Source: Arthrobacter pullicola | GTDB taxonomy: Bacteria; Actinomycetota; Actinomycetes; Actinomycetales; Micrococcaceae | Length of the DNA stretch: 64,000 nt | Assembly (NCBI RefSeq): GCF_014836875.1 | Contig: NZ_JACSQC010000004.1 | Location: forward strand, 62,001-126,000 | Reading direction: 5' to 3' | Shown: in pieces, positions 1 to 64,000 of the stretch | Layout of the letters: each line of letters opens with the position of its first letter | Position numbering within the stretch: the stretch's first letter is position 1 | Notes under the pieces: model-generated | What the model was told of the DNA's origin: nothing | Databases searched by the model: none | What the model saw: only the letters and a program-made list of their open reading frames with translations | Made by a program: the position numbers and the translations under genes

Positions 1-1
1 T

Positions 2-3000
2 TCCACGTTCGGCCTCATGCGAATCGGCCTTGCCACTGCGGACGAAATCCGCAACTGGTCATACGGCGAGGTCAAAAAGCCGGAAACCATTAACTACCGA
101 ACCCTGAAGCCGGAGAAGGACGGTCTTTTCTGCGAAAAGATCTTCGGGCCTTCCCGCGACTGGGAGTGCTACTGCGGCAAGTACAAGCGCGTGCGCTTCA
201 AGGGCATCATCTGTGAGCGCTGTGGTGTTGAAGTAACCCGTGCCAAGGTCCGCCGCGAGCGGATGGGCCACATCGAGCTCGCCGCTCCGGTTACCCACAT
301 CTGGTACTTCAAGGGTGTCCCCTCCCGTCTGGGCTACCTCCTTGACCTGGCACCGAAGGACCTGGAAAAGGTCATCTACTTCGCTGCCTACATGATCACC
401 GCGGTCGACGAAGAGAACCGCCACACCGAACTGCCGAACCTGCAGGCCGAGCATGACCTGGAGCGCAAGCACCTCGTCGACCAGCGCGACTCCGACATCG
501 CGGCGATCGCCAAGGACCTCGAGGACGAGCTTGCCCGCCTCGAAGGCGAAGGTGCCAAGGCTGCGGATAAGAAGAAGGCCCGCGACTCCGCCGACCGCCA
601 GATGGCCAAGGTGCGCCGCGACGCAGACAACAACATCGAACGCCTCGAGCAGGTCTGGGAGCGCTTCAAGAACCTCAAGGTCGGCGACCTCGAGGGCGAT
701 GAGGGTCTCTACCGCGAACTGCGGGACCGTTACGGCCTGTACTTCGAAGGCTCCATGGGTGCCGAAGCCATCAAGAAGCGTCTTGAGGACTTCGACATGC
801 AGGCTGAGTCGGAGAACCTGCGCGAGATCATCCAGAACGGCAAGGGCCAGCGCAAGACGCGTGCCCTGAAGCGCCTGAAGGTTGTCAACGCGTTCCTGAC
901 CACGACCAACAGCCCGATGGGCATGGTTCTCGACGCCGTACCGGTGATCCCGCCGGAACTGCGCCCGATGGTCCAGCTCGACGGCGGCCGTTTCGCGACG
1001 TCCGACCTCAACGACCTGTACCGCCGCGTGATCAACCGCAACAACCGCCTGAAGCGGCTGCTCGATCTCGGTGCCCCCGAGATCATCGTGAACAACGAAA
1101 AGCGCATGCTCCAGGAAGCTGTTGACTCCCTGTTCGACAACGGCCGCCGCGGCCGTCCGGTCACCGGACCGGGCAACCGTCCGCTGAAGTCGCTCTCTGA
1201 CATGCTCAAGGGCAAGCAGGGTCGTTTCCGCCAGAACCTTCTGGGTAAGCGCGTTGACTACTCCGGCCGTTCCGTGATCGTCGTCGGTCCGCAGCTGAAG
1301 CTGCACCAGTGTGGCCTGCCCAAGCAGATGGCACTGGAGCTCTTCAAGCCGTTCGTGATGAAGCGCCTGGTTGACCTCAACCACGCCCAGAACATCAAGA
1401 GCGCCAAGCGCATGGTCGAGCGTTTCCGTCCGCAGGTCTGGGACGTGCTCGAAGAGATCATCACCGAACACCCGGTGCTGCTCAACCGTGCACCCACCCT
1501 GCACCGCCTCGGTATCCAGGCCTTCGAGCCGCAGCTGGTTGAGGGCAAGGCCCTGCAGCTGCACCCGCTGGTCTGTGGCGCCTTCAACGCTGACTTCGAC
1601 GGCGACCAGATGGCAGTCCACCTGCCGCTGAGCCCCGAAGCACAGGCCGAAGCACGCATCCTGATGCTGTCCTCGAACAACATCCTGAAGCCGTCCGACG
1701 GCCGTCCGGTGACCCTGCCCTCGCAGGATATGATCATCGGCCTGCACCACCTGACCACCAAGCGTCAGGGCGCAGCCGGCGAAGGCCGCGTGTTCTCCTC
1801 GATGGCGGAAGCCGTCATGGCACACGACCTTGGCGAACTGCACCTGAACGCCCCGGTCCGGATCCGCGTCGAGGGCTTCGTGCCGAGCGAGGAGCAGCCG
1901 GCTCCGGAAGGCTGGGAAGAAGGCACTCCTGCCCTCATCCCGACCTCCCTGGGACAGGTTCTGTTCAACCAGACCCTGCCGGCGGACTACCCGTGGGTTG
2001 AGGCCGTTGCAGACAAGGGCCAGCTCTCCAAGATCGTCAACGATCTGGCCGAGCGCTACCCGAAGGTCGTCACCGCGGCAACGCTGGATAACCTGAAGGA
2101 CTCCGGTTTCTACTGGGCCACCCGCTCGGGCGTTACCGTCGCCATCTCGGATATCGCTGCTCCGATCGACAAGCCTGCCATCATGGAGGTTTACGAAGCA
2201 CGTGCAGCCAAGGTTGAAAGCCAGTACGGCAAGGGCCTGATCGCTGAAGACGAGCGCCGTCAGGAACTGATCGACATCTGGAACCAGGCAACCAACGAAG
2301 TTGCCAAGGCTATGCGCGACAACATGCCGATCGAGAACAACATCAACCGCATGGTTTCCTCGGGTGCCCGAGGCAACTGGCTGCAGGTCCGGCAGATCGC
2401 CGGTATCCGTGGCCTGGTGGCCAACCCGAAGGGCGAGATCATCCCGCGCCCGATCAAGTCCTCCTACCGTGAGGGCCTGTCGGTGCTGGAATACTTCATC
2501 GCCACCCACGGTGCCCGTAAGGGTCTGGCTGACACCGCCCTGCGTACCGCCAACTCGGGTTACCTGACCCGTCGTCTGGTGGATGTTTCGCAGGACGTCA
2601 TTGTCCGCGAAGAGGACTGCGGCACCGAGCGCGGCCTGAACGTCACGATCGCTGTTCCGGATCACAACGGTGAGCTGCAGCTGCACGAAGAGGTCGAGAA
2701 CTCGGCGTACGCCCGTACGCTGGCTACCGATGTCTCCGATGCGGAAGGCAACGTCCTGGCCAAGGGCGGCGACGACGTCGGCGATGTGCTGATCGAGAAG
2801 CTGTTCAACGCCGGCGTCACCGACATCAAGATCCGCTCCGTGCTGACCTGTGAGTCTGCCGTTGGTACCTGCGCCCTTTGCTACGGCCGTTCGCTGGCCA
2901 CCGGCAAGACCGTGGACATCGGCGAGGCTGTCGGCATCATCGCCGCACAGTCCATCGGCGAGCCCGGTACCCAGCTGACCATGCGTACCTTCCACACCGG

Positions 3001-3880
3001 TGGTGTTGCATCGGCGGAAGATATCACCCAGGGTCTGCCCCGTATCCAGGAGCTCTTCGAAGCACGCACCCCCAAGGGCGTTGCTCCGATCTCCGAGACG
3101 GCCGGCCGGGTCACCATCGAAGAGACGGACCGCCAGATGCGTCTGGTTGTCACTCCCGATGACGGCTCCGAGGAAATTGCCTACCCGGTCCTGCGCCGTG
3201 CCCGCCTGCTGGTTGCCGACGGCGACCACGTTGAGGTTGGCCAGCAGCTGGTTGCAGGTGCAGTGGATCCCAAGCAGATCCTCCGCATCCTCGGCCCGCG
3301 CAAGGCACAGGAATTCCTGGTGGACGAAGTCCAGCGCGTATACCGCAGCCAGGGTGTTGGCATCCACGACAAGCACGTGGAAGTCATCGTCCGGCAGATG
3401 CTGCGCCGCGTGACCGTGATCGAATCCGGCGATTCCGACCTGCTCCCGGGTGAGCTGGCCGAGCGCCGCCGCTTCGAGAGCGAGAACCGCCGCGTGGTCT
3501 CTGAGGGCCGCCGTCCGGCTGCCGGACGTCCGGAGCTCATGGGTATCACCAAGGCATCCCTGGCGACCGAGTCCTGGCTGTCCGCTGCTTCCTTCCAGGA
3601 AACCACCCGCGTCCTGACGCAGGCGGCCATGGAAGGCAAGAGCGATCCGCTGCTCGGCCTGAAGGAAAACGTCATCATCGGTAAGCTGATCCCGGCCGGA
3701 ACGGGCCTGCCCCGTTACACCGAGGTCACCGTCGAACCGACTGAGGAAGCAAAGGCCAATCTCTTCACCGGCCCCAGCGCCTTCAGCGACTTCGACTACG
3801 CCGGAGTTGACGGCGGCCTGAGCCCTGAGTTCCACGCCATCCCGCTGGATGACTACGACATGGGCAGCGAGTTCCGCTAA
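2..3880 (+). CDS. rpoC: RNA polymerase subunit beta' (5' end outside window)
   Basis: Largest catalytic subunit of RNA polymerase. The reading frame is open from base 2 and reads STFGL before the Met at 17, matching the usual actinobacterial start ([11 protein letters not shown]), so about 5-8 residues lie outside the window. Numbered from that Met: an N-terminal zinc ribbon uses C51, C53, C66 and C69; the Mg-binding NADFDGD motif is at 524-530; the second zinc site is C868, C945, C952 and C955. The remaining length (about 1290 residues) is normal for Actinobacteria. rpoB should lie immediately upstream. A strong terminator follows, so rpoC ends its operon. Nothing looks broken. Confidence 0.98.
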
Positions 3881-3898
3881 ACCGGAGCAAAGCCAAGT

Positions 3899-3930
3899 GG
3901 AAGGACCCCGCCTTTGGGCGGGGTCCTTCC
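3899..3930 (+). terminator. rpoC intrinsic terminator
   Basis: A perfect 14-bp stem (GGAAGGACCCCGCC and its complement) closes a 4-nt loop, 18 nt after the rpoC stop. Only a weak T run (CCGTTT) follows, as is common in high-GC actinobacteria. It separates the rpoBC transcript from the aromatic catabolic block. Confidence 0.85.
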
Positions 3931-4046
3931 CCGTTTAAGCGGCAGTTCCAGCCCGGCCGGCTTTCCGGAGCCCGTGCCGGTCCGCGGCCAGGCAGCGCCG
4001 ACGCCCGCGGACACCGCCGCCGGAAGGGTGTGCCAGAGTATTGGGT

Positions 4047-4841
4047 ATGGCCAATTCCCCCTCCGGCGACTCCATGGCCGAGCGCATCCTGCGGCTGATC
4101 TCGGCGTTCGACGCCGAGCACACCGCCATGCCGGCCGCGGCCCTGGCCCGGCGGGCCGGGCTCCCGCTGTCCACCACCCACCGGCTGGCCGGTGAACTGG
4201 TGGCGCTGCAGGTGCTGCAGCGCGGAGACCGGGGCGAGCTGCGCCTGGGGCTGCGGCTCTGGGAACTGGCTAACCGGAGTTCCGCTGCACTCGATCTGCG
4301 GCAGGTAGCGATGCCTTTTATGGAGGACATCCAGGCCGTCATCCGGCAGCACACCCAGCTCTCGGTGCTGCAGGAGGATGAAGTGCTGTTCATCGAGCGG
4401 CTCTCCAGCCGCGGCTCGGTCTCCAACTTCGCCAAGGTCGCCGGCAGGCTTCCGCTGCATATTTCATCCTCGGGCATGGTGATGATGGCCCATTCGCCGC
4501 GGCACGTGCAGGAAGCGTTCCTGGACCGCCACCGCGGGGACCGCACACCCTTCCCGGCACCGGATTCCCTCCGGCGGCAGTGGGCGGACATCCGGCGGGA
4601 AGGCAGCGCCACGCTGCCCGGCGTCGTCGACCCGGAAACCACTGGCATAGCTGTCCCTGTCTTCGGTCCGCTGGGCACCGCGGTGGCAGCACTGGGTGTG
4701 GTGGTGCCCCTCGGCCGGGAAAACACGGCGGCCACGGTGCCGGCGCTGATGACCGCCGCCCGGGGCATCTCCCGCGGACTGGGAACCAACACCGCTGGAG
4801 CCGGCCCGCGGAACGGTGTTTCGGAACCGGCCGCACCCTAG
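4047..4841 (+). CDS. IclR-family regulator next to pobA
   Basis: Transcription factor of the IclR family. The N-terminal winged helix-turn-helix lies at about residues 8-70 (ERILRLISAFDAEHTAMPAA followed by a helix with STTHRLAGELVAL), and the C-terminal effector-binding domain covers about 80-255. I chose the ATG at 4047: CAGAGT lies exactly 7 nt upstream, a -10-like spacing seen at other leaderless starts here. A TTG at 4041 is an in-frame alternative that adds two residues. It lies directly upstream of pobA on the same strand, so a PobR-type role (response to 4-hydroxybenzoate) is inferred from position. The family call is firm; the ligand is not shown by the sequence. Confidence 0.88.
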   Translation: MANSPSGDSMAERILRLISAFDAEHTAMPAAALARRAGLPLSTTHRLAGELVALQVLQRGDRGELRLGLRLWELANRSSAALDLRQVAMPFMEDIQAVIRQHTQLSVLQEDEVLFIERLSSRGSVSNFAKVAGRLPLHISSSGMVMMAHSPRHVQEAFLDRHRGDRTPFPAPDSLRRQWADIRREGSATLPGVVDPETTGIAVPVFGPLGTAVAALGVVVPLGRENTAATVPALMTAARGISRGLGTNTAGAGPRNGVSEPAAP

Positions 4842-4867
4842 GCAGCTGTGACATCAGGGACCACCAA

Positions 4868-4884
4868 TTCTCATTGAATGAGAA
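4868..4884. promoter_or_regulatory. Perfect palindrome upstream of pobA, candidate operator
   Basis: TTCTCATT-G-AATGAGAA is a perfect inverted repeat with 8-bp arms and a 1-nt centre. It sits in the 133-nt gap between the IclR gene and pobA. A possible -35 (TTGAAT, 4874-4879) lies inside it. Size and symmetry suit a dimeric IclR regulator, which is an inference. It differs from the GTTC-N7-GAAC element at the pca promoters. Confidence 0.5.
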
Positions 4885-4974
4885 CCGCCTCGCCGGACGT
4901 ATGTGGGTGTCCTCACACTTGAGTCAGGGGCATCCGTTCCCGGAGTTTTAGCTTGTCCAAAAAGGAGTTCAGCG

Positions 4975-6171
4975 TTGGCTGCAGAGCGTACCGTCATCAA
5001 GACCCAAGTCGGCATCGTCGGAGGCGGCCCCGCAGGCCTGATGCTCTCCCATATGCTCGCGAAGTCCGGGATTGAGAACATCGTCGTGGAAAAGCGGGAC
5101 CACGAAACCATCCGCACCACGCACCGCGCCGGCATCCTCGAACATGGCAGTGTCCGGATGCTCACCGAGGGCGGAGTCAGTGACCGGGTCCTGACCGAGG
5201 GCTACAAGCATGACGGCATCGACCTGCGCTTTGGCGGGGTGAGCCACCGCATCGATTTTGAGGAACTGGTGGGGGAGTCCGTCTGGCTCTACCCGCAGAA
5301 CGAGGTCTTTGTTGACCTGGCTGCCGCCCGTGAGCGGGACAACGGCGACGTGCGTTACGCCGTCACGGACACTGAGGTGCTGGACCAGACAACGTCCGTT
5401 CCCAAGATCCGCTTCACGGACGCTGAGGGAACCGGCTTCGAAATCCACTGCGACATCCTGGTCGGTGCCGACGGCTCCCAGGGCATCTGCAAGCGTTCCA
5501 TCCCCAAGGAGCTGCGGACAGACAACTTCATCGAGTACCCGTTCGCCTGGTTCGGCATCCTGACCGAAGCCCCGCCGAGCGCCCCGGAACTGATCTACGC
5601 CAACTCTGACTACGGCTTCGCCCTGATCAGCCAGCGCAATGACAACGTCCAGCGGATGTACTTCCAGTGCGATCCGAATGAAGATGCCGGGGCCTGGAGC
5701 GATGAGCAGATCTGGGCAGAGCTGCAGCGCCGGGTGGACGGGCCGGACGGATTCCAGCTCAAGCGCGGCCCGATCTTCGAAAAGACGGTCCTGAAGTTCC
5801 GCAGCTACGTCTGTGAACCGATGCGCTACGGCAACATGTTCCTCGCCGGCGACGCCGGCCACACGGTTCCGCCGACCGGTGCCAAGGGCCTGAACCTGGC
5901 CCTGGCGGATGTCAAGGTGCTCTTCGAAGCCATCGACTCCTTCTACGCAACGAAGTCCGCGGAGCTGCTGGACGGCTACAGCGACAAGGCGCTCCAGCGC
6001 GTCTGGCGGGCACAGAATTTCTCCTACTGGATGACCTCCATGCTGCACACCCGTACGGACGCTACCCCGTTCGAGCGCAAGCGGGCGCTGGGAGAACTGA
6101 ACGGTGTGGTTTCCTCCCGCCACGGCCAGGCATACCTGGCCGAGGCCTACACCGGCTGGCCGGAAAAGTAA
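4975..6171 (+). CDS. pobA: 4-hydroxybenzoate 3-monooxygenase
   Basis: Flavoprotein hydroxylase converting 4-hydroxybenzoate to protocatechuate with NAD(P)H and O2. The TTG start at 4975 is preceded by AAAGGAG (4961-4967, 7-nt spacing); a longer in-frame ORF from 4903 has no ribosome binding site. The product has 398 residues, normal for PobA. Seen: the FAD-binding GGGPAG at residues 16-21, the DG motif (ILVGADGSQG) in mid-protein, and the second FAD motif GDAGHTVPPTGAKG starting at about 292. It feeds the pcaHGBDC genes that begin 139 nt downstream. The local IclR gene and palindrome suggest control separate from the pca genes. Confidence 0.96.
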   Translation: MAAERTVIKTQVGIVGGGPAGLMLSHMLAKSGIENIVVEKRDHETIRTTHRAGILEHGSVRMLTEGGVSDRVLTEGYKHDGIDLRFGGVSHRIDFEELVGESVWLYPQNEVFVDLAAARERDNGDVRYAVTDTEVLDQTTSVPKIRFTDAEGTGFEIHCDILVGADGSQGICKRSIPKELRTDNFIEYPFAWFGILTEAPPSAPELIYANSDYGFALISQRNDNVQRMYFQCDPNEDAGAWSDEQIWAELQRRVDGPDGFQLKRGPIFEKTVLKFRSYVCEPMRYGNMFLAGDAGHTVPPTGAKGLNLALADVKVLFEAIDSFYATKSAELLDGYSDKALQRVWRAQNFSYWMTSMLHTRTDATPFERKRALGELNGVVSSRHGQAYLAEAYTGWPEK

Positions 6172-6189
6172 GACCGCCAGGCACCACCC

Positions 6190-6208
6190 GCGTTCGTATT
6201 GTGAACGC
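6190..6208. promoter_or_regulatory. PcaR-like operator upstream of pcaH
   Basis: GCGTTC-N7-GAACGC inverted repeat in the 139-nt pobA-pcaH gap. Its core GTTCG-N6-GAAC is shared with the pcaF promoter and resembles the Pseudomonas PcaR operator GTTCGATAATCGCAC (recalled, not looked up). A possible -10, TAATGT, lies at 6233-6238, so the site would be just upstream of the promoter core. Confidence 0.55.
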
Positions 6209-6310
6209 ATGTCCACAAAGTGAACAAGCGTGTAATGTGGTACAAACCACTGGGATGCTTGGACGATGACGAGGACGCGTCGTGTGCGCATCCTTTTGAA
6301 AGGAAAAAAC

Positions 6311-7144
6311 ATGGAGACGGAAAACGGCCTGTTCCCCGGGGACCAGCCAGACCAGCCAGTGCAGGGCCCGGACTCGGCGCAGAACTCGCAGGATGAGATC
6401 ACCGCGGAAATCCAGGACGTGCACGCTGCGTACCGGAAGGGCCTGGAAAACGGCGACGCCGAAGAGACCCAGCCCCGCCTGGACTTCCGCCCGTACCGCA
6501 GTTCCATCCTGCGCCACCCCACCAAGGACCCGCACCACACGGACCCCGAGACCATCGAACTGTGGTCCCCGGCCTTCGGCCACCAGGATGTCCACGCCCT
6601 GGAGTCGGACCTGACCATCCAGCACAACGGGGAACCCCTCGGTGAGCGGATCGTCGTCGCCGGCCGCATCCTCGACGGCAACGGCCGCCCGGTGCGCAAC
6701 CAGCTGGTGGAGATCTGGCAGGCGAACTCCGCCGGCCGCTACATCCACAAGCGCGACCAGCACCCGGCACCGATCGATCCCAACTTCACCGGCGTGGGCC
6801 GCTGCATCACGGACGATGACGGCAACTACCGCTTCACCACCATCAAGCCCGGACCGTACCCGTGGAAGAACCACTACAACGCCTGGCGCCCGGCGCACAT
6901 CCATTTCTCGCTCTTCGGCACCGACTTCACCCAGCGCATGATCACCCAGATGTACTTCCCGGGCGATCCGCTGTTCTCCCTGGACCCGATCTACCAGTCG
7001 ATCACCGACCAGAAAGCCAGGGACCGGCTTGTGGCCACGTACGACCACAACCTCACCCAGCATGAGTGGAGCACCGGCTACAACTGGGACATCGTACTGA
7101 CCGGCAGCAACCGCACCTGGATGGAAGACGAGGACGCAGAGTAA
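6311..7144 (+). CDS. pcaH: Protocatechuate 3,4-dioxygenase, beta subunit
   Basis: Iron-bearing subunit of the intradiol dioxygenase that cleaves protocatechuate to 3-carboxy-cis,cis-muconate. The four Fe(III) ligands are recognisable: Y144 (AGRYIHKRD), Y183 (GPYPWKN), H196 and H198 (RPAHIHFS). Their spacing (39, 13 and 2 residues) equals that of the Pseudomonas enzyme. The ATG at 6311 follows GAAAGGAA (6298-6305); an in-frame ATG at 6266 lacks a good site. The product has 277 residues, with a roughly 55-residue N-terminal extension, rich in Gln, Asp and Glu, before the RPYRSS region. It overlaps pcaG by one base (TAATG), which favours translational coupling of the two subunits. Confidence 0.97.
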   Translation: METENGLFPGDQPDQPVQGPDSAQNSQDEITAEIQDVHAAYRKGLENGDAEETQPRLDFRPYRSSILRHPTKDPHHTDPETIELWSPAFGHQDVHALESDLTIQHNGEPLGERIVVAGRILDGNGRPVRNQLVEIWQANSAGRYIHKRDQHPAPIDPNFTGVGRCITDDDGNYRFTTIKPGPYPWKNHYNAWRPAHIHFSLFGTDFTQRMITQMYFPGDPLFSLDPIYQSITDQKARDRLVATYDHNLTQHEWSTGYNWDIVLTGSNRTWMEDEDAE

Positions 7145-7710
7145 TGAGCGAGCAGAAACTCACCGCAACCCCCGGACAGACGGTTGGACCGTTCTACGGC
7201 TACGCGCTGCCTTATCCGAAGGACAACGAACTGGTCCACCCCGGTGCCAAGGGCGCCATCCGGGTCCAGGGCACAGTCCGTGACGGCGCCGGCGAAGTCA
7301 TTCCGGACGCCCTGCTGGAAATCTGGCAGGCAGACGAAGACGGCAACATCCCGCAGAAGACCGGTTCGCTGGTGCGCGATGGCTACACCTTCACCGGATG
7401 GGGCCGGGGCGCCGTCGACAACGTGGGTAACTACACGTTCACTACGGTGAACCCGGGGCCGACCGAGGAAGGCTCCGCGCCGTTCATTTCGGTGGTCATC
7501 TTTGCCCGCGGTCTCCTGAACAAGCTGCACACCCGCATGTACCTGCCGGACGACGAAGCGGCCCTGGCCAAGGATCCGCTGCTCTCCTCCCTTCCCCAGG
7601 ACCGCCGCCGCACCCTGATTGCAACGCGCGAGGCCGATGGCGGCCTGCGCTGGGACATCAAGCTGCAGGGCGAAGACGAGACCGTCTTCCTGGCCTACCC
7701 GGGAGCGTAA
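7144..7710 (+). CDS. pcaG: Protocatechuate 3,4-dioxygenase, alpha subunit
   Basis: Partner of PcaH in the alpha-beta dioxygenase. It shows the family fold (QTVGPFYGYALPY near the N terminus, then LLEIWQADEDG and YTFTTVNPGP) but lacks the tyrosine and histidine iron ligands, as expected for the structural subunit. The ATG overlaps the pcaH stop by one base. The product has 188 residues, close to the usual length. A longer in-frame ORF starting at 7066 lies inside pcaH and is rejected. Confidence 0.96.
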   Translation: MSEQKLTATPGQTVGPFYGYALPYPKDNELVHPGAKGAIRVQGTVRDGAGEVIPDALLEIWQADEDGNIPQKTGSLVRDGYTFTGWGRGAVDNVGNYTFTTVNPGPTEEGSAPFISVVIFARGLLNKLHTRMYLPDDEAALAKDPLLSSLPQDRRRTLIATREADGGLRWDIKLQGEDETVFLAYPGA

Positions 7711-7714
7711 TTCA

Positions 7715-9112
7715 TTGGGCTCCGCGGAAACTGCCGACTACGGACTACTGTCGCCGGCATGGGCCGGCACCCGCGCCGCAGCACTGACCTCTGACGAGGC
7801 ACTGCTGCAGGCCATGCTCGACGTCGAACTCGAGTGGCTGCGGGTGCTTGCCTCCGCGGGCCTGATCAACTCCGGGATCCCGGACGCCGTTGCTCCCGCC
7901 TGCCAGGCTTCGCGGTATGACATCGCGGACCTGGCCGCGCGGGCGCAGGGCGGCGGGAATCCCGTTATTCCCCTGCTGGCCGATCTGCGGGCACTGGTCC
8001 GCGGGGACGCCCCGGGTGCCGCCGGCCCCATCCACAAGGCGGCAACGAGCCAGGACATCCTGGACTCAGCCCTGATGCTCATGGCCGCCCGGACGCTGGA
8101 AACCATCCTGGCTGATGCGCGCCGGGTGGAAACCGCCCTCGGGGCACTGGCTCGCCGGCACGCCGGAACTGTCAGTGTGGCCCGTACCCTGACCCAGCAT
8201 TCGCTGCCGTCGACCTTCGGACTGAAGGCCGCGCAGTGGCTCCATGGCATTGGGCAGGCCACCGCGGCGCTGGAAAATACGGCGGCGTCCCTGCCCCTGC
8301 AGTGGGGCGGTGCCTCCGGCACCATGGCTGCACTTACAACGGCCGCCGATGCGGCGGACCGCAGCCCCCTGGCTCTGGCCGCCGACCTGGCCGGCAGGCT
8401 GGGCCTCGCGGATCCCGTGGCGCCGTGGCAGACCAACCGGCTCCCGGTCACCCGCCTGGGGGCATCCCTGGCGGACCTGCTGGCAGCAGCGGGCAAAATC
8501 TCCAACGACGTGCTGCTGCTCAGCCGCCCGGAGATCGGCGAAGTCAGCGAACCGCGCGAAGCCGGCCGCGGCGGCTCCTCGGCCATGCCGCAAAAGCAGA
8601 ATCCCGTGCTCTCCGTGCTGATCCGCAGCGCCGCCCTGGCAGCACCCGGCTACACCGCCATGCTGCAGGCCGCCGCCGGAGCAGCAGACGATGACCGCCC
8701 GGGTGGGTCCTGGCACGTCGAATGGCAGGCCCTGCGCCAGCTGCTGCGGCTGGCCGGGGGAGCCCTTGCCAAACTGGCGGAACTCACCGAAGGGCTGACG
8801 GTCCACACCGATGCCGTGGCCCGGAACCTGGAACTCGCCGGCCCGCTGGTCGTCAGCGAAAAGGTGATGGCACGCGTTGCTCCGCTGCTGGACGACGGAG
8901 TGCCCGGGCAGGGTAAAAAGCGTGTGCAGGAAATCGTGGCGCGCTCCCTGGCCGGCGAAGACTTTGCTGAGCTGCTGCGCGGGATCGTTCCCGCCGGAGA
9001 GCTTGCGGACCAGGAGATCACCGAGCTCCTGGACCCCGCCAATTACCTGGGCCAGTCGGATGCCCTGATCAGCCGAATTGTCTCGGCTTACCCCGGAAGG
9101 ATGAACGCGTGA
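7715..9112 (+). CDS. pcaB: 3-carboxy-cis,cis-muconate cycloisomerase
   Basis: Fumarase/aspartase-superfamily enzyme that lactonises 3-carboxy-cis,cis-muconate to 4-carboxymuconolactone. The superfamily signature GSSAMPQKQNP is present in mid-protein. I chose the TTG at 7715, four bases after pcaG, with GGGAG (7701-7705) upstream; the longer frame from 7619 would overlap pcaG. The product has 465 residues. The last codons overlap pcaD by four bases (GTGA), so the two are probably translationally coupled. The Ala-rich C terminus is unremarkable for the family. Confidence 0.95.
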   Translation: MGSAETADYGLLSPAWAGTRAAALTSDEALLQAMLDVELEWLRVLASAGLINSGIPDAVAPACQASRYDIADLAARAQGGGNPVIPLLADLRALVRGDAPGAAGPIHKAATSQDILDSALMLMAARTLETILADARRVETALGALARRHAGTVSVARTLTQHSLPSTFGLKAAQWLHGIGQATAALENTAASLPLQWGGASGTMAALTTAADAADRSPLALAADLAGRLGLADPVAPWQTNRLPVTRLGASLADLLAAAGKISNDVLLLSRPEIGEVSEPREAGRGGSSAMPQKQNPVLSVLIRSAALAAPGYTAMLQAAAGAADDDRPGGSWHVEWQALRQLLRLAGGALAKLAELTEGLTVHTDAVARNLELAGPLVVSEKVMARVAPLLDDGVPGQGKKRVQEIVARSLAGEDFAELLRGIVPAGELADQEITELLDPANYLGQSDALISRIVSAYPGRMNA

Positions 9113-9909
9113 GCGTCCCGCAGATTAAAGCAACACAACTCTCCAATGCCGGCCCGGACGCCCCCGTCCTGATCGCCGGTCCGTCACTTGGGACCTCCGG
9201 CACCGCTCTGTGGAGCAGCACCGCAGCGCAGCTGGACGGCTACACGGTGATCGCCTGGGACCTGCCCGGCCACGGTAACAGCCCGGCGGCAGCGGAAGGA
9301 TTCAGCCTGGAGGACCTGGCGGCGGCTGTTCACGGCCTGGTGGACAGTGCGGTCTCTGCCGGAGATCTCTCCGGCTCGCAGGAACTCTATTACGCCGGGG
9401 TCTCCCTGGGCGGCGCTGTTGGCCTGCAGCTGGGACTCGACTACCCGCAGGCGTTCCGGAAACTGGCCATCCTCTGCTCGGGCGCCAAGATCGGCGACGC
9501 CGAAGGCTGGGAAGCGCGCGCCGAAACAGTGCGCGGGCAGGGAACACCGGCCGTCCTGATCGGCTCCGCGCAGCGCTGGTTTGCCGAAGGCTTCATCGAA
9601 CGGGACAAGGAAACCTCAGCCGCGCTGCTCCATTCCCTGCAGGACGCCGACCGCTTCTCCTACGCCTACTGCTGCCAGGCCCTGGCAGGCTTCGACGTCC
9701 GGGAGCGCCTGGACGGGATTTCCGCTCCGGTGCTGGCAGTGGCTGGCGCCGAGGACGTTGTCACCCCGCCGTCCTTCGCCGAGCTGATCGCAGCCGGCGT
9801 TCCCGACGGACGGTCCGCCGTCGTTCCCGATGCCGCGCACCTGGTGCCGGCCGAACAGCCTGCGGAAACCGCGAAACTGCTCAGCAGTTTCTTCGGCCCC
9901 GCCAACTAA
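9109..9909 (+). CDS. pcaD: 3-oxoadipate enol-lactonase
   Basis: Alpha/beta hydrolase that opens 3-oxoadipate enol-lactone to 3-oxoadipate. The nucleophile elbow GVSLGG places the catalytic Ser at residue 99; a DLPGHGNS oxyanion-region motif precedes it at 51-58, and a C-terminal AAHLVP supplies the likely His. GTG start, overlapping pcaB by four bases. The product has 266 residues. In several actinobacteria (Streptomyces, Rhodococcus) this enzyme is fused to PcaC as PcaL; here the two are separate genes with a 30-nt gap. The assignment rests on family and operon position together. Confidence 0.93.
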   Translation: MSVPQIKATQLSNAGPDAPVLIAGPSLGTSGTALWSSTAAQLDGYTVIAWDLPGHGNSPAAAEGFSLEDLAAAVHGLVDSAVSAGDLSGSQELYYAGVSLGGAVGLQLGLDYPQAFRKLAILCSGAKIGDAEGWEARAETVRGQGTPAVLIGSAQRWFAEGFIERDKETSAALLHSLQDADRFSYAYCCQALAGFDVRERLDGISAPVLAVAGAEDVVTPPSFAELIAAGVPDGRSAVVPDAAHLVPAEQPAETAKLLSSFFGPAN

Positions 9910-9939
9910 ACCCGGCTACGTAAAAGAGAAAGCGATTCA

Positions 9940-10404
9940 GTGAGCGAGAACAGCGCCAAAACCCAGCAGGACATCTACGACGAAGGCATGGCAGTCCGCC
10001 GCCAGGTGCTCGGCGACGCGCATGTCGACCGGGCCAACGCGGCAAAAGACGAGTTCACCTCCGATTTCCAGGACATGATCACCCGCTATGCCTGGGGCAC
10101 CATCTGGACCCGGCCGGGCCTGGACCGGACCATGCGCAGCGCCATCACACTCACCGCCCTGATCGCCCACGGGCACCTGGAGGAACTCGCGATGCACGTG
10201 CGCGCCGCGCTGCGCAACGGCCTGACGCGGGATGAGATCAAGGAAGTCATCCTGCAATCGGCCATTTACTGCAGCGTCCCCTCCGCCAACTCTGCCTTCA
10301 AGGTTGCGCAGGGTGTTTTCGCCGAACTGGATGCTGCCGAAGGGGAAAGCGCCGAAGGCAACACCGCCGAAGTGAGCGCGGAAGCCGGACGCACCGAAGC
10401 CTGA
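9940..10404 (+). CDS. pcaC: 4-carboxymuconolactone decarboxylase
   Basis: Small decarboxylase producing 3-oxoadipate enol-lactone from 4-carboxymuconolactone. The sequence has the carboxymuconolactone decarboxylase family core (DMITRYAWGTIWTRPGLD, then ALIAHGHLEELAMHVRAAL, then a QSAIYCSVPSA segment). The GTG start at 9940 follows AGAGAAAG (9925-9932). The product has 154 residues, longer than the usual roughly 130 because of a Glu/Ala-rich tail (about residues 129-154). It is the last gene of pcaHGBDC; the 206-nt gap that follows carries the pcaF promoter region. Confidence 0.94.
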   Translation: MSENSAKTQQDIYDEGMAVRRQVLGDAHVDRANAAKDEFTSDFQDMITRYAWGTIWTRPGLDRTMRSAITLTALIAHGHLEELAMHVRAALRNGLTRDEIKEVILQSAIYCSVPSANSAFKVAQGVFAELDAAEGESAEGNTAEVSAEAGRTEA

Positions 10405-10504
10405 CGCAGCTGCGGGCCACCCAGGACGGCTTCCGCCGTCCGTCTTAAACCGCCATGTCCGGAAAGGGCTGGCGGTTTCGGGCATTCTTAGATAAATTCG
10501 CATC

Positions 10505-10574
10505 TTGTACGCATGTTCGGTCCGCGAACATTTTTTGGAAGTTGTACGCAGTACGGAGGTTCGCGGATTCGTAC
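10505..10574. promoter_or_regulatory. pcaF promoter region with PcaR-like operator
   Basis: ATGTTCG-N5-CGAACAT (10513-10531) is a perfect inverted repeat with 7-bp arms, and its core GTTCG-N5-CGAAC is close to the Pseudomonas PcaR operator (recalled). It is flanked by two direct copies of TTGTACGCA (10505-10513 and 10542-10550, 37 nt apart) and followed by a third degenerate half-site, GTTCGCGGATTCGTAC (10559-10574). Several bound dimers are plausible. No clear -10 could be assigned. Confidence 0.6.
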
Positions 10575-10610
10575 GCGGATAGACCGCATGCAGCACCCAG
10601 CAAAGGAGCC

Positions 10611-11816
10611 ATGGTGAATCAGGCCTACATTTACGACGCCGTCCGGACCCCGTTCGGACGCTTCGGCGGAGCCCTCGCAGCGGTGCGCCCCGACGATCTC
10701 GCTGCCCAGGTGGTCAAGGCCGCCGTCTCACGGGCGCCGGGACTCGACCCCGAGCGGATCGATGAGGTGATCTTCGGAAACGCCAACGGCGCCGGCGAGG
10801 AAAACCGAAACGTCGCCCGCATGGCCACCCTGCTGGCGGGCCTGCCGGTCTCCATCCCCGGCACCACGGTGAACCGCCTCTGCGGCTCCTCCCTGGACGC
10901 CGCAATGATCGCCTCCCGGCAGATCAACGCCGGTGACGCTGACCTGATGCTGGTGGGCGGCGCCGAATCCATGAGCCGTGCACCCTGGGTCCTGCCGAAG
11001 AACGAGAAGCCCTACCCGGCCGGAGACCAGACCCTGGCCTCCACCACGCTGGGCTGGCGCCTGGTCAACCGGAACATGCCCAAGGAATGGACAGTCTCCC
11101 TCGGCGAAGCCACCGAGCAGCTCCGCGAGAAGTACGGCATCACCCGGGAACGCCAGGATGCCTTCGCGGCACGGTCGCACGAGCTGGCGGCCAAAGCCTG
11201 GGAGGAAGGGCGCTACGGCAACCTGACCGTTGCCGTGGACGGCGTTGACCTCACCCGCGACGAGAGCATCCGGGCCGGGTCCACCGTGGAGAAACTGGCC
11301 ACGCTGAAGACGGTCTTCCGTCCCGTCTCCGATGAACCCTCCGGCGGCACCGTCACCGCCGGCAACGCGTCCCCGCTGAACGACGGTGCGTCCGCCGCAT
11401 GGCTGGGCAGCGAAGCAGCAGCGCAGATGCTTGGCCTGGATCCGCTGGCCCGCATCGCCGGCAGGGGAGCGGCCGCCAACGAGCCGCAGTACTTCGGCTA
11501 TGCACCGGTTGAAGCAGCCAACACCGCCCTGAAACGGGCAGGCATCTCCTGGAGCGACGTTTCCGCCGTCGAACTCAACGAAGCCTTCGCCGCACAGTCA
11601 CTGGCCTGCATGGACGCCTGGGACATTGATCCCAGCATCGTCAACGCCTGGGGCGGCGCCGTTTCGATCGGCCACCCGCTGGGCGCCTCCGGAACCCGGA
11701 TCCTCGGCACGCTGGCGCGCCGCCTGGAAGCCTCGGGCGAACGCTGGGGCGTCGCCGCCATCTGCATCGGTGTGGGCCAGGGCCTCGCCGTCGTACTTGA
11801 AAACACCAAAGCCTAA
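10611..11816 (+). CDS. pcaF: 3-oxoadipyl-CoA thiolase
   Basis: Thiolase that cleaves 3-oxoadipyl-CoA with CoA to succinyl-CoA and acetyl-CoA, the last step of the pathway. Seen: the acyl-accepting C91 (NRLCGSSLDAA), the NEAFAAQ motif, the GHPLGASG histidine motif and the C-terminal Cys in CIGVGQG. The ATG at 10611 follows AAAGGAG (10602-10608); a GTG three bases later is an alternative, and the in-frame extension to 10455 runs through the operator region and is rejected. The product has 401 residues, typical of the family. It heads a pcaFIJR transcript, with pcaI 16 nt downstream. Confidence 0.96.
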   Translation: MVNQAYIYDAVRTPFGRFGGALAAVRPDDLAAQVVKAAVSRAPGLDPERIDEVIFGNANGAGEENRNVARMATLLAGLPVSIPGTTVNRLCGSSLDAAMIASRQINAGDADLMLVGGAESMSRAPWVLPKNEKPYPAGDQTLASTTLGWRLVNRNMPKEWTVSLGEATEQLREKYGITRERQDAFAARSHELAAKAWEEGRYGNLTVAVDGVDLTRDESIRAGSTVEKLATLKTVFRPVSDEPSGGTVTAGNASPLNDGASAAWLGSEAAAQMLGLDPLARIAGRGAAANEPQYFGYAPVEAANTALKRAGISWSDVSAVELNEAFAAQSLACMDAWDIDPSIVNAWGGAVSIGHPLGASGTRILGTLARRLEASGERWGVAAICIGVGQGLAVVLENTKA

Positions 11817-11832
11817 CTTTCCAGGGAGAACC

Positions 11833-12516
11833 GTGCTGAATATTCTGCAGGACGTCGACGAAGCAGTCGCGCCGATCTATGACGGGGCCACCGTGATGAT
11901 CGGCGGCTTCGGCAAGGCCGGGCAGCCCGTCGAGCTGATTGAGGCCCTGCTGCGCCAGGGCGCCAAGAACCTGACCGTTGTGAACAACAACGCCGGCAAC
12001 GGTGAGGAAGGGCTCGCTGCGCTCATCGGTGCCGGCCGGGTCAGCAAGATCATCTGCTCCTTCCCGCGCCAGTCCGATTCCCACATCTTCGACGCCAAGT
12101 TCCGCGCCGGGGAAATCGAACTCGAACTGGTGCCGCAGGGCAACCTCGCCGAGCGGATCCGGGCTGCCGGCGCCGGAATCGGCGGTTTCTTCACGCCCAC
12201 CGCCTACGGAACTCCGCTGGCAGAGGGCAAGGAGACCCGCATGATCGACGGCCGCGGCTATGTCTTCGAGACGCCGATCCACGCCGATTTTGCCCTGGTG
12301 AAGGCGCTGAAGGCGGACCGGACCGGCAACCTTATCTACCGCAAGACCGCACGGAACTTTGGCCCGATCATGGCAGCCGCCGCGAAGAACGCCATTGTCC
12401 AGGTCCGCGAAATCGTCGAAACCGGGGACCTCGATCCGGAAATCATTGTGACCCCCGGGATCTACGTGAACTCCCTGGTCCAGGTATCCCAGGAGAAAGC
12501 ACCGGCAGCAGCATGA
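11833..12516 (+). CDS. pcaI: 3-oxoadipate CoA-transferase, subunit A
   Basis: Subunit A of the succinyl-CoA:3-oxoadipate CoA-transferase that activates 3-oxoadipate. Family features include GGFGKAGQP near residue 20 (CoA-binding glycine motif), VVNNNAGNGEEG, and PTAYGTPLAEGKE in the second half. The GTG start at 11833 follows CCAGGGAGA (11821-11829); the longer frame that begins inside pcaF is rejected. The product has 227 residues. The stop overlaps the pcaJ start (ATGA), as expected for stoichiometric subunits. Confidence 0.95.
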   Translation: MLNILQDVDEAVAPIYDGATVMIGGFGKAGQPVELIEALLRQGAKNLTVVNNNAGNGEEGLAALIGAGRVSKIICSFPRQSDSHIFDAKFRAGEIELELVPQGNLAERIRAAGAGIGGFFTPTAYGTPLAEGKETRMIDGRGYVFETPIHADFALVKALKADRTGNLIYRKTARNFGPIMAAAAKNAIVQVREIVETGDLDPEIIVTPGIYVNSLVQVSQEKAPAAA

Positions 12517-13193
12517 GCGAGAAGGCAGTGGACACCATCATGAGCGAAAAACTGGACCGCAACTCACTGGCAGAACTGGTTGCCCGGGACATTGCACCGG
12601 GCTCCTTCGTGAACCTGGGCATCGGCCAGCCGACCCTCGTCTCGAACTACCTCAAGCCCGAGCAGCACGTCACCCTGCACACCGAAAACGGCATGCTGGG
12701 CATGGGTCCGGAAGCCCAGGGCAGCGAAATCGACGGAGACCTGATTAACGCCGGCAAGATTCCGGTCACCGAACTGCCCGGCGCCTCCTACTTCCACCAC
12801 GCCGACTCCTTTGCGATCATGCGGGGCGGCCACCTGGATGTCTGCGTGCTCGGGGCCTTTCAGGTCTCAGCAACCGGCGACCTGGCGAACTGGCACACCG
12901 GGGCACCGGATGCCATCCCGGCCGTGGGCGGCGCCATGGACCTTGCCACCGGTGCCAAGGACGTCTATGTCATGATGTCCCTGTTCACCCGCGAGGGTGT
13001 CAGCAAGCTGGTTGCCGAGTGCTCCTACCCGCTCACCGGGGTGGGATGCGTCACGCGCGTCTACACTAATGAAGCGGTGTTCCTCCTGAAGGAGGACGGC
13101 GTCCATGTCCGCGAGACCTTCGGGATCAGTTTCGAGGAGCTTGCCGCCAAGATGGACGTTCCGCTGATCGCACCTTCCGCGGACGCAGCCTAG
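12513..13193 (+). CDS. pcaJ: 3-oxoadipate CoA-transferase, subunit B
   Basis: Catalytic subunit B of the CoA-transferase. The active-site Glu lies in TENGMLGMGP, preceded by the conserved GIGQPTLVSNYL. The product has 226 residues from the ATG that overlaps pcaI; a second in-frame ATG at 12540, with a nearly repeated N terminus (MSEK..., then MSEK...), could be the real start and would give about 217 residues. It lies 19 nt before pcaR. Together with PcaI it links ring cleavage to the PcaF thiolase encoded upstream. Confidence 0.95.
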   Translation: MSEKAVDTIMSEKLDRNSLAELVARDIAPGSFVNLGIGQPTLVSNYLKPEQHVTLHTENGMLGMGPEAQGSEIDGDLINAGKIPVTELPGASYFHHADSFAIMRGGHLDVCVLGAFQVSATGDLANWHTGAPDAIPAVGGAMDLATGAKDVYVMMSLFTREGVSKLVAECSYPLTGVGCVTRVYTNEAVFLLKEDGVHVRETFGISFEELAAKMDVPLIAPSADAA

Positions 13194-13212
13194 GACCTTC
13201 AATGGGGGATAA

Positions 13213-14004
13213 ATGAGCGAAACCATCGCGGCCAGCGACCAGTTTGTCCAGTCGCTGGCCCGCGGACTGTCGGTGATCCGGGCCTTCGACGCCGAACATG
13301 TGCAGATGACGCTCAGTGATGTCTCCCGCCGCACCGGACTGACCAGGGCTACGGCCCGGCGGTTCCTGCTTACGCTGGTGGAACTCGGTTACGTCCGCAC
13401 CGATGGGCGGAGCTTCGAGCTGACAGCACTTGTTCTCCAGCTTGGCTATTCCTACCTGGCCGGACAGACACTTCCCCAGCTGGCCCAGCCGCTGCTCGAG
13501 GACCTGTCCCGGGAAATCCACGAATCAACCTCGGCCTCCATCCTCGACGGCAACGAAATCGTCTATGTCGCCAGGATCCACACCCGGCGCCTGATGACCG
13601 TCGGCATAACTGTCGGGACGAGGTTCCCCGCCTACGCCACCTCCATGGGCCGGGTCCTGCTGGCCGGCCTTCCGGAGGAGCGGCTGTCCGCGTACCTCGC
13701 GGAGGTGGAGCTCAAACCGCTGACTGAACGGACCCTGACCACCGAGGCCGGGCTGCGCGCGGAGGTGCAGCGGGTCCGGGAACAGGGGTGGGCGGTTGTG
13801 GACCAGGAACTCGAACGGGGACTGCGTTCGGTGGCGGTCCCGATTTTCAGCCCGTCCGGCGAAGTGATTGCCGCGCTGAATACCTCGATGCAGGCCACGC
13901 TGGGACTCGATGGTCCTACACTGGAGGAAGCGGCGGCCTCCGTGCTGCCGCATCTGCAGGAGGCTTCACGGAAAATCACGCAGGCCCTGGCGGCGCGGAG
14001 CTAG
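13213..14004 (+). CDS. pcaR: IclR-family regulator PcaR
   Basis: IclR-family transcription factor with an N-terminal helix-turn-helix (about residues 10-75: SLARGLSVIRAFDAEHVQM, TGLTRATARRFL) and a ligand-binding domain (about 85-255, with TSMGRVLLAG and LRSVAVPIFSPSG). The start is an ATG behind a GGGGGAT purine run. Operon position behind pcaFIJ and resemblance to PcaR/PcaU regulators make protocatechuate or 3-oxoadipate control of the pca genes likely. The GTTC-N7-GAAC elements upstream of pcaH and pcaF are the obvious candidate targets. The effector cannot be read from sequence. Confidence 0.92.
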   Translation: MSETIAASDQFVQSLARGLSVIRAFDAEHVQMTLSDVSRRTGLTRATARRFLLTLVELGYVRTDGRSFELTALVLQLGYSYLAGQTLPQLAQPLLEDLSREIHESTSASILDGNEIVYVARIHTRRLMTVGITVGTRFPAYATSMGRVLLAGLPEERLSAYLAEVELKPLTERTLTTEAGLRAEVQRVREQGWAVVDQELERGLRSVAVPIFSPSGEVIAALNTSMQATLGLDGPTLEEAAASVLPHLQEASRKITQALAARS

Positions 14005-14011
14005 CTCCCGC

Positions 14012-14050
14012 GGCGCTGGCCGGCAGCCGGGGGTGTGCCCGGCCGGCGCC
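14012..14050 (+). terminator. GC-rich hairpin after pcaR
   Basis: A 12-bp stem with one G-U pair (14012-14023 with 14039-14050) starts 8 nt after the pcaR stop. No T run follows, so it could be a weak terminator or a 3' stabilising structure closing the pca transcript. Confidence 0.5.
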
Positions 14051-14076
14051 GGTCCCAGCCCCCGTGTGGAGTCTGC

Positions 14077-14355
14077 TAGACTTATAACAATTGTTTGTGT
14101 GGCAGTGGATGAAGGCCGCTCGCATGTTCTCCGGATATCTCTCCGAAGTGCGGGTGGGGGCCTGTTTCCGGGTTGCAGGGTTCTTGTGCAACGAATGCCA
14201 CACTTTTGCACGCCTACGGTCGCTTTCGGTTCAACGGAACGTCTCGGGGGCACTGCGGCAACAAACTTTGAAAAGCGTCGCCTGAGGCTGCAGACAGCCG
14301 GCAGCCCGGCGTTGCAACCAGAGAATCTATCTCGAGATAAACGGAGAACTGATAA
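14077..14355 (+). promoter_or_regulatory. rpsL promoter and long leader
   Basis: A TAGACT -10-like hexamer (14077-14082, overlapping TATAAC) starts a leader of about 265 nt before rpsL. The same TAGACT hexamer occurs before tuf (17588) and secY (41597). No convincing -35 was found. The leader ends with the perfect palindrome TATCTCGAGATA (14328-14339), just upstream of the ribosome binding site ACGGAGAA (14341-14348). No gene is supported in this stretch. Confidence 0.45.
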
Positions 14356-14730
14356 GTGCCTACGATTCAGCAGCTGGTCCGGAAGGGCCGCTCACCCAAG
14401 GTCTCCAAGACCAAGGCTCCTGCCCTTAAGGGCAGCCCGATGCGCCGTGGTGTTTGCACCCGTGTTTACACCACCACCCCGAAGAAGCCGAACTCGGCTC
14501 TGCGCAAGGTAGCCCGCGTCCGCCTCAACGGCGGCGTTGAAGTTACCGCTTACATCCCCGGTGTGGGTCACAACCTGCAGGAACACTCCATCGTGCTGGT
14601 CCGCGGTGGCCGTGTGAAGGACCTGCCCGGTGTCCGTTACAAGATCGTTCGCGGCGCACTTGACACCCAGGGTGTCAAGAACCGCAAGCAGGCTCGCAGC
14701 CGCTACGGCGCGAAGATGGAGAAGAAGTAA
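14356..14730 (+). CDS. rpsL: 30S ribosomal protein S12
   Basis: Decoding-centre protein S12, 124 residues. GTG start 8 nt after ACGGAGAA. The streptomycin-determining loops read [10 protein letters not shown] and [12 protein letters not shown] with Lys at both classical positions, so the allele looks streptomycin-sensitive. First gene of the str operon; rpsG begins two bases after the stop. The C terminus ([10 protein letters not shown]) is standard for actinobacteria. Confidence 0.98.
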
Positions 14731-14731
14731 T

Positions 14732-15202
14732 ATGCCCCGCAAGGGTCCGGCCCCCAAGCGGCCGCTCGCAGTTGATCCCGTCTACGGCTCCCCGCTGGTC
14801 ACGCAGCTGATCAACAAGGTCCTCGTCGACGGCAAGAAGTCCACCGCAGAGCGCATCGTTTACGGTGCCCTCGCCGGAGCACAGGAGAAGACCGGACAGG
14901 ATCCGGTTGCAGCCCTGAAGAAGGCCATGGACAACATCAAGCCGAGCCTTGAGGTCAAGTCCCGCCGCGTCGGCGGCGCCACCTACCAGGTTCCCGTTGA
15001 GGTCAAGCCGGGCCGTGCAACCGCACTGGCCCTTCGCTGGCTGGTTGGCTACTCCAAGGCCCGCCGCGAGAAGACGATGACCGAGCGCCTGCGCAACGAG
15101 ATCCTCGATGCCTCCAACGGTCTTGGTGCTGCTGTTAAGCGTCGCGAAGACACCCACAAGATGGCCGAGTCCAACAAGGCCTTCGCCCACTACCGCTGGT
15201 AA
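14732..15202 (+). CDS. rpsG: 30S ribosomal protein S7
   Basis: S7 nucleates assembly of the 30S head. 156 residues from the ATG at 14732, with [20 protein letters not shown] at the N terminus and the usual C-terminal AHYRW. The purine-rich end of rpsL (GGAGAAGAAG) provides the ribosome binding site. An in-frame extension starting inside rpsL at 14630 is rejected. A hairpin separates it from fusA. Confidence 0.98.
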
Positions 15203-15239
15203 CAAGCCTTTCCAGATTCTCTTCAGCCCCAGGCCCTGC

Positions 15240-15257
15240 GGCCCGCTTCGGCGGGCC
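15240..15257 (+). other. Tetraloop hairpin between rpsG and fusA
   Basis: GGCCCGC-TTCG-GCGGGCC forms a 7-bp stem with a UUCG loop in the 115-nt rpsG-fusA gap. No T run follows, so it is more likely an RNA stability element or a weak attenuator than a full terminator. Confidence 0.5.
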
Positions 15258-15317
15258 TCGGGGCCGAAGGCCGAATAGATGACCGGCGGGGCCCAGAACC
15301 AAAACTAGGGAGAAACC

Positions 15318-17432
15318 GTGGCACTCGACGTGCTTACCGACCTCAACAAGGTCCGCAACATCGGCATCATGGCCCACATTGATGCCGGCAAGACCACTAC
15401 CACCGAGCGCATCCTGTTCTACACCGGTGTCAACCACAAGATTGGTGAGACGCACGACGGCGCCTCGACCATGGACTGGATGGCACAGGAGCAGGAGCGG
15501 GGTATCACCATTACCTCCGCAGCTACCACGTGCTACTGGGACAACAACCAGATCAACATCATCGACACGCCGGGTCACGTTGACTTCACTGTCGAGGTTG
15601 AGCGGTCCCTGCGCGTGCTCGACGGCGCCGTAGCCGTTTTCGACGGCAAGGAAGGCGTGGAGCCGCAGTCCGAGACTGTCTGGCGCCAGGCTGATAAGTA
15701 CAACGTTCCGCGTATCTGCTTCGTCAACAAGATGGACAAGCTGGGCGCTGACTTCTACTTCACCGTCGACACCATCATCAACCGCCTCGGCGCCAAGCCG
15801 CTGGTCCTCCAGCTGCCGATCGGTGCCGAGAGCGAATTCGAGGGCGTCGTTGACCTCCTCGAAATGCGTGCACTCACCTGGCGCGGCGACGCCAAGGGTG
15901 ACGTGACCATGGGCGCCAAGTACGAAGTTGAGCCGATCCCCGCAGACCTGCAGGAAAAGGCTGAAGAGTACCGTGCCAAGCTGGTTGAGACCGTTGCTGA
16001 AGCCAGCGACGAGCTGATGGACAAGTACCTCGAAGGTGAAGAACTCACCCTTGAGGAACTGAAGGCCGGCATCCGCAAGCTGACCGTCAACTCCGAGGTC
16101 TACCCGGTGCTGTGCGGCTCCGCGTTCAAGAACCGCGGCGTACAGCCGATGCTTGACGCCGTCGTCGCTTACCTGCCGAGCCCGCTTGACGTCCCGAACA
16201 TCAAGGGCCACGACATCCGCGACGAAGAGGTCATCCTCGAACGCGCCGCTGATGCCGAAGCTCCGTTCGCGGCACTGGCGTTCAAGGTTGTCACGCACCC
16301 GTTCTTCGGCCGCTTGACCTACATCCGCGTGTACTCCGGTCACGCTGCCTCCGGCACACAGGTCATGAACTCGACCAAGCAGAAGAAGGAGCGCATCGGG
16401 AAGCTCTTCCAGATGCACGCCAACAAGGAAAACCCGGTCGACGAGATCACGACGGGCCACATCTACGCCGCTATCGGCCTGAAGGACACCACCACGGGCG
16501 ACACCCTGTGCGACCTTCAGAACCCGATCGTGCTGGAATCCATGAGCTTCCCGGAGCCCGTGATTTCCGTGGCCATCGAGCCGAAGACCAAGGGTGACCA
16601 GGAGAAGCTCTCCACGGCTATCCAGAAGCTCTCCGAAGAGGACCCGACCTTCCAGGTCTCCCTCGACGAAGACACCGGCCAGACCATCATCGCCGGCATG
16701 GGCGAGCTCCACCTGGACATCCTGGTGGACCGCATGCGCCGCGAGTTCCGCGTCGAAGCCAACGTGGGCAAGCCCCAGGTTGCTTACCGCGAAACGATCC
16801 GCCGTACGGTCGAGCGTTACGATTACACGCACAAGAAGCAGACCGGTGGTTCCGGCCAGTTCGCTAAGATCCAGATCGCGATCGAGCCGCTGGATACTGC
16901 TGAAGGCGCAATGTACGAGTTCGAGAACAAGGTCACCGGTGGCCGCGTTCCGCGCGAATACATCCCCAGCGTCGACCAGGGCATCCAGAGCGCCCTCACC
17001 GACGGCATCCTTGCCGGTTACCCGGTTGTCGGCATCAAGGCAACGCTTATCGATGGCGCTTACCACGACGTCGACTCTTCGGAAATGGCGTTCAAGATCG
17101 CCGGCCGCCAGGCTTTCAAGGAAGCTGCACGGCAGGCAAGCCCGGTTCTGCTTGAACCGATCATGGATGTTGAAGTCCGCACCCCTGAGGAATACATGGG
17201 TGAGGTCATCGGTGACATCAACTCGCGCCGCGGGCAGATGCAGTCGATGGAAGACGCCAGCGGCGTAAAGGTCATTCGTGCCCTTGTCCCGCTGTCCGGC
17301 ATGTTTGGGTACATCGGCGACCTGCGGTCCAAGACCCAGGGCCGCGCCGTTTACTCGATGTCGTTCAACAGCTACGCAGAGGTCCCGAAGGCAGTAGCCG
17401 ACGAGATCATCCAGAAGACGCGCGGCGAGTAA
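15318..17432 (+). CDS. fusA: Elongation factor G
   Basis: Translocation GTPase, 704 residues, full length. The GTG start follows AGGGAGAAA. G1 is AHIDAGKTT at residues 19-27, G3 is DTPGHVDF, and G4 is NKMD at 137-140; the G-prime insert and domains II-V follow, ending at EIIQKTRGE. Cytoplasmic, acting on the ribosome with EF-Tu. A pair of strong hairpins separates it from tuf, so tuf output can exceed fusA output. Confidence 0.98.
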
Positions 17433-17438
17433 GACCCT

Positions 17439-17518
17439 GGCCGGTGTCCGGAGCAATTCGGACACCGGCCGTGCGCAGCCTGGTCCAGGGATGAAAAGTC
17501 CGGAAGACCAGGTTGCGC
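17439..17518 (+). other. Two tandem hairpins between fusA and tuf
   Basis: Hairpin 1 is a perfect 12-bp stem (17439-17450 with 17459-17470, 8-nt loop) six bases after the fusA stop. Hairpin 2 is a 13-bp stem with one G-U pair (17473-17485 with 17506-17518, 20-nt loop). Neither is followed by a T run. Likely roles are attenuation or an RNA processing site separating fusA from tuf. Confidence 0.65.
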
Positions 17519-17587
17519 GGCCAGACTGAGCGGAACCTGTAAGGAACCGCAGCACAAGGCAATTTCATCAAAATAACAGCCCCCCAG

Positions 17588-17593
17588 TAGACT
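17588..17593 (+). promoter_or_regulatory. Candidate tuf promoter (-10 TAGACT)
   Basis: TAGACT lies 66 nt upstream of tuf, downstream of the tandem hairpins. The same hexamer occurs before rpsL and secY. The -35 region is weak (AT-rich TTCATCAAAATAA upstream). Position and context suggest an independent tuf promoter. Confidence 0.45.
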
Positions 17594-17659
17594 TGTATCG
17601 GATCAGTTGCGAGAAGCGCGGCTGGTGATTCAGTCTTCTAACCTTTCTAGGAGGAACCC

Positions 17660-18850
17660 GTGGCGAAGGCAAAGTTCGAGCGGACTAAGCCGCACGTCAA
17701 CATCGGCACCATTGGTCACGTTGACCATGGAAAGACGACGTTGACCGCTGCCATTTCAAAGGTGCTTGCTGACAAGTACCCTGACCTGAACGAGCAGCGC
17801 GACTTCGCTGCTATCGACTCCGCGCCCGAAGAGCGCCAGCGCGGTATCACCATCAACATCTCGCACATCGAGTACCAGACCGAGAAGCGTCACTACGCAC
17901 ACGTTGACGCCCCCGGCCACGCTGACTACATCAAGAACATGATCACTGGTGCAGCTCAGATGGACGGCGCAATCCTCGTGGTTGCCGCTACTGACGGCCC
18001 GATGGCTCAGACCCGCGAGCACGTTCTGCTCGCCCGCCAGGTTGGTGTTCCCTACCTGCTGGTCGCACTGAACAAGTCCGACATGGTTGAGGACGAGGAA
18101 CTTCTCGACCTCGTGGAAATGGAAGTTCGCGAACTGCTGAGCTCCCAGGAGTTCGACGGCGACAACGCTCCCGTCGTTCGCGTTTCCGGCCTGAAGGCAC
18201 TGGAAGGCGACCCCAAGTGGGTTGCGTCCGTCGAAGAACTCATGGAAGCCGTTGACAACAACGTTCCGGACCCCGTTCGCGACAAGGACAAGCCGTTCCT
18301 GATGCCGATCGAGGATGTCTTCACCATCACCGGTCGTGGCACCGTTGTTACGGGCCGCGCCGAGCGCGGTACTCTCGCCATCAACTCCGAGGTCGAGATC
18401 GTCGGCATCCGTCCGGTCCAGAAGACCACGGTTACCGGTATCGAGATGTTCCACAAGCAGCTTGACGAAGCATGGGCCGGCGAGAACTGTGGCCTGCTGC
18501 TCCGCGGTATCAAGCGCGAAGACGTAGAGCGTGGCCAGGTTGTCGTCAAGCCGGGTTCCATCACCCCGCACACCGACTTCGAGGCCAACGTCTACATCCT
18601 GTCCAAGGATGAAGGCGGCCGCCACAACCCGTTCTACTCGAACTACCGCCCGCAGTTCTACTTCCGCACCACCGACGTCACGGGTGTTATCACCCTGCCC
18701 GAGGGTACGGAAATGGTTATGCCCGGTGACAACACCGAAATGACCGTTGAACTGATCCAGCCGATCGCAATGGAAGAAGGCCTCGGCTTCGCTATCCGCG
18801 AAGGCGGCCGCACCGTTGGATCCGGCCGCGTCACCAAGATCATCAAGTAA
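17660..18850 (+). CDS. tuf: Elongation factor Tu
   Basis: GTPase that delivers aminoacyl-tRNA to the ribosome, 396 residues. The GTG start at 17660 follows a strong AGGAGGAA. G1 is GHVDHGKTT (19-27 region), G3 DAPGHADY, and G4 NKSD at 138-141, the Ser variant usual in actinobacteria. Domains II and III are complete and end RVTKIIK. No second tuf copy is present. A strong terminator follows and is shared with the converging operon on the other strand. Confidence 0.98.
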
Positions 18851-18890
18851 TTTGATGAACTGACGCTCGGACCGTTCGGTTCAGCATTGA

Positions 18891-18922
18891 GAAGGCCCCG
18901 CTGCTACGGCAGCGGGGCCTTC
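18891..18922. terminator. Shared terminator between tuf and the converging operon
   Basis: A perfect 14-bp stem (18891-18904 with 18909-18922) with a TACG loop, followed by TTGCGTTC on the plus strand. The minus-strand reductase stop codon lies inside the element (18904-18906), so its last codons form one arm and the hairpin can serve both converging transcripts. Confidence 0.85.
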
Positions 18923-21090
18923 TTGCGTTCGCGGAGGAGCCGGCTGGGATCGGCGCCCAAGGCGGCGGCCACGGCAGTACCGCACTCCAGGCCATCGGCG
19001 AAGGCACGGACGGCGTTGAGTCCGGCCGCGGTGGCAGCGCCGCCAATGACGGTGAACGGAATCCCTGCCGCCTCCAGCCCGTGCGCCAGTTCGGTGTTTT
19101 CCACCTGGCCGGCGGCCACGACGACGGCGTCAGCCGGGATGAGCAGGCCGCTGCCGTCCTGGCGGGTCACCAGCAGCCCCCGGTTGGTCAGGCGCCGGCA
19201 GGTGACGCCAGTGAGCATGCGCACCCCCGCGCTGCGCAGCACCTGGAGCGCGGCCCATCTGGTGGAAGGACCGATTCCGGCACCAATCCGGCCGCCCCGG
19301 CGCAGCAGGGTGATCTGTGCTCCGCCGCGGTCCGCGCCGGCGGCACCCGCCAGCTCCCGCGCGAAGCGTTCGGCCGACTGTTTTTCGGTCTCCGGGCGGC
19401 CCGGTTCCGGCTGGAGAAGCAGGTGGGCCAGGTCCACCGCGATCCCTCCTGCGCCCACGACGGCGATGCGGGGTACTGTGCGCAGCGCAGCCGGATCAGC
19501 GAACGCGTCCCGGTAATCCAGGACCGGAAGCTGGCCCTGCCCGGGCAGGGGCACGGTGCGGGGCAATACACCGGTGGCTACCACCACGTGGCTGAACCCG
19601 GCCAGATCGGCAGCCCGGACGCGCACGCCGGTCCGGATCCGGACACCCAGCCGCGGTAGTTCGTGGCTGAAGTACCTGACGTTCTCCAGGAAGTCCGCTT
19701 TGCCCGGCACCTTTCCGGCCAGCAGGAACTGCCCGCCGATGCCCGGCCCCGCCTCGAACAGGACCACTGGCACACCGTGGGAGGCGAGGGTTGCCGCGGC
19801 CTGGAGGCCTGCCGGTCCCGCGCCCGCCACCGCGACGGCGGCGTGTGCAGGAAGGCGTACACCACCGGGGCCTGGCCCGGTCCCGGGCAAGGGTGCCGGC
19901 CCCGCGCCGGGGACAGGACCCTTGCCGGCGGCCTGCACCTCGACGGGGTATGCCGCTTCCCGCCCGGCGCGTGGGTTAACCAGGCAGGAGACCGGTTCTG
20001 TGCCGAGCGACCGGTCGATGCAGGCTTCGTTGCAGGCAATACAGGTGTTCACCAGTTCCGGCCGTCCAGCGGCACTTTTAGCCACAATGCGCGGATCGGC
20101 GAGGAACGGCCGGGCCAGGGACACAAAATCAACCTGCCCGGCGGCCAGGGCGGCGTCCGCCTGGGCCAGGGAATTGATGCGGTTCGAACCGATGACCGGG
20201 ACAGGGCAGGCCTGCGCGGCCAGTGCCGCCCGGATCAGGGCGGCAACTGGAAGCCACTGGCCGTGCGGTACCAGGGCCTGGACAGTGGGGACCCGTGATT
20301 CATGCCAGCCGATTCCGACGTTGAGGGCGTCTGCTCCGGCCGCCGCGAGGGCTGCGGCGAGGCCGCGGTATTCTTCCGGGGAGCTGGAGCCTGGCATCAG
20401 ATCGTCTCCGGAGAGCCGGAATATCACGGGGAGTCCAGGACCGGCGGCGTCACGGACCGCGGCGAGCACCGCCAGGGGAAAGGCCCTGCGCCGGACGGCG
20501 TCCCCGCCCCACTCATCATCGCGCAGGTTGGTGGCCGCCGAGGCAAACTGATTCACCAGGTAGCCCTCGGAACCCATAATCTCCACAGCATCGAAGCCAA
20601 GCTCCCGCGCCAGCCGGGCGGCGCCGGCAAAATCCTCCAGCGTCCGCGCGATCTGCTCTTGGTTCATGGCCGCAGGCATGCTTCGGGAGAAGGCGGACCA
20701 GACGGGGGAGGGGGCCAGCGGCTGCAGGCCGAAGGTGTCTTCAAAGGCATACCGGCCGGCGTGGAAAAGCTGCAGCGCCAGCCGCCCACCGGCGTCGTGC
20801 ACTGCCTCCAGCGCCGCTCCGGCAGCGTCCAGAAATGCGCCGCCACCGCTCACCAGGTAGGTCCTGCCGCCGGAACCTTCCCGGCTGACGGCGGTGCCCC
20901 CGGTGACGATCAGGGCGGCGCCCCCGGCAGCCCGCTCCGCGTAGAACGCGCCCAGCGCCCGGGGATCGGCTTCGAAGTTCAGGTGCATGGACCCCATGAG
21001 TATCCGGTGCGGCAGGTCCAGCGTGCCGATGGAACCCGGGGCGAAGGCAGCCGGAAACATGCGTGCTCCGGGGCGGGGATCAGTAGTCAC
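18904..21090 (-). CDS. 2,4-dienoyl-CoA reductase, FadH type (PlmM/AnsM-like)
   Basis: Iron-sulfur flavoenzyme of 728 residues. An old-yellow-enzyme barrel (about 12-345) is followed by a [4Fe-4S] motif C350-x2-C353-x3-C357-x11-C369, the same spacing as E. coli FadH, then FAD and NAD(P) Rossmann domains (AGAGPAGLQAA near 420, AVVGAGGIAVDLAHL near 550). FadH catalytic residues are recognisable: Y177 in GSEGYLVNQF and H263 in GIGWHESR. An unusual Gly/Pro-rich linker (about 390-410) precedes the FAD domain. GTG start, 9 nt after the upstream dehydrogenase gene. As the third gene of the operon it probably reduces a ring or dienoyl double bond on a CoA thioester; the exact substrate is unknown. Fatty-acid dienoyl-CoA reduction is the alternative. 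Confidence 0.88.
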   Translation of the reverse strand: MTTDPRPGARMFPAAFAPGSIGTLDLPHRILMGSMHLNFEADPRALGAFYAERAAGGAALIVTGGTAVSREGSGGRTYLVSGGGAFLDAAGAALEAVHDAGGRLALQLFHAGRYAFEDTFGLQPLAPSPVWSAFSRSMPAAMNQEQIARTLEDFAGAARLARELGFDAVEIMGSEGYLVNQFASAATNLRDDEWGGDAVRRRAFPLAVLAAVRDAAGPGLPVIFRLSGDDLMPGSSSPEEYRGLAAALAAAGADALNVGIGWHESRVPTVQALVPHGQWLPVAALIRAALAAQACPVPVIGSNRINSLAQADAALAAGQVDFVSLARPFLADPRIVAKSAAGRPELVNTCIACNEACIDRSLGTEPVSCLVNPRAGREAAYPVEVQAAGKGPVPGAGPAPLPGTGPGPGGVRLPAHAAVAVAGAGPAGLQAAATLASHGVPVVLFEAGPGIGGQFLLAGKVPGKADFLENVRYFSHELPRLGVRIRTGVRVRAADLAGFSHVVVATGVLPRTVPLPGQGQLPVLDYRDAFADPAALRTVPRIAVVGAGGIAVDLAHLLLQPEPGRPETEKQSAERFARELAGAAGADRGGAQITLLRRGGRIGAGIGPSTRWAALQVLRSAGVRMLTGVTCRRLTNRGLLVTRQDGSGLLIPADAVVVAAGQVENTELAHGLEAAGIPFTVIGGAATAAGLNAVRAFADGLECGTAVAAALGADPSRLLRERKKAPLP

Positions 21091-21099
21091 GGGTTGCCG

Positions 21100-22284
21100 C
21101 TATCCGCCCGCACCGCCCAGGAGATCCCTGGCAATCACTGCCTTCTGGATCTCGTTGGTGCCTTCTTCGAACCGCTGGGCCCGGGCATCCCGGTAAACAC
21201 GTTCAATCGGCTGGGACTGCCAGTAACCGATGCCGCCATGCACCTGCAGTGCCTTGTCCGTGACCCGGGTCAGCATATCGACGGCGGTCAGCTTCGCCAT
21301 CGAGGACAGTGCAGGGGCCCCAGGGTCGGAATCCTGCCAGGCAGCAGCCGCCGTCAGCGTGAGCGCCCGGGCAGCGGCTATGTCGGCGGCATTTTCGGCC
21401 AGCATAAAGGCGATGGCCTGCCGGGAAGCCAGCGGTTTGCCGAAGGTGGTGCGTTCCAGGGCGTAGGTGACAGCCAGCTGCTGGGCGCGCTGGGCCAGCC
21501 CCACGCAGCTCATGGCCACGGAGATTCGGCTGGGGGTGAGGAATCCGCCCAGCGCCACCAGCAGGCCGTCTCCCTCCGCACCCAGCCGGTTCGCCACCGG
21601 AACCGGTGCGTTGGTGAATGTCAGCGAAGCATGGTCGGTGCCGCGCACTCCCATCGTGTGGGAAGTGTCTTCCACCACGGCCCCCGGCACGGTGCGGTCG
21701 ACCAGCAGCGCCACGGTCCCGTCCCGGCCGGTGCTGCCCTCCAGCCGCGCGAACAGGAGCCAATAGTCGCACCGGACACCAAAGGTGATCAGGTGCTTGC
21801 GGCCCGTGAGGAAATAGGTGTCCCCGTCCCGGCGGACTGTGGAGGAGATGTCCACGCCGGTGCCGTTGCCCGGTTCCGTCAGGGTGAACGCCACCGTCAG
21901 GTCTCCGGCCACGGCCGGGCGGATGACATCCCGGCGCTGGCGCTCGTCCGCGAACGGGTTCATGGCCCGCCAGGTCCCGTTCAGGACATGCACGATCATG
22001 CGGATCGAGGCGTGCGACCGGGAGAAGACTTCCATCAGCCCCATCCACTGCACAAAGCTCAGCCCGGCTCCGCCGAGCTCCCGCGGCGCGGCCAGGGATA
22101 GGAAACCTTCGGTCCGCAGCTGCTTCCACAGCGCGTCCGGCGTGGAACCCGCCGCCTCGATCTCCTCAGCCCAGGCCTCGCCGGGCCCCTCAACCCAGTC
22201 CGTGACCCTCTGGAGCAGGCTCTGGTACTCGGGCTCCGGGACGGAGCTGCCCCTCCCGTCCGCAGTAATGCCGCTGGTCCTCAC
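21100..22284 (-). CDS. Acyl-CoA dehydrogenase (PlmL/AnsL-like)
   Basis: FAD-dependent acyl-CoA dehydrogenase, 394 residues. Seen: the FAD/substrate motif AFTLTEPGNGTGVD (133-146), the dimer-contact ERTTFGKPLASRQAI (277-291), LQVHGGIGY (346-354) and catalytic Glu374 in FEEGTNEIQ. The start overlaps the end of the ligase-fusion gene by four bases, so the two are coupled. A roughly 35-residue N-terminal segment precedes the helical domain. Operon context with an EPSPS-like/ligase fusion and a dienoyl-CoA reductase suggests oxidation of an alicyclic carboxyl-CoA rather than a fatty acyl-CoA; this is an inference. The family call is firm. Confidence 0.9.
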   Translation of the reverse strand: MRTSGITADGRGSSVPEPEYQSLLQRVTDWVEGPGEAWAEEIEAAGSTPDALWKQLRTEGFLSLAAPRELGGAGLSFVQWMGLMEVFSRSHASIRMIVHVLNGTWRAMNPFADERQRRDVIRPAVAGDLTVAFTLTEPGNGTGVDISSTVRRDGDTYFLTGRKHLITFGVRCDYWLLFARLEGSTGRDGTVALLVDRTVPGAVVEDTSHTMGVRGTDHASLTFTNAPVPVANRLGAEGDGLLVALGGFLTPSRISVAMSCVGLAQRAQQLAVTYALERTTFGKPLASRQAIAFMLAENAADIAAARALTLTAAAAWQDSDPGAPALSSMAKLTAVDMLTRVTDKALQVHGGIGYWQSQPIERVYRDARAQRFEEGTNEIQKAVIARDLLGGAGG

Positions 22285-25200
22285 GCCTGGCTCCTGTCCT
22301 CGGCCGCTGGGTTTCCTGCCAGTTCACGCGCCCGTTCGCGCAGCAGGAACTTTTGTACTTTGCCGACGGGATTGCGGGGAATGGCCTGAACCAGTTCAAG
22401 ATGCTCGGGCCAATAGTGCTTCGATACCTGGAAACTGTCCAAGTAGCCGGTGAGTTCGGCAAGGGTCAGGTCCGCTCCGCCGGCGGGCACCACGAAAGCA
22501 CACGCCCGTTCGCCCAGCCGCGGATCGGGCATGGCAGCCAGCGCGACGTCTTCCACTCCAGGGTGGCGGTAGAGCAGCTGCTCAATCTCGGCCACGGGGA
22601 TTTTCTCGCCGCCGCGGTTGATGACATCCCGCACCCGGCCGGTAATGCGCAGGTACCCGGCGTCGTCGAGCGTGGCCAGGTCCCCGGTGCGGTACCAGCC
22701 GTCCTCCGTGAAGGCTTCCTTGGTCAGGTCCGGACGGTCCAGGTAGCCCTCGAACAGGGTGGGGCTCAGGAGTTCGAAGTTGCCCTCCATCCCCGGCGGC
22801 AGCAGCTGCCCCTCGTCGCTGACGATCCTGGCCCGGACTCCGGGGAGCAGCCGCCCATCAGTTCCCCAGACCAGGGCCGGATCGTCACCGGGGGAGGAGA
22901 CAGATCCCAGGCAGGTCTCCGTGGTGCCGAAGGCCCCGCAGACGGCGGTGTCCAGCACCCGGGTGGCGCGCTCCGCCAGGTGCCGCGGAACGGCCGCACC
23001 GGTATTAACGAAGATCCGCAGACTCGCAGGGGCAGCGGCTCCGGCTTCGACTGCCTTGACCAGGTCGGTGAGGAACGGGGTGGCAGCCTGCACGAACGTC
23101 CCCTTCCAGCCCCGGAGCATGGTCAGCGCCCGCTCAGGTTCCCAGACCGCCTGCAGGATCTGCGGCGCGCCCAGCACGAAGGACAGCCACATGCCGTAGA
23201 GGAATCCGGTTTGGTGGGCCAGCGGTGAGGGGATGAAGACGGCATCCGTGCTGTCCAGTTCCAGCTGGTGTGCTTCCATGGCCGCTGCCCGGCTTAGCGT
23301 GCTGTGCCGGTGGAGCACGCCTTTCGGCTCACCGGTGGTTCCGGAGGTGAACAGCAGCTGGGCGGGCGCATCGGGAGCCGGGGCAGCAGCGTCAATCAAC
23401 TCCCGGTCCACCTCGGTCTCGGCCAGTTCCTGCTCCCAGCCATGCCAGATGATGCCCCGCTCGCGGACCGGCAGCGGGGGAGCGGCTGCGCCGATGACCA
23501 CCACATGCCGGACCGCCAGGTCGTAGGCGGGGTCGGTGCCGGTGCCGGCGGCCAGGATGCCGGAGAGTTCCGCGGCATAGTGCCTGCCGCGGAACTCTTC
23601 GGGGACCACAACGACGGCGGCACGGGAGCGGTGGAGGGCAAACGCGACCTCGCGTTCGCGGAAGATCGGCATCAGGGGTGCAGCCACGGCGCCGATCCGC
23701 AGGACCGCCACGGTCAGGAGGACGAACTCGCTCCAGTTCGGCAATTGGAAGGCCACCCGGTCTCCGGGCCGGACCCCCAGGCTGAGCAGCATCGCCGCGA
23801 TCCGGTCTGCTCCGGCGTCCAGCTCCGCCCAGGTCAGGTGTCCGGTATCCCGCGGCCGCCCGTCGACGACGGCGGTATCCGCCGGGCGTTCCTTCGCCCA
23901 CCGGCGGACCCAGTCGGATCCGGTTACGGCGGAGCTTTCCTCGATGCCGTGGGCCGTGAGCTGGGCCGGACGGTGTCTGCGGAGCGCCTGCGGGGTTTTC
24001 CGGCGCAGGACACGCCCCTCCTCGACCTGCATGGACAATCCGAAGGAGTTCATTGCCTGGAGGAACTCCGGATAGGAGATGCGGTAGGCATTCGGGTAGG
24101 TCAGGGTGGACCGGCCCTCCGCTGCCGAGGCCGCGATGGCCAGGGACATCAGTACCCGGTGGTCGTTGAAGGAGGAAAGATCCGCGCCGGCCAGGTGTGC
24201 CGGGCCCCGGACACGCAGTTCATTGCCGGTGATCCGGACGTCCGCGCCCATGGAATTCAGCTGCAGCATCGCGGCGACCCGGTCCGATTCCTTCAGCCGC
24301 ACGTGCCCGACATTGCGGAACACGCTTTCACCGTCGGCGCAGGCCGCCATGACGGACAGGATCGGCAGCATGTCCGGAACAAGGCGGCAGTCGATGTCCG
24401 CCGGTCCCAGGCGAAGGCCGTCGTGCCGGACCCGGACCGCGTCCAGCCCGGCGTCGTAGGTCATCGGCAGGCCCATGTCCGCTGCAATGTCCAGGAAATC
24501 CGCTTCCGGATGGTCACTGCCGTCCGCCGTGACCGACTGCAGCCCGTGCAGCAGCAGATCGGATGGATGCAACGCGGCGGCGGCCAGTCCGAAGGCCGCG
24601 GAGCCTATGTCCGGGGGCATCCTCAGGTCTGTGGGCACGGCCTGCTGCCCCGGCGGGATTTCGAACCTGTGCCAGTCCTCGAGAACCTCGAGCTGCAGCC
24701 CGAACCGGCGCATCATCTGGACCGTCAGTTCCAGGTAGGTTCGTTCGTTCAGCGTTCCGTCCACCACCACGGTGGTTGGTCCCGAGGCGAACGGTGCCAG
24801 CAGCAGAAGCCCGGAAATCCACTGGGAGAGGGTCCCGGCTATGTGTACCTCTCCGCCGGCGGGTGCGTGGGCACGGACCCGGATCGGCGGACAATCGGTG
24901 GGGGAATCGACGTCGAGCCCCATTTGCCGCAGCGCCGCCAGGAGCGGGCCGATGGGCCGGCGCTGGAAGTACTTCTGGCCGGTGACTGTAACGTCCCGGG
25001 ATCCCAGAGCGGCGAGCCCGGCCATGAAGTAGAGGGTGGTGCCGGAGCTGCCGGCCGATATGCTCTCGCCGGCGGGAACGTAGGGGCCTCCGTGGACTAC
25101 GTAGGTCCCGCCGTCAACGTCTATCCGGGTGCCGAGCCGGCGCAGCATTGCCACCGTGTAATGAACATGGCGGGCATCGGTCAGCCCGGTGATGCGGCTG

Positions 25201-25313
25201 GTCCCGGGCGCGAGTGAGGCCAGGATCAACGCCCGGTGGGCGTGGTATTTGGAGTTGGGCACCTGTGCTTCTCCACAGATGCGCTGCTGTGTTCCCAGGA
25301 CCGAAAGATGCAT
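22281..25313 (-). CDS. EPSP-synthase-like / acyl-CoA ligase fusion (PlmJK-like)
   Basis: A 1010-residue two-domain protein. Residues 1 to about 435 are an EPSP-synthase-like domain: K22 and R27, D314, K341-E342 and D384-H385-R386 match catalytic or PEP-site residues of E. coli AroA. Others differ: S23 is Tyr, the N94 position is Ser, the R124 position is not Arg, and K411 is Arg. A basic linker (about 436-460) joins an ANL-type ligase (about 465-1005) with the P-loop FTSGTTGEPKG at 655-665, GWYRTGDLA, and a C-terminal NPVGKVQK lysine. First gene of a three-gene operon. The fusion resembles PlmJK of phoslactomycin biosynthesis (recalled), where it acts on shikimate toward cyclohexanecarboxyl-CoA. 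It is unlikely to be the housekeeping AroA. Domain calls are firm; the substrate is inferred. Confidence 0.88.
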   Translation of the reverse strand: MHLSVLGTQQRICGEAQVPNSKYHAHRALILASLAPGTSRITGLTDARHVHYTVAMLRRLGTRIDVDGGTYVVHGGPYVPAGESISAGSSGTTLYFMAGLAALGSRDVTVTGQKYFQRRPIGPLLAALRQMGLDVDSPTDCPPIRVRAHAPAGGEVHIAGTLSQWISGLLLLAPFASGPTTVVVDGTLNERTYLELTVQMMRRFGLQLEVLEDWHRFEIPPGQQAVPTDLRMPPDIGSAAFGLAAAALHPSDLLLHGLQSVTADGSDHPEADFLDIAADMGLPMTYDAGLDAVRVRHDGLRLGPADIDCRLVPDMLPILSVMAACADGESVFRNVGHVRLKESDRVAAMLQLNSMGADVRITGNELRVRGPAHLAGADLSSFNDHRVLMSLAIAASAAEGRSTLTYPNAYRISYPEFLQAMNSFGLSMQVEEGRVLRRKTPQALRRHRPAQLTAHGIEESSAVTGSDWVRRWAKERPADTAVVDGRPRDTGHLTWAELDAGADRIAAMLLSLGVRPGDRVAFQLPNWSEFVLLTVAVLRIGAVAAPLMPIFREREVAFALHRSRAAVVVVPEEFRGRHYAAELSGILAAGTGTDPAYDLAVRHVVVIGAAAPPLPVRERGIIWHGWEQELAETEVDRELIDAAAPAPDAPAQLLFTSGTTGEPKGVLHRHSTLSRAAAMEAHQLELDSTDAVFIPSPLAHQTGFLYGMWLSFVLGAPQILQAVWEPERALTMLRGWKGTFVQAATPFLTDLVKAVEAGAAAPASLRIFVNTGAAVPRHLAERATRVLDTAVCGAFGTTETCLGSVSSPGDDPALVWGTDGRLLPGVRARIVSDEGQLLPPGMEGNFELLSPTLFEGYLDRPDLTKEAFTEDGWYRTGDLATLDDAGYLRITGRVRDVINRGGEKIPVAEIEQLLYRHPGVEDVALAAMPDPRLGERACAFVVPAGGADLTLAELTGYLDSFQVSKHYWPEHLELVQAIPRNPVGKVQKFLLRERARELAGNPAAEDRSQA

Positions 25314-25556
25314 GGCGTCATAGCCCTTCCACCGGCTGCTGTGCGCGTCCAGGCGGCCACCCCGGAGCCGAGGCTATCAGCTTGGGCAGACCCCCGGAAC
25401 AGGCTGCGCATCCAGTGCCGGCGGGCGTCCCCCATTTTGTTCCGGGCATGGCCCGGGCCGGCTTTGTCCACAGGGTGGGATTGGAGGTCCGCGGACCGAG
25501 CCTGCGCGCCTAGGATGGTGGTCAGGACCGACGGATAGAGGGGAAAGCGGCAGGTC
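25314..25556. promoter_or_regulatory. Divergent intergenic region
   Basis: A 243-nt gap between the minus-strand fusion gene and the plus-strand membrane protein gene, so it must hold promoters for both. Plus strand: TAGGAT (25511-25516) is a possible -10, 40 nt before the ATG, with GAGGGGAAAG as a distant ribosome binding site. Minus strand: no convincing promoter was identified. No ORF is supported. Confidence 0.35.
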
Positions 25557-28500
25557 ATGGGGGAATTCATCTTATTTTTGGCTGTCGCAGCGGCCGGGTT
25601 CACGGTTGGGCGTTTTTCCACGCGGAAGGGCGCAGCCACCAGGAACGGAACCGGGTATGGCCCCAATGTTCCCCATCCCGCACAGATTTTCGAAGAGGGC
25701 TACCAGGCAGGCCTGGTGGATGCGGCCGCCGTCCACCGCAGCACTGCTGCAGCCGGGGCGGGTTACACCATGTCCCAAGGGCTCACCAAGTCTCAGGAGC
25801 ACGCCAGGTCTCAGGGTTATACCCAGCCGCAGGGGTACACCCAACCGCAGGGGTACACCCAACCACAGGGCAACGCCGGTCTTCACCCTGCGCCGCCTCA
25901 GTCAGGCCGGGCACCAGCTCCCGCTCCCGCGGCCTTCGTTTCCCAGCCGCCTGCTCCTCCGGTCTTCGAACGGCCGGCTGCACCGGCTCCCGCTCCGTCC
26001 GTTCCGGCTCCGCGGAATGTGCCTGCTCTGCCGAACGTCACTGCTTCGCGGAATGTGCCGGCTCCGCCGCCAACACGCCCGGCGCAGCCCCACAGCCCCC
26101 GGCCTCCGGAACCGCCCCGGGCCAGGACCGAAGCCGAGCTGGCGGCTGACAAACGGCGCCGGGACCTGCGCAACATCAACATCACCCTGTACTCCGCGAG
26201 CCTGCTGCTCGTGGCGGCGGCTGCGCTGTTTATTGGCATCTCGATCCCCGAAGAGGCACGGTTTGCCGGGATTGTGCTCCTGACTGGGCTGTTCTATTCC
26301 TCCGGTCTGGTGATCCATTCACGCCGGAAGAACCTGCGGCCCGCAGCCGTTGCGTTCACCGGCACCGGACTGGCATTGATACCGGTTGTTGGTCTGGCGC
26401 TCCACAATTTCATCCTCCACGATGCCGCTCTTGCCTGGCTGGTGACCTCACTGCTGGGAACCGCTGCCTTCGCCTACGCCGCTGCCCGGCTGGACAGCCG
26501 GGTTGTCACCTACCTGGCCCTGACTTTCCTGCTGTCTGCGGCGCTCGCCTCCGGGGCAGCGGTCCGCTCGGGAATCGTCTGGTACTTCGTCTTTACCGTT
26601 CTCCTCGCCACGCTGATGAGCCTTGCCGCGGTCCGCAGGCCAGGCTGGCTGAAGAACGTTTATCTCGACGCCTTTGTGCAGGCTCACCGGTACCTCGTCC
26701 CGGCCACCGCTGTGGCTGCTGTCCTGACCTCCCCGGACCTTGGACCGGGCTCCTTGGCTGTCCTGTTCCTGGCCATGGCCGGGTACTACGCCGTGCTGCT
26801 CTGGCAAGGCCCCGCAGCCCAGGTGCTGGTCCACAGCTACGGGGTCCGCGCCGGAGCCACCACCGGACTGGTGGCAGCAGCCCACTACTTCTTCGATTCA
26901 GTACCGGTGACGCTCTTCGCTGCGGCGGCATTGCTCGGTGTGCAGGCCGCAGGGCTCTTCGCCCTGGAGCGCCGGTATGCCGCAGCCGTCTCAACTGCCA
27001 CGCGCCAGGACGTTCCAGGCCGCGGTACTCCGGCAGATGCCCAGGCCGCTGCCGCTGGATCAGCTGCGGGTTTCATCCCACCGGCGGGCACCGGCGGCCC
27101 CGCACCTGCGTCCGGCGGCCCTGCGCCTGCGTCTACGCCCGGCGGCGGAACGTCTGGCGGCCCCGCACCTGCATCCGGCGGCCCCGCATCTGCATCCGCT
27201 GGATTCCGGTCCGCTGACCCAACGGCACCTTTGGCCGGCCGCTGGTTCCTCGCGGACACTGCCACTGTGCTGGGACTGCAGTTCCTGGCAGGCTTCGTTG
27301 CAGCTCTGGTGTTCGGCTACGACCTCCGGAGCGGGAACGGCAATCTGCCGGCCTACGCCGCTTCCGTGATCCTCATACATCTCACGCTCTGCTTTGCCGC
27401 CTGGAAGTTCCGGGGTGCTGCGGAGACCGCCGCAGCCGCTGCCCTGCTGCTCGGTGTCCTTCCCCGCTTCTTGAGCGGGCAGGCCCCGCTGTGGCCGCTG
27501 CTGCTGGTTCTGGGAATGCTCACCGGCTACCTGGCGCTGCGTGCCGTCCGCGCCGCCGGAGAGGAACAGAAATCATTTGTACTGGCGGCGCGCTGGGCGG
27601 GAATCGTGCTGGTCCCGCTCGTCCTCTACACCGTCCTGGAGACACGGGCCTCCGCGGAGGCATGGACCTGGACGCTGGCCGGCGGATTTGCGGCAGCCGC
27701 GGGGAACCAGGCCGTTTCTGCTCTGTTCCGGGCAGCGGCGCGGAAAGAGAAATTCCCGAACGGTGAACTTGCCTTCTCGATTAGTGCCGGCATTGTGCTG
27801 GCACTGTCCCTGCGGCTGGCGGAAGCACCCGCAGCCGTCCTGACCGTGACTGCTCTGTGGGTCCTGGTCAGCGTCAACGTCCTGTCCTCCCTGCTGCGCC
27901 GCCCGGAAGCAGCCGCAGCCGCACCTGCAGCCTTCGGCGCTGCGGCCCTGCTCGGAGCCGGCACTCTGGGGCTGACGGGATATGAACTGCTTACGGCAGC
28001 GGCGCTTGGCTATTGCGCCCTTCAGGTGCTGCGGTTCGCACCGCACTCGGTGCGCGCGTGGTACCTGGCGGCGGGTCAGGTCCTGCTCACACTGCTCACC
28101 GCGCTCGTGGCCGCCGATCTGGGCCTCAGCGTGCATGGAATCTTCATCGCCACAGCGCTTTCGCTGGCAGCACAGCATGTTTTGCGCATCGTGCTCCGCC
28201 GCCGGCTCACAGCTGTAGGCCTGGGAGAGGCGCTGAACCGGGGAACCCTGCTGGCGCAGGCAGTCCTTCCGCTGGCTTACTACGCGCTTCTCGGCATGGA
28301 AGCCGCTGCGGATACCGGAACAGTGCTGCTGCTCATTGCTGCCGGCAGCGCTGTCACCACACAGACAGTCTCGGCCTTCGCGCTCAAACGGACCGCGGCG
28401 CCCGGGCCGGTGCTCATCCGAGGTATAACCGAAGCCGCGGCTCTGGCGCTGCTGCTCATGCTGGGAATCCGCCTGGCCGATGCACCGGGGACGGCGTTGG

Positions 28501-30866
28501 CGCTCGCCGGACTGTGGGCGGCATTTGGAGCGAATGCACTGACTGCCGTCCTGCACCGCGGCACCCGGCTGGCCCTGGCAGCCCCGGCCGGGTTCGTTGC
28601 AGCCGCCCTGATCGGTGCAGGCCTGCTGGGAATGCGCGGGTACCAGCTCCTCTTTGCTGCCGCCCTTGCCTACTGCGTGGTGCTGGTCCGGGATCGGGGC
28701 AACGCGTTCCGCGGAGCGTATCTGGCGGGAGCGCAGGGGCTGGGCGCCCTCCTCGCAGGGCTGTTGGCCGCGGACCTGACGGGGCAGGTCAGCGGGTTCT
28801 TCGTTGCACTGGCAGCAGCCTTCACAGCAGCGCAGGTCCTGCGGACGGTGTTCCACCGGCAGCTGGAACCACTGGGTCTGGCGGAACCTTCCCGGTGGGG
28901 AGGGTTGCTGGTACTCGCGCTCCTTCCCGTCCTCTACCCGGCGGCGTCCGGTCCGGTGGATGCTGGAGTGCTTCTTTTCCTTATCCTGATGGCAGCCGCA
29001 ACCGCCTTGTTCACCCAGCTGTCCACCGCGGCCGGTATCCGGACGGGAACACCGCTGCCCAATGCTGCCGCCCTGACAGTCACCGCTGCCGTGGCGGTGC
29101 TGGCAGGGGTGTTTGCTGCCCGGTATGTGGAACACCCGCAGAGCGGCTGGACCCTGGCGCTGATCTGGGCCGCACTCGGCGTGAACGTGGCCACCTCGCT
29201 GCTGCTGCGTCCGGGCCGGTGGGAAGCAGCTGCGGCTGCGGGATTCGCGGCGGCCGCCCTGGCCGGAGCGGGTGTTTTGGGGCTGCGGGGCTATGAACTC
29301 CTGCTCCTGCTGGCGGCGGTCTACGGCGGATACCTCGTGACGCGGCGCAACCAGCCGAACCGTGGACACTACCTGCTGGGTGTGCAGGTTCTGGCTGCCT
29401 TCCTGGCCGGTGTTATCGCCGCAGATGCCGGAGCCGGAGTGCACGGGGTGTTTGCTGCCGGGGCGTCGGTCCTGGCCCTGGCCCAGGGGGCGCGCGCCGG
29501 TCTGGAGCCCCGGCTGGCGGGCCTCGGCTCCGCCGCCGCTGCCCAATGGACAACGATGGCTGCGCTGGCACTCTGCCCGGTTTTCTACACGGGGTACGCA
29601 TGGGTGACCGGGCCGGGGGCACAGCGGGATGTTATGGCACTGCTGCTGGTGCTGCTCCTGGCTGTGGCAGCAGCCGGATTCGCCCGCTGGCGGGCAGCCG
29701 CTTTCCTCTACCCGGCGGTCTACGCCCTCGGAACCCTGCCCCTGCTCCTGACCGCGCTGGTGCGCTTCAGCGGCGGGGGTGTGCTGCCGGGCCCGGTCCT
29801 GGGGGTCCCGGCGGCCGGTTTCCTGCTGATAGCCCTCGGAGCCGCAGCCCTCACCGGCGAAGCACGGCCAGCGGTTGCCCGGCCGGTCCGTACCGCACTC
29901 CTCAGCGCTGCCGTGGCTTACCCGGCAGCTGCGCTGCTCATGGCAACCGCGAAAGACAGCCTGATGCTGACGGCGCTCTCACTCGCCGCGCTCGCAGCTG
30001 TCTTCCTGACCGTTTCCTACACGCGGGCGCGGATTTGGCTGGCGGCCGGTGTGCCGCCGCTGCTCTGCCTGGCGGCGCTGGCCGCGGTCGGGGAATTCCA
30101 GCGCTCCCTTCTGAGCACTCCGATGCCTCACGGCTACGAATACTTGTGGCCCGTCTGGACCGCTGCACTCCTGCTTCAGGCGCTGCGTATGTTCATTTCC
30201 CTGGCTGACGGTGTGCCCGGGACGCAGCTGCGCTCCCGGATTATGGGTGTGGCTTCTGCCTTCGTCCTGGTTGCCGGGGCTGTACCGGCGATGGGGGAGT
30301 GGAACCACGCCGGCCTCGCCGGATCTCTGACGCTGCTGGCCGCCCTTGGGCTCGCCGTCCGGGAAGCCCCGGCCGAGCTGCGGGAAGCGGCGGCGCAGGC
30401 AGCTGTTCTCCCGGCCGCCCTCGCCGTTCAGCGGATGGGCTGGTACTTCTTCCCCGTCGATGCCTTCTGGTCGGTGCAGTACTGGGCGGTCATCCTGGCC
30501 GGTCTGGCCGCGTGGGAGTATCTGCGTAAGCGGGACTCCCGGGGTACGGTCCTGCTCGGCGCCTCGGCTGTGATTCTTTCCGGCAGCGGCCTGACAACCA
30601 TCGGGTCCGGAGGCGCCGGCGATCAGCTGTGGGCACTGGTGGCGCACGCGGGGCTGCTCGCCTTCGGCCTCCTCGCCAGCCGCAGGCTGTTCACCATCTG
30701 GGGCGCCGCGGGCGTCGCACTGGCGGTGCTCTGGTACCTGCGCGGGTACACTTTCCTGCTCCTGGCACTCCTGGCGGCCGGATTGATTGTCCTCGCCATC
30801 TGGCGGCTGACACGTGTCCGAAGTGAACCGGAGGAAGCCCGCGAAAAGGAAGAGATCCGGTCCTGA
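25557..30866 (+). CDS. Giant polytopic membrane protein with internal repeats
   Basis: A 1769-residue predicted integral membrane protein of unknown function; I do not recognise the family. Residues 1-17 form a membrane segment. About 40-205 is a low-complexity Gln/Pro/Ala region containing tandem YTQPQG units, then a basic stretch (DKRRRDLRNINI), then dozens of hydrophobic helices. A second low-complexity insert rich in GGPAPAS lies at about 500-545. Between about 740 and 1385 a module of roughly 218 residues occurs three times, marked by GAGTLGLTGYELL, GAGLLGMRGYQLL and GAGVLGLRGYELL. The short C terminus is charged. ATG start at 25557. Transport, polymer export or envelope scaffolding are all possible; nothing catalytic was seen. 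Confidence 0.8.
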   Translation: MGEFILFLAVAAAGFTVGRFSTRKGAATRNGTGYGPNVPHPAQIFEEGYQAGLVDAAAVHRSTAAAGAGYTMSQGLTKSQEHARSQGYTQPQGYTQPQGYTQPQGNAGLHPAPPQSGRAPAPAPAAFVSQPPAPPVFERPAAPAPAPSVPAPRNVPALPNVTASRNVPAPPPTRPAQPHSPRPPEPPRARTEAELAADKRRRDLRNINITLYSASLLLVAAAALFIGISIPEEARFAGIVLLTGLFYSSGLVIHSRRKNLRPAAVAFTGTGLALIPVVGLALHNFILHDAALAWLVTSLLGTAAFAYAAARLDSRVVTYLALTFLLSAALASGAAVRSGIVWYFVFTVLLATLMSLAAVRRPGWLKNVYLDAFVQAHRYLVPATAVAAVLTSPDLGPGSLAVLFLAMAGYYAVLLWQGPAAQVLVHSYGVRAGATTGLVAAAHYFFDSVPVTLFAAAALLGVQAAGLFALERRYAAAVSTATRQDVPGRGTPADAQAAAAGSAAGFIPPAGTGGPAPASGGPAPASTPGGGTSGGPAPASGGPASASAGFRSADPTAPLAGRWFLADTATVLGLQFLAGFVAALVFGYDLRSGNGNLPAYAASVILIHLTLCFAAWKFRGAAETAAAAALLLGVLPRFLSGQAPLWPLLLVLGMLTGYLALRAVRAAGEEQKSFVLAARWAGIVLVPLVLYTVLETRASAEAWTWTLAGGFAAAAGNQAVSALFRAAARKEKFPNGELAFSISAGIVLALSLRLAEAPAAVLTVTALWVLVSVNVLSSLLRRPEAAAAAPAAFGAAALLGAGTLGLTGYELLTAAALGYCALQVLRFAPHSVRAWYLAAGQVLLTLLTALVAADLGLSVHGIFIATALSLAAQHVLRIVLRRRLTAVGLGEALNRGTLLAQAVLPLAYYALLGMEAAADTGTVLLLIAAGSAVTTQTVSAFALKRTAAPGPVLIRGITEAAALALLLMLGIRLADAPGTALALAGLWAAFGANALTAVLHRGTRLALAAPAGFVAAALIGAGLLGMRGYQLLFAAALAYCVVLVRDRGNAFRGAYLAGAQGLGALLAGLLAADLTGQVSGFFVALAAAFTAAQVLRTVFHRQLEPLGLAEPSRWGGLLVLALLPVLYPAASGPVDAGVLLFLILMAAATALFTQLSTAAGIRTGTPLPNAAALTVTAAVAVLAGVFAARYVEHPQSGWTLALIWAALGVNVATSLLLRPGRWEAAAAAGFAAAALAGAGVLGLRGYELLLLLAAVYGGYLVTRRNQPNRGHYLLGVQVLAAFLAGVIAADAGAGVHGVFAAGASVLALAQGARAGLEPRLAGLGSAAAAQWTTMAALALCPVFYTGYAWVTGPGAQRDVMALLLVLLLAVAAAGFARWRAAAFLYPAVYALGTLPLLLTALVRFSGGGVLPGPVLGVPAAGFLLIALGAAALTGEARPAVARPVRTALLSAAVAYPAAALLMATAKDSLMLTALSLAALAAVFLTVSYTRARIWLAAGVPPLLCLAALAAVGEFQRSLLSTPMPHGYEYLWPVWTAALLLQALRMFISLADGVPGTQLRSRIMGVASAFVLVAGAVPAMGEWNHAGLAGSLTLLAALGLAVREAPAELREAAAQAAVLPAALAVQRMGWYFFPVDAFWSVQYWAVILAGLAAWEYLRKRDSRGTVLLGASAVILSGSGLTTIGSGGAGDQLWALVAHAGLLAFGLLASRRLFTIWGAAGVALAVLWYLRGYTFLLLALLAAGLIVLAIWRLTRVRSEPEEAREKEEIRS
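25812..25865 (+). repeat. 18-nt tandem coding repeat
   Basis: Three adjacent 18-nt units (25812, 25830, 25848), the last two nearly identical, encode QGYTQP-type hexapeptides in the N-terminal linker of the giant membrane protein. A degenerate fourth unit follows at 25866. Confidence 0.85.
27770..29700 (+). repeat. Three tandem protein modules of about 218 residues
   Basis: Diverged internal repeats in the giant membrane protein. Equivalent Leu/Ala-Gly motifs start at codons 798, 1018 and 1235, and each copy also carries an AADLGLSVHG/AADLTGQVSG/AADAGAGVHG motif about 70 residues later. Boundaries are approximate. The DNA is diverged, so this is an old duplication. Confidence 0.7.
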
Positions 30867-30892
30867 CACCACCGGAGGTCCTCCGCTAGGCT
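30863..30892 (+). promoter_or_regulatory. Candidate leaderless promoter
   Basis: CTGACA (30863-30868), an 18-nt spacer and TAGGCT (30887-30892) end six bases before the ATG at 30899. The -35 overlaps the stop of the preceding gene. Spacing fits a transcript that starts at or next to the start codon. Confidence 0.5.
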
Positions 30893-30898
30893 CGGTGC

Positions 30899-31030
30899 AT
30901 GGAATTTCTTATCCTGCTGATCGTTGCCGCAGCCATCGTGGGCGGCTTCGTGTGGAGCCGCCGGCACTTTTCCCATGAGATCGACCGGGCTAAGCGGATC
31001 CGGCGGGCTAACCGGGAGGACCGTCCCTGA
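30899..31030 (+). CDS. Small single-pass membrane protein (43 aa)
   Basis: A 43-residue ORF beginning MEFLILLIVAAAIVGGFVW: one hydrophobic helix (about residues 2-19) followed by a strongly basic tail (SRRHFSHEIDRAKRIRRANR) ending EDRP. The topology would be N-out with a cytoplasmic basic tail. There is no close ribosome binding site, but a -10-like TAGGCT sits six bases upstream, consistent with a leaderless mRNA. It follows the giant membrane protein by 32 nt. Function unknown; short length leaves real doubt. Confidence 0.5.
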   Translation: MEFLILLIVAAAIVGGFVWSRRHFSHEIDRAKRIRRANREDRP

Positions 31031-31568
31031 CCGGAGAATCCGGTACGGTGCTCTCCTGCCAGGTTCGTCCCGCCGGGCCGGTTGTTTTCCGGCCGCGCGG
31101 GTGCCTGGTCTAGAATGAAGAAAACAGCGCGCTGTGCCGACGGGTATCCCGCAGGCATGCGCGGTCATCTGCTGGCCGTCAGGCTGGGAACCCGGAGCTG
31201 ATTCGCGTTCCCAGGCCCGATCTGGCAGACTAGAGAAGTTGTTCAAGCGCTTTTGTGCCCGCACGCGCTGAGCAGGCCGGTTAAACCCGGCACTGTGTGC
31301 GTGTTGAGATTGCGTCCCGGTCAGGATAATGCCTGACGCAGGGTCCGGTCCTTCAGGGGAAAAGCCCATATATGACCCGCCCCCATTCTTGTACGGGTGT
31401 TGCCAGTTTCGAATCTGCGACACGCCCGAGCGCGGGGGTCGGAGCCTCGGCAGGTTGAGGAACCCGGAGCTTCCGGATTCAGCTTGTTGGAGGAGCGCCG
31501 GGGCCAACATGGCCGCCAGGGGCAAAAACTGTACAGAGAGCAATACTCGAAGAAAGAGGCACGACGCC
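31031..31568 (+). other. S10 operon leader region
   Basis: 538 nt without a supported gene. Possible promoter elements are TAGAAT (31111-31116) and TTGAGA (31304-31309) 17 nt before TAATGC (31327-31332). Structures include CTGGGAAC/GTTCCCAG (31184-31191 with 31207-31214) and GTCAGG/CCTGAC (31320-31325 with 31332-31337). It ends with AAAGAGG (31553-31559) before rpsJ. The length suggests a regulatory leader, but no known leader class was recognised. Confidence 0.4.
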
Positions 31569-31877
31569 ATGGCGGGACAAAAAATCCGCATCCGGCTGAA
31601 GTCGTATGACCACGAGGTCATTGACGTATCAGCACGGAAGATCGTTGAGACGGTCACGCGTGCAGGCGCAACGGTAGTAGGCCCCGTGCCGCTGCCCACG
31701 GAAAAGAACGTGTACTGCGTTATCCGTTCGCCGCACAAGTACAAGGACAGCCGCGAGCACTTTGAAATGCGCACGCACAAGCGTCTGATCGACATCATTG
31801 ACCCCACGCCTAAGGCCGTTGACTCGCTGATGCGTCTTGACCTGCCTGCAGACGTGAACATCGAAATCAAGCTGTAG
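31569..31877 (+). CDS. rpsJ: 30S ribosomal protein S10
   Basis: S10 (NusE), a 30S head protein that also acts in antitermination. 102 residues from the ATG at 31569, beginning [19 protein letters not shown], with AAAGAGG 9 nt upstream. An in-frame extension to 31329 lies in the leader and is rejected. First gene of the S10 operon; rplC follows after 16 nt. Confidence 0.98.
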
Positions 31878-31893
31878 GGGGGAGCAGATACTT

Positions 31894-32550
31894 ATGTCTT
31901 CTTCACTTACCCGCCAGGTTAAGGGCCTCCTGGGCACCAAGCTGGGCATGACCCAGGTCTGGGACGAGAACAACAAGCTCATCCCCGTCACCGTGGTCCA
32001 GGCTGATTCCAACGTCATCACCCAGCTGCGCGACGCTGCGAAAGACGGCTACACCGCCGTTCAGATCGGCTACGGCCAGATCGATCCCCGCAAGGTCACC
32101 AAGCCGCTGGCCGGCCACTTCGAGAAGGCCGGCGTTACGCCGCGCCGCCACGTTGTTGAGCTGCGCACCGCTGACGCCGACACTTACGAGCTGGGCCAGG
32201 AACTCTCTGTTGAGATGTTCGAAGCCGGCCAGAAGGTCGATGTCACCGGAACCTCCAAGGGCAAGGGCTTTGCCGGTGTCATGAAGCGTCACGGCTTCCA
32301 CGGCGTCGGTGCATCCCACGGTGCCCACAAGAACCACCGCAAGCCCGGCTCGATTGGTGGCGCATCCACCCCCGGCCGCGTCTTCAAGGGTCTTCGGATG
32401 GCCGGCCGCATGGGCGCCGTCCGTCACACCACGATGAACCTCACCATCCACGCCGTGGATGTTGAGAAGTCGCTGCTGCTGATCAAGGGTGCCGTCCCCG
32501 GCGCCCGCGGCCAGGTCGTCCTCGTACGCACCGCCGTGAAGGGAGCTTAG
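31894..32550 (+). CDS. rplC: 50S ribosomal protein L3
   Basis: L3, an early 50S assembly protein whose loop reaches the peptidyl transferase centre. 218 residues; the loop reads [15 protein letters not shown]. The ATG at 31894 follows a GGGGGGAG run at the end of rpsJ. Standard S10-operon position, with rplD four bases downstream. Confidence 0.98.
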
Positions 32551-32554
32551 TCTC

Positions 32555-33169
32555 ATGGCTAACGAAACCACTGTTGAATTCCCCGCAGCGATCTTCGACG
32601 TTCAGACGAACGTACCGCTGCTGCACCAGGTTGTTGTGGCACAGCTTGCCGCCGCTCGCCAGGGCACGCACAAGACGAAGACCCGCGCAGAGGTTAGCGG
32701 TGCAGGCCGCAAGCCGTTCAAGCAGAAGGGTACCGGCCGCGCCCGTCAGGGCTCGATCCGTGCTCCTCACATGACCGGTGGCGGCGTTGTCCACGGACCG
32801 ACGCCCCGCGACTACAGCCAGCGCACCCCCAAGAAGATGATTGCCGCCGCACTGCGCGGAGCACTCTCTGACCGGGCACGCAACGGCCGCATCCACGTGC
32901 TGGAATCCCTGGTTGCCGGCGACACGCCGTCGACCAAGGCCGCACGCGAAGCGCTGCGTTCACTTTCCGACCGCAAGAACATGCTCGTTGTTATCGAGCG
33001 CGCCAACGATGTTGCTGCACTCTCGGTGCGCAACCTCTCTGCTGTTCACGTGATCTATGTAGATCAGCTGAACACCTACGACGTGCTCGTTGCTGACGAC
33101 GTGGTCTTCACCAAGGCTGCCTACGACGAGTTCGTTGGCAAGAACACTGTCAAGGAGGACGCCAAGTGA
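32555..33169 (+). CDS. rplD: 50S ribosomal protein L4
   Basis: L4, which lines the peptide exit tunnel and in other bacteria represses the S10 operon. 204 residues; the tunnel loop ([19 protein letters not shown]) is intact. The AAGGGA at the end of rplC is the probable ribosome binding site. The stop overlaps the rplW start by three bases (GTGA). Confidence 0.98.
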
Positions 33170-33471
33170 GCGCGACCACCGCTAAGGATCCGCGCGACGT
33201 AGTGCTTGCACCCGTCGTCTCGGAAAAGAGCTACGGCCTGATCGACGAAGGTAAGTACACCTTCCTGGTCGACCCCCGCTCGAACAAGACCGAGATCAAG
33301 CTGGCCGTGGAGAAGATTTTCTCCGTCAAGGTCGACTCGATCAACACCATCAACCGTGCCGGTAAGCGCAAGCGGACCAAGTTCGGATGGGGACAGCGCA
33401 AGAGCACCAAGCGCGCGATTGTCACCCTGAAGGACGGCACAATCGACATCTTCGGCGGTCCGCTCAGCTAG
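33166..33471 (+). CDS. rplW: 50S ribosomal protein L23
   Basis: L23, located at the exit of the peptide tunnel, where trigger factor and SRP dock. 101 residues, GTG start overlapping rplD, with AAGGAGG upstream. It carries the typical [19 protein letters not shown] and the basic loop [20 protein letters not shown]. Confidence 0.98.
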
Positions 33472-33501
33472 AGCGGAGACCACTTTAACGAGGAATAAAT
33501 A

Positions 33502-34341
<840 letters not shown>

Positions 34342-34353
34342 GAGCCTGGAAAC

Positions 34354-34635
34354 ATGCCACGCAGCCTGAAGAAAGGCCCCTTCGTCGACCAGCACCTGTT
34401 CCTTAAGGTGCAGGCCGAAAACGAAAAGGGCACCAAGAACGTCATCAAGACGTGGTCCCGCCGCTCGATGATCGTCCCCGACATGCTCGGGCACACGATC
34501 GCCGTGCACGACGGACGCAAGCACATTCCGGTGTTTGTCACCGAGTCGATGGTCGGGCACAAGCTCGGCGAATTCGCTCTGACGCGGACATTCCGCGGCC
34601 ATGTGAAGGACGACCGCAAGGGCAAGCGCCGCTAG
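34354..34635 (+). CDS. rpsS: 30S ribosomal protein S19
   Basis: S19, a 30S head protein that contacts S13. 93 residues, [15 protein letters not shown] at the N terminus and [15 protein letters not shown] at the end. AGGAGCC lies just upstream of the ATG. Standard position between rplB and rplV. Confidence 0.98.
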
Positions 34636-34673
34636 GCGCTGCTCTTTCGGCAGAAGACGAGAGAAGGAAAGCA

Positions 34674-35039
34674 ATGGAAGCCAAGGCAATTGCGCGTCAT
34701 ATCCGCGTAACGCCTATGAAGGCCCGGCGCGTCGTCAACCTTGTTCGTGGCAAGCAAGCGAATGAGGCTCTGGCAATTCTGAAGTTTGCCCCCCAGGCAG
34801 CTTCGGAGCCGGTATTCAAGGTAGTTCAGTCGGCTATGGCCAACGCACGTGTCCTCGCGGACCGTGACGGCGTGGCCTTCGACGAAGGTGACCTCTACAT
34901 CAGCGAAGCATTCGTTGACGAAGGACCCACCATGAAGCGGTTCCAGCCGCGTGCCCAGGGCCGCGCCTACCGCATCAACAAGCGGACCAGCCACGTCACC
35001 GTGGTTGTCGCAACCCCGAAGAACGAGGAGGACCGTTAA
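34674..35039 (+). CDS. rplV: 50S ribosomal protein L22
   Basis: L22, lining the exit tunnel near the macrolide site. 121 residues from the ATG at 34674, preceded by AGAAGGAAA; the in-frame extension to 34452 lies inside rpsS and is rejected. The beta-hairpin region ([19 protein letters not shown]) is intact, with no insertion suggestive of macrolide resistance. rpsC starts on the next base after the stop. Confidence 0.98.
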
Positions 35040-35879
35040 GTGGGACAGAAGGTAAACCCGCACGGGTTCCGACTCGGCATCACCACTGACCACGTTTCGC
35101 ACTGGTTTGCTGACAGCAACAAGCCGGGCCAGCGTTACAAGGACTTCGTCCGCGAGGACATCAAGATCCGTCAGCTGATGTCCACCGGCATGGACCGCGC
35201 CGGCATCGCCAAGGTTGAGATCGAGCGCACCCGCGACCGTGTCCGTGTGGATATCCACACCGCACGTCCGGGCATCGTCATCGGCCGCCGCGGCGCCGAA
35301 GCAGACCGCATCCGCGGCGAGCTCGAAAAGCTCACCGGCAAGCAGGTTCAGCTGAACATCCTCGAGGTCAAGAACCCCGAGATGGAAGCACAGCTTGTTG
35401 CCCAGGGTGTTGCTGAGCAGCTCTCTTCCCGCGTGGCTTTCCGCCGTGCGATGAAGAAGGCCATCCAGTCCGCACAGCGTGCAGGCGCAAAGGGTATCCG
35501 TATCCAGTGCTCCGGCCGTCTGGGCGGCGCTGAAATGAGCCGTTCCGAGTTCTACCGCGAAGGCCGTGTGCCCCTGCACACCCTCCGCGCGAACATCGAC
35601 TACGGCTTCTTCGAAGCAAAGACCACCTTCGGCCGCATCGGCGTGAAGGTCTGGATCTACAAGGGCGACGTCACTTCCAAGGAACTGGCTGCACAGCAGG
35701 CTGCTGCACCGTCCCGTGGACGTTCCAACGACCGTCCGGGCCGTGGCCCGGCCGATCGCGGAGACCGTGGAGGCGACCGTCGTCGTCGTAACGACCGTGG
35801 CGACAAGGCCGCCGCGCCTGCTGCAGAGGCTCCGGCCGCTGAGGCAGCTGCCCCCGCAGCAGAAGGAGGACAGGCTTAA
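35040..35879 (+). CDS. rpsC: 30S ribosomal protein S3
   Basis: S3, part of the mRNA entry site. 279 residues. The KH domain ([19 protein letters not shown]) and C-terminal domain are complete to about residue 215; an extra tail rich in Arg, Gly and Asp ([20 protein letters not shown]) and then Ala/Pro/Glu follows. The tail is longer than in E. coli and probably disordered; similar tails are known in actinobacteria. GTG start directly abutting rplV. Confidence 0.98.
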
Positions 35880-36296
35880 ATGCTTATCCCACGTCGAGTC
35901 AAGTACCGCAAGCAGCACCACCCGGGTCGTTCCGGCGCTGCAACCGGTGGCACCGCTGTCAGCTTTGGTGAGTGGGGTATCCAGGCGCTTACGCCTGCAT
36001 ACGTAACCAACCGCCAGATTGAAGCTGCACGTATTGCCATGACGCGCCACATCAAGCGCGGCGGCAAGGTCTGGATCAACATTTACCCGGACCGTCCGCT
36101 GACGAAGAAGCCTGCCGAAACCCGCATGGGTTCCGGTAAGGGTTCGCCTGAGTGGTGGGTTGCAAACGTCAAGCCGGGGCGGGTTCTGTTCGAACTCTCC
36201 GGTGTTTCCGAAGAGGTAGCTCGCGAGGCCCTGCGCCTGGCGATCCATAAGCTGCCGTTGAAGGCACGCATTGTGCGTCGCGAGGGTGGTGAATAG
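35880..36296 (+). CDS. rplP: 50S ribosomal protein L16
   Basis: L16, near the A-site and the 5S rRNA. 138 residues; starts [19 protein letters not shown] and carries [15 protein letters not shown]. The ATG follows the rpsC stop without a gap, with AGAAGGAGG 6 nt upstream. rpmC follows after two bases. Confidence 0.98.
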
Positions 36297-36298
36297 CA

Positions 36299-36619
36299 AT
36301 GGCTATCGGTTCAAAGGAACTTGCAACTGATCAGCTGGACGGGTTCGACAACGAGCGTCTCGTTGAAGAACTTCGTAAGGCTAAGGAGGAGCTGTTCAAC
36401 CTCCGCTTCCAGTCCGCCACCGGGCAGTTGGAAAACAACGGCCGCCTTCGCGCCGTGAAGCGCGACATCGCCCGCATCTACACGGTGCTGCGCGAGCGCG
36501 AGCTGGGAATTCGTCCCGAGGCAGTGGCTCCCGTTGAGGAAGCCGCTCCCGAGAAGAAGAAGTCCAAGAAGAAGGCTGCCGAGTCCGAAGCGACGGTTGC
36601 CGAGGATGATGCCAAATGA
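36299..36619 (+). CDS. rpmC: 50S ribosomal protein L29 with acidic/basic tail
   Basis: L29, located at the tunnel exit. The two-helix core ([21 protein letters not shown]) ends near residue 75, normal for L29; the remaining 30 residues are a Glu/Lys/Ala tail ([20 protein letters not shown]), making 106 in total. The stop overlaps the rpsQ start (ATGA). Confidence 0.97.
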
Positions 36620-36921
36620 GCGAAAACAAGAATGAGGCAGCAGTGACAAACGACGCAAACGGCGCCGATGCCCGCGGGTACCGGAAGACCGCTCGCGGCT
36701 ACGTGGTCTCGGACAAGATGGATAAGACCATCGTTGTTGAGGTCGAAGACCGCGTGAAGCACGCGCTTTACGGCAAGGTTCTTCGCCGCACGTCCAAGCG
36801 CAAGGCCCATGACGAGTCGAACTCGGCCGGCATTGGCGACCTGGTGCTGATCACCGAAACCCGGCCGCTGTCCGCTACCAAGCGGTGGCGCCTGGTCGAG
36901 ATCATCGAAAAGGCCAAGTAG
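36616..36921 (+). CDS. rpsQ: 30S ribosomal protein S17
   Basis: S17, a primary 16S rRNA binder. 101 residues from the ATG that overlaps rpmC; a GTG at 36643 would remove a nine-residue acidic start and is an alternative. The core begins [20 protein letters not shown] and ends [12 protein letters not shown]. Last gene of the S10 cluster before a 375-nt gap. Confidence 0.97.
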
Positions 36922-37296
36922 TCTCCAAGCTGCAAAGCAAAAACAGGCCGGACAGTGTGCCGGCGGGAGCAGCACCAGCTGCCCCTGCCGGCACACGGGC
37001 GCCGTCCAAAGCGTCAGGGCCCCGGCCGCGATATCATCCGATTTCGTTTCCGGGGCCTTTTCGCGATAAACTTGAAATCTTGTCTGTGCGGTGCGGAAGC
37101 ATGTCCTCTTTCGGACGCCCTTTCTCACCGCCGAATAAGACAAAAGCCCGATAATCTTGTTCAGCATGGTGCTGCGGCTTGCGCTGCAGAGCGGCCCGTC
37201 TTTGGGCCGGTGCTGAGTACCAGTATTACGGGGTCCACCCATATCCGTTCCGCAAGGCTCAACTACTGAGAACCGGCGCGACGACAGGAGTACTAA
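36922..37296 (+). other. rpsQ-rplN gap with terminator-like hairpin
   Basis: 375 nt without a supported gene, separating S10 from spc. GGCCCCGG (37018-37025) pairs with CCGGGGCC (37050-37057) and is followed by TTTT, a plausible intrinsic terminator with a long loop. Downstream, AT-rich stretches (GATAAACTT near 37066 and GATAATCTT near 37151) could hold the spc promoter. The end carries the ribosome binding site ACAGGAG (37284-37290). Confidence 0.5.
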
Positions 37297-37665
37297 GTGA
37301 TTCAGCAGGAGTCGCGACTGAAGGTCGCCGACAACACGGGTGCCAAGGAAATCTTGACCATCCGCGTTCTCGGTGGATCCGGCCGTCGCTACGCAGGCAT
37401 TGGCGACACCATTGTTGCCACCGTCAAGGACGCAATCCCCGGCGGCAACGTCAAGAAGGGCGATGTGGTTAAGGCCGTCATCGTCCGCACCAAGAAGGAA
37501 CGCCGCCGCCAGGACGGTTCCTACATCAAGTTCGATGAGAACGCTGCAGTGATCTTGAAGAATGACGGAGACCCCCGCGGTACCCGTATCTTCGGCCCGG
37601 TCGGCCGCGAGCTTCGCGACAAGAAGTTCATGAAGATCATTTCGCTTGCTCCGGAGGTGCTGTAG
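37297..37665 (+). CDS. rplN: 50S ribosomal protein L14
   Basis: L14, part of the inter-subunit bridge and the site where RsfS binds. 122 residues, GTG start 7 nt after ACAGGAG. Begins [20 protein letters not shown]. First gene of the spc cluster; rplX follows three bases later. Confidence 0.98.
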
Positions 37666-37668
37666 ACC

Positions 37669-38028
37669 ATGGCAAAGATTAAGAAGGGTGACCTGGTTCA
37701 GGTCATCACCGGTGCCAAGGCTGAGCGCGGCGGAGACCGCGGTAAGCAGGGCAAGGTCCTGAAGGTTTTCCCCGAGACCAACCGTGTCCTCGTCGAGGGC
37801 ATCAACCGCGTCACCAAGCACACCAAGGTTGGCCAGTCCTCCCGCGGTTCCAAGACCGGCGGCATCGAGGTTGTTGAAGCCCCGATCCACGTTTCCAACG
37901 TGGCCGTCGTGGATCCCGAGACGAAGAAGCCTACCCGCGTTGGCTACCGCACCGAAACCGTCACGAAGGACGGCCGGACCCGCACCGTGCGCATCCGCGT
38001 CGCCAAGGGCTCTGGGAAGGACCTCTAA
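37669..38028 (+). CDS. rplX: 50S ribosomal protein L24
   Basis: L24, an initiator of 50S assembly. 119 residues with an N-terminal KOW segment ([20 protein letters not shown], then [10 protein letters not shown]). The stop shares a base with the rplE start (TAATG), indicating coupling. Confidence 0.98.
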
Positions 38029-38597
38029 TGACTGAGACCGTCACCAAGATCGTTCCCCGTCTGAAGACCCGCTACGCAGCGGAGATCAAGAAGACTCTGC
38101 AGGACGAGTTCAACTACGCAAACGTCAACCAGGTTCCGCGCCTCGTCAAGGTCGTCGTGAACATGGGTGTTGGAGATGCCGCCAAGGACTCCAAGCTCAT
38201 TGACGGTGCTGTGCGCGACCTGACCGCGATCACCGGCCAGAAGCCGCAGATCACCAAGGCACGCAAGTCGATCGCACAGTTCAAGCTGCGCGAAGGCATG
38301 CCGATCGGTGCGCACGCAACACTGCGCGGCGACCGCATGTGGGAATTCGTGGATCGCCTGGTCACCCTGGCACTTCCGCGTATCCGCGACTTCCGCGGCC
38401 TGAGCGGCAAGCAGTTCGACGGCAACGGCAACTACACGTTCGGTCTGACCGAACAGTCGATGTTCCACGAAATCGATCAGGACAAGATCGACCGCGTACG
38501 CGGCATGGACATCACCGTGGTCACCACCGCCAAGACCGATGACGAGGGACGCGCGCTGCTCAAGGCGCTCGGCTTCCCGTTCAAATCCGAAGATTAA
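38028..38597 (+). CDS. rplE: 50S ribosomal protein L5
   Basis: L5, the 5S rRNA-binding protein of the central protuberance. 189 residues, with [20 protein letters not shown] near 38-57 and [18 protein letters not shown] near the C terminus. The next gene is rpsH after 83 nt; no rpsN is present between them, unlike most bacteria. Confidence 0.98.
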
Positions 38598-38680
38598 TTA
38601 CTACGTAAAAGGTCTGTTGTGCGCCACCGGTAAAGCCGCGGCTGCAGCAGAAACCGTTACGAGGGAGGGCTAGAGCCCAC

Positions 38681-39079
38681 ATGACAATGACAGATCCTGT
38701 CGCAGACATGCTTACGCGTCTGCGCAATGCAAACTCGGCATACCACGATTCCGTGTCCATGCCTTACAGCAAGCTCAAGGCACGCGTTGCCGACATCCTG
38801 AAGGCCGAGGGCTACATCGCCGGCTGGAAGGAAGAAGAGGCTGAGGTTGGCAAGACGCTGACCCTGGACCTCAAGTTCGGTCCGAACCGTGAGCGCTCCA
38901 TCGCCGGCATCCGCCGCATCTCCAAGCCCGGCCTGCGTGTATACGCAAAGTCCACCAACCTGCCCCGCGTGCTCGGTGGCCTGGGTATCGCCATCCTGTC
39001 GACGTCGTCAGGTCTCCTGACCGACCGCCAGGCCGCCAAGAAGGGTGTGGGTGGGGAAGTCCTCGCCTACGTCTGGTAG
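38681..39079 (+). CDS. rpsH: 30S ribosomal protein S8
   Basis: S8, a central 16S rRNA binder and, in other bacteria, the spc-operon repressor. 132 residues; ATG at 38681 or 38687 ([17 protein letters not shown]). GAGGGAGGG lies upstream. The C-terminal [20 protein letters not shown] motif is intact. Confidence 0.98.
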
Positions 39080-39097
39080 CAGGGAAGGGAAAGAAAA

Positions 39098-39634
39098 ATG
39101 TCACGTATTGGACGTCTGCCCATCTCTGTCCCCGCCGGAGTCGACGTTGCCGTTGATGGCAACAACGTTACGGTCAAGGGTGCCAAGGGAGAGCTGAGCC
39201 ACGTTGTGCCCAGCCCGATCACGGTTTCCCTGGACGAGAACACCATCACCGTCGCCCGCCCCAATGACGAGCGCGAATCCCGTTCCCTCCACGGCCTGAC
39301 CCGCACCCTGATCAGCAACATGATCACCGGTGTGACCGAAGGCTACAAGAAGGACCTGGAAATCGTTGGCACCGGTTACCGTGTGCAGGCCAAGGGCTCG
39401 GACCTCGAGTTCGCCCTCGGCTACAGCCACCCGGTTTCCGTGAAGGCTCCGGAGGGCATCACGCTCACCGTCACGGGCCCCACGAAGCTCACTGTTTCCG
39501 GCATTGACAAGCAGCAGGTGGGCGAGGTTTCCGCCAACATCCGCAAGCTGCGCAAGCCTGACCCCTACAAGGGCAAGGGCATTCGTTACGCCGGCGAGAT
39601 TGTCCGCCGCAAGGTCGGAAAGGCTGGTAAGTAA
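39098..39634 (+). CDS. rplF: 50S ribosomal protein L6
   Basis: L6, located near the sarcin-ricin loop. 178 residues, beginning [19 protein letters not shown] and ending in [28 protein letters not shown] precedes the ATG. rplR follows after two bases. Confidence 0.98.
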
Positions 39635-39636
39635 TC

Positions 39637-40020
39637 ATGGCCATCAGCATTAATAAGAAGCGCAATTCCAAGAGCAAGTCCGCTTCCCGGAGCCGCCGCC
39701 AGCTGCGGATCCGCAAGCGCATTGCCGGCACCGCGGCCCGTCCGCGCCTGGTCGTCAACCGCTCTGCCCGCCACGTATTCGTCCAGGTTGTCGATGACAG
39801 CCGCGGCGTGACCGTTGCATCCGCGTCGACCATGGAAGCAGATCTGCGCTCCATGGAGGCCGATAAGACTGCCAAGTCGAAGCGCGTCGGCGAGCTCGTT
39901 GCCGAACGTGCCAAGGCTGCCGGCGTCGAAGCCGTTGTGTTCGACCGCGGCGGCAACCGCTACCACGGCCGCATCGCGGCTGTCGCAGACGGCGCACGCG
40001 AAGGTGGGCTGGCACTGTGA
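39637..40020 (+). CDS. rplR: 50S ribosomal protein L18
   Basis: L18, a 5S rRNA binder. 127 residues, with a basic N terminus ([20 protein letters not shown]) and [20 protein letters not shown] at the end. The stop overlaps the GTG chosen for rpsE. Confidence 0.98.
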
Positions 40021-40724
40021 CCGAGGTTAACAAGGAAAAGGAAAATCAGGTGACTGAAGCTACATCTGCTGAGGCAACTGAGACCAAGGAAACCGCTGCC
40101 GCAGGCACCGACGACCGCCGCGGCGGACGCCGGGGCGAGCAGCGCTCCGACCGTGGAGGCCGTGACCGCGGCGGACGCGGCGGACGCGACGGCGGACGTA
40201 ATGATGACAAGGACAAGTTCATTGAACGCGTCGTGACCATCAACCGCGTCGCCAAGGTTGTCAAGGGTGGTCGGCGCTTCAGCTTCACCGCCCTGGTTGT
40301 TGTCGGTGACGGCAACGGCATGGTCGGCGTTGGCTACGGCAAGGCAAAGGAAGTTCCCTCGGCTATCGCCAAGGCAGTCGAGGAAGCGAAGAAGTCCTTC
40401 TTCCGCGTTCCCCGCATTGCCGGCACCGTCCCGCACCTGGTGCAGGGCGAGGCAGCTGCTGGAGTTGTCCTGCTGCGTCCGGCTTCCCCGGGTACCGGCG
40501 TTATCGCCGGTGGTCCGGTCCGCGCCATCCTCGAGTGCGCCGGTATCCACGACGTGCTTTCCAAGTCGCTGGGTTCCTCCAACGCGATCAACATCGTGCA
40601 CGCCACGGTTGACGCACTGAAGCGCCTCGAAGAGCCCCAGGCAGTGGCAGCCCGCCGCGGCCTGCCGCTGGACGAAGTTGCTCCGGCAGCGATGATCCGC
40701 AACATGCAGAAGGCAGGTGCCTGA
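40017..40724 (+). CDS. rpsE: 30S ribosomal protein S5 with RG-rich extension
   Basis: S5, a decoding-fidelity protein. 235 residues from a GTG overlapping rplR; a second GTG at 40050, behind AAGGAAAAGGAAAA, would give 224 residues and is equally credible. The first 65 residues are an extra acidic, then Arg/Gly-rich segment ([19 protein letters not shown]), after which the normal S5 core begins ([20 protein letters not shown]). Confidence 0.97.
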
Positions 40725-40936
40725 TGACTACTCCGAAGCGCGTTGCCGTCAGCTCGGCACAGCTGGAAATCACTCAGATTAAGTCCACCATCGGTGGTAA
40801 GCAGAATCAGCGCGACACGCTGCGTTCACTCGGTCTCAAGCGCATCGGCCACACGGTCGTACGCAGCGCTGATGCCGTGACCGTTGGCATGATCAACACG
40901 GTTCCGCACCTCGTGAAGGTTGAGGAGGCGAAGTAA
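40724..40936 (+). CDS. rpmD: 50S ribosomal protein L30
   Basis: L30, a small 50S protein. 70 residues, with [20 protein letters not shown] and the C-terminal [11 protein letters not shown]. The ATG overlaps the rpsE stop. The end of the gene (GAGGAGG) supplies the ribosome binding site for rplO. Confidence 0.98.
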
Positions 40937-40937
40937 C

Positions 40938-41393
40938 ATGGCCGAAGAAAACAAAGCTCTGAAGGTCCACCACCTGCGTCCCGCACCGGGTGCCAAGACG
41001 GCTAAGACCCGTGTTGGCCGCGGTGAAGGTTCCAAGGGTAAGACGGCAGGCCGCGGTACCAAGGGTACGGCTGCCCGCTACCAGGTCAAGGCCGGTTTCG
41101 CAGGCGGGCAGCTTCCGCTGCACATGCGCCTGCCGAAGCTGCGCGGCTTCAAGAACCCGTTCAAGGTTGAATTCCAGGTTGTAAACCTGGACAAGATCTC
41201 CGAACTGTTCCCCGAAGGCGGTGAGGTCACCGTTGAGGCCCTCGTTGCCAAGGGTGCCGTGCGCAAGAACCAGCCTGTCAAGGTTCTGGGCACCGGCGAC
41301 ATCACCGTCAAGGTTGATGTGAAGGCCGATGCCTTCTCCGCCAGCGCCGCAGAAAAGATCGCTGCAGCAGGCGGATCGGTTACGGCGCTCTAA
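40938..41393 (+). CDS. rplO: 50S ribosomal protein L15
   Basis: L15, a late-assembly 50S protein. 151 residues from the ATG at 40938, behind GAGGAGGCG. Gly/Lys-rich N-terminal segment ([20 protein letters not shown]). Two tandem hairpins follow, so transcription probably stops or is reduced before secY. Confidence 0.98.
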
Positions 41394-41425
41394 AGCACCG
41401 TGACGGGAACGCATAATCTCCGTTA

Positions 41426-41452
41426 CCGGTGCCCGGTTCGTCCGGGCACCGG
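41426..41452 (+). terminator. First hairpin after rplO
   Basis: Perfect 11-bp stem (41426-41436 with 41442-41452) around a 5-nt loop, 32 nt after the rplO stop. No T run follows. It forms a tandem pair with the terminator at 41482. Confidence 0.6.
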
Positions 41453-41481
41453 GGCGGGTTATGCACTCCTTCTGCTGACCA

Positions 41482-41532
41482 CTTAGCTCCCGGTGGGCCG
41501 CGCGAGCGGCGCACCGGGAGCTAAGTGTTTTT
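41482..41532 (+). terminator. Intrinsic terminator between rplO and secY
   Basis: A perfect 14-bp stem (41482-41495 with 41512-41525) encloses an inner GCCGC-GCGA-GCGGC hairpin and is followed by TGTTTTT. A canonical rho-independent terminator, among the strongest in the window. Confidence 0.88.
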
Positions 41533-41570
41533 AACACGTCGGCAATCCCCGGTAACAGCTGTTGGTGCCG

Positions 41571-41602
41571 TTAACACAACAGCGGGTTTGAGCGGATAGA
41601 CT
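41571..41602 (+). promoter_or_regulatory. Candidate secY promoter
   Basis: TAGACT (41597-41602) is the -10 candidate; TTAACA (41571-41576) could be a -35 but the spacing (20 nt) is long. Position after the terminator pair and 62 nt before secY supports an independent promoter for secY-adk-map. Confidence 0.45.
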
Positions 41603-41664
41603 CAGTTTCTGTCACCAGTCCCGCCGGGACTCATTCACACTTCAGGATTACTTCAGGAGGACGC

Positions 41665-42978
41665 TTGCTTAGCGCTATTGGCCGGGCTTTCCGGACGCCA
41701 GACCTGCGACGCAAGCTGTTGTTTACGCTGGGAATCATCACTATTTTCCGCATGGGTGCGTTTATCCCGGCCCCTGGTGTTGACTACGGCAATGTGCAGC
41801 AGTGCTTGGCTCTTGGTGCCACCACAGGTGGCCTGTATGAGTTCGTGAACCTCTTCAGCGGCGGTGCCCTGCTGCAGGTCTCAGTCTTCGCCCTCGGCAT
41901 CATGCCGTACATCACCGCGAGCATCATCGTTCAGCTGCTCCGCGTCGTGATCCCGCACTTCCAGGCCCTCCATGAAGAAGGCCAGCAGGGGCAGTCCACG
42001 CTGACGCAGTACACGCGCTACCTCACCATTGCGCTGGGACTGCTGAACGCGACCACTGTTGTTTCCCTGGCCCGCTCCGGCGCGCTGTTCAACAACATGT
42101 GCGCCGTGCCGATCATCCCCGATGACAGCATCATGACCATCCTCCTGCTCATCATCACCCTGACGGCCGGCACCGGTCTGATCATGTGGATGGGCGAGCT
42201 GGTGACGGAAAAGGGCGTCGGCAACGGCATGTCCCTGCTCATCTTCACCTCGATCGTCGCGAGTTTCCCCAGCGCCCTCGGCGCTATCCTCTCGGCCCAG
42301 GGCTGGACCGTTTTCCTCGGCGTGATTGCGATCGGCATCGTCACCGTTGCCCTGGTGATCTTCGTTGAACAGTCCCAGCGCCGTGTCCCGGTCCAGTACG
42401 CCAAGCGCATGGTCGGACGGCGCACTGTTGGGGGAACCAACACCTACATCCCGATCAAGGTCAACATGGCCGGCGTGATCCCCGTGATCTTTGCGTCCTC
42501 CATGCTCTACCTGCCCTCGCTGCTGGCCCAGTTCAATACTCCATCCGACGGCACAGCTCCGCCGGAATGGGTGGTCTGGATCAACAACTACCTGACATCG
42601 GGCGACCACCCTCTCTACATGGCCGTGTACTTCCTCATGATCGTGTTCTTCACGTATTTCTACGTCTCGATCACGTTCAACCCCGAAGAAGTCTCGGAGA
42701 ACATGAAGAAGTACGGCGGATTCATTCCCGGCATCCGTGCCGGCCGCCCCACCGCCGAATACCTGCAGTACGTGCTTTCCCGCATTACCCTGCCCGGCGC
42801 CCTCTATTTGGGCCTTGTTGCCCTCATTCCGCTGATTGCCCTGGTGCTGGTCGGGGCAAACCAGAACTTCCCGTTCGGCGGAACCTCGATCCTCATCATG
42901 GTTGGTGTGGGTCTCGAGACGGTCAAACAAATTGACGCACAGCTTCAGCAACGTCACTACGAAGGGTTATTGCGATGA
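41665..42978 (+). CDS. secY: Preprotein translocase subunit SecY
   Basis: Channel-forming subunit of the Sec translocon, with about ten membrane helices over 437 residues. TTG start; the N terminus LLSAIGRAFRTPDLRRKLLF equals the usual MLSA...FRTPDLRRK. CAGGAGG ends only 4 nt before the start, closer than average. Plug and loop motifs such as FGGTSILIMVGVGLETVKQI are present. The stop overlaps adk (ATGA). Confidence 0.97.
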   Translation: MLSAIGRAFRTPDLRRKLLFTLGIITIFRMGAFIPAPGVDYGNVQQCLALGATTGGLYEFVNLFSGGALLQVSVFALGIMPYITASIIVQLLRVVIPHFQALHEEGQQGQSTLTQYTRYLTIALGLLNATTVVSLARSGALFNNMCAVPIIPDDSIMTILLLIITLTAGTGLIMWMGELVTEKGVGNGMSLLIFTSIVASFPSALGAILSAQGWTVFLGVIAIGIVTVALVIFVEQSQRRVPVQYAKRMVGRRTVGGTNTYIPIKVNMAGVIPVIFASSMLYLPSLLAQFNTPSDGTAPPEWVVWINNYLTSGDHPLYMAVYFLMIVFFTYFYVSITFNPEEVSENMKKYGGFIPGIRAGRPTAEYLQYVLSRITLPGALYLGLVALIPLIALVLVGANQNFPFGGTSILIMVGVGLETVKQIDAQLQQRHYEGLLR

Positions 42979-43547
42979 CACGACTGCTCATTATCGGGCC
43001 TCCCGGCGCCGGCAAGGGAACACAGGCCGCCCGGATCTCGGACCGCCTCGGAATCGCAGCCATCTCCACGGGTGACATCTTCCGGTCCAACGTGAAGAAC
43101 CTGACGCCCCTGGGTGTCGAGGCCAAGAAGTACATCGACGCCGGCAACTTTGTTCCCGACGAGGTCACGAACAATATGGTCCGGTCACGCCTGAAGGAAG
43201 ACGACGTCGCCGAAGGCTTCCTGCTCGACGGTTACCCGCGCACCACCGCACAGGTGGATGAACTCGATGACATCCTGGCCTCCGGCAACCAGAAGCTCGA
43301 CGCTGTCCTGCTGCTGACCGCCGACGACGAGGAACTCGTGTCGCGCCTGCTGAAGCGGGCGGAAATCGAAGGCCGCGCCGACGACAATGAAGAAGTCATC
43401 CGCCACCGTCTCGAGCTCTACAAGCAGCAGACGGCCGACGTCGTCGCCCGGTATGAGGAGCGCGGCATTGTCACCCGCGTCAACGGCCTGGGCGACATCG
43501 ACGAAGTCACCGAGCGCGTGATGCAGGCGCTCAAGGACCACAGCTAA
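42975..43547 (+). CDS. adk: Adenylate kinase
   Basis: Interconverts ATP and AMP with two ADP. 190 residues, the short form with a minimal lid and no zinc-binding cysteines. P-loop GPPGAGKGTQAA at 8-19; AMP-site ISTGDIFRSN and LLDGYPRTTAQVDEL. ATG overlaps secY. Classic secY-adk-map order. Confidence 0.98.
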   Translation: MTRLLIIGPPGAGKGTQAARISDRLGIAAISTGDIFRSNVKNLTPLGVEAKKYIDAGNFVPDEVTNNMVRSRLKEDDVAEGFLLDGYPRTTAQVDELDDILASGNQKLDAVLLLTADDEELVSRLLKRAEIEGRADDNEEVIRHRLELYKQQTADVVARYEERGIVTRVNGLGDIDEVTERVMQALKDHS

Positions 43548-43564
43548 AGATAGAAGGCGAGACG

Positions 43565-44386
43565 TTGGCCCAGCCGCGGATCCAGTACAAAACCAACGCA
43601 CAGATGCGCACCATGCGGGAAGCCGGCCTGGTGCTGATCAAGGCCCTCGACGCTGCGGTGGAAGCCGTTCGTCCGGGTATCACCACAGCGGAGCTCGACA
43701 AGGTCTTTGCCGCGGTGCTGGCTGAGGCCGGGGCCACGTCGAACTTCCTTGGCTACTACGGTTTCCCTGCGACGATCTGCACCTCAGTCAATGAGGAAGT
43801 CGTTCACGGCATCCCCGGTTCCCGCGTACTGGGCGAGGGCGACATCATCTCCATTGACGGTGGTGCGGTGGTTAACGGGTGGCATTCGGACTCGGCTAGG
43901 ACAGTTATCGTCGGTGCCGCTGATCCCGAGGATCAGCGGCTGTCCGATGTCACCGAGAATGCCATGTGGCACGGCATTGCGGCCGCAGCCAAAGGCAGGT
44001 TCGTAGGTGACATTGGCGCCGCCGTCGATGACTATGTGAGCAGTGTCCCGGGCAAGCCGCTGGGCATCCTTGAAGATTACGTCGGCCACGGTATCGGTTC
44101 GGAAATGCACCAGGCACCGGACGTGCTGAACTACCGGACCAGCCACCGCGGCCCGAAGCTCAAGCCCGGAATGTGTCTGGCCATTGAACCGATGCTGGTA
44201 CGCGGCGGGATCGAGACCAAGACGCTGGAAGACGACTGGACCGTTGTCACCACGGACGGGGCACGCTCCTGCCAGTGGGAACATTCCGTGGCTATCCACG
44301 AGAAGGGCATCTGGGTGCTGACCGCCCCCGACGGCGGTGCCTCCCGTCTGGCTCCGCTGGGTGTTACCCCGGTGCCGATTCCGTAG
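43565..44386 (+). CDS. map: Methionine aminopeptidase, type I
   Basis: Removes N-terminal Met from nascent proteins. 273 residues from TTG at 43565, behind AGAAGGCGAG. The five metal ligands are D98, D109, H175, E208 and E239, and H81 is the substrate-contact histidine, spaced as in the E. coli enzyme. No N-terminal zinc extension. Last gene of the secY unit; its end overlaps the tail of the minus-strand CtaG-like gene. Confidence 0.97.
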   Translation: MAQPRIQYKTNAQMRTMREAGLVLIKALDAAVEAVRPGITTAELDKVFAAVLAEAGATSNFLGYYGFPATICTSVNEEVVHGIPGSRVLGEGDIISIDGGAVVNGWHSDSARTVIVGAADPEDQRLSDVTENAMWHGIAAAAKGRFVGDIGAAVDDYVSSVPGKPLGILEDYVGHGIGSEMHQAPDVLNYRTSHRGPKLKPGMCLAIEPMLVRGGIETKTLEDDWTVVTTDGARSCQWEHSVAIHEKGIWVLTAPDGGASRLAPLGVTPVPIP

Positions 44387-45224
44387 CTGCAGCTGTTTTC
44401 GCGTTGAAGGGCCCGTTCCGCCGATTGGCGGAGCGGGCCCTTTGCGTGGTGCTGCCCCTTCGCCTGGCGCTTCGTCCGGGCGGTTTCCGGTACCACTGAA
44501 GGCACATCAGGAAAATGACCGCGATTTCCACCGCGCCCCCGGCGTAGTACAGGACCATCGCCCCGGCTTCGCCCTGCTCCGCTGTGATTCCTGCCGGAGG
44601 AGTGGCATACAGGGACTTGGCCAGGACATTGTGCGCGGCCATGGTCAGGACCAGGATGGCCGCACGCAGGCGGAGGGAAGCACGGTGCGGGTTCGGATCA
44701 CGGCCGATGAGCGCAGCGGTCCAGAGGTAGCCGGCGGCGGCCAGATGGAACGTCACCAGCCAGTGAACCGGCAGCTCGGTCCGCATGGCGTCGAAGAGCG
44801 GGGTGCGGAGCATCAGCACCATCCCGCCCATGGCCAGGACAGCCGCCGTGACCGGGTGGGCCAGGAAGCGGACCGGAATCGAGCGCAGAACCCTGACCAG
44901 GCGGCGGGTGGGAACGGGGTCCATAGTGCGCAGGGCCAGGGTCACCGGCCGGGAAATCACCAGCAGGAGAGGCCCCAGCATCCCGGCCAGGACGTGGGAC
45001 ACGGCCAGGAGGGTGAAGTTCCCATGGGCCTGGACCGGGAGCGGGCCGGCGGCCGTGACCAGCACTGCAGCGGTTCCGGCCGTGAACGCCACCGGACGGT
45101 AAACCGGCCAGACACCCGAGCGGGGTGAGAGCACGCCTGCCCAGTAGGCGGCGGCAGCTGCAGCCGCCGGAATCAGGAGCAGCAGGTCAACGGGCAGTCC
45201 GCCGGATTGGTGTGCGTGCAGCAT
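44364..45224 (-). CDS. CtaG-like cytochrome c oxidase assembly protein
   Basis: A 286-residue polytopic membrane protein of the actinobacterial CtaG family (cytochrome aa3 assembly, copper handling), with about seven membrane segments and conserved histidines in HGNFTLLAVSHVLAGMLGPL and VHWLVTFHLAAAGYLW. The basic C-terminal tail (about 250-286) reads through the map terminator and overlaps the end of map by 23 nt, so the real stop is unusual but open. Coupled to the upstream DUF2243 gene by TGATG. Function in copper delivery to oxidase is family knowledge, not seen here. Confidence 0.85.
   Translation of the reverse strand: MLHAHQSGGLPVDLLLLIPAAAAAAAYWAGVLSPRSGVWPVYRPVAFTAGTAAVLVTAAGPLPVQAHGNFTLLAVSHVLAGMLGPLLLVISRPVTLALRTMDPVPTRRLVRVLRSIPVRFLAHPVTAAVLAMGGMVLMLRTPLFDAMRTELPVHWLVTFHLAAAGYLWTAALIGRDPNPHRASLRLRAAILVLTMAAHNVLAKSLYATPPAGITAEQGEAGAMVLYYAGGAVEIAVIFLMCLQWYRKPPGRSARRRGSTTQRARSANRRNGPFNAKTAAATESAPG
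44407..44442. terminator. map terminator
   Basis: 16-bp stem with one G-U pair (44407-44422 with 44427-44442) and a GATT loop, 20 nt after the map stop. It lies within the 3' coding part of the converging CtaG-like gene. Confidence 0.8.
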
Positions 45225-45709
45225 CAGGCACTCGGACTGGCCGGAACCGCCGCACGGGTGCGGAAAAGCAGGAGGGCCCCGGCGGCCAGCAGCAGCACTG
45301 CCGCCAGATTCCAGATGAGGTCATAGGGCAGCAGCTCCACGCCATACCGGATTTGGTGGAGCGTGAGAACTTTGTGCTGGATGATGCCGTCGTAGAGCTG
45401 GAAGGCGCCGGTCCCCAGCAGGACAGCGCCCGTCCAGCGGACCGGAATGAGGCTGCGGTACCGGCGCAGGTCGGCGAACAGGAACAGGCCGGCTACGACG
45501 GCAAACCAGCCAAAAGCGTGAAACAACCCGTCTGAGAACAAGCCGGCTGCAGTCGTGGACTTGTCATAGAAGTGGTGCCACTGCAGGAGCTGGTGGAACA
45601 CGACCTCGTCCAGGAAAGCGGCGATGCCGATGCCCACGAGGACACCGGAAAGCAGATTCCTGCGGCGGGCCCGGCGGGCCCGGTCCTGGGACAAGCTTGC
45701 GGAATTCAT
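45224..45709 (-). CDS. DUF2243 membrane protein
   Basis: 161 residues with four predicted membrane helices. It carries the DUF2243 signatures: FLDEVVFHQLLQWHHFYD near residue 33 and LYDGIIQHKVLTLHQIRY near 106, both rich in His and Asp and likely metal-binding or redox-related. It overlaps the CtaG-like gene by one base. TAAGGT lies six bases upstream of the ATG on the minus strand, suggesting a leaderless transcript. Function unknown; pairing with CtaG hints at respiratory or copper metabolism. Confidence 0.85.
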   Translation of the reverse strand: MNSASLSQDRARRARRRNLLSGVLVGIGIAAFLDEVVFHQLLQWHHFYDKSTTAAGLFSDGLFHAFGWFAVVAGLFLFADLRRYRSLIPVRWTGAVLLGTGAFQLYDGIIQHKVLTLHQIRYGVELLPYDLIWNLAAVLLLAAGALLLFRTRAAVPASPSA

Positions 45710-45958
45710 CCCCAGACCTTAGCAAACCGGTGCCGCCGGAAGGCGCAGCCCGGGCGCACCCCAGCCGCGCGTCCAGGCCCTCTCCCCGCCACACGGAGCC
45801 CGCGTCCGTCACAAAATGAACGGCCGCTGAACGCGCACTGAAAGCTCGGGCAACTGCTTCTGAAGACTCGTTGAACCGGAGACTTTTCCTGAATTCTCCG
45901 GCGCCAGGAAACCTACGCTGAAGGCATCAACCACCTGCCGACGAAGGTTCTTCGCCCC
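45710..45958 (+). promoter_or_regulatory. Divergent promoter region before the ABC importer
   Basis: 249 nt between divergent genes. Inverted repeat CCGGAGA-N12-TCTCCGG (45876-45882 with 45895-45901) lies just upstream of a possible -10 TACGCT (45914-45919), so it is a candidate operator. No ORF supported. Confidence 0.4.
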
Positions 45959-46954
45959 ATGTCATCCACCACTTTGTCCCCGGCGCCGCCGGCCCGGCCA
46001 GGGATATCCGCACCCGCCAGCTCCGGCCCCGGGGGAGCAGCGCCAACGCTCCGGATCCGCCGGCCTGCCGGCAGGGCATCCCGGCGCCGCAGCAACTGGC
46101 TGCTGTTCCTCCTGCTGGCCGGCCCCAACATCGCGCTGCTGCTGGTCTTCACCTACAAGCCGCTGCTGCAGTCCCTCTACTTCTCCACCCTCCAGTGGAA
46201 CATCGGCTCCAGCATTGCCAGGCCGGTGGGAATCCGGAATTACACGGACTGGTTCACCGCATCCTCCACACCCCAGATCGTGGGCGTCACGGTCGTCTTC
46301 ACACTGGCCACGGTGGGCGGCGGGATGGTGATTGGGCTGCTCCTCGCGCTGCTGCTCAACAGCAGGCTGAAGCTCCGGGGCGCTGCCGGGACAATCATCG
46401 TCGCACCCTACGTTCTTTCGGGGGTTGCGGTTGGACTGCTCTGGCTGTTCGTCTTCGATCCGAACTTCGGTGTCACGTCCGCCCTGCTTCGGGCGCTCGG
46501 CATGCAGTCTCCGGACTGGTACAACGATCCGGGATCTGCACTGGCGATGGTGATCATCGTCTATCTCTGGAAGAACGCCGGCTACGTGGCCCTCATCTAT
46601 CTGGCCGGACTCCAGGCGATCCCCAAAGACCTGCTGGAAGCAGCGTCACTGGACGGCGCCGGGAAGGTCCGCAGCCTGTTCGGGATCGTCCTGCCGCTGC
46701 TCGGTCCCACTACGTTCTTCCTCTCAGTGACCACCCTGCTCAGCTCGCTGCAGTCCTTCGACATCATCCAGGCGATGACCAAGGGCGGACCGCTGGAAGG
46801 CACGACCACCATGATGTACCAGATCTACCAGGAGGGCTTCACCCACGGAACGGCGGGGTACTCGTCGGCGATTGCCACCGTCCTCTTCGTGGTGCTGCTG
46901 GCCATCACCCTCATCCAGCTCAAATTCGTCGAAAAGAAGGTCCACTACTCATGA
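45959..46954 (+). CDS. ABC sugar/glycerol-phosphate permease 1 (UgpA-like)
   Basis: Inner-membrane permease of the MalF/UgpA type, 331 residues. A roughly 45-residue Pro/Ala-rich cytoplasmic start precedes six membrane helices; the cytoplasmic EAA loop reads EAASLDGAGKVRSLFGIVLP. The product should pair with the next permease. First gene of a four-gene operon; the stop overlaps permease 2 (ATGA). Substrate is inferred from the phosphodiesterase at the operon end: glycerol-3-phosphate or glycerophosphodiesters. Another sugar remains possible. Confidence 0.88.
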   Translation: MSSTTLSPAPPARPGISAPASSGPGGAAPTLRIRRPAGRASRRRSNWLLFLLLAGPNIALLLVFTYKPLLQSLYFSTLQWNIGSSIARPVGIRNYTDWFTASSTPQIVGVTVVFTLATVGGGMVIGLLLALLLNSRLKLRGAAGTIIVAPYVLSGVAVGLLWLFVFDPNFGVTSALLRALGMQSPDWYNDPGSALAMVIIVYLWKNAGYVALIYLAGLQAIPKDLLEAASLDGAGKVRSLFGIVLPLLGPTTFFLSVTTLLSSLQSFDIIQAMTKGGPLEGTTTMMYQIYQEGFTHGTAGYSSAIATVLFVVLLAITLIQLKFVEKKVHYS

Positions 46955-47775
46955 GCCGTACCCGGATCCGGATTGCCGGCTACGGCACCCTGCTGGCTGC
47001 CGTCGCGGTGATGGTCCTGCCGCTGGCCTGGATGCTGCTGGCCAGCTTCAAGGAACCCGATGAAATCTATACCGTCCCGATTCAGTGGCTGCCGGCGGCC
47101 TGGGACCTGTCCAATTACGCTGCAGCCCTGGAACGCGTACCGTTTGGCAGCTTCTTTGCGAACTCCCTGCTGGTGACGTTCATCGGAGCCTCGCTCAAGA
47201 TCTTCCTGGGACTGACGACGGCGTATGCGCTGGTGTTCCTGGACGTCCCGTTCAAGAAGGTGTTCTTCGCCGTCGTGATCTTCGCCCTCCTCATTCCCCA
47301 GCAGATCGTCATCATCCCCAACTACACCCTGGTCGCGGAGCTCGGCTGGCTGAACACCTACCAGGGCATGATCCTGCCCGGGCTGGCCAGCGCCTTTGGC
47401 ACGTTCCTCTTCCGCCAGCATTTCCTGTCCCTTCCGGCCTCCGTACTGGAAGCGGCGGGGCTCGACGGCGCCGGCCACCTGCGCAGGCTGTTCCAGTTCG
47501 TGGTGCCGATGTCAGCACCCACCATCGCCGCCGTCGCCCTCGTCTCGGTGGTCAACGAATGGAACGAATACCTCTGGCCGCTGCTGGTCGTGGACAAGGC
47601 GGACATGATGACCCTCCCGGTCGGTCTGACGCTGCTGCAGAACAACGACGGCGTCACCAATTGGGGCGTGCTGATGGCGGGAACGGTCCTGGTGACTGTG
47701 CCGGTGCTGGCCCTCTTCTTTGTGCTCCAGCGCCGGATTGTCTCCGGCCTGACCGCCGGTGCCGTCACGGGCTAA
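46951..47775 (+). CDS. ABC permease 2 (UgpE-like)
   Basis: MalG/UgpE-type permease, 274 residues, six membrane helices. The start is the ATG overlapping permease 1; a longer frame running back to 46195 is only the shadow of that gene. The EAA motif reads EAAGLDGAGHLRRLFQFVVP. The binding protein gene begins 76 nt later. No ATPase gene is present in the operon, so a shared MsiK-type ATPase encoded elsewhere is likely. Confidence 0.9.
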   Translation: MSRTRIRIAGYGTLLAAVAVMVLPLAWMLLASFKEPDEIYTVPIQWLPAAWDLSNYAAALERVPFGSFFANSLLVTFIGASLKIFLGLTTAYALVFLDVPFKKVFFAVVIFALLIPQQIVIIPNYTLVAELGWLNTYQGMILPGLASAFGTFLFRQHFLSLPASVLEAAGLDGAGHLRRLFQFVVPMSAPTIAAVALVSVVNEWNEYLWPLLVVDKADMMTLPVGLTLLQNNDGVTNWGVLMAGTVLVTVPVLALFFVLQRRIVSGLTAGAVTG

Positions 47776-47851
47776 GCCCGTCCTGAATTTCCTCCCAACC
47801 CCGTCCCGTCCATCTATCCGCCCGCAAGACCCAGGAAACACAAAGGAAACC

Positions 47852-49222
47852 ATGAACAAGCGACTCGCCCCTGCCTCACTTCCCGCCGCCGGCCTCACCC
47901 GCCGCAACATCCTTGCCCTTGCCGGAATCCTCGGAGGCTCAGCTGCCCTCGCCGCCTGCGGGGGACCCTCCACCGCCGGCGAAGGCGGAGCGGTGAAGGC
48001 CGCCGGAACTGACTGGTCCGCGGTCACCCCGGCGAAGCAGATCACCTGGTGGTCCAACCACCCCGGAGCCTCCAAACCGATTGAAGAGGAACTGATCCGC
48101 CGCTTTACCCAGGAAACGGGTATCGGGGTGGAGCTGGTCACCGCCGGTGCCAACTACGACGAAGTCGCCCAGCGCTTCCAGTCCTCGGCCGGTACGGACA
48201 ATGTCCCGGACCTGGTCGGGGCCAGCGACGTCTGGTGGTTCCGCTACATGATCAACGGCCAGATCATTCCGGTGGACAGCCTCGCCGCGCACCTGGAGAT
48301 CGATACCAGGGACTACAATACCGGCCTGTACAACGACTACCAGTTCGGCGAAGACCACTGGGCCTTCCCCTACGCCCGCTCCACCCCGCTGTTCTACTAC
48401 AACCGGGACCTCTTCAAAGCTGCCGGCCTGCCGGACCGCGCGCCGAAGACCTGGACCGAATACAACGACTGGGCGCCGGCCCTGGCCGCAGCCAACAACG
48501 GGGCAGTGCCGATGTCCCTGGGGAAGGGCACCTCCTGGTCGGCCTGGTGGTTCTGCAACATCATGTGGGGCCTGGGCGGCTCCTACTCCGACGAGTGGAC
48601 GCTGACGCTTGACGACCCGAAGACCATCGAAGCAGGCGAGTTCCTCCGCCGCATGATGAACCAGGACAAAACCCTCACCGTGTCCGCCGCTGACTATGTA
48701 GCCGACTTCACGGCAGGGGTCAGCACCTGCACCATCGCCTCCACCGGCTCACTGAGCGGCATCCTGGAAGCCGCGAAGTTCGACGTCGGCACCGGGTTCC
48801 TGCCCGAAGGTCCGGAAGGCGCGGCCTGCCCGACGGGCGGCACCGGCATCGCCATCGCGGCGGATAAGACCCCGGAACAGCAGCTGGCAGCAGCAATGTT
48901 CCTGAAGTTCATCGGCAAACCGGAACAGACCGCCTACTTCTCGGCGAACACCGGGTACATGCCGGTGCGCACCTCCGCAGCCGACGGCGAAACCATGCAG
49001 GCCGTGTACGCGAAGGCGCCGCAGTTCCGGACGGCAGTCGACCAGCTGGCCACCACCCGGGTGCAGGACTGGGCACGCTCCTTCGTCCCCTCCGGCGACC
49101 AGGCCCTGACCACCGCGCTGGAGAAAATCATGCTGCAGGACACCCCGGCGGCCGAGGCCTTCGCCGCAGCCGCGGAGGCCATCGGCAAGTCCTTTGAACA
49201 GAACGTTGAGCCGTACCTGTGA
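47852..49222 (+). CDS. ABC substrate-binding lipoprotein (UgpB-like)
   Basis: 456-residue extracellular solute-binding protein, family 1. Signal: TRRNILALAG twin-arginine motif (R17, R18), hydrophobic core, and lipobox LAAC with C36, so a Tat-exported lipoprotein anchored in the membrane. The ATG at 47852 follows AAAGGAAAC (47842-47850); an in-frame extension to 47759 is rejected. The mature region has typical features (ITWWSNHPGASKPIEEELIR, GTGIAIAADKTPEQQLAAAM). Overlaps the phosphodiesterase gene by four bases. UgpB-like assignment rests on context. Confidence 0.88.
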   Translation: MNKRLAPASLPAAGLTRRNILALAGILGGSAALAACGGPSTAGEGGAVKAAGTDWSAVTPAKQITWWSNHPGASKPIEEELIRRFTQETGIGVELVTAGANYDEVAQRFQSSAGTDNVPDLVGASDVWWFRYMINGQIIPVDSLAAHLEIDTRDYNTGLYNDYQFGEDHWAFPYARSTPLFYYNRDLFKAAGLPDRAPKTWTEYNDWAPALAAANNGAVPMSLGKGTSWSAWWFCNIMWGLGGSYSDEWTLTLDDPKTIEAGEFLRRMMNQDKTLTVSAADYVADFTAGVSTCTIASTGSLSGILEAAKFDVGTGFLPEGPEGAACPTGGTGIAIAADKTPEQQLAAAMFLKFIGKPEQTAYFSANTGYMPVRTSAADGETMQAVYAKAPQFRTAVDQLATTRVQDWARSFVPSGDQALTTALEKIMLQDTPAAEAFAAAAEAIGKSFEQNVEPYL

Positions 49223-50016
49223 ACCGCCCGCTGCCCGGCCCGGGGGAGATGCTGAACATTGCCCACCGCGGGAACTCCTCTCAGGCCCCAGAAAACACCC
49301 TGGCTGCCTTCGCCTCAGCGGCGGCGGCCGGGGCCGCGATGATCGAGACGGATCTGCAGCTCAGCTCCGACGGCACCGCGGTGCTCATCCATGACGCCAG
49401 CCTGTCCCGGACAGCCGGCAGCGATGCACTTGTGGGGCGGACAACAGCTGCCCGCCTGCGGGAAGCTGATGCGGGCTCCTGGTTCGCGCCGGAGTTCGCC
49501 GCCGAGCGGATCCCGGACCTGCCCGACCTGATTGCCTTCGCGGCAGGGCACCCGGAGATAGCCTGGCTGCTGGAGTTCAAGGGGGAGTGGAGCGTCAGCG
49601 CGCTGGCATCCGCGGCGGAACTGCTGCAGGCGGGCGGACTCAGCTCCCGCTGCCTGCTTCAGGGATTCTCCCGCCAGACAGTGCGGAACCTTTCCGAGGC
49701 CGCGCCGGACCTGGCGCGCGGGCTGCTGATCGCCGCAGCCCCTCCTCCGCGGCAGGACGCGGAACTGCTGAACTTCCTGGCCGACGTCGATGCCGCCGCC
49801 TGCAACCCGCACGGAGCGGTCCTCGCGGCCGCTCCGGAACTGGTGGAAACCCTGCACTCCAACGGGCAGGCGGTCTACAGCTGGACGCTGAACCAACAGG
49901 ACCAATGGGCCGCGGCAGTGTCTGCCGGCGTCGACGGGATCATTACGGATCATCCCGCCGAACTCGCGGGCTGGCTGCGGCAGGCAGGCCCAGGCCGGAC
50001 GGTCCCTGGGATTTAA
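49219..50016 (+). CDS. Glycerophosphodiester phosphodiesterase
   Basis: GDPD-family hydrolase releasing glycerol-3-phosphate and an alcohol from glycerophosphodiesters. 265 residues; active-site set H16-R17 (IAHRGNSSQAPENT), E25-N26, E43 and D45 (ETDLQLSSDG), H58 (LIHDASLSRT). No signal peptide, so cytoplasmic (UgpQ-like) and acting on imported diesters. GTG start overlapping the binding-protein gene. It completes an import-and-hydrolyse operon. Confidence 0.92.
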   Translation: MNRPLPGPGEMLNIAHRGNSSQAPENTLAAFASAAAAGAAMIETDLQLSSDGTAVLIHDASLSRTAGSDALVGRTTAARLREADAGSWFAPEFAAERIPDLPDLIAFAAGHPEIAWLLEFKGEWSVSALASAAELLQAGGLSSRCLLQGFSRQTVRNLSEAAPDLARGLLIAAAPPPRQDAELLNFLADVDAAACNPHGAVLAAAPELVETLHSNGQAVYSWTLNQQDQWAAAVSAGVDGIITDHPAELAGWLRQAGPGRTVPGI

Positions 50017-50041
50017 CTTATCGGGCATCGTACCGTAGAGT
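50013..50041 (+). promoter_or_regulatory. infA promoter
   Basis: TTAACT (50013-50018), a 17-nt spacer and TAGAGT (50036-50041): the best-spaced sigma-A-type pair before the alpha cluster. It begins at the stop codon of the phosphodiesterase gene and gives a leader of about 125 nt. Confidence 0.6.
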
Positions 50042-50174
50042 TATCTGTTGGTTGTCTCTACATTCGTGCCCTTTTCCATCCGGTGTATTCCGGTGGGTCA
50101 GGTCTCGGCGAGGCCGCCAAAAACCAAAACCGCTGCCCGCGTAATCAAGGGCGGCACAGACGTTAGCGGAGGAT

Positions 50175-50396
50175 ATGGCCAAGAAAGACGGCGTCATAGA
50201 GATTGAGGGCTCGGTCAACGAAGCCCTGCCCAATGCGATGTTCCGCGTTGAGCTGGCCAACGGCCACATTGTGCTCGCACACATCTCGGGAAAGATGCGT
50301 CAACACTACATTCGCATCCTCCCCGGAGACCGCGTTGTGGTGGAACTTAGCCCGTACGACCTCACCCGGGGCCGTATCGTCTACCGCTACAAGTAA
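50175..50396 (+). CDS. infA: Translation initiation factor IF-1
   Basis: S1-like OB-fold protein blocking the A-site during initiation. 73 residues, complete ([19 protein letters not shown] to GRIVYRYK). The nearest Shine-Dalgarno, GGAGG (50168-50172), is only 2 nt from the ATG, unusually close, though the protein start is certain by homology. Confidence 0.97.
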
Positions 50397-50462
50397 CAAC
50401 AAGGCTCCGGTGTTTCCGAAGGAAGTCCGGAGTTCATCCCTGCAACCACGCAAAGGAAAACC

Positions 50463-50576
50463 ATGAAGGTCCAGCCGAGCGTCAAGCAGATCTGCGATAA
50501 GTGCAAGGTGATTCGCCGTAACGGCCGAGTCATGGTGATCTGCGAGAACCCGCGCCACAAGCAGCGCCAGGGCTAA
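50463..50576 (+). CDS. rpmJ: 50S ribosomal protein L36
   Basis: Smallest 50S protein, 37 residues ([19 protein letters not shown] start, RHKQRQG end). Zinc ligands C11, C14, C27 and H32 are all present, so this is the zinc-dependent C+ form. AAAGGAAA precedes the ATG. It lies between infA and rpsM. Confidence 0.96.
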
Positions 50577-50760
50577 CTAGCGGCTAACGTCCAAGGACCC
50601 GCAGGGGGCCTGGGGCACGCTAAGCCCACGCGTAGTAATTGAATATGGCAGTACAGCGTCTGATACGCGTGACGCATACCCCCGGTACGGAGGCCGGGGA
50701 CCTGGCAACGGGGACGTACTGCCTCAGACCTCCGGTATTACCCAAAGGAGAACCGCCAAT
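50577..50760 (+). other. rpsM leader
   Basis: 184 nt with small inverted repeats (CCCCGG 50680-50685 with CCGGGG 50694-50699) and the AAAGGAGAA ribosome binding site before rpsM. No gene supported. Confidence 0.35.
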
Positions 50761-51138
50761 ATGGCACGTCTCGCCGGCGTAGACATTCCCCGCGAAAAGC
50801 GGGTTGTCATTGCGCTTACCTACATCTACGGCGTGGGCAAGACCCGTGCAGAGCTGACCTTGGCAGAGACCGGCATCAGCCCGGACACTCGCGTCAAGGA
50901 CCTCACCGACGCTGAACTCGTTCAGCTGCGTGACTACATCGAGGGCAACTTCAAGGTTGAGGGTGACCTCCGCCGCGAGGTAGCAGCAGATATCCGCCGC
51001 AAGGTTGAAATCGGCAGCTACCAGGGCATCCGCCACCGCCGCGGCATGCCTGTCCACGGCCAGCGCACCAAGACCAACGCTCGTACCCGCAAGGGCCCGA
51101 AGCGCACCGTTGCCGGTAAGAAGAAGGCCGGCCGCTAA
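50761..51138 (+). CDS. rpsM: 30S ribosomal protein S13
   Basis: S13, a head protein contacting the P-site tRNA and 50S. 125 residues, starting [20 protein letters not shown], with the basic tail GKKKAGR. GAGAACC upstream. rpsK follows after 67 nt. Confidence 0.98.
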
Positions 51139-51205
51139 ATAACGCGGTCCAGGCCATGACCTGCACAGTCAGGTCACCTATTCCAAACTCTTTGTAGGAG
51201 AAGTA

Positions 51206-51607
51206 ATGCCCCCCAAGACTCGTGGAGCGGTACGCAAACCGCGTCGCAAGGATAAGAAGAATATTGCGCTCGGCCAGGCGCATATCAAGAGCACTTTCAA
51301 CAACACCATCGTGTCCATCACGGACCCGTCCGGTGCTGTTATCTCATGGGCTTCTGCCGGTGAGGTTGGCTTCAAGGGCTCCCGCAAGTCCACCCCGTTC
51401 GCTGCACAGATGGCTGCTGAAGCCGCTGCCAAGCGCGCCCAGGAACACGGCGTCCGCAAGGTCGACGTCTTCGTGAAGGGCCCGGGCTCCGGACGCGAGA
51501 CCGCCATCCGTTCGCTCCAGGCCACCGGCCTGGAAGTTGGCACCATCCAGGATGTCACCCCGAGCGCACACAACGGCTGCCGTCCCCCGAAGCGCCGCCG
51601 CGTCTAA
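51206..51607 (+). CDS. rpsK: 30S ribosomal protein S11
   Basis: S11, a platform protein near the Shine-Dalgarno/anti-Shine-Dalgarno helix. 133 residues ending in the conserved [25 protein letters not shown] precedes the ATG. In many bacteria rpsD comes next; here a 190-nt structured gap leads to rpoA. Confidence 0.98.
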
Positions 51608-51631
51608 TTCGCATTCGTTGCCGGTGCCGGC

Positions 51632-51681
51632 ACCGCCCGTCGGGTCTGCTCTGCTTAGTGCAGGCAGGCCCGAAGGGCGGT
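51632..51681 (+). other. Stem-loop between rpsK and rpoA
   Basis: A long hairpin: 7 bp (51632-51638 with 51675-51681), one mismatch, then about 11 more pairs including G-U pairs. No T run follows. Possible attenuator or processing site separating ribosomal proteins from RNA polymerase alpha. Confidence 0.55.
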
Positions 51682-51797
51682 CCGGCCCGGGTGCGAGGCT
51701 GCTAGCCGTCCAAGACGCGCGCGGGGTCGCCCCGTCGTCGTCGTTTCCACCATTTGTGCTGCGTCATATAGCGGACGCTCGCTGAAAGGAAATGCAA

Positions 51798-52808
51798 GTG
51801 CTCATTGCACAGCGCCCCACCCTCACAGAAGAAGTCGTAGCCGACAACCGGTCCCGGTTCATCATCGAACCGCTGGAACCCGGCTTTGGCTACACCCTCG
51901 GCAACTCGCTTCGCCGTACGCTGCTTTCCTCCATCCCCGGTGCTGCCGTAACCAGCATCCGGATCGACGGAGTGCTGCACGAGTTCACCACCGTTCCGGG
52001 CGTTAAGGAGGATGTCACTGAGATCATCCTGAACGTCAAGAACCTGTCGGTGTCCTCCGAGCACGACGAGCCCGTCGTGGCTTACCTGCGCAAGCAGGGC
52101 CCCGGCGTCGTCACCGCTGCGGACATTGCTCCGCCGGCCGGCGTGGAGTTCCACAACCCGGATCTGCACATCGCCACCCTGAACTCGAAGGGCAAGTTCG
52201 AACTTGAACTGACCATCGAGCGTGGACGTGGCTACGTTTCCGCAAGCCAGAACAAGTCCGGCGACCAGGAGATCGGCCGTATTCCGGTTGACTCCATCTA
52301 CTCGCCGGTCCTGAAGGTAACCTTCCGCGTGGAGGCTACCCGTGTCGAGCAGCGCACCGACTTCGACCGCCTGATTGTCGACGTCGAAACCAAGGATGCC
52401 ATTGCACCGCGCGACGCCGTCGCGTCCGCAGGCACCACCCTGGTTGAGCTCTTCGGCCTGGCCCGTGAACTGAACACTGCAGCTGAAGGCATCGAAATCG
52501 GCCCGAGCCCCACGGATGCCGCACTGGCAGCCGATATGGCCCTGCCGATTGAGGACCTTGAGCTGACCGTGCGCTCCTACAACTGCCTCAAGCGCGAAGG
52601 CATCCACAGCGTGGGTGAACTCGTTGCCCGCTCCGAGGCTGACCTGATGGACATCCGTAACTTCGGTGCGAAGTCCATCGATGAGGTGAAGGCGAAGCTG
52701 GTTGAACTGGGTCTGTCCCTGAAGGATTCCCCTCCCGGGTTCGACCTTGCAGCCCGCGCCGCAGCCATTGAAGAGGACGAGTCCGAATTCTCGGACGACG
52801 AGCTCTAA
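51798..52808 (+). CDS. rpoA: RNA polymerase subunit alpha
   Basis: Alpha subunit, 336 residues. I chose the GTG at 51798 because GAAAGGA (51784-51790) is then 7 nt away; the in-frame ATG at 51792 would sit directly on the Shine-Dalgarno. The N terminus [14 protein letters not shown] then equals other actinobacterial alphas. N-terminal assembly domain about 1-225; C-terminal UP-element domain about 245-310 ([20 protein letters not shown]); a short acidic tail follows. Confidence 0.97.
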
Positions 52809-52869
52809 CTACGCAAAATCATGCCGCCGTGCCTGAGCACAGTGCGGCACCGTTTGAGGAGAAAAAGTA

Positions 52870-53433
52870 ATGCCTACACCCACCAAGGGTAAGCGCCTCG
52901 GAGGCAGCCCGGCTCACCAGCGCCTGATGCTGGCGAACCTGGCCGCACAGCTGTTCGAGCACAAGCAGATCACCACCACGGTGACCAAGGCCAAGCGCCT
53001 GCGTCCCTACGCAGAACGCCTGATCACGTTCGCAAAGCGCGGAGACCTGTCTTCCCGCCGCCGCGTCCTGGCCCTGATCTCTGACAAGGGCCTCGTTCAC
53101 GAGCTCTTCACCGAGATCGCACCGGCCGTTGCCCAGCGCGACGGCGGCTACACCCGTATCACCAAGATCGGCAACCGCAAGGGCGACAACGCTCCCATGG
53201 CTGTCATCGAACTGGTTCTGGAACCGCTGTCCGCAAAGCAGTCTGTTGTTGCCGAGGCATCCACCGCTGCTGCTGCCGCTGCTCCCGCTCCGGTTGCTGA
53301 ATCCGCCGATTCGGCTGAATCCGCTGACTCTGCCGAGTCCGCTGACTCTGCCGAGTCCGCCGAGTCTGCTGACTCCGCTGAGTCTGCTGACTCCGCAGAT
53401 GAAGCTGCCGAGGCAACTGAAGAGAAGAAGTAA
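52870..53433 (+). CDS. rplQ: 50S ribosomal protein L17 with repetitive acidic tail
   Basis: L17, near the tunnel exit. The core ([20 protein letters not shown] to [10 protein letters not shown]) ends about residue 120, the normal length. A 65-residue extension of Ala, Ser, Glu and Asp follows, built on DSAESA-type hexads and ending EEKK; total 187. The tail is probably disordered. AGGAGAAAA precedes the ATG. Confidence 0.96.
53326..53400 (+). repeat. 18-nt coding repeat in rplQ tail
   Basis: Consecutive 18-nt units of the GACTCTGCCGAGTCCGCT type (53326-53343 and 53344-53361 nearly identical), followed by degenerate ones, encode DSAESA hexads. Confidence 0.8.
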
Positions 53434-53471
53434 TTCTCTGATTGATCCTTTGTGCCCTTAATATTGAGGGT

Positions 53472-54401
53472 ATGAGTATCGAGAGACCCGCCGTTCCGAA
53501 CGTGGACGGCGGGTCTTTTCGTGTCCGGCTGGACCTGGCCTACGACGGCGCGCCCTTCTCCGGCTGGGCCACCCAACCCGGGTTCCGCACTGTCCAGGGC
53601 ACGCTGGAGGCAGCCCTTGCCGTGCTGATCCGCCGGCCCGTCCGTGTGACGGTGGCGGGGCGGACAGATGCCGGTGTCCATGCCCGCGGCCAGGTGGTCC
53701 ACTTTGATCTGGCGGCAGCGGAGTGGCAGGCGCTGTCCAGGGGCAAGGAGCTGGATCCCTCCACGGCGCTTCGACGCAGGCTGCGCGGCGTGCTCAACCG
53801 CGAACTGACCATGCCGCTGAAGGAAAGCGGGACCTCCCGGCGGACAGCTGAAGCCCTGGCCGGCGCCATCGAGGTCCGCGCCGTCTCGCTGGCACCTGAG
53901 GGTTTCGACGCCCGGTTCTCGGCCCTGTGGCGCAGATACAGTTACCGGATCGCGGACCGGGATACGACGTGGGATCCGCTGCTGCGCAGCATCAGCCTCT
54001 GGTACAAGGTCCCGGTCGATGAGAATGCCATGAATGAAGCTGCCGCAGGGGTGCTGGGGATCCAGGATTTCCTGTCCTTCTGCAAACCGCGGGTGGGAGC
54101 CACGACCATCCGGGAGCTGCAGGAATTCAGCTTTGTCCGGGGTTCAGACGGAGTCCTCACCGCCCACCTGCAGGCCGATGCCTTCTGCCACAACATGGTG
54201 CGCTCCCTGATCGGAGGAGCGCTGCTGGTTGGTGCGGGGGAGCGGCGGCCGCAGTGGCTGGCGGAACGCATGTTCGCCCGCATCCGCGACTCCAAGTCCA
54301 TCCTCGCAGCGCCGCATCCGCTGGTGCTGGAGGAAGTCCGCTACCCCAGCCCGGACCAGCTGCTGGCACGGGCGGAAATGACCCGGGCCCGGAGGGTATA
54401 G
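53472..54401 (+). CDS. truA: tRNA pseudouridine synthase A
   Basis: Forms pseudouridine at tRNA positions 38-40. 309 residues from the ATG at 53472; an in-frame TTG at 53442 is possible but TAATAT lies exactly 7 nt before the ATG, fitting a leaderless start. Catalytic Asp66 is in GRTDAGVHARGQV. The conserved fold begins at about residue 17 (RVRLDLAYDGAPFSGWA). The first 16 codons form a hairpin with T run (see terminator at 53485). Confidence 0.93.
   Translation: MSIERPAVPNVDGGSFRVRLDLAYDGAPFSGWATQPGFRTVQGTLEAALAVLIRRPVRVTVAGRTDAGVHARGQVVHFDLAAAEWQALSRGKELDPSTALRRRLRGVLNRELTMPLKESGTSRRTAEALAGAIEVRAVSLAPEGFDARFSALWRRYSYRIADRDTTWDPLLRSISLWYKVPVDENAMNEAAAGVLGIQDFLSFCKPRVGATTIRELQEFSFVRGSDGVLTAHLQADAFCHNMVRSLIGGALLVGAGERRPQWLAERMFARIRDSKSILAAPHPLVLEEVRYPSPDQLLARAEMTRARRV
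53485..53519 (+). terminator. Intrinsic terminator inside the first truA codons
   Basis: Perfect 10-bp stem GACCCGCCGT/ACGGCGGGTC (53485-53494 with 53506-53515), 11-nt loop, followed directly by TTTT (53516-53519). It looks like the rplQ terminator, yet lies 13 nt inside truA. Confidence 0.7.
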
Positions 54402-54443
54402 AGAAGGGCATAGAATAGTCAGGACAGTCGCGTGCACCGGACT

Positions 54444-54472
54444 TTGACCTGGCCCGGCAAGCACGCTATTGT
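54444..54472 (+). promoter_or_regulatory. rplM promoter
   Basis: TTGACC (54444-54449), 17-nt spacer, TATTGT (54467-54472): a close match to the sigma-A consensus with ideal spacing. It starts a leader of about 205 nt. Confidence 0.7.
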
Positions 54473-54600
54473 TTATAGTCGTTGTGCGTGTCCTACCTCG
54501 ATAGGTCTATGCCCACGGGAGCGGCTCAGTTGCAGAGCCACCTGGCCCCGGGGAGATAGCCGAGAACTCAGGACCACTGGTTACATCAGTCCTCACCTGA

Positions 54601-54659
54601 CCGTCCGGTAACGCATAGAGAAGCTGCGTGGCGTATGGCATCCATACGCGGCGCGCCAC
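54601..54659 (+). promoter_or_regulatory. rplM leader hairpin
   Basis: GCGTATGG-CAT-CCATACGC (54631-54649) forms an 8-bp stem within a further GTGGC/GCCAC pairing (54628-54632 with 54655-54659), about 28 nt before rplM. A possible autoregulatory element for L13/S9; no known leader class recognised. Confidence 0.4.
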
Positions 54660-54686
54660 CTAAGAAGAAGAAACGAAGGCAAAAAC

Positions 54687-55130
54687 GTGCGTACGTACAC
54701 CCCGAAGCCCGGCGACATCAACCGCCAGTGGCACGTCATTGACGCCACCGACGTTGTCCTAGGCCGTCTTGCCAGCCAGACCGCAACACTGCTGCGCGGA
54801 AAGCACAAGCCGACCTTTGCCCCCCACATGGACATGGGCGATTTCGTCATCATCATCAACGCTGAGAAGGTTGCCCTGACCGGCGCCAAGCTCGAACAGA
54901 AGCGTGCCTACCGCCACTCCGGTTTCCCGGGCGGTCTGTCCTCCGTCAACTATGCCGAACTGCTGGAAAAGAACCCGGTGCGCGCAGTTGAGAAGGCCAT
55001 CCGCGGCATGCTGCCCAAGAACTCCCTCGCTGCACAGCAGATGGGCAAGCTGAAGGTATACAAGGGTGCCGAGCACCCGCATGCCGCACAGCAGCCCAAG
55101 ACCTTCGAAATCACCCAGGTCGCCCAGTAG
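54687..55130 (+). CDS. rplM: 50S ribosomal protein L13
   Basis: L13, an early 50S assembly protein. 147 residues, GTG start ([19 protein letters not shown]) behind ACGAAGG. The [20 protein letters not shown] segment is intact. Co-transcribed with rpsI, 39 nt downstream. Confidence 0.98.
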
Positions 55131-55169
55131 TTCTGGCCCGCCAACTAAGAAATTAATTCAAGGAGAATC

Positions 55170-55667
55170 GTGGCTCAGAACACTGAAGAGCTGAATGACA
55201 ACACCGAGGAGCTCACCAGCTACACCTCGGAAAGCACCGACGCTGCCCAGGCGGAGGTCAAGGAGCGTCCGGCCCTGACCGTCGCCGGCTCCGCCGTCGG
55301 CCGCCGCAAGGAAGCCATTGCACGCGTCCGGGTTGTCCCGGGCACCGGCAAGTGGATCGTCAATGGCCGCGAACTGGCTGACTACTTCCCGAACAAGCTG
55401 CACCAGCAGGAAGTCAACGAGCCGTTCAAGCTTCTTGACCTCGACGGTGCTTACGACGTTATCGCCCGTATCCACGGCGGCGGCGCTTCCGGCCAGGCAG
55501 GCGCACTGCGTCTGGGTGTCGCTCGCTCGCTGAACGAGATCGACCGCGAAAACAACCGCCCCGCCCTGAAGAAGGCCGGCTTCCTGACTCGTGACGCCCG
55601 CGTCATCGAGCGCAAGAAGGCAGGTCTCAAGAAGGCCCGCAAGGCACCTCAGTACTCCAAGCGCTAG
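55170..55667 (+). CDS. rpsI: 30S ribosomal protein S9
   Basis: S9, whose C-terminal tail reaches the P-site tRNA; here it ends [10 protein letters not shown] as required. 165 residues; the first 37 are an acidic, Thr/Ser-rich extension ([20 protein letters not shown]) before the core ([19 protein letters not shown]). GTG start 4 nt after AAGGAG. The last codons already belong to the hairpin array. Confidence 0.97.
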
Positions 55668-55911
55668 AAAGCGCTTTCCCCCGTTGCTGCCGCTGGCGCG
55701 TCAGCAACGGGGGGCCCGCAGCGCTTTCTGGCGCTCGGATCCCCAAGCGCTAATTCAGCGCTCCCGTTCTGCCAGCGCTGAAGCGCCTGCAGAACGGGGC
55801 CCTCGCGCTGAATTGGCGCTTGGCTCCACAAGCGCTCACTGGGTGCTTGGGTTCACAAGCGTCATTTCGGCGCTACCAGAGTTACGGCCGCTGTGGCGTC
55901 CACAACTCTGG
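55660..55911. repeat. Nested hairpin array on AGCGCT palindromes
   Basis: Noncoding region between rpsI and glmM with seven AGCGCT copies (55660, 55670, 55720, 55746, 55757, 55774, 55831) plus several GGCGCT or AGCGCC variants. Hairpin 1 (55666-55729): 10-bp outer stem and a perfect 12-bp inner stem. Hairpin 2 (55743-55823): 19-bp outer stem with one G-U, 10-bp inner stem, and a small GCGC-TGAA-GCGC top. Hairpin 3 (55876-55911): 8-bp CCAGAGTT/AACTCTGG stem. No gene supported. Confidence 0.8.
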
Positions 55912-55914
55912 GGC

Positions 55915-55952
55915 AGCAAAATACCCCCGGCTTCGGCCGGGGGTATTTTGCT
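55915..55952 (+). terminator. rpsI terminator
   Basis: Perfect 17-bp stem (55915-55931 with 55936-55952) with TTCG loop; its 3' arm contains ATTTTG and it is preceded by the hairpin array. Strong and possibly bidirectional. The rest of the gap to glmM (55953-56155) holds only the weak inverted repeats expected by chance and the ribosome binding site TAAGGA. Confidence 0.88.
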
Positions 55953-56155
55953 TAAGCTACTGGTCAGCAGACGGTGCCCGGCGGGTACAGTTCGCTGGAA
56001 AGGACGGAAAGTCCTGTCATTCGGCTTGGCTGCGAGAGCGGCGTTTGGGCGCAGGCCTTGCTTGGGTGGCAGAATAGGCGCGGGGGTTGCAAGCTGGAAC
56101 CCCTGCTGGGCAACTGCATGCTTGGTTACTACATGCTGTTAAGGATTCTTTGAAC

Positions 56156-57526
56156 ATGACACGACTGTTTGGTACCGACGGCGTCCGGGGACTGGCTAAC
56201 GGCTTGATCACTGCCGAAGTGGCACTGGGACTGGCACAGGCTGCCGCCGTCGTCCTGGGACACCGGCAGGTTCCCGCAGGGAAGCGTCCGGTAGCGGTGG
56301 TGGCACGGGATCCACGGATCAGCGGCGAGTTCATTTCCGCCGCGGTGGAGGCAGGGCTTGCGAGTTCAGGCGTCGATGTTTTCGATGCCGGTGTCCTCCC
56401 CACCCCAGCGGCGGCCTACCTGGTAGCCGACCTTGATGCAGACTTCGGCGTGATGATTTCCGCATCCCATAACGCTGCTCCGGATAACGGCATCAAATTC
56501 CTGGCCCGCGGAGGCCAGAAGCTCGACGACGCGCTGGAAGATGCGATCGAAGCTGAGATGGATGCGCCGAATCCCCGTCCCACCGGTGCTGCCGTCGGCC
56601 GGATCCAGCGCTTTGCCGACGCCGAGGACCGTTACATCGTTCACCTTCTCCAGACCCTTCCGCACCGCCTCGAGGGCCTGAAGGTCGTCCTGGACTGTGC
56701 CCATGGAGCCGCGAGCGGATGCTCGCCCCAGGTCTTCGCCGATGCCGGTGCCGAAGTAGTGGTGATCGGAGCCGAACCGGACGGCATCAACATCAACGAC
56801 GGTTACGGCTCCACCCACCTCGGCCCGCTGCAGGAAGCTGTCCTGCAGCACGGTGCGGACCTCGGCATCGCCCACGACGGAGACGCCGACCGCTGCCTCG
56901 CAGTGGATGCCGAGGGCAACGTCGTTGATGGTGACCAGATCATGGCCATCATGGCCGTAGCCATGAAGGCGTCCGGGGAACTGAAGGACGATGCCCTCGT
57001 AGCCACAGTCATGAGCAACCTCGGACTGAAGCTCGCGCTGCGGGAAGCCGGAATCAGCATCCGGGAAACCGGGGTAGGGGACCGGTACGTCCTGGAAGCC
57101 ATGCGCGAGGGTGGTTACAGCCTCGGCGGCGAGCAGTCCGGCCACGTCATTTTCTCCAAGTACGCGACCACCGGAGACGGTGTCCTCACCGGCCTGCAGC
57201 TGGCCGCCCAGATGGCCAGGAGCGGCCGCAGCCTGAAGCAGCTGGCAAGCATCATGGAGAAACTTCCCCAGGTGCTGATCAACGTAAAGAACGTCGACAA
57301 ATCCGCGGCCTCCTCCAACGAGGCCGTTCGGCGGGCCGTGATTGACGCCCAGGAGAAACTCGGTGAGACGGGCCGTGTCCTGCTGCGCCCGTCGGGGACC
57401 GAACCTCTGGTCCGGGTCATGGTTGAAGCGGCCGATATGGAAACCGCGCGGACAGTTGCCGAAAAGCTGGCAGCAACTGTCGAAGCAAACCTCTCATTGG
57501 CAGCCACTGAGGGCGCAGGCGTCTAA
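56156..57526 (+). CDS. glmM: Phosphoglucosamine mutase
   Basis: Converts glucosamine-6-phosphate to glucosamine-1-phosphate for UDP-GlcNAc and peptidoglycan. 456 residues from the ATG at 56156 ([15 protein letters not shown]). Phosphoserine S104 in [11 protein letters not shown]; metal site DGDADRC; sugar site [10 protein letters not shown]; phosphate site [16 protein letters not shown] lies 10 nt upstream; an in-frame extension to 56087 is rejected. Works with GlmS encoded 1.7 kb downstream. Confidence 0.97.
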
Positions 57527-57569
57527 CCGCTGCCCCCTGCTCCGGCCTGGTATCTCCAGAGCGGGAAAG

Positions 57570-58067
57570 TCAGGTGAGTGGAGTACCGGCGGACTGGCTG
57601 GGCTGGGTGGCCTGGTGGGATTGACCGGCCTGGCTGAAATGTCCGGCCTGGCTGGATTGTTCGGCCTGGCTGGATTGTTCGGACTGAGCGCTGAGGGCGT
57701 CCCGGATTTCGGTCAGCAGCACGATCTGCGGGTCCACGGCGGCTGACGGTTCGATGCCAAGGCGGCGGTTGCGCCGCTCGATCATTTTGTTCATCGGCAG
57801 GACGACCACGAAGTACACGGTCGCCGCCACGAGCAGGAAGTTGACGACGGCGGTGAGCAGGACACCGAACCGCACCGCGTTGCCGTTGAGTTCCAGGACC
57901 GCGAAACTGTCGAAGTTCGGCGATCCGGTGAGGCCGGAGATGAACGGCATCAGCACTGCGGAGACCATGGCGTTGACGACCGCGGTGAACGCGGTTCCAA
58001 TGATGACGGCGACGGCCAGATCCAGCACGTTGCCTTTCATGATGAAGTTTTTGAACCCGTTAAGCAT
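57570..58067 (-). CDS. mscL: Large-conductance mechanosensitive channel, Gln/Ser-rich tail
   Basis: Osmotic safety valve of the inner membrane. The MscL core (MLNGFKNFIMKGNVLDLAVAV, TM1, periplasmic loop, TM2 AVVNFLLVAATVYFVVV) and the amphipathic end (LLTEIRDAL) are normal, about 125 residues. A further 40-residue tail of SQAEQ/SQAGQ-type units follows. On the minus strand TAGTCT sits six bases before the ATG, suggesting a leaderless transcript distinct from coaA, which lies upstream. Confidence 0.96.
   Translation of the reverse strand: MLNGFKNFIMKGNVLDLAVAVIIGTAFTAVVNAMVSAVLMPFISGLTGSPNFDSFAVLELNGNAVRFGVLLTAVVNFLLVAATVYFVVVLPMNKMIERRNRRLGIEPSAAVDPQIVLLTEIRDALSAQSEQSSQAEQSSQAGHFSQAGQSHQATQPSQSAGTPLT
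57609..57680 (-). repeat. 18-nt coding repeat in mscL tail
   Basis: Four 18-nt units; the two at 57645-57662 and 57663-57680 are identical, those at 57609 and 57627 diverged. They encode the Gln/Ser-rich C-terminal tail. Confidence 0.85.
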
Positions 58068-58097
58068 TGGCCCAGACTACCGGCTGCCCGGATGCTC

Positions 58098-59078
58098 CTA
58101 GGTCTTGCGCAGGAGCATCCGGCGGACGGAATGGTCCGCGTCTTTGGTGAGGACCAGCTGGGCCCGGCCGCGGGTCGGCAGGACATTCGTCACGAGGTTG
58201 GGCTCGTTGATGCGCTTCCAGATGTCCAGGGCCGTTTCACGGGCTTTCTGGTCCGTGAGGCCGGCATAACGGTGGAAGTAGGAGGCAGGGTTGGCAAAAG
58301 CGCCGCTGCGCAGCGATTGGAAGCGCTGGACGTACCACTCCTCGATGTAGGCGGTCCGCGCGTCGACGTAGATGGAAAAGTCGAAGAAATCGCTGAGCGC
58401 CAGCCCGGAGCGTCCATCCGGGCGGGTCCGCGCGGGTGCCAGGACGTTGAGCCCTTCGACGATCAGGACGTCCGGACGGCGGACCACGATTTCGGAATCC
58501 GGAACAATGTCATAGGTGAGGTGCGAATAACGCGGGGCCCTCACCTCCTCGGCGCCGCTCTTGACCGCGCTGACGAAGCGCAGCAGCCGCCGGCGGTCAT
58601 AGCTTTCCGGGAACCCCTTGCGTTCCATGAGGCCGCGGCGCTTGAGCTCGGCGTTGGGGTACAGAAAACCGTCGGTGGTAATAAGTTCGACATTCGGGGT
58701 GTCCGGCCAGCGCCGCAGCATCTCCCGGAGCACGCGGGCCGTCGTGGATTTTCCGACGGCGACCGAACCGGCGACCCCGATCACAAACGGTGTCCTTGTG
58801 GTTTGTTCACCCAGGAAGGTGGTGGTGGCATTGTGCAGCTTGCCGGCCGCCGCCACGTAGAGATTCAGCAGCCGGGAGAGCGGCAGATAGACCTCGCGGA
58901 CCTCATCCAGGTTCAGCTGGTCGCCGAGCCCGCGCAGGCGCGTGATGTCGTCCTGGTTCAGCGGAGACTCGATCTCGTGGGACAGGCGTGACCAGGTTTG
59001 CCGGTCCAGCTCAACGAAGGGGGTGAAATTGCTCTCATGGCCGTTGCCCGGCGAGGACTTCGGAGTTGGTTCGGTCAC
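58098..59078 (-). CDS. coaA: Pantothenate kinase type I
   Basis: First and regulated step of CoA synthesis. 326 residues; P-loop GSVAVGKST (104-112), [12 protein letters not shown], and DILIVEGLN-type segment ([10 protein letters not shown]). GTG start at 59078. Divergent from glmS across 113 nt. In this window many products depend on CoA, but no direct link is implied. Confidence 0.96.
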
Positions 59079-59178
59079 TCTAGGAATTGTGCACTGCCGG
59101 GGCGGTCAATCCAAACAAGGCTCCGGGACCGGGAGGCGGGAACGGGGCGGCGTTTAGACCGTCACCGCCAGCTGCCGG

Positions 59179-59184
59179 TAGTCT
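59179..59184 (+). promoter_or_regulatory. Candidate leaderless glmS promoter
   Basis: TAGTCT ends 7 nt before the glmS ATG. A possible -35, TAGACC, lies 18 nt further upstream (59155-59160). No Shine-Dalgarno is seen before the ATG, which supports leaderless initiation. Confidence 0.6.
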
Positions 59185-59191
59185 AATCATC

Positions 59192-61069
59192 ATGTGTGGA
59201 ATCGTAGGTTATACCGGCCGCCCGGGCGCTGCCGCAGCTATTGGGCACAGCGCCCTGGACGTCGTGATGGAAGGCCTTCGCCGGCTGGAATACCGCGGCT
59301 ACGATTCAGCCGGCGTCGCCGTGCTGACCGGGACCGGAATGGAGTCCCGCAAGAAGTCGGGCAAGCTGGCGAACCTGGTTGCTGAACTTGAAGCAGACCC
59401 GCTTCCGGAAGCAACCACGGGCATCGGCCACACGCGCTGGGCCACCCACGGCGGACCGACCGACGGCAACGCCCACCCGCACCTGGCGGACGGCGGCCGC
59501 CTTGCCGTCATCCACAACGGCATCATCGAGAACTTCGCAGAGCTGAAGGAAGAACTCCTCGCCGCAGGCGTCGGGTTCAAGTCGGAAACCGACACCGAAG
59601 TTGCTGCAGCACTGCTGGGCCGCATTTACGCTTCCACCGGTGGACAGGACCTGGCCCGCAGCATGCAGCTCGCCTGCCAGCGCCTCGAAGGGGCGTTCAC
59701 GCTGCTGGCCATCCATGCCGATTCCCCGGACACCGTAGTCGCCGCCCGCCGCAACTCTCCGCTGGTCGTGGGACTTGGCGAGGGCGAGAACTTCCTCGGC
59801 TCCGATGTGTCCGGCTTCATCGACTTCACCCGCCGTGCCGTGGAACTGGGCCAGGACCAGATTGTCACGATCACTCCGGATTCCGTCGAAATCACCGACT
59901 TCCACGGCCTCCCGGCCGAGGGCACCGAATTTGAGGTCAACTGGGACGCTGCCGCCGCGGAAAAGGGCGGCTATGACTCCTTCATGGAGAAGGAAATCAA
60001 CGACCAGCCCCAGGCCGTTGCCGACACCCTGCTGGGCCGGTTCGACGCCGACGGGCGCCTCACCCTGGATGAGCTGCGCGTCAGCCCCGAAGCGCTGAAG
60101 TCGATCAACAAGATCATGGTCCTGGCCTGCGGCACTTCCGCCTATGCCGGCCAGGTCGCCAAGTACGCCATTGAGCATTGGTGCCGCATCCCGGTGGAGG
60201 TCGAGCTCAGCCATGAGTTCCGGTACCGCGATCCGATCGTCGATTCCAATACTCTGATCGTCGCCATCTCGCAGTCCGGTGAGACCATGGACACGCTCAT
60301 GGCCGTGCGCTACGCCAAGGAACAGGGCGCCAAGATCCTGGCCATCTGCAACACCAACGGCTCCACCATTCCGCGGGAAGCGGATGCCGTGCTGTATACC
60401 CACGCCGGGCCGGAAATCGCCGTCGCCTCCACCAAGGCTTTCCTTGCCCAGATCACCGCCACCTACCTGCTGGGCCTCTACCTGGCGCAGGTGCGCGGCA
60501 ATAAGTTCCAGGGCGAAATCAAGGACATCCTGGCCGACCTCGCCAAGGTGCCCGCCAAGATCCAGCAGGTGCTCGACGGTGCCGGTGCGATCAAGGAGCT
60601 CGGCCAGCTGATGGCCGGCACCTCTTCCGTCCTCTTCCTCGGCCGCCATGTCGGGTTCCCTGTCGCCATGGAAGGCGCCCTGAAGCTGAAGGAACTGGCC
60701 TACATCCATGCCGAGGGCTTCGCCGCCGGCGAGCTCAAGCACGGGCCGATCGCGCTGATCGAAGAAGGCCAGCCGGTGTTCGTCGTTGTTCCCTCGCCCC
60801 GCGGCCGGGATTCGCTGCACGCCAAGGTCGTCTCCAACATCCAGGAAATCCGGGCCCGCGGCGCCAAGACCATCGTCATCGCGGAAGAGGGAGACGACGC
60901 CGTCAAGGCTTACGCCGAGTACGTCTTCTACGTTCCGGAGACGCCGACGCTGCTGGCCCCGCTGCTGACTACGGTGCCGCTGCAGATCTTTGCCTGCGCC
61001 CTGGCCACTGCCAAGGGATTCGACGTCGACCAGCCGCGTAACCTGGCAAAGTCCGTCACGGTCGAGTAG
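59192..61069 (+). CDS. glmS: Glutamine-fructose-6-phosphate aminotransferase
   Basis: Makes glucosamine-6-phosphate from fructose-6-phosphate and glutamine. 625 residues starting MCGIVGYTGR; Cys2 becomes the N-terminal nucleophile. Glutaminase domain about 1-240 (RRLEYRGYDSAGVAV, HTRWATHGGPTDGNAHPH), two SIS domains about 290-620 (ACGTSAYAG, SQSGETMDT, C-terminal KSVTVE). In-frame extension to 59087 is rejected. No glmS ribozyme-like leader is possible given the leaderless start. Confidence 0.97.
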   Translation: MCGIVGYTGRPGAAAAIGHSALDVVMEGLRRLEYRGYDSAGVAVLTGTGMESRKKSGKLANLVAELEADPLPEATTGIGHTRWATHGGPTDGNAHPHLADGGRLAVIHNGIIENFAELKEELLAAGVGFKSETDTEVAAALLGRIYASTGGQDLARSMQLACQRLEGAFTLLAIHADSPDTVVAARRNSPLVVGLGEGENFLGSDVSGFIDFTRRAVELGQDQIVTITPDSVEITDFHGLPAEGTEFEVNWDAAAAEKGGYDSFMEKEINDQPQAVADTLLGRFDADGRLTLDELRVSPEALKSINKIMVLACGTSAYAGQVAKYAIEHWCRIPVEVELSHEFRYRDPIVDSNTLIVAISQSGETMDTLMAVRYAKEQGAKILAICNTNGSTIPREADAVLYTHAGPEIAVASTKAFLAQITATYLLGLYLAQVRGNKFQGEIKDILADLAKVPAKIQQVLDGAGAIKELGQLMAGTSSVLFLGRHVGFPVAMEGALKLKELAYIHAEGFAAGELKHGPIALIEEGQPVFVVVPSPRGRDSLHAKVVSNIQEIRARGAKTIVIAEEGDDAVKAYAEYVFYVPETPTLLAPLLTTVPLQIFACALATAKGFDVDQPRNLAKSVTVE

Positions 61070-61102
61070 CGGAGCGGACCAAACCTGCCGGAGGGGGCAC
61101 CA

Positions 61103-61453
61103 ATGATTGTCGGTATTGGCGTGGATGTCGTGGACATAAAGCGTTTCGGGCGCCAGCTCGAGCGTACTCCCGGGCTTCGGTCCCGGCTCTTCGTTCCGGC
61201 GGAACGGGAGCTGAACGTGCGGTCCCTGGCGGCACGGTTTGCCGCGAAGGAAGCGGTGGCCAAGGCCCTCGGCGCGCCAGCCGGCATGAACTGGCAGCAC
61301 TGCCGGATTGAGCTGGATTCCTCCGGCGCGCCGCAGATCATTGTCGAAGGAACCGTTGCTGCAGCAGCCGAGCATAAGGGTGTCCGCACCTGGCACCTCT
61401 CCCTGAGCCACGACGGCGGCCTCGCCACTGCCATGGTGGTAGCTGAGGGCTAG
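61103..61453 (+). CDS. acpS: Holo-[acyl-carrier-protein] synthase
   Basis: Transfers phosphopantetheine from CoA to acyl carrier protein. 116 residues; Mg-site motif [12 protein letters not shown] (4-15) and [20 protein letters not shown] lies 6-7 nt upstream. It ends on TAG, which is also the start of the -10 proposed for the next gene. Confidence 0.95.
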
Positions 61454-61456
61454 TCT
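61451..61456 (+). promoter_or_regulatory. Candidate leaderless nnr promoter
   Basis: TAGTCT, overlapping the acpS stop, ends 7 nt before the nnr ATG with no Shine-Dalgarno between. Confidence 0.5.
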
Positions 61457-61463
61457 GGTACGC

Positions 61464-62972
61464 ATGATCAGTGCGTACTCCGGCACCGCCGTCCGGGCAG
61501 CAGAACAACCGCTCCTCGATGCCGGCGCCGGGCCGGACCTGATGCAAAAAGCGGCCTACGGCCTTTACCACGCGGCCAGCGGGCTGCTCTCCAGCCGGCG
61601 CGGCCGGATCTACGGTTCGAAGACGGTGGTCCTGGCCGGAGCCGGCAACAACGGCGGTGACGCTCTGTACGCTGCGTCCCGCCTTCTGGCCCGCGGCGGC
61701 AGTTCCACCGCCGTGCTCACAGCCGCAGATGTGCACCCAGCCGCCCTGGCCGCCTTCCGCCGGCGCGGCGGGAAAGTCCTGACCCTCACCGAGGAAAATA
61801 CCGGAACGGTTCTTGAGCTCTGCAGGGCCTCCGATCTGGTGCTGGACGGGATTCTCGGCACCGGAGGGAAGGGGGGACTCCGGTCCCCGGCAGCAGGGCT
61901 GGCAGTGCTGGAGCCGGCGCGCCTGCGCCGTGGCGAGGCTCCCGCCGTCGTCGCCTGCGACCTGCCCAGCGGGATCAACGCAGATACAGGTGAAGCGCGC
62001 GGAGCGTATCTGCGTGCAGACCTGACGGTCACCTTCGGTGCACCAAAGGCCGGACTGATGGCCGGCCCCGGCGCTGCAGCAGCCGGACAGATCGAGTGCG
62101 TGGACATCGGCCTCTCCCCGCAGCTGCGAACCGCCGGCATCCAGCGGCTGGAGGACGCGGACATCGCGGATCTCCTCCGCCCCCCGGCGCCCGGGGACCA
62201 TAAGTACAGCCGCGGAGTGCTCGGCATTGCTGCCGGTTCAACAAAGTATCCCGGCGCCGCCGTCCTGGCCACCGGCGCCGCTCTGGCCACCGGGGTGGGT
62301 ATGGTCCGCTTTCTGGGACCGGAGCCGGTCTGCCAGCTGATCAACCTCCTGCACCCCGAAGCCGTCTGTTCCCAAGGCGGCGTGGCGCAGGCCCACGTCC
62401 AGGCCTGGGCCGCGGGACCCGGCGCCGGTGAGGACGAAGGGCAGCTCCGCAGGGCGGTGGACGCCATGGCTTCGGGACTTCCCGCCGTGATCGACGCCGA
62501 CGCGATCGCCGCCGCCGGGCCGGGCCTTGGCCCGCAGGTCATCCTGACACCGCACGCCGGGGAACTCACTGCGCTGCTCAACAGCCTGGGAAACCGCACT
62601 GACCGGGCGGCCGTGGAAGGGGACCCGCTGAGCCATGTCCGCCACGCCGCGGACCTGACCGGAGCCACTGTGCTGCTCAAAGGCTGGGCCACCCTCGTGG
62701 CCGCTCCCGGCGGGCCGGTCTACAGCCAGGCCGAAGCGACACCGTGGCTGGCGACCGCCGGCAGCGGCGACACACTCTCCGGAATCCTGGGCGCACTGCT
62801 CGCCACTGACACCAGCGGCCCCGGCAGCCCCGGACATTACGCGCGGCTTGCCGCGGCGGCAGCGAGTATCCATGGCCGTGCAGGCACCCTTTCTGCGCGG
62901 GGAGGTCCCGTGGAGGCCTCCGGTCTCCCGGCGAGCGTCCGCCGGGTCCTGGCCGGCTTTCTGCAGGATTGA
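61464..62972 (+). CDS. nnr: Bifunctional NAD(P)H-hydrate epimerase/dehydratase
   Basis: Repairs hydrated NADH and NADPH. 502 residues: the N-terminal YjeF_N epimerase domain (about 1-210; AGAGNNGGDALYAASRLLA, LDGILGTGGKGG, DLPSGINADTGEA) is followed by the C-terminal ADP-dependent dehydratase (about 225-500; HKYSRGVLGIAAGS, LTPHAGELTALL, TAGSGDTLSGILGALLA). Both catalytic regions look intact. Located between acpS and glgX, as in other Arthrobacter-like genomes as far as I recall. Confidence 0.95.
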   Translation: MISAYSGTAVRAAEQPLLDAGAGPDLMQKAAYGLYHAASGLLSSRRGRIYGSKTVVLAGAGNNGGDALYAASRLLARGGSSTAVLTAADVHPAALAAFRRRGGKVLTLTEENTGTVLELCRASDLVLDGILGTGGKGGLRSPAAGLAVLEPARLRRGEAPAVVACDLPSGINADTGEARGAYLRADLTVTFGAPKAGLMAGPGAAAAGQIECVDIGLSPQLRTAGIQRLEDADIADLLRPPAPGDHKYSRGVLGIAAGSTKYPGAAVLATGAALATGVGMVRFLGPEPVCQLINLLHPEAVCSQGGVAQAHVQAWAAGPGAGEDEGQLRRAVDAMASGLPAVIDADAIAAAGPGLGPQVILTPHAGELTALLNSLGNRTDRAAVEGDPLSHVRHAADLTGATVLLKGWATLVAAPGGPVYSQAEATPWLATAGSGDTLSGILGALLATDTSGPGSPGHYARLAAAAASIHGRAGTLSARGGPVEASGLPASVRRVLAGFLQD

Positions 62973-63065
62973 CCCGCGAGCACCGCGCCGCGGCGGCTGG
63001 CATACTGTAGAAAGTAAGCAGGCATAGTATTTGTCTGCCGCCCGCACAGCAGTCAGGAGCTCTGA

Positions 63066-64000
63066 ATGGAAGTCTGGCCCGGAGATGCATACCCGCTGGG
63101 TGCCACGTATGACGGCAACGGCACCAACTTCGCCCTCTACAGCGAGGTGGCGGAATCGGTAACGCTCTGTCTGTTCGATGAGGACGGGTCCGAATCGCGC
63201 ATTCCGCTGACCGAGGTGGACGGGTACGTCTGGCACTGTTATCTCCCGCATGTGGTCCCCGGCCAGCAATACGGCTACCGGGTGGACGGGCCCAACGATC
63301 CGGGCCAGGGCAACCGCTGCAACCCCAACAAGCTGCTCCTGGACCCGTATGCCAAGGCCGTCTCCGGGCAGATCGACTGGGATCAGTCGCTGTTCGGCTA
63401 CAACTTCGGCGATGAAGATTCCCGCAATGATGAAGACTCCGCCCCTCACATGATGAAGGGCGTGGTGATCAACCCGTTCTTCGACTGGGATGGGGACCGG
63501 CGCCCCCGCACCATGTACCACCAGTCGGTGATCTATGAGGCTCACGTCAAGGGGCTGACCGAGCTGCACCCCGAGGTCCCGGAGGAACAGCGCGGGACGT
63601 ACGCCGGCATCGCCCACCCCGCGGTGATCGCGCACCTGCAGAAACTGGGTGTGACCGCACTGGAACTGATGCCGGTTCACCAGTTCGTCAACGACTCAAC
63701 GCTGCAGGAAAAGGGCCTCTCCAACTACTGGGGCTACAACACCATCGGTTTCTTCGCTCCGCAGAACACCTACGGAGCCACCGGCGAGAACGGCCAGCAG
63801 GTCCAGGAATTCAAGGCGATGGTCAAAGCCCTCCACCTGGCCGGCATCGAAGTGATCCTGGATGTGGTCTACAACCACACGGCTGAAGGCAACCACCTGG
63901 GGCCCACACTCTCCTTCCGGGGCATCGACAATGCTGCGTATTACCGGCTTATGGAGGACGACAAGCGGTACTACATGGACTACACCGGCACGGGCAACTC
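63066..64000 (+). CDS. glgX: Glycogen debranching enzyme (3' end outside window)
   Basis: GH13 isoamylase-type debrancher acting on limit dextrins of glycogen. The first 311 codons are present: N-terminal CBM48-like domain ([19 protein letters not shown]), linker [20 protein letters not shown], and GH13 conserved region I DVVYNH in [16 protein letters not shown] start behind CAGGAG (63055-63060). The frame is open to the end of the window. TreX is the near alternative, but the [14 protein letters not shown] start is typical of actinobacterial GlgX. Confidence 0.93.

Follow-up and report, generated by a model that had tools for sequence, protein, structure and literature searches.

The locus studied here raises the question of what genes related to the cyclohexanecarboxyl-CoA (CHC-CoA) cassettes of Streptomyces antibiotic pathways are doing in a housekeeping region of an Arthrobacter genome. 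The first-pass annotation had described three minus-strand genes at 18904-25313 of the window (the whole stretch of 64,000 nucleotides analysed), and the ORFs lie at exactly those coordinates. The gene at 22281..25313 encodes a fusion of 1010 aa, JK, in which an EPSPS-like domain J (residues ~1-430, about 24024-25313; Pfam EPSP_synthase, residues 9-420) is joined to an acyl-CoA ligase domain K (residues ~465-1000, about 22311-23921; Pfam AMP-binding, 470-985). It overlaps by 4 bp the gene for L, a member of the acyl-CoA dehydrogenase family (21100..22284; 394 aa; Pfam Acyl-CoA_dh_1/M/N), which is separated by 9 bp from that for M, a FadH-type 2,4-dienoyl-CoA reductase (18904..21090; 728 aa; Oxidored_FMN and Pyr_redox).

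The operon lies, as had been claimed, between tuf and rpsJ, and it occupies this site in all 8 genomes of the genus viewed over longer stretches (the window, L038-L042, L062 and L063). One flank holds fusA and tuf (tuf at 17660..18850, plus strand, 96-100% identical to the flanking gene of relatives whose stretch reached tuf). The other holds rpsJ/rplC/rplD, where the S10 operon starts with a plus-strand ORF (31329..31877) that has rpsJ at its 3' end, the rpsJ part being 99-100% identical in relatives; these ribosomal genes were recognised by eye and by matching their counterparts in relatives. A big membrane-type ORF of 1769 aa (25557..30866, plus strand) between the cassette and rpsJ gave no Pfam or NCBIfam match at E<=0.001. 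It is accessory and not present in all relatives of the genus, being matched in L038, L040-L042 and partly L063 and unmatched in L039 and L062. No ketosynthase match was found in the window, in line with the earlier statement that no polyketide cluster accompanies the operon. The window's ORF list places no transporter or regulator gene in the operon, and neither an Rfam scan at the gathering threshold nor a tRNA scan found anything in the window.

Although J scores above the NCBIfam aroA cut-off (314.3 versus 287.25 bits), the gene that carries it is probably not an EPSP synthase gene. The Arthrobacter genome encodes a separate AroA, and an AroA match distinct from J turned up in each of 13 genomes, split in G491 between two contigs; 11 of the 13 also have a J-type match, which is partial in G878. 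In a tree that included 12 of the 20 g1 rows, J formed a clade apart from AroA with support of 100/100. In the residue alignment, with 6 of the 20 g1 rows (neither set included the partial J of G878), the changes S23Y, N26H, R100Y and S169L (E. coli numbering) were found in 70/70 J rows, the query's own included, and K411 was replaced in all 69 that reach that position, a uniformity that is favoured because the J rows were chosen by similarity to the query (>40% identity). These five residues, whose functions in AroA we take to be those generally assigned to them, are invariant in 12 AroA rows. J keeps the AroA active-site residues K22, R27, Q171, E341, R344, H385 and R386. The best NCBIfam match of K was cyclohexanecarboxylate-CoA ligase (TIGR03208), at 466 bits and thus under the cut-off of 792. 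L is 53-95% identical to the same-position gene of other loci, and reached just 127.7 bits with TIGR03207 (cyclohexanecarboxyl-CoA dehydrogenase; cut-off 575) and 188.3 bits with NF043006 (cut-off 650). M matched E. coli 2,4-dienoyl-CoA reductase 1ps9 at 439 bits with both halves covered, and has the strings GWHE, CxxCxxxC and SEGY in 34/34 rows; considering the loci only, M is not beside the cassette in g25, g29 and f18 or in two Streptomyces-like loci.

A ChcA-like short-chain dehydrogenase (SDR) is missing from the Arthrobacter operon, while the sister genus g7 has ChcA there: the gap between the L and M matches is 11-74 bp across the 8 covered genomes of the Arthrobacter genus and 841-847 bp in three g7 loci. 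The chcA gene of the same genome lies at G000:C1:22488-23318, in a distant operon (locus B) with the order ChcA-ligase-ketosynthase. Its product is 65% identical to the ChcA of G798, the next-best SDR reaching 38%. It groups with the Micrococcaceae ChcA clade in the tree, and has the motif Y-x6-K in 68/68 rows; its best solved relative is FabL.

Besides ChcA, locus B encodes LIG2, a second acyl ligase, and KS2, a ketosynthase of the FabF type. KS2 shares 42% identity with the FabF encoded in the same genome, falls just under the cut-off of the fabF equivalog TIGR03150 (491.3 versus 493.75 bits) and passes that of the broader subfamily NF005589 (481.6 versus 387). The triad C163/H303/H340 is kept in 30/30 rows. 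KS2 has A107, V108 and L202 in place of the G, I (L in one row) and F of 13 FabF-type rows, suggesting an altered acyl pocket. No other ketosynthase was found within 60 kb around locus B, and the ORF list shows nothing next to KS2 that we could recognise as an ACP, thioesterase or FabH. The two loci come together in some other actinobacteria: the order is JK-L-ChcA-M-KS2-LIG2 in G798, KS2 ends the cassette in G1146, G969, G1178 and G1260, and in G1323, G1262 and G1196 LIG2 precedes J by 1.4-2.3 kb in the same orientation. Within the stretches viewed in f4, KS2 was seen in 2 of 20 loci and LIG2 in 3 of 20.

The first-pass annotation had proposed looking for the operon in other genomes of the genus, and we found the full-length fusion in 20 of 29. 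It was also present in 33 of the 395 genomes of the family and, at 60-63% identity, in 10 of the 392 from a genus inferred to be Streptomyces; J and K occurred together in 30 of 269 genomes of another family of the order. Because the fusion recurs across these groups, a chance origin can be dismissed. The order JK-L-ChcA-M was found in 8 of the 11 Streptomyces-like copies, which bears out, in kind, the assignment of JK, L and M to plm/ans-type families (names that the copies themselves do not carry), and other ketosynthase matches lie near 7 of the 10 such copies viewed over ~60 kb. In the second family, 11 of the 20 complete cassettes viewed sit between ffh and rpsP. A scan of named genomes gave seven loci: five in Arthrobacter, one MAG contig with J only and one weak ligase match. 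Among 53 matching plasmid records none had the whole fusion; the best J matches were <=33% in 31 records, mostly aroA-annotated or unannotated, and KS2 matches reached at most 53%, in 5 records.

KS2 tends to accompany the fusion. Taking the two counts as covering the same 395 genomes of the family, 28 have both, 5 JK only, 3 KS2 only and 359 neither (Fisher p = 1.6e-34, and 2e-6 within the genus, with ancestry ignored). Of 10 Streptomyces-like genomes with JK, 4 have KS2 at >=60% identity; of 28 genomes without JK, none does. JK-bearing genomes without KS2 exist (at the thresholds used, 3 in g7 and 2 in g3, with 6 of the 10 Streptomyces-like and 4 of 4 f18 genomes), so the cassette does not depend on KS2; conversely, KS2 does not depend on the cassette, since G013 and G032 (ChcA-LIG2-KS2) and G045 (LIG2-KS2) have no JK at E<=1e-100. 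In the FabF tree the JK-less genomes of the genus group together in a single clade (89/89, which is under the starred level), so the co-loss would amount to about one or two events.

We consider it probable that the cassette and locus B are the two parts of a split pathway from shikimate to CHC-CoA that feeds omega-cyclohexyl fatty acids with the help of KS2. The individual reactions are those expected from the known chemistry, reportedly worked out by the Floss and Reynolds groups. J would take water (or phosphate) off shikimate or shikimate-3-phosphate with no PEP added, the fused K would form the CoA thioester, and L and M would handle the ring double bonds, so that the window operon would cover the early and middle steps and the ChcA-type SDR of the distant locus the alpha,beta-enoyl reductions. 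The formation of CHC-CoA is supported by homology, and the two loci look like a stand-alone pathway and not an antibiotic cluster. The earlier proposal of such a pathway is upheld for JK, L and M; it was incomplete in that ChcA, the second ligase and the ketosynthase sit elsewhere. Neither locus yielded a PKS, so the likeliest use of CHC-CoA is as a primer for the fatty acid synthase of the cell, with KS2 as a putative cyclohexyl-adapted elongating or priming enzyme; the omega-cyclohexyl fatty acids that would result may be minor or conditional products. The presence elsewhere in the genome of the missing reductase and of a dedicated chain-lengthening enzyme makes ring-ended fatty acids probable. 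What the sequences themselves show is the genes with their homology, the split, the changed residues and the co-occurrence; the lipid product, and what KS2 and LIG2 do, are what we infer as most likely. Counting against the lipid product, the fatty acids of described species of the genus are dominated by anteiso-C15:0, and literature searches yielded no fatty acid analysis of the genus with cyclohexyl chains. A report on the asukamycin producer has CHC-CoA passing into omega-cyclohexyl fatty acids at 3.1% of the total (PMC4147253), and other papers describe a CHC-CoA cassette functional in S. avermitilis (PMC4581413), cyclohexyl-C17:0 as possibly present in Herbiconiux, of the Microbacteriaceae (PMC10011130), and omega-cyclohexyl tridecanoic acid tied to bacteria outside the genus (PMC8742107).

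Simple priming of fatty acids does not usually involve a ketosynthase of its own plus a second ligase, and CHC-CoA or a related alicyclic acyl-CoA could instead start a small non-lipid product through KS2, LIG2 and borrowed fatty-acid-synthase parts. In favour of this, the cassette and KS2 of G969 lie near other ketosynthases, and directly upstream of JK in G968 the ORF list shows, by eye, one ORF resembling ketosynthase III and another of ACP size. However, the ORF lists around either locus in the genus gave no further recognisable biosynthetic genes, and KS2 is not near the copies that have ORFs of >1200 aa and other ketosynthases (G1144, G1137, G1119, G1141 and the second copy of G1146), being absent genome-wide from the first four at E<=1e-90, with G969 as the exception. 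We therefore regard a non-lipid product as unlikely, while giving it some weight. An acylated metabolite or a short polyketide would be examples of such a product.

A catabolic role, in which cyclohexanecarboxylate, quinate or shikimate is taken up and broken down by a degradative ligase, dehydrogenase and reductase, would suit the top score of K, albeit under its cut-off, a pob/pca aromatic-degradation cluster ~5 kb away and the phenylacetate-type ORFs that, by eye, adjoin KS2-LIG2 in one g29 genome. We find it improbable, given an operon with neither transporter nor regulator and an L far under both dehydrogenase cut-offs; we also know of no degradation in which an EPSPS-like step and a ketosynthase have a place. 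Slightly more improbable still is a pathway halting at cyclohexene- or cyclohexadiene-carboxyl-CoA since ChcA left the operon: the 8 genomes covered do indeed lack the gene at the L-M junction, but all 20 JK-bearing genomes of the genus have retained an ortholog, which groups with the Micrococcaceae ChcA clade. The first-pass annotation had offered both an alicyclic acyl-CoA starter and a partly reduced cyclohexene carboxyl-CoA, and the ortholog at the distant locus makes the fully reduced product likelier than the partly reduced one. That the fusion is a mere second AroA joined to an unrelated ligase is hardly credible despite the aroA score of J; we rejected a duplicate of AroA on the strength of the separate AroA, the clade of its own and the changed residues.

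With the split pathway to CHC-primed lipids as the preferred reading, a wider one, which we hold to be evenly balanced, is that the shikimate-to-CHC-CoA route, mainly known as an antibiotic starter, is a widespread and long-kept lipid module of ordinary actinobacteria. It would sit at conserved sites, between tuf and rpsJ in two genera of Micrococcaceae type and between ffh and rpsP in another family, often with its own ketosynthase and second ligase, and make cyclohexyl-ended lipids or an unknown CHC-primed molecule. The genes provide the omega-cyclohexyl fatty acids of actinobacteria with a genetic basis that can be tested, and the sets of ChcA, KS2 and LIG2 are candidate parts for CHC-primed products without feeding. 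The results also suggest that the antibiotic clusters may have a lipid module in common with these genomes or may have taken one over.

Compared with known systems, the Arthrobacter genes are closest to the Streptomyces antibiotic CHC-CoA cassettes, which we take to be ansJ-M with chcA and plmJK-L-M. Judged by the copies of the Streptomyces-like genus, they share homologues of the JK fusion, L, ChcA and M and their order; they differ in that no PKS was found, in the tuf-rpsJ site and in the distant chcA with KS2 and LIG2. The asukamycin producer (PMC4147253) resembles our proposal in the feed of CHC-CoA into fatty acid synthesis and differs in having an antibiotic pathway, none of which was found at either Arthrobacter locus. 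The likeness is in the proposed product for the omega-cyclohexyl fatty acids of Alicyclobacillus (PMC3035248 and PMC10562698), those of Curtobacterium (a reference title within PMC5118839) and the possible cyclohexyl end-product of Herbiconiux (PMC10011130). At the level of single proteins, J belongs to the AroA fold family and retains some of the AroA active site, and differs in its separate clade and, in the rows compared, in S23Y, N26H, R100Y, S169L and the loss of K411. KS2 has the C-H-H triad and overall sequence of FabF (KASII), from which it is set apart by residues 107, 108 and 202 and by its 42% identity to the FabF of its own genome.

The first-pass annotation had described three minus-strand genes of cyclohexanecarboxyl-CoA (CHC-CoA) type between tuf and rpsJ, outside any polyketide cluster, and this description held. 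The ORFs lie where it placed them, and Pfam gives the following families: a fusion, JK, of an EPSPS-like domain (J) and an acyl-CoA ligase domain (K) at 22281-25313 (EPSP_synthase and AMP-binding), L at 21100-22284 (acyl-CoA dehydrogenase) and M, a FadH-type dienoyl-CoA reductase, at 18904-21090 (Oxidored_FMN and Pyr_redox). Downstream lies tuf; upstream, beyond a 1769-aa membrane-type ORF (25557-30866), come rpsJ-rplC-rplD, and no ketosynthase matched within the window (G000:C10:62001-126000 of the 3.62-Mb genome). The large ORF matched no Pfam or NCBIfam family and is found at the tuf-rpsJ site in some relatives, not all. GC content is 69.1% in the operon (18904-25313) versus 64.7% around it. 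The region holds a second metabolic insert, a pob/pca aromatic-degradation cluster (4041-14004) with 4-hydroxybenzoate 3-monooxygenase, PcaB-like, PcaD-like, PcaC, PcaF-like thiolase, PcaJ and a PcaR-type regulator, flanked by an rpoC-like ORF (by eye) and by rpsG-fusA-tuf.

The best NCBIfam match of the K half is cyclohexanecarboxylate-CoA ligase, at 466 bits, below the cut-off of 792, and the J half reaches the curated aroA cut-off (311 versus 287 bits), so database entries for J-type genes probably carry the name 3-phosphoshikimate 1-carboxyvinyltransferase. Sequence comparison indicates that J is probably distinct from AroA. All 13 genomes examined have a separate AroA match (in G491, in two pieces), and the J rows form their own clade (100/100). 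At the active-site positions compared (E. coli numbering), S23 is replaced by Y, N26 by H, R100 by Y and S169 by L in 50/50 J rows, and K411 is replaced in all 49 that extend that far, whereas 12/12 AroA rows keep all five; adding 20 rows from family f4 left these changes unaltered. J retains K22, R27, Q171, D313, E341, R344, H385 and R386 in rows extending that far. This pattern fits a shikimate-type substrate and altered chemistry with no PEP transfer; such a change, on a shikimate-type substrate, has reportedly been proposed for AnsJ, an antibiotic-cluster counterpart.

The fusion was sought in other genomes of the genus, where full-length JK is present in 20 of 29; the near relatives that carry names include Arthrobacter luteolus, A. 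gallicola, A. koreensis, A. gandavensis and A. sp. Edens01. Across the family, 47 of 395 genomes passed, 33 with full-length JK (window genus, g1, 20; g29, 4; g25, 4; g7, 3; g3, 2) and 14 with only ligases, 38-43% identical. An even draw across the phylum at E<=1e-130, which weaker copies would escape, returned 5/396 genomes, our own plus four from a single distant family (f18) in which J and K are separate genes. The genus of G416, called Streptomyces-like here because its genome size and PKS content point to Streptomyces, gave 12/392. Ten of these carry JK, in 11 copies; of the other two, one has a 42% ligase and one a J-only piece that is broken. Family f4, which belongs to the same order and was taken for Microbacteriaceae, gave 31/269: one ligase only and 30 with J and K, spread over 13 of 85 genera. 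Of the 20 f4 loci viewed, 11 have ffh on one side and rpsP-rimM on the other, and a twelfth shows rpsP-rimM and then the contig end. Loci L244-L250, L252-L255 and L259 have a complete JK-L-ChcA-M set at this site (ChcA being an SDR reductase), with trmD also visible in most; the L255 stretch stops short of ffh. With the 20 f4 rows added to the J tree, g3 clusters with genera of f4, and three genera of that family cluster with Micrococcaceae; transfer across family lines has therefore taken place, alongside vertical descent. Separately, a MAG contig labelled Gammaproteobacteria (L043, JASHVV010000405.1, 1087-3670) carries a J-type gene on its own (59% identity), placed immediately after a ketosynthase gene that shares 34% identity with KS2 (below); K, L and M had no match on this 6.9-kb contig. 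In g25 and g29 loci L059, L060 and L064-L066, the cassette lies near FadB-type 3-hydroxyacyl-CoA dehydrogenase-like ORFs, and in L066 also near a thiolase-like ORF, judged from ORF starts only.

Three g7 loci, two g3 loci and 8 of 11 Streptomyces-like copies have a ChcA of about 275 aa between L and M, the rest of the Streptomyces-like copies being two JK-L-ChcA without M and one JK with an M fragment. The g7 cassette adjoins rpsJ in 3/3 loci, with tuf also visible in one. In the window genus no ChcA stands between L and M (gaps between matches of 11-74 bp in eight genomes viewed, versus 841-847 bp in g7). Our genome encodes, on another contig, an SDR 65% identical (C1:22488-23318; next best SDR, 38%), followed by an acyl ligase, LIG2 (C1:23335-25053), and a FabF-type ketosynthase, KS2 (C1:25067-26302). 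The GC content of this locus B (G000:C1:22488-26302) is 68.5% versus 64.8% around it. The nearest solved relative of ChcA is the enoyl-ACP reductase FabL, and Y-x6-K is invariant in 68/68 rows. Since the g1 locus-B genes fall inside the Micrococcaceae clade of the ChcA tree (97/96), beside g7, g25, g29 and g5, the locus-B ChcA seems to have been relocated and not newly imported.

KS2 and LIG2 probably form part of the CHC-CoA pathway. The order in the Streptomyces-like genome G798 is JK-L-ChcA-M-KS2-LIG2, and KS2 without LIG2 adjoins the cassette in G1146 and G969; among the 20 of 30 f4 loci viewed, KS2 directly follows M in two genomes, and three have LIG2 at a distance of 1.4-2.3 kb upstream of J. 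In G893 and ten further genomes of the family, the pair either stands apart from JK or occurs where JK is absent. In one g29 locus (L214, 3864-11700) it sits among phenylacetate-pathway-like ORFs (thioesterase, PaaK-like ligase, TetR, PaaZ-like; ORF starts only). Within the genus, ChcA and KS2 occur in 21 of 29 genomes, the 20 with JK plus G013, and the other eight have none of the three. Among the 395 family genomes, 28 have JK and KS2, five JK only and three KS2 only; Fisher tests of this co-occurrence ignore ancestry. Because the eight negatives and G013 form one clade in the FabF tree (89/89), the pattern within the genus represents about one or two loss events. In a 42-genome set, KS2 (60-64% identity) was found in 4/10 JK-bearing Streptomyces-like, 0/28 JK-less and 0/4 f18 genomes; the only matches in G443 and in three of the f18 genomes were FabF-like, at 42-43%. 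A tight link is weakened by JK without detectable KS2, at the thresholds used, in 6/10 JK-bearing Streptomyces-like genomes, g7, g3 and f18, and by the three genomes with KS2 and no JK. KS2 keeps its triad in 30/30 rows and has A107, V108 and L202, presumably in the acyl pocket, versus G, I (one L) and F in 13 FabF-type rows.

The gene set leading from shikimate to CHC-CoA is established for ansatrienin, phoslactomycin and asukamycin, and JK, L and M together with ChcA should yield CHC-CoA, their predicted product. The window, the 60 kb surrounding locus B, and 19 family, 20 f4 and four f18 loci (each viewed over about 13-21 kb) showed no ketosynthase besides KS2. Over about 60 kb, other ketosynthases matched near 7 of 10 Streptomyces-like copies and not near G1146 (first copy), G798 or G1075; the eleventh copy, G893, on a 9.8-kb contig, was left out of this scoring. 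Since neither locus shows a polyketide synthase and a FabF-type ketosynthase is kept in the same genomes, the simplest use of CHC-CoA would be priming of fatty acid synthesis. A passage in PMC4147253 gives 3.1% omega-cyclohexyl fatty acids, derived from CHC-CoA, in asukamycin-producer cells, and one in PMC4581413 has the cassette functional in S. avermitilis. Cyclohexyl-C17:0 may be present in Herbiconiux (Microbacteriaceae), according to a passage in PMC10011130, and a reference title in PMC5118839 reports omega-cyclohexyl fatty acids in Curtobacterium. Our literature search found no such report for Arthrobacter, the main weakness of the lipid reading. What is new, compared with the known CHC-CoA cassettes of antibiotic clusters, is a putative cassette that lies outside such clusters, is split over two loci and has an associated ketosynthase-ligase pair, KS2-LIG2.
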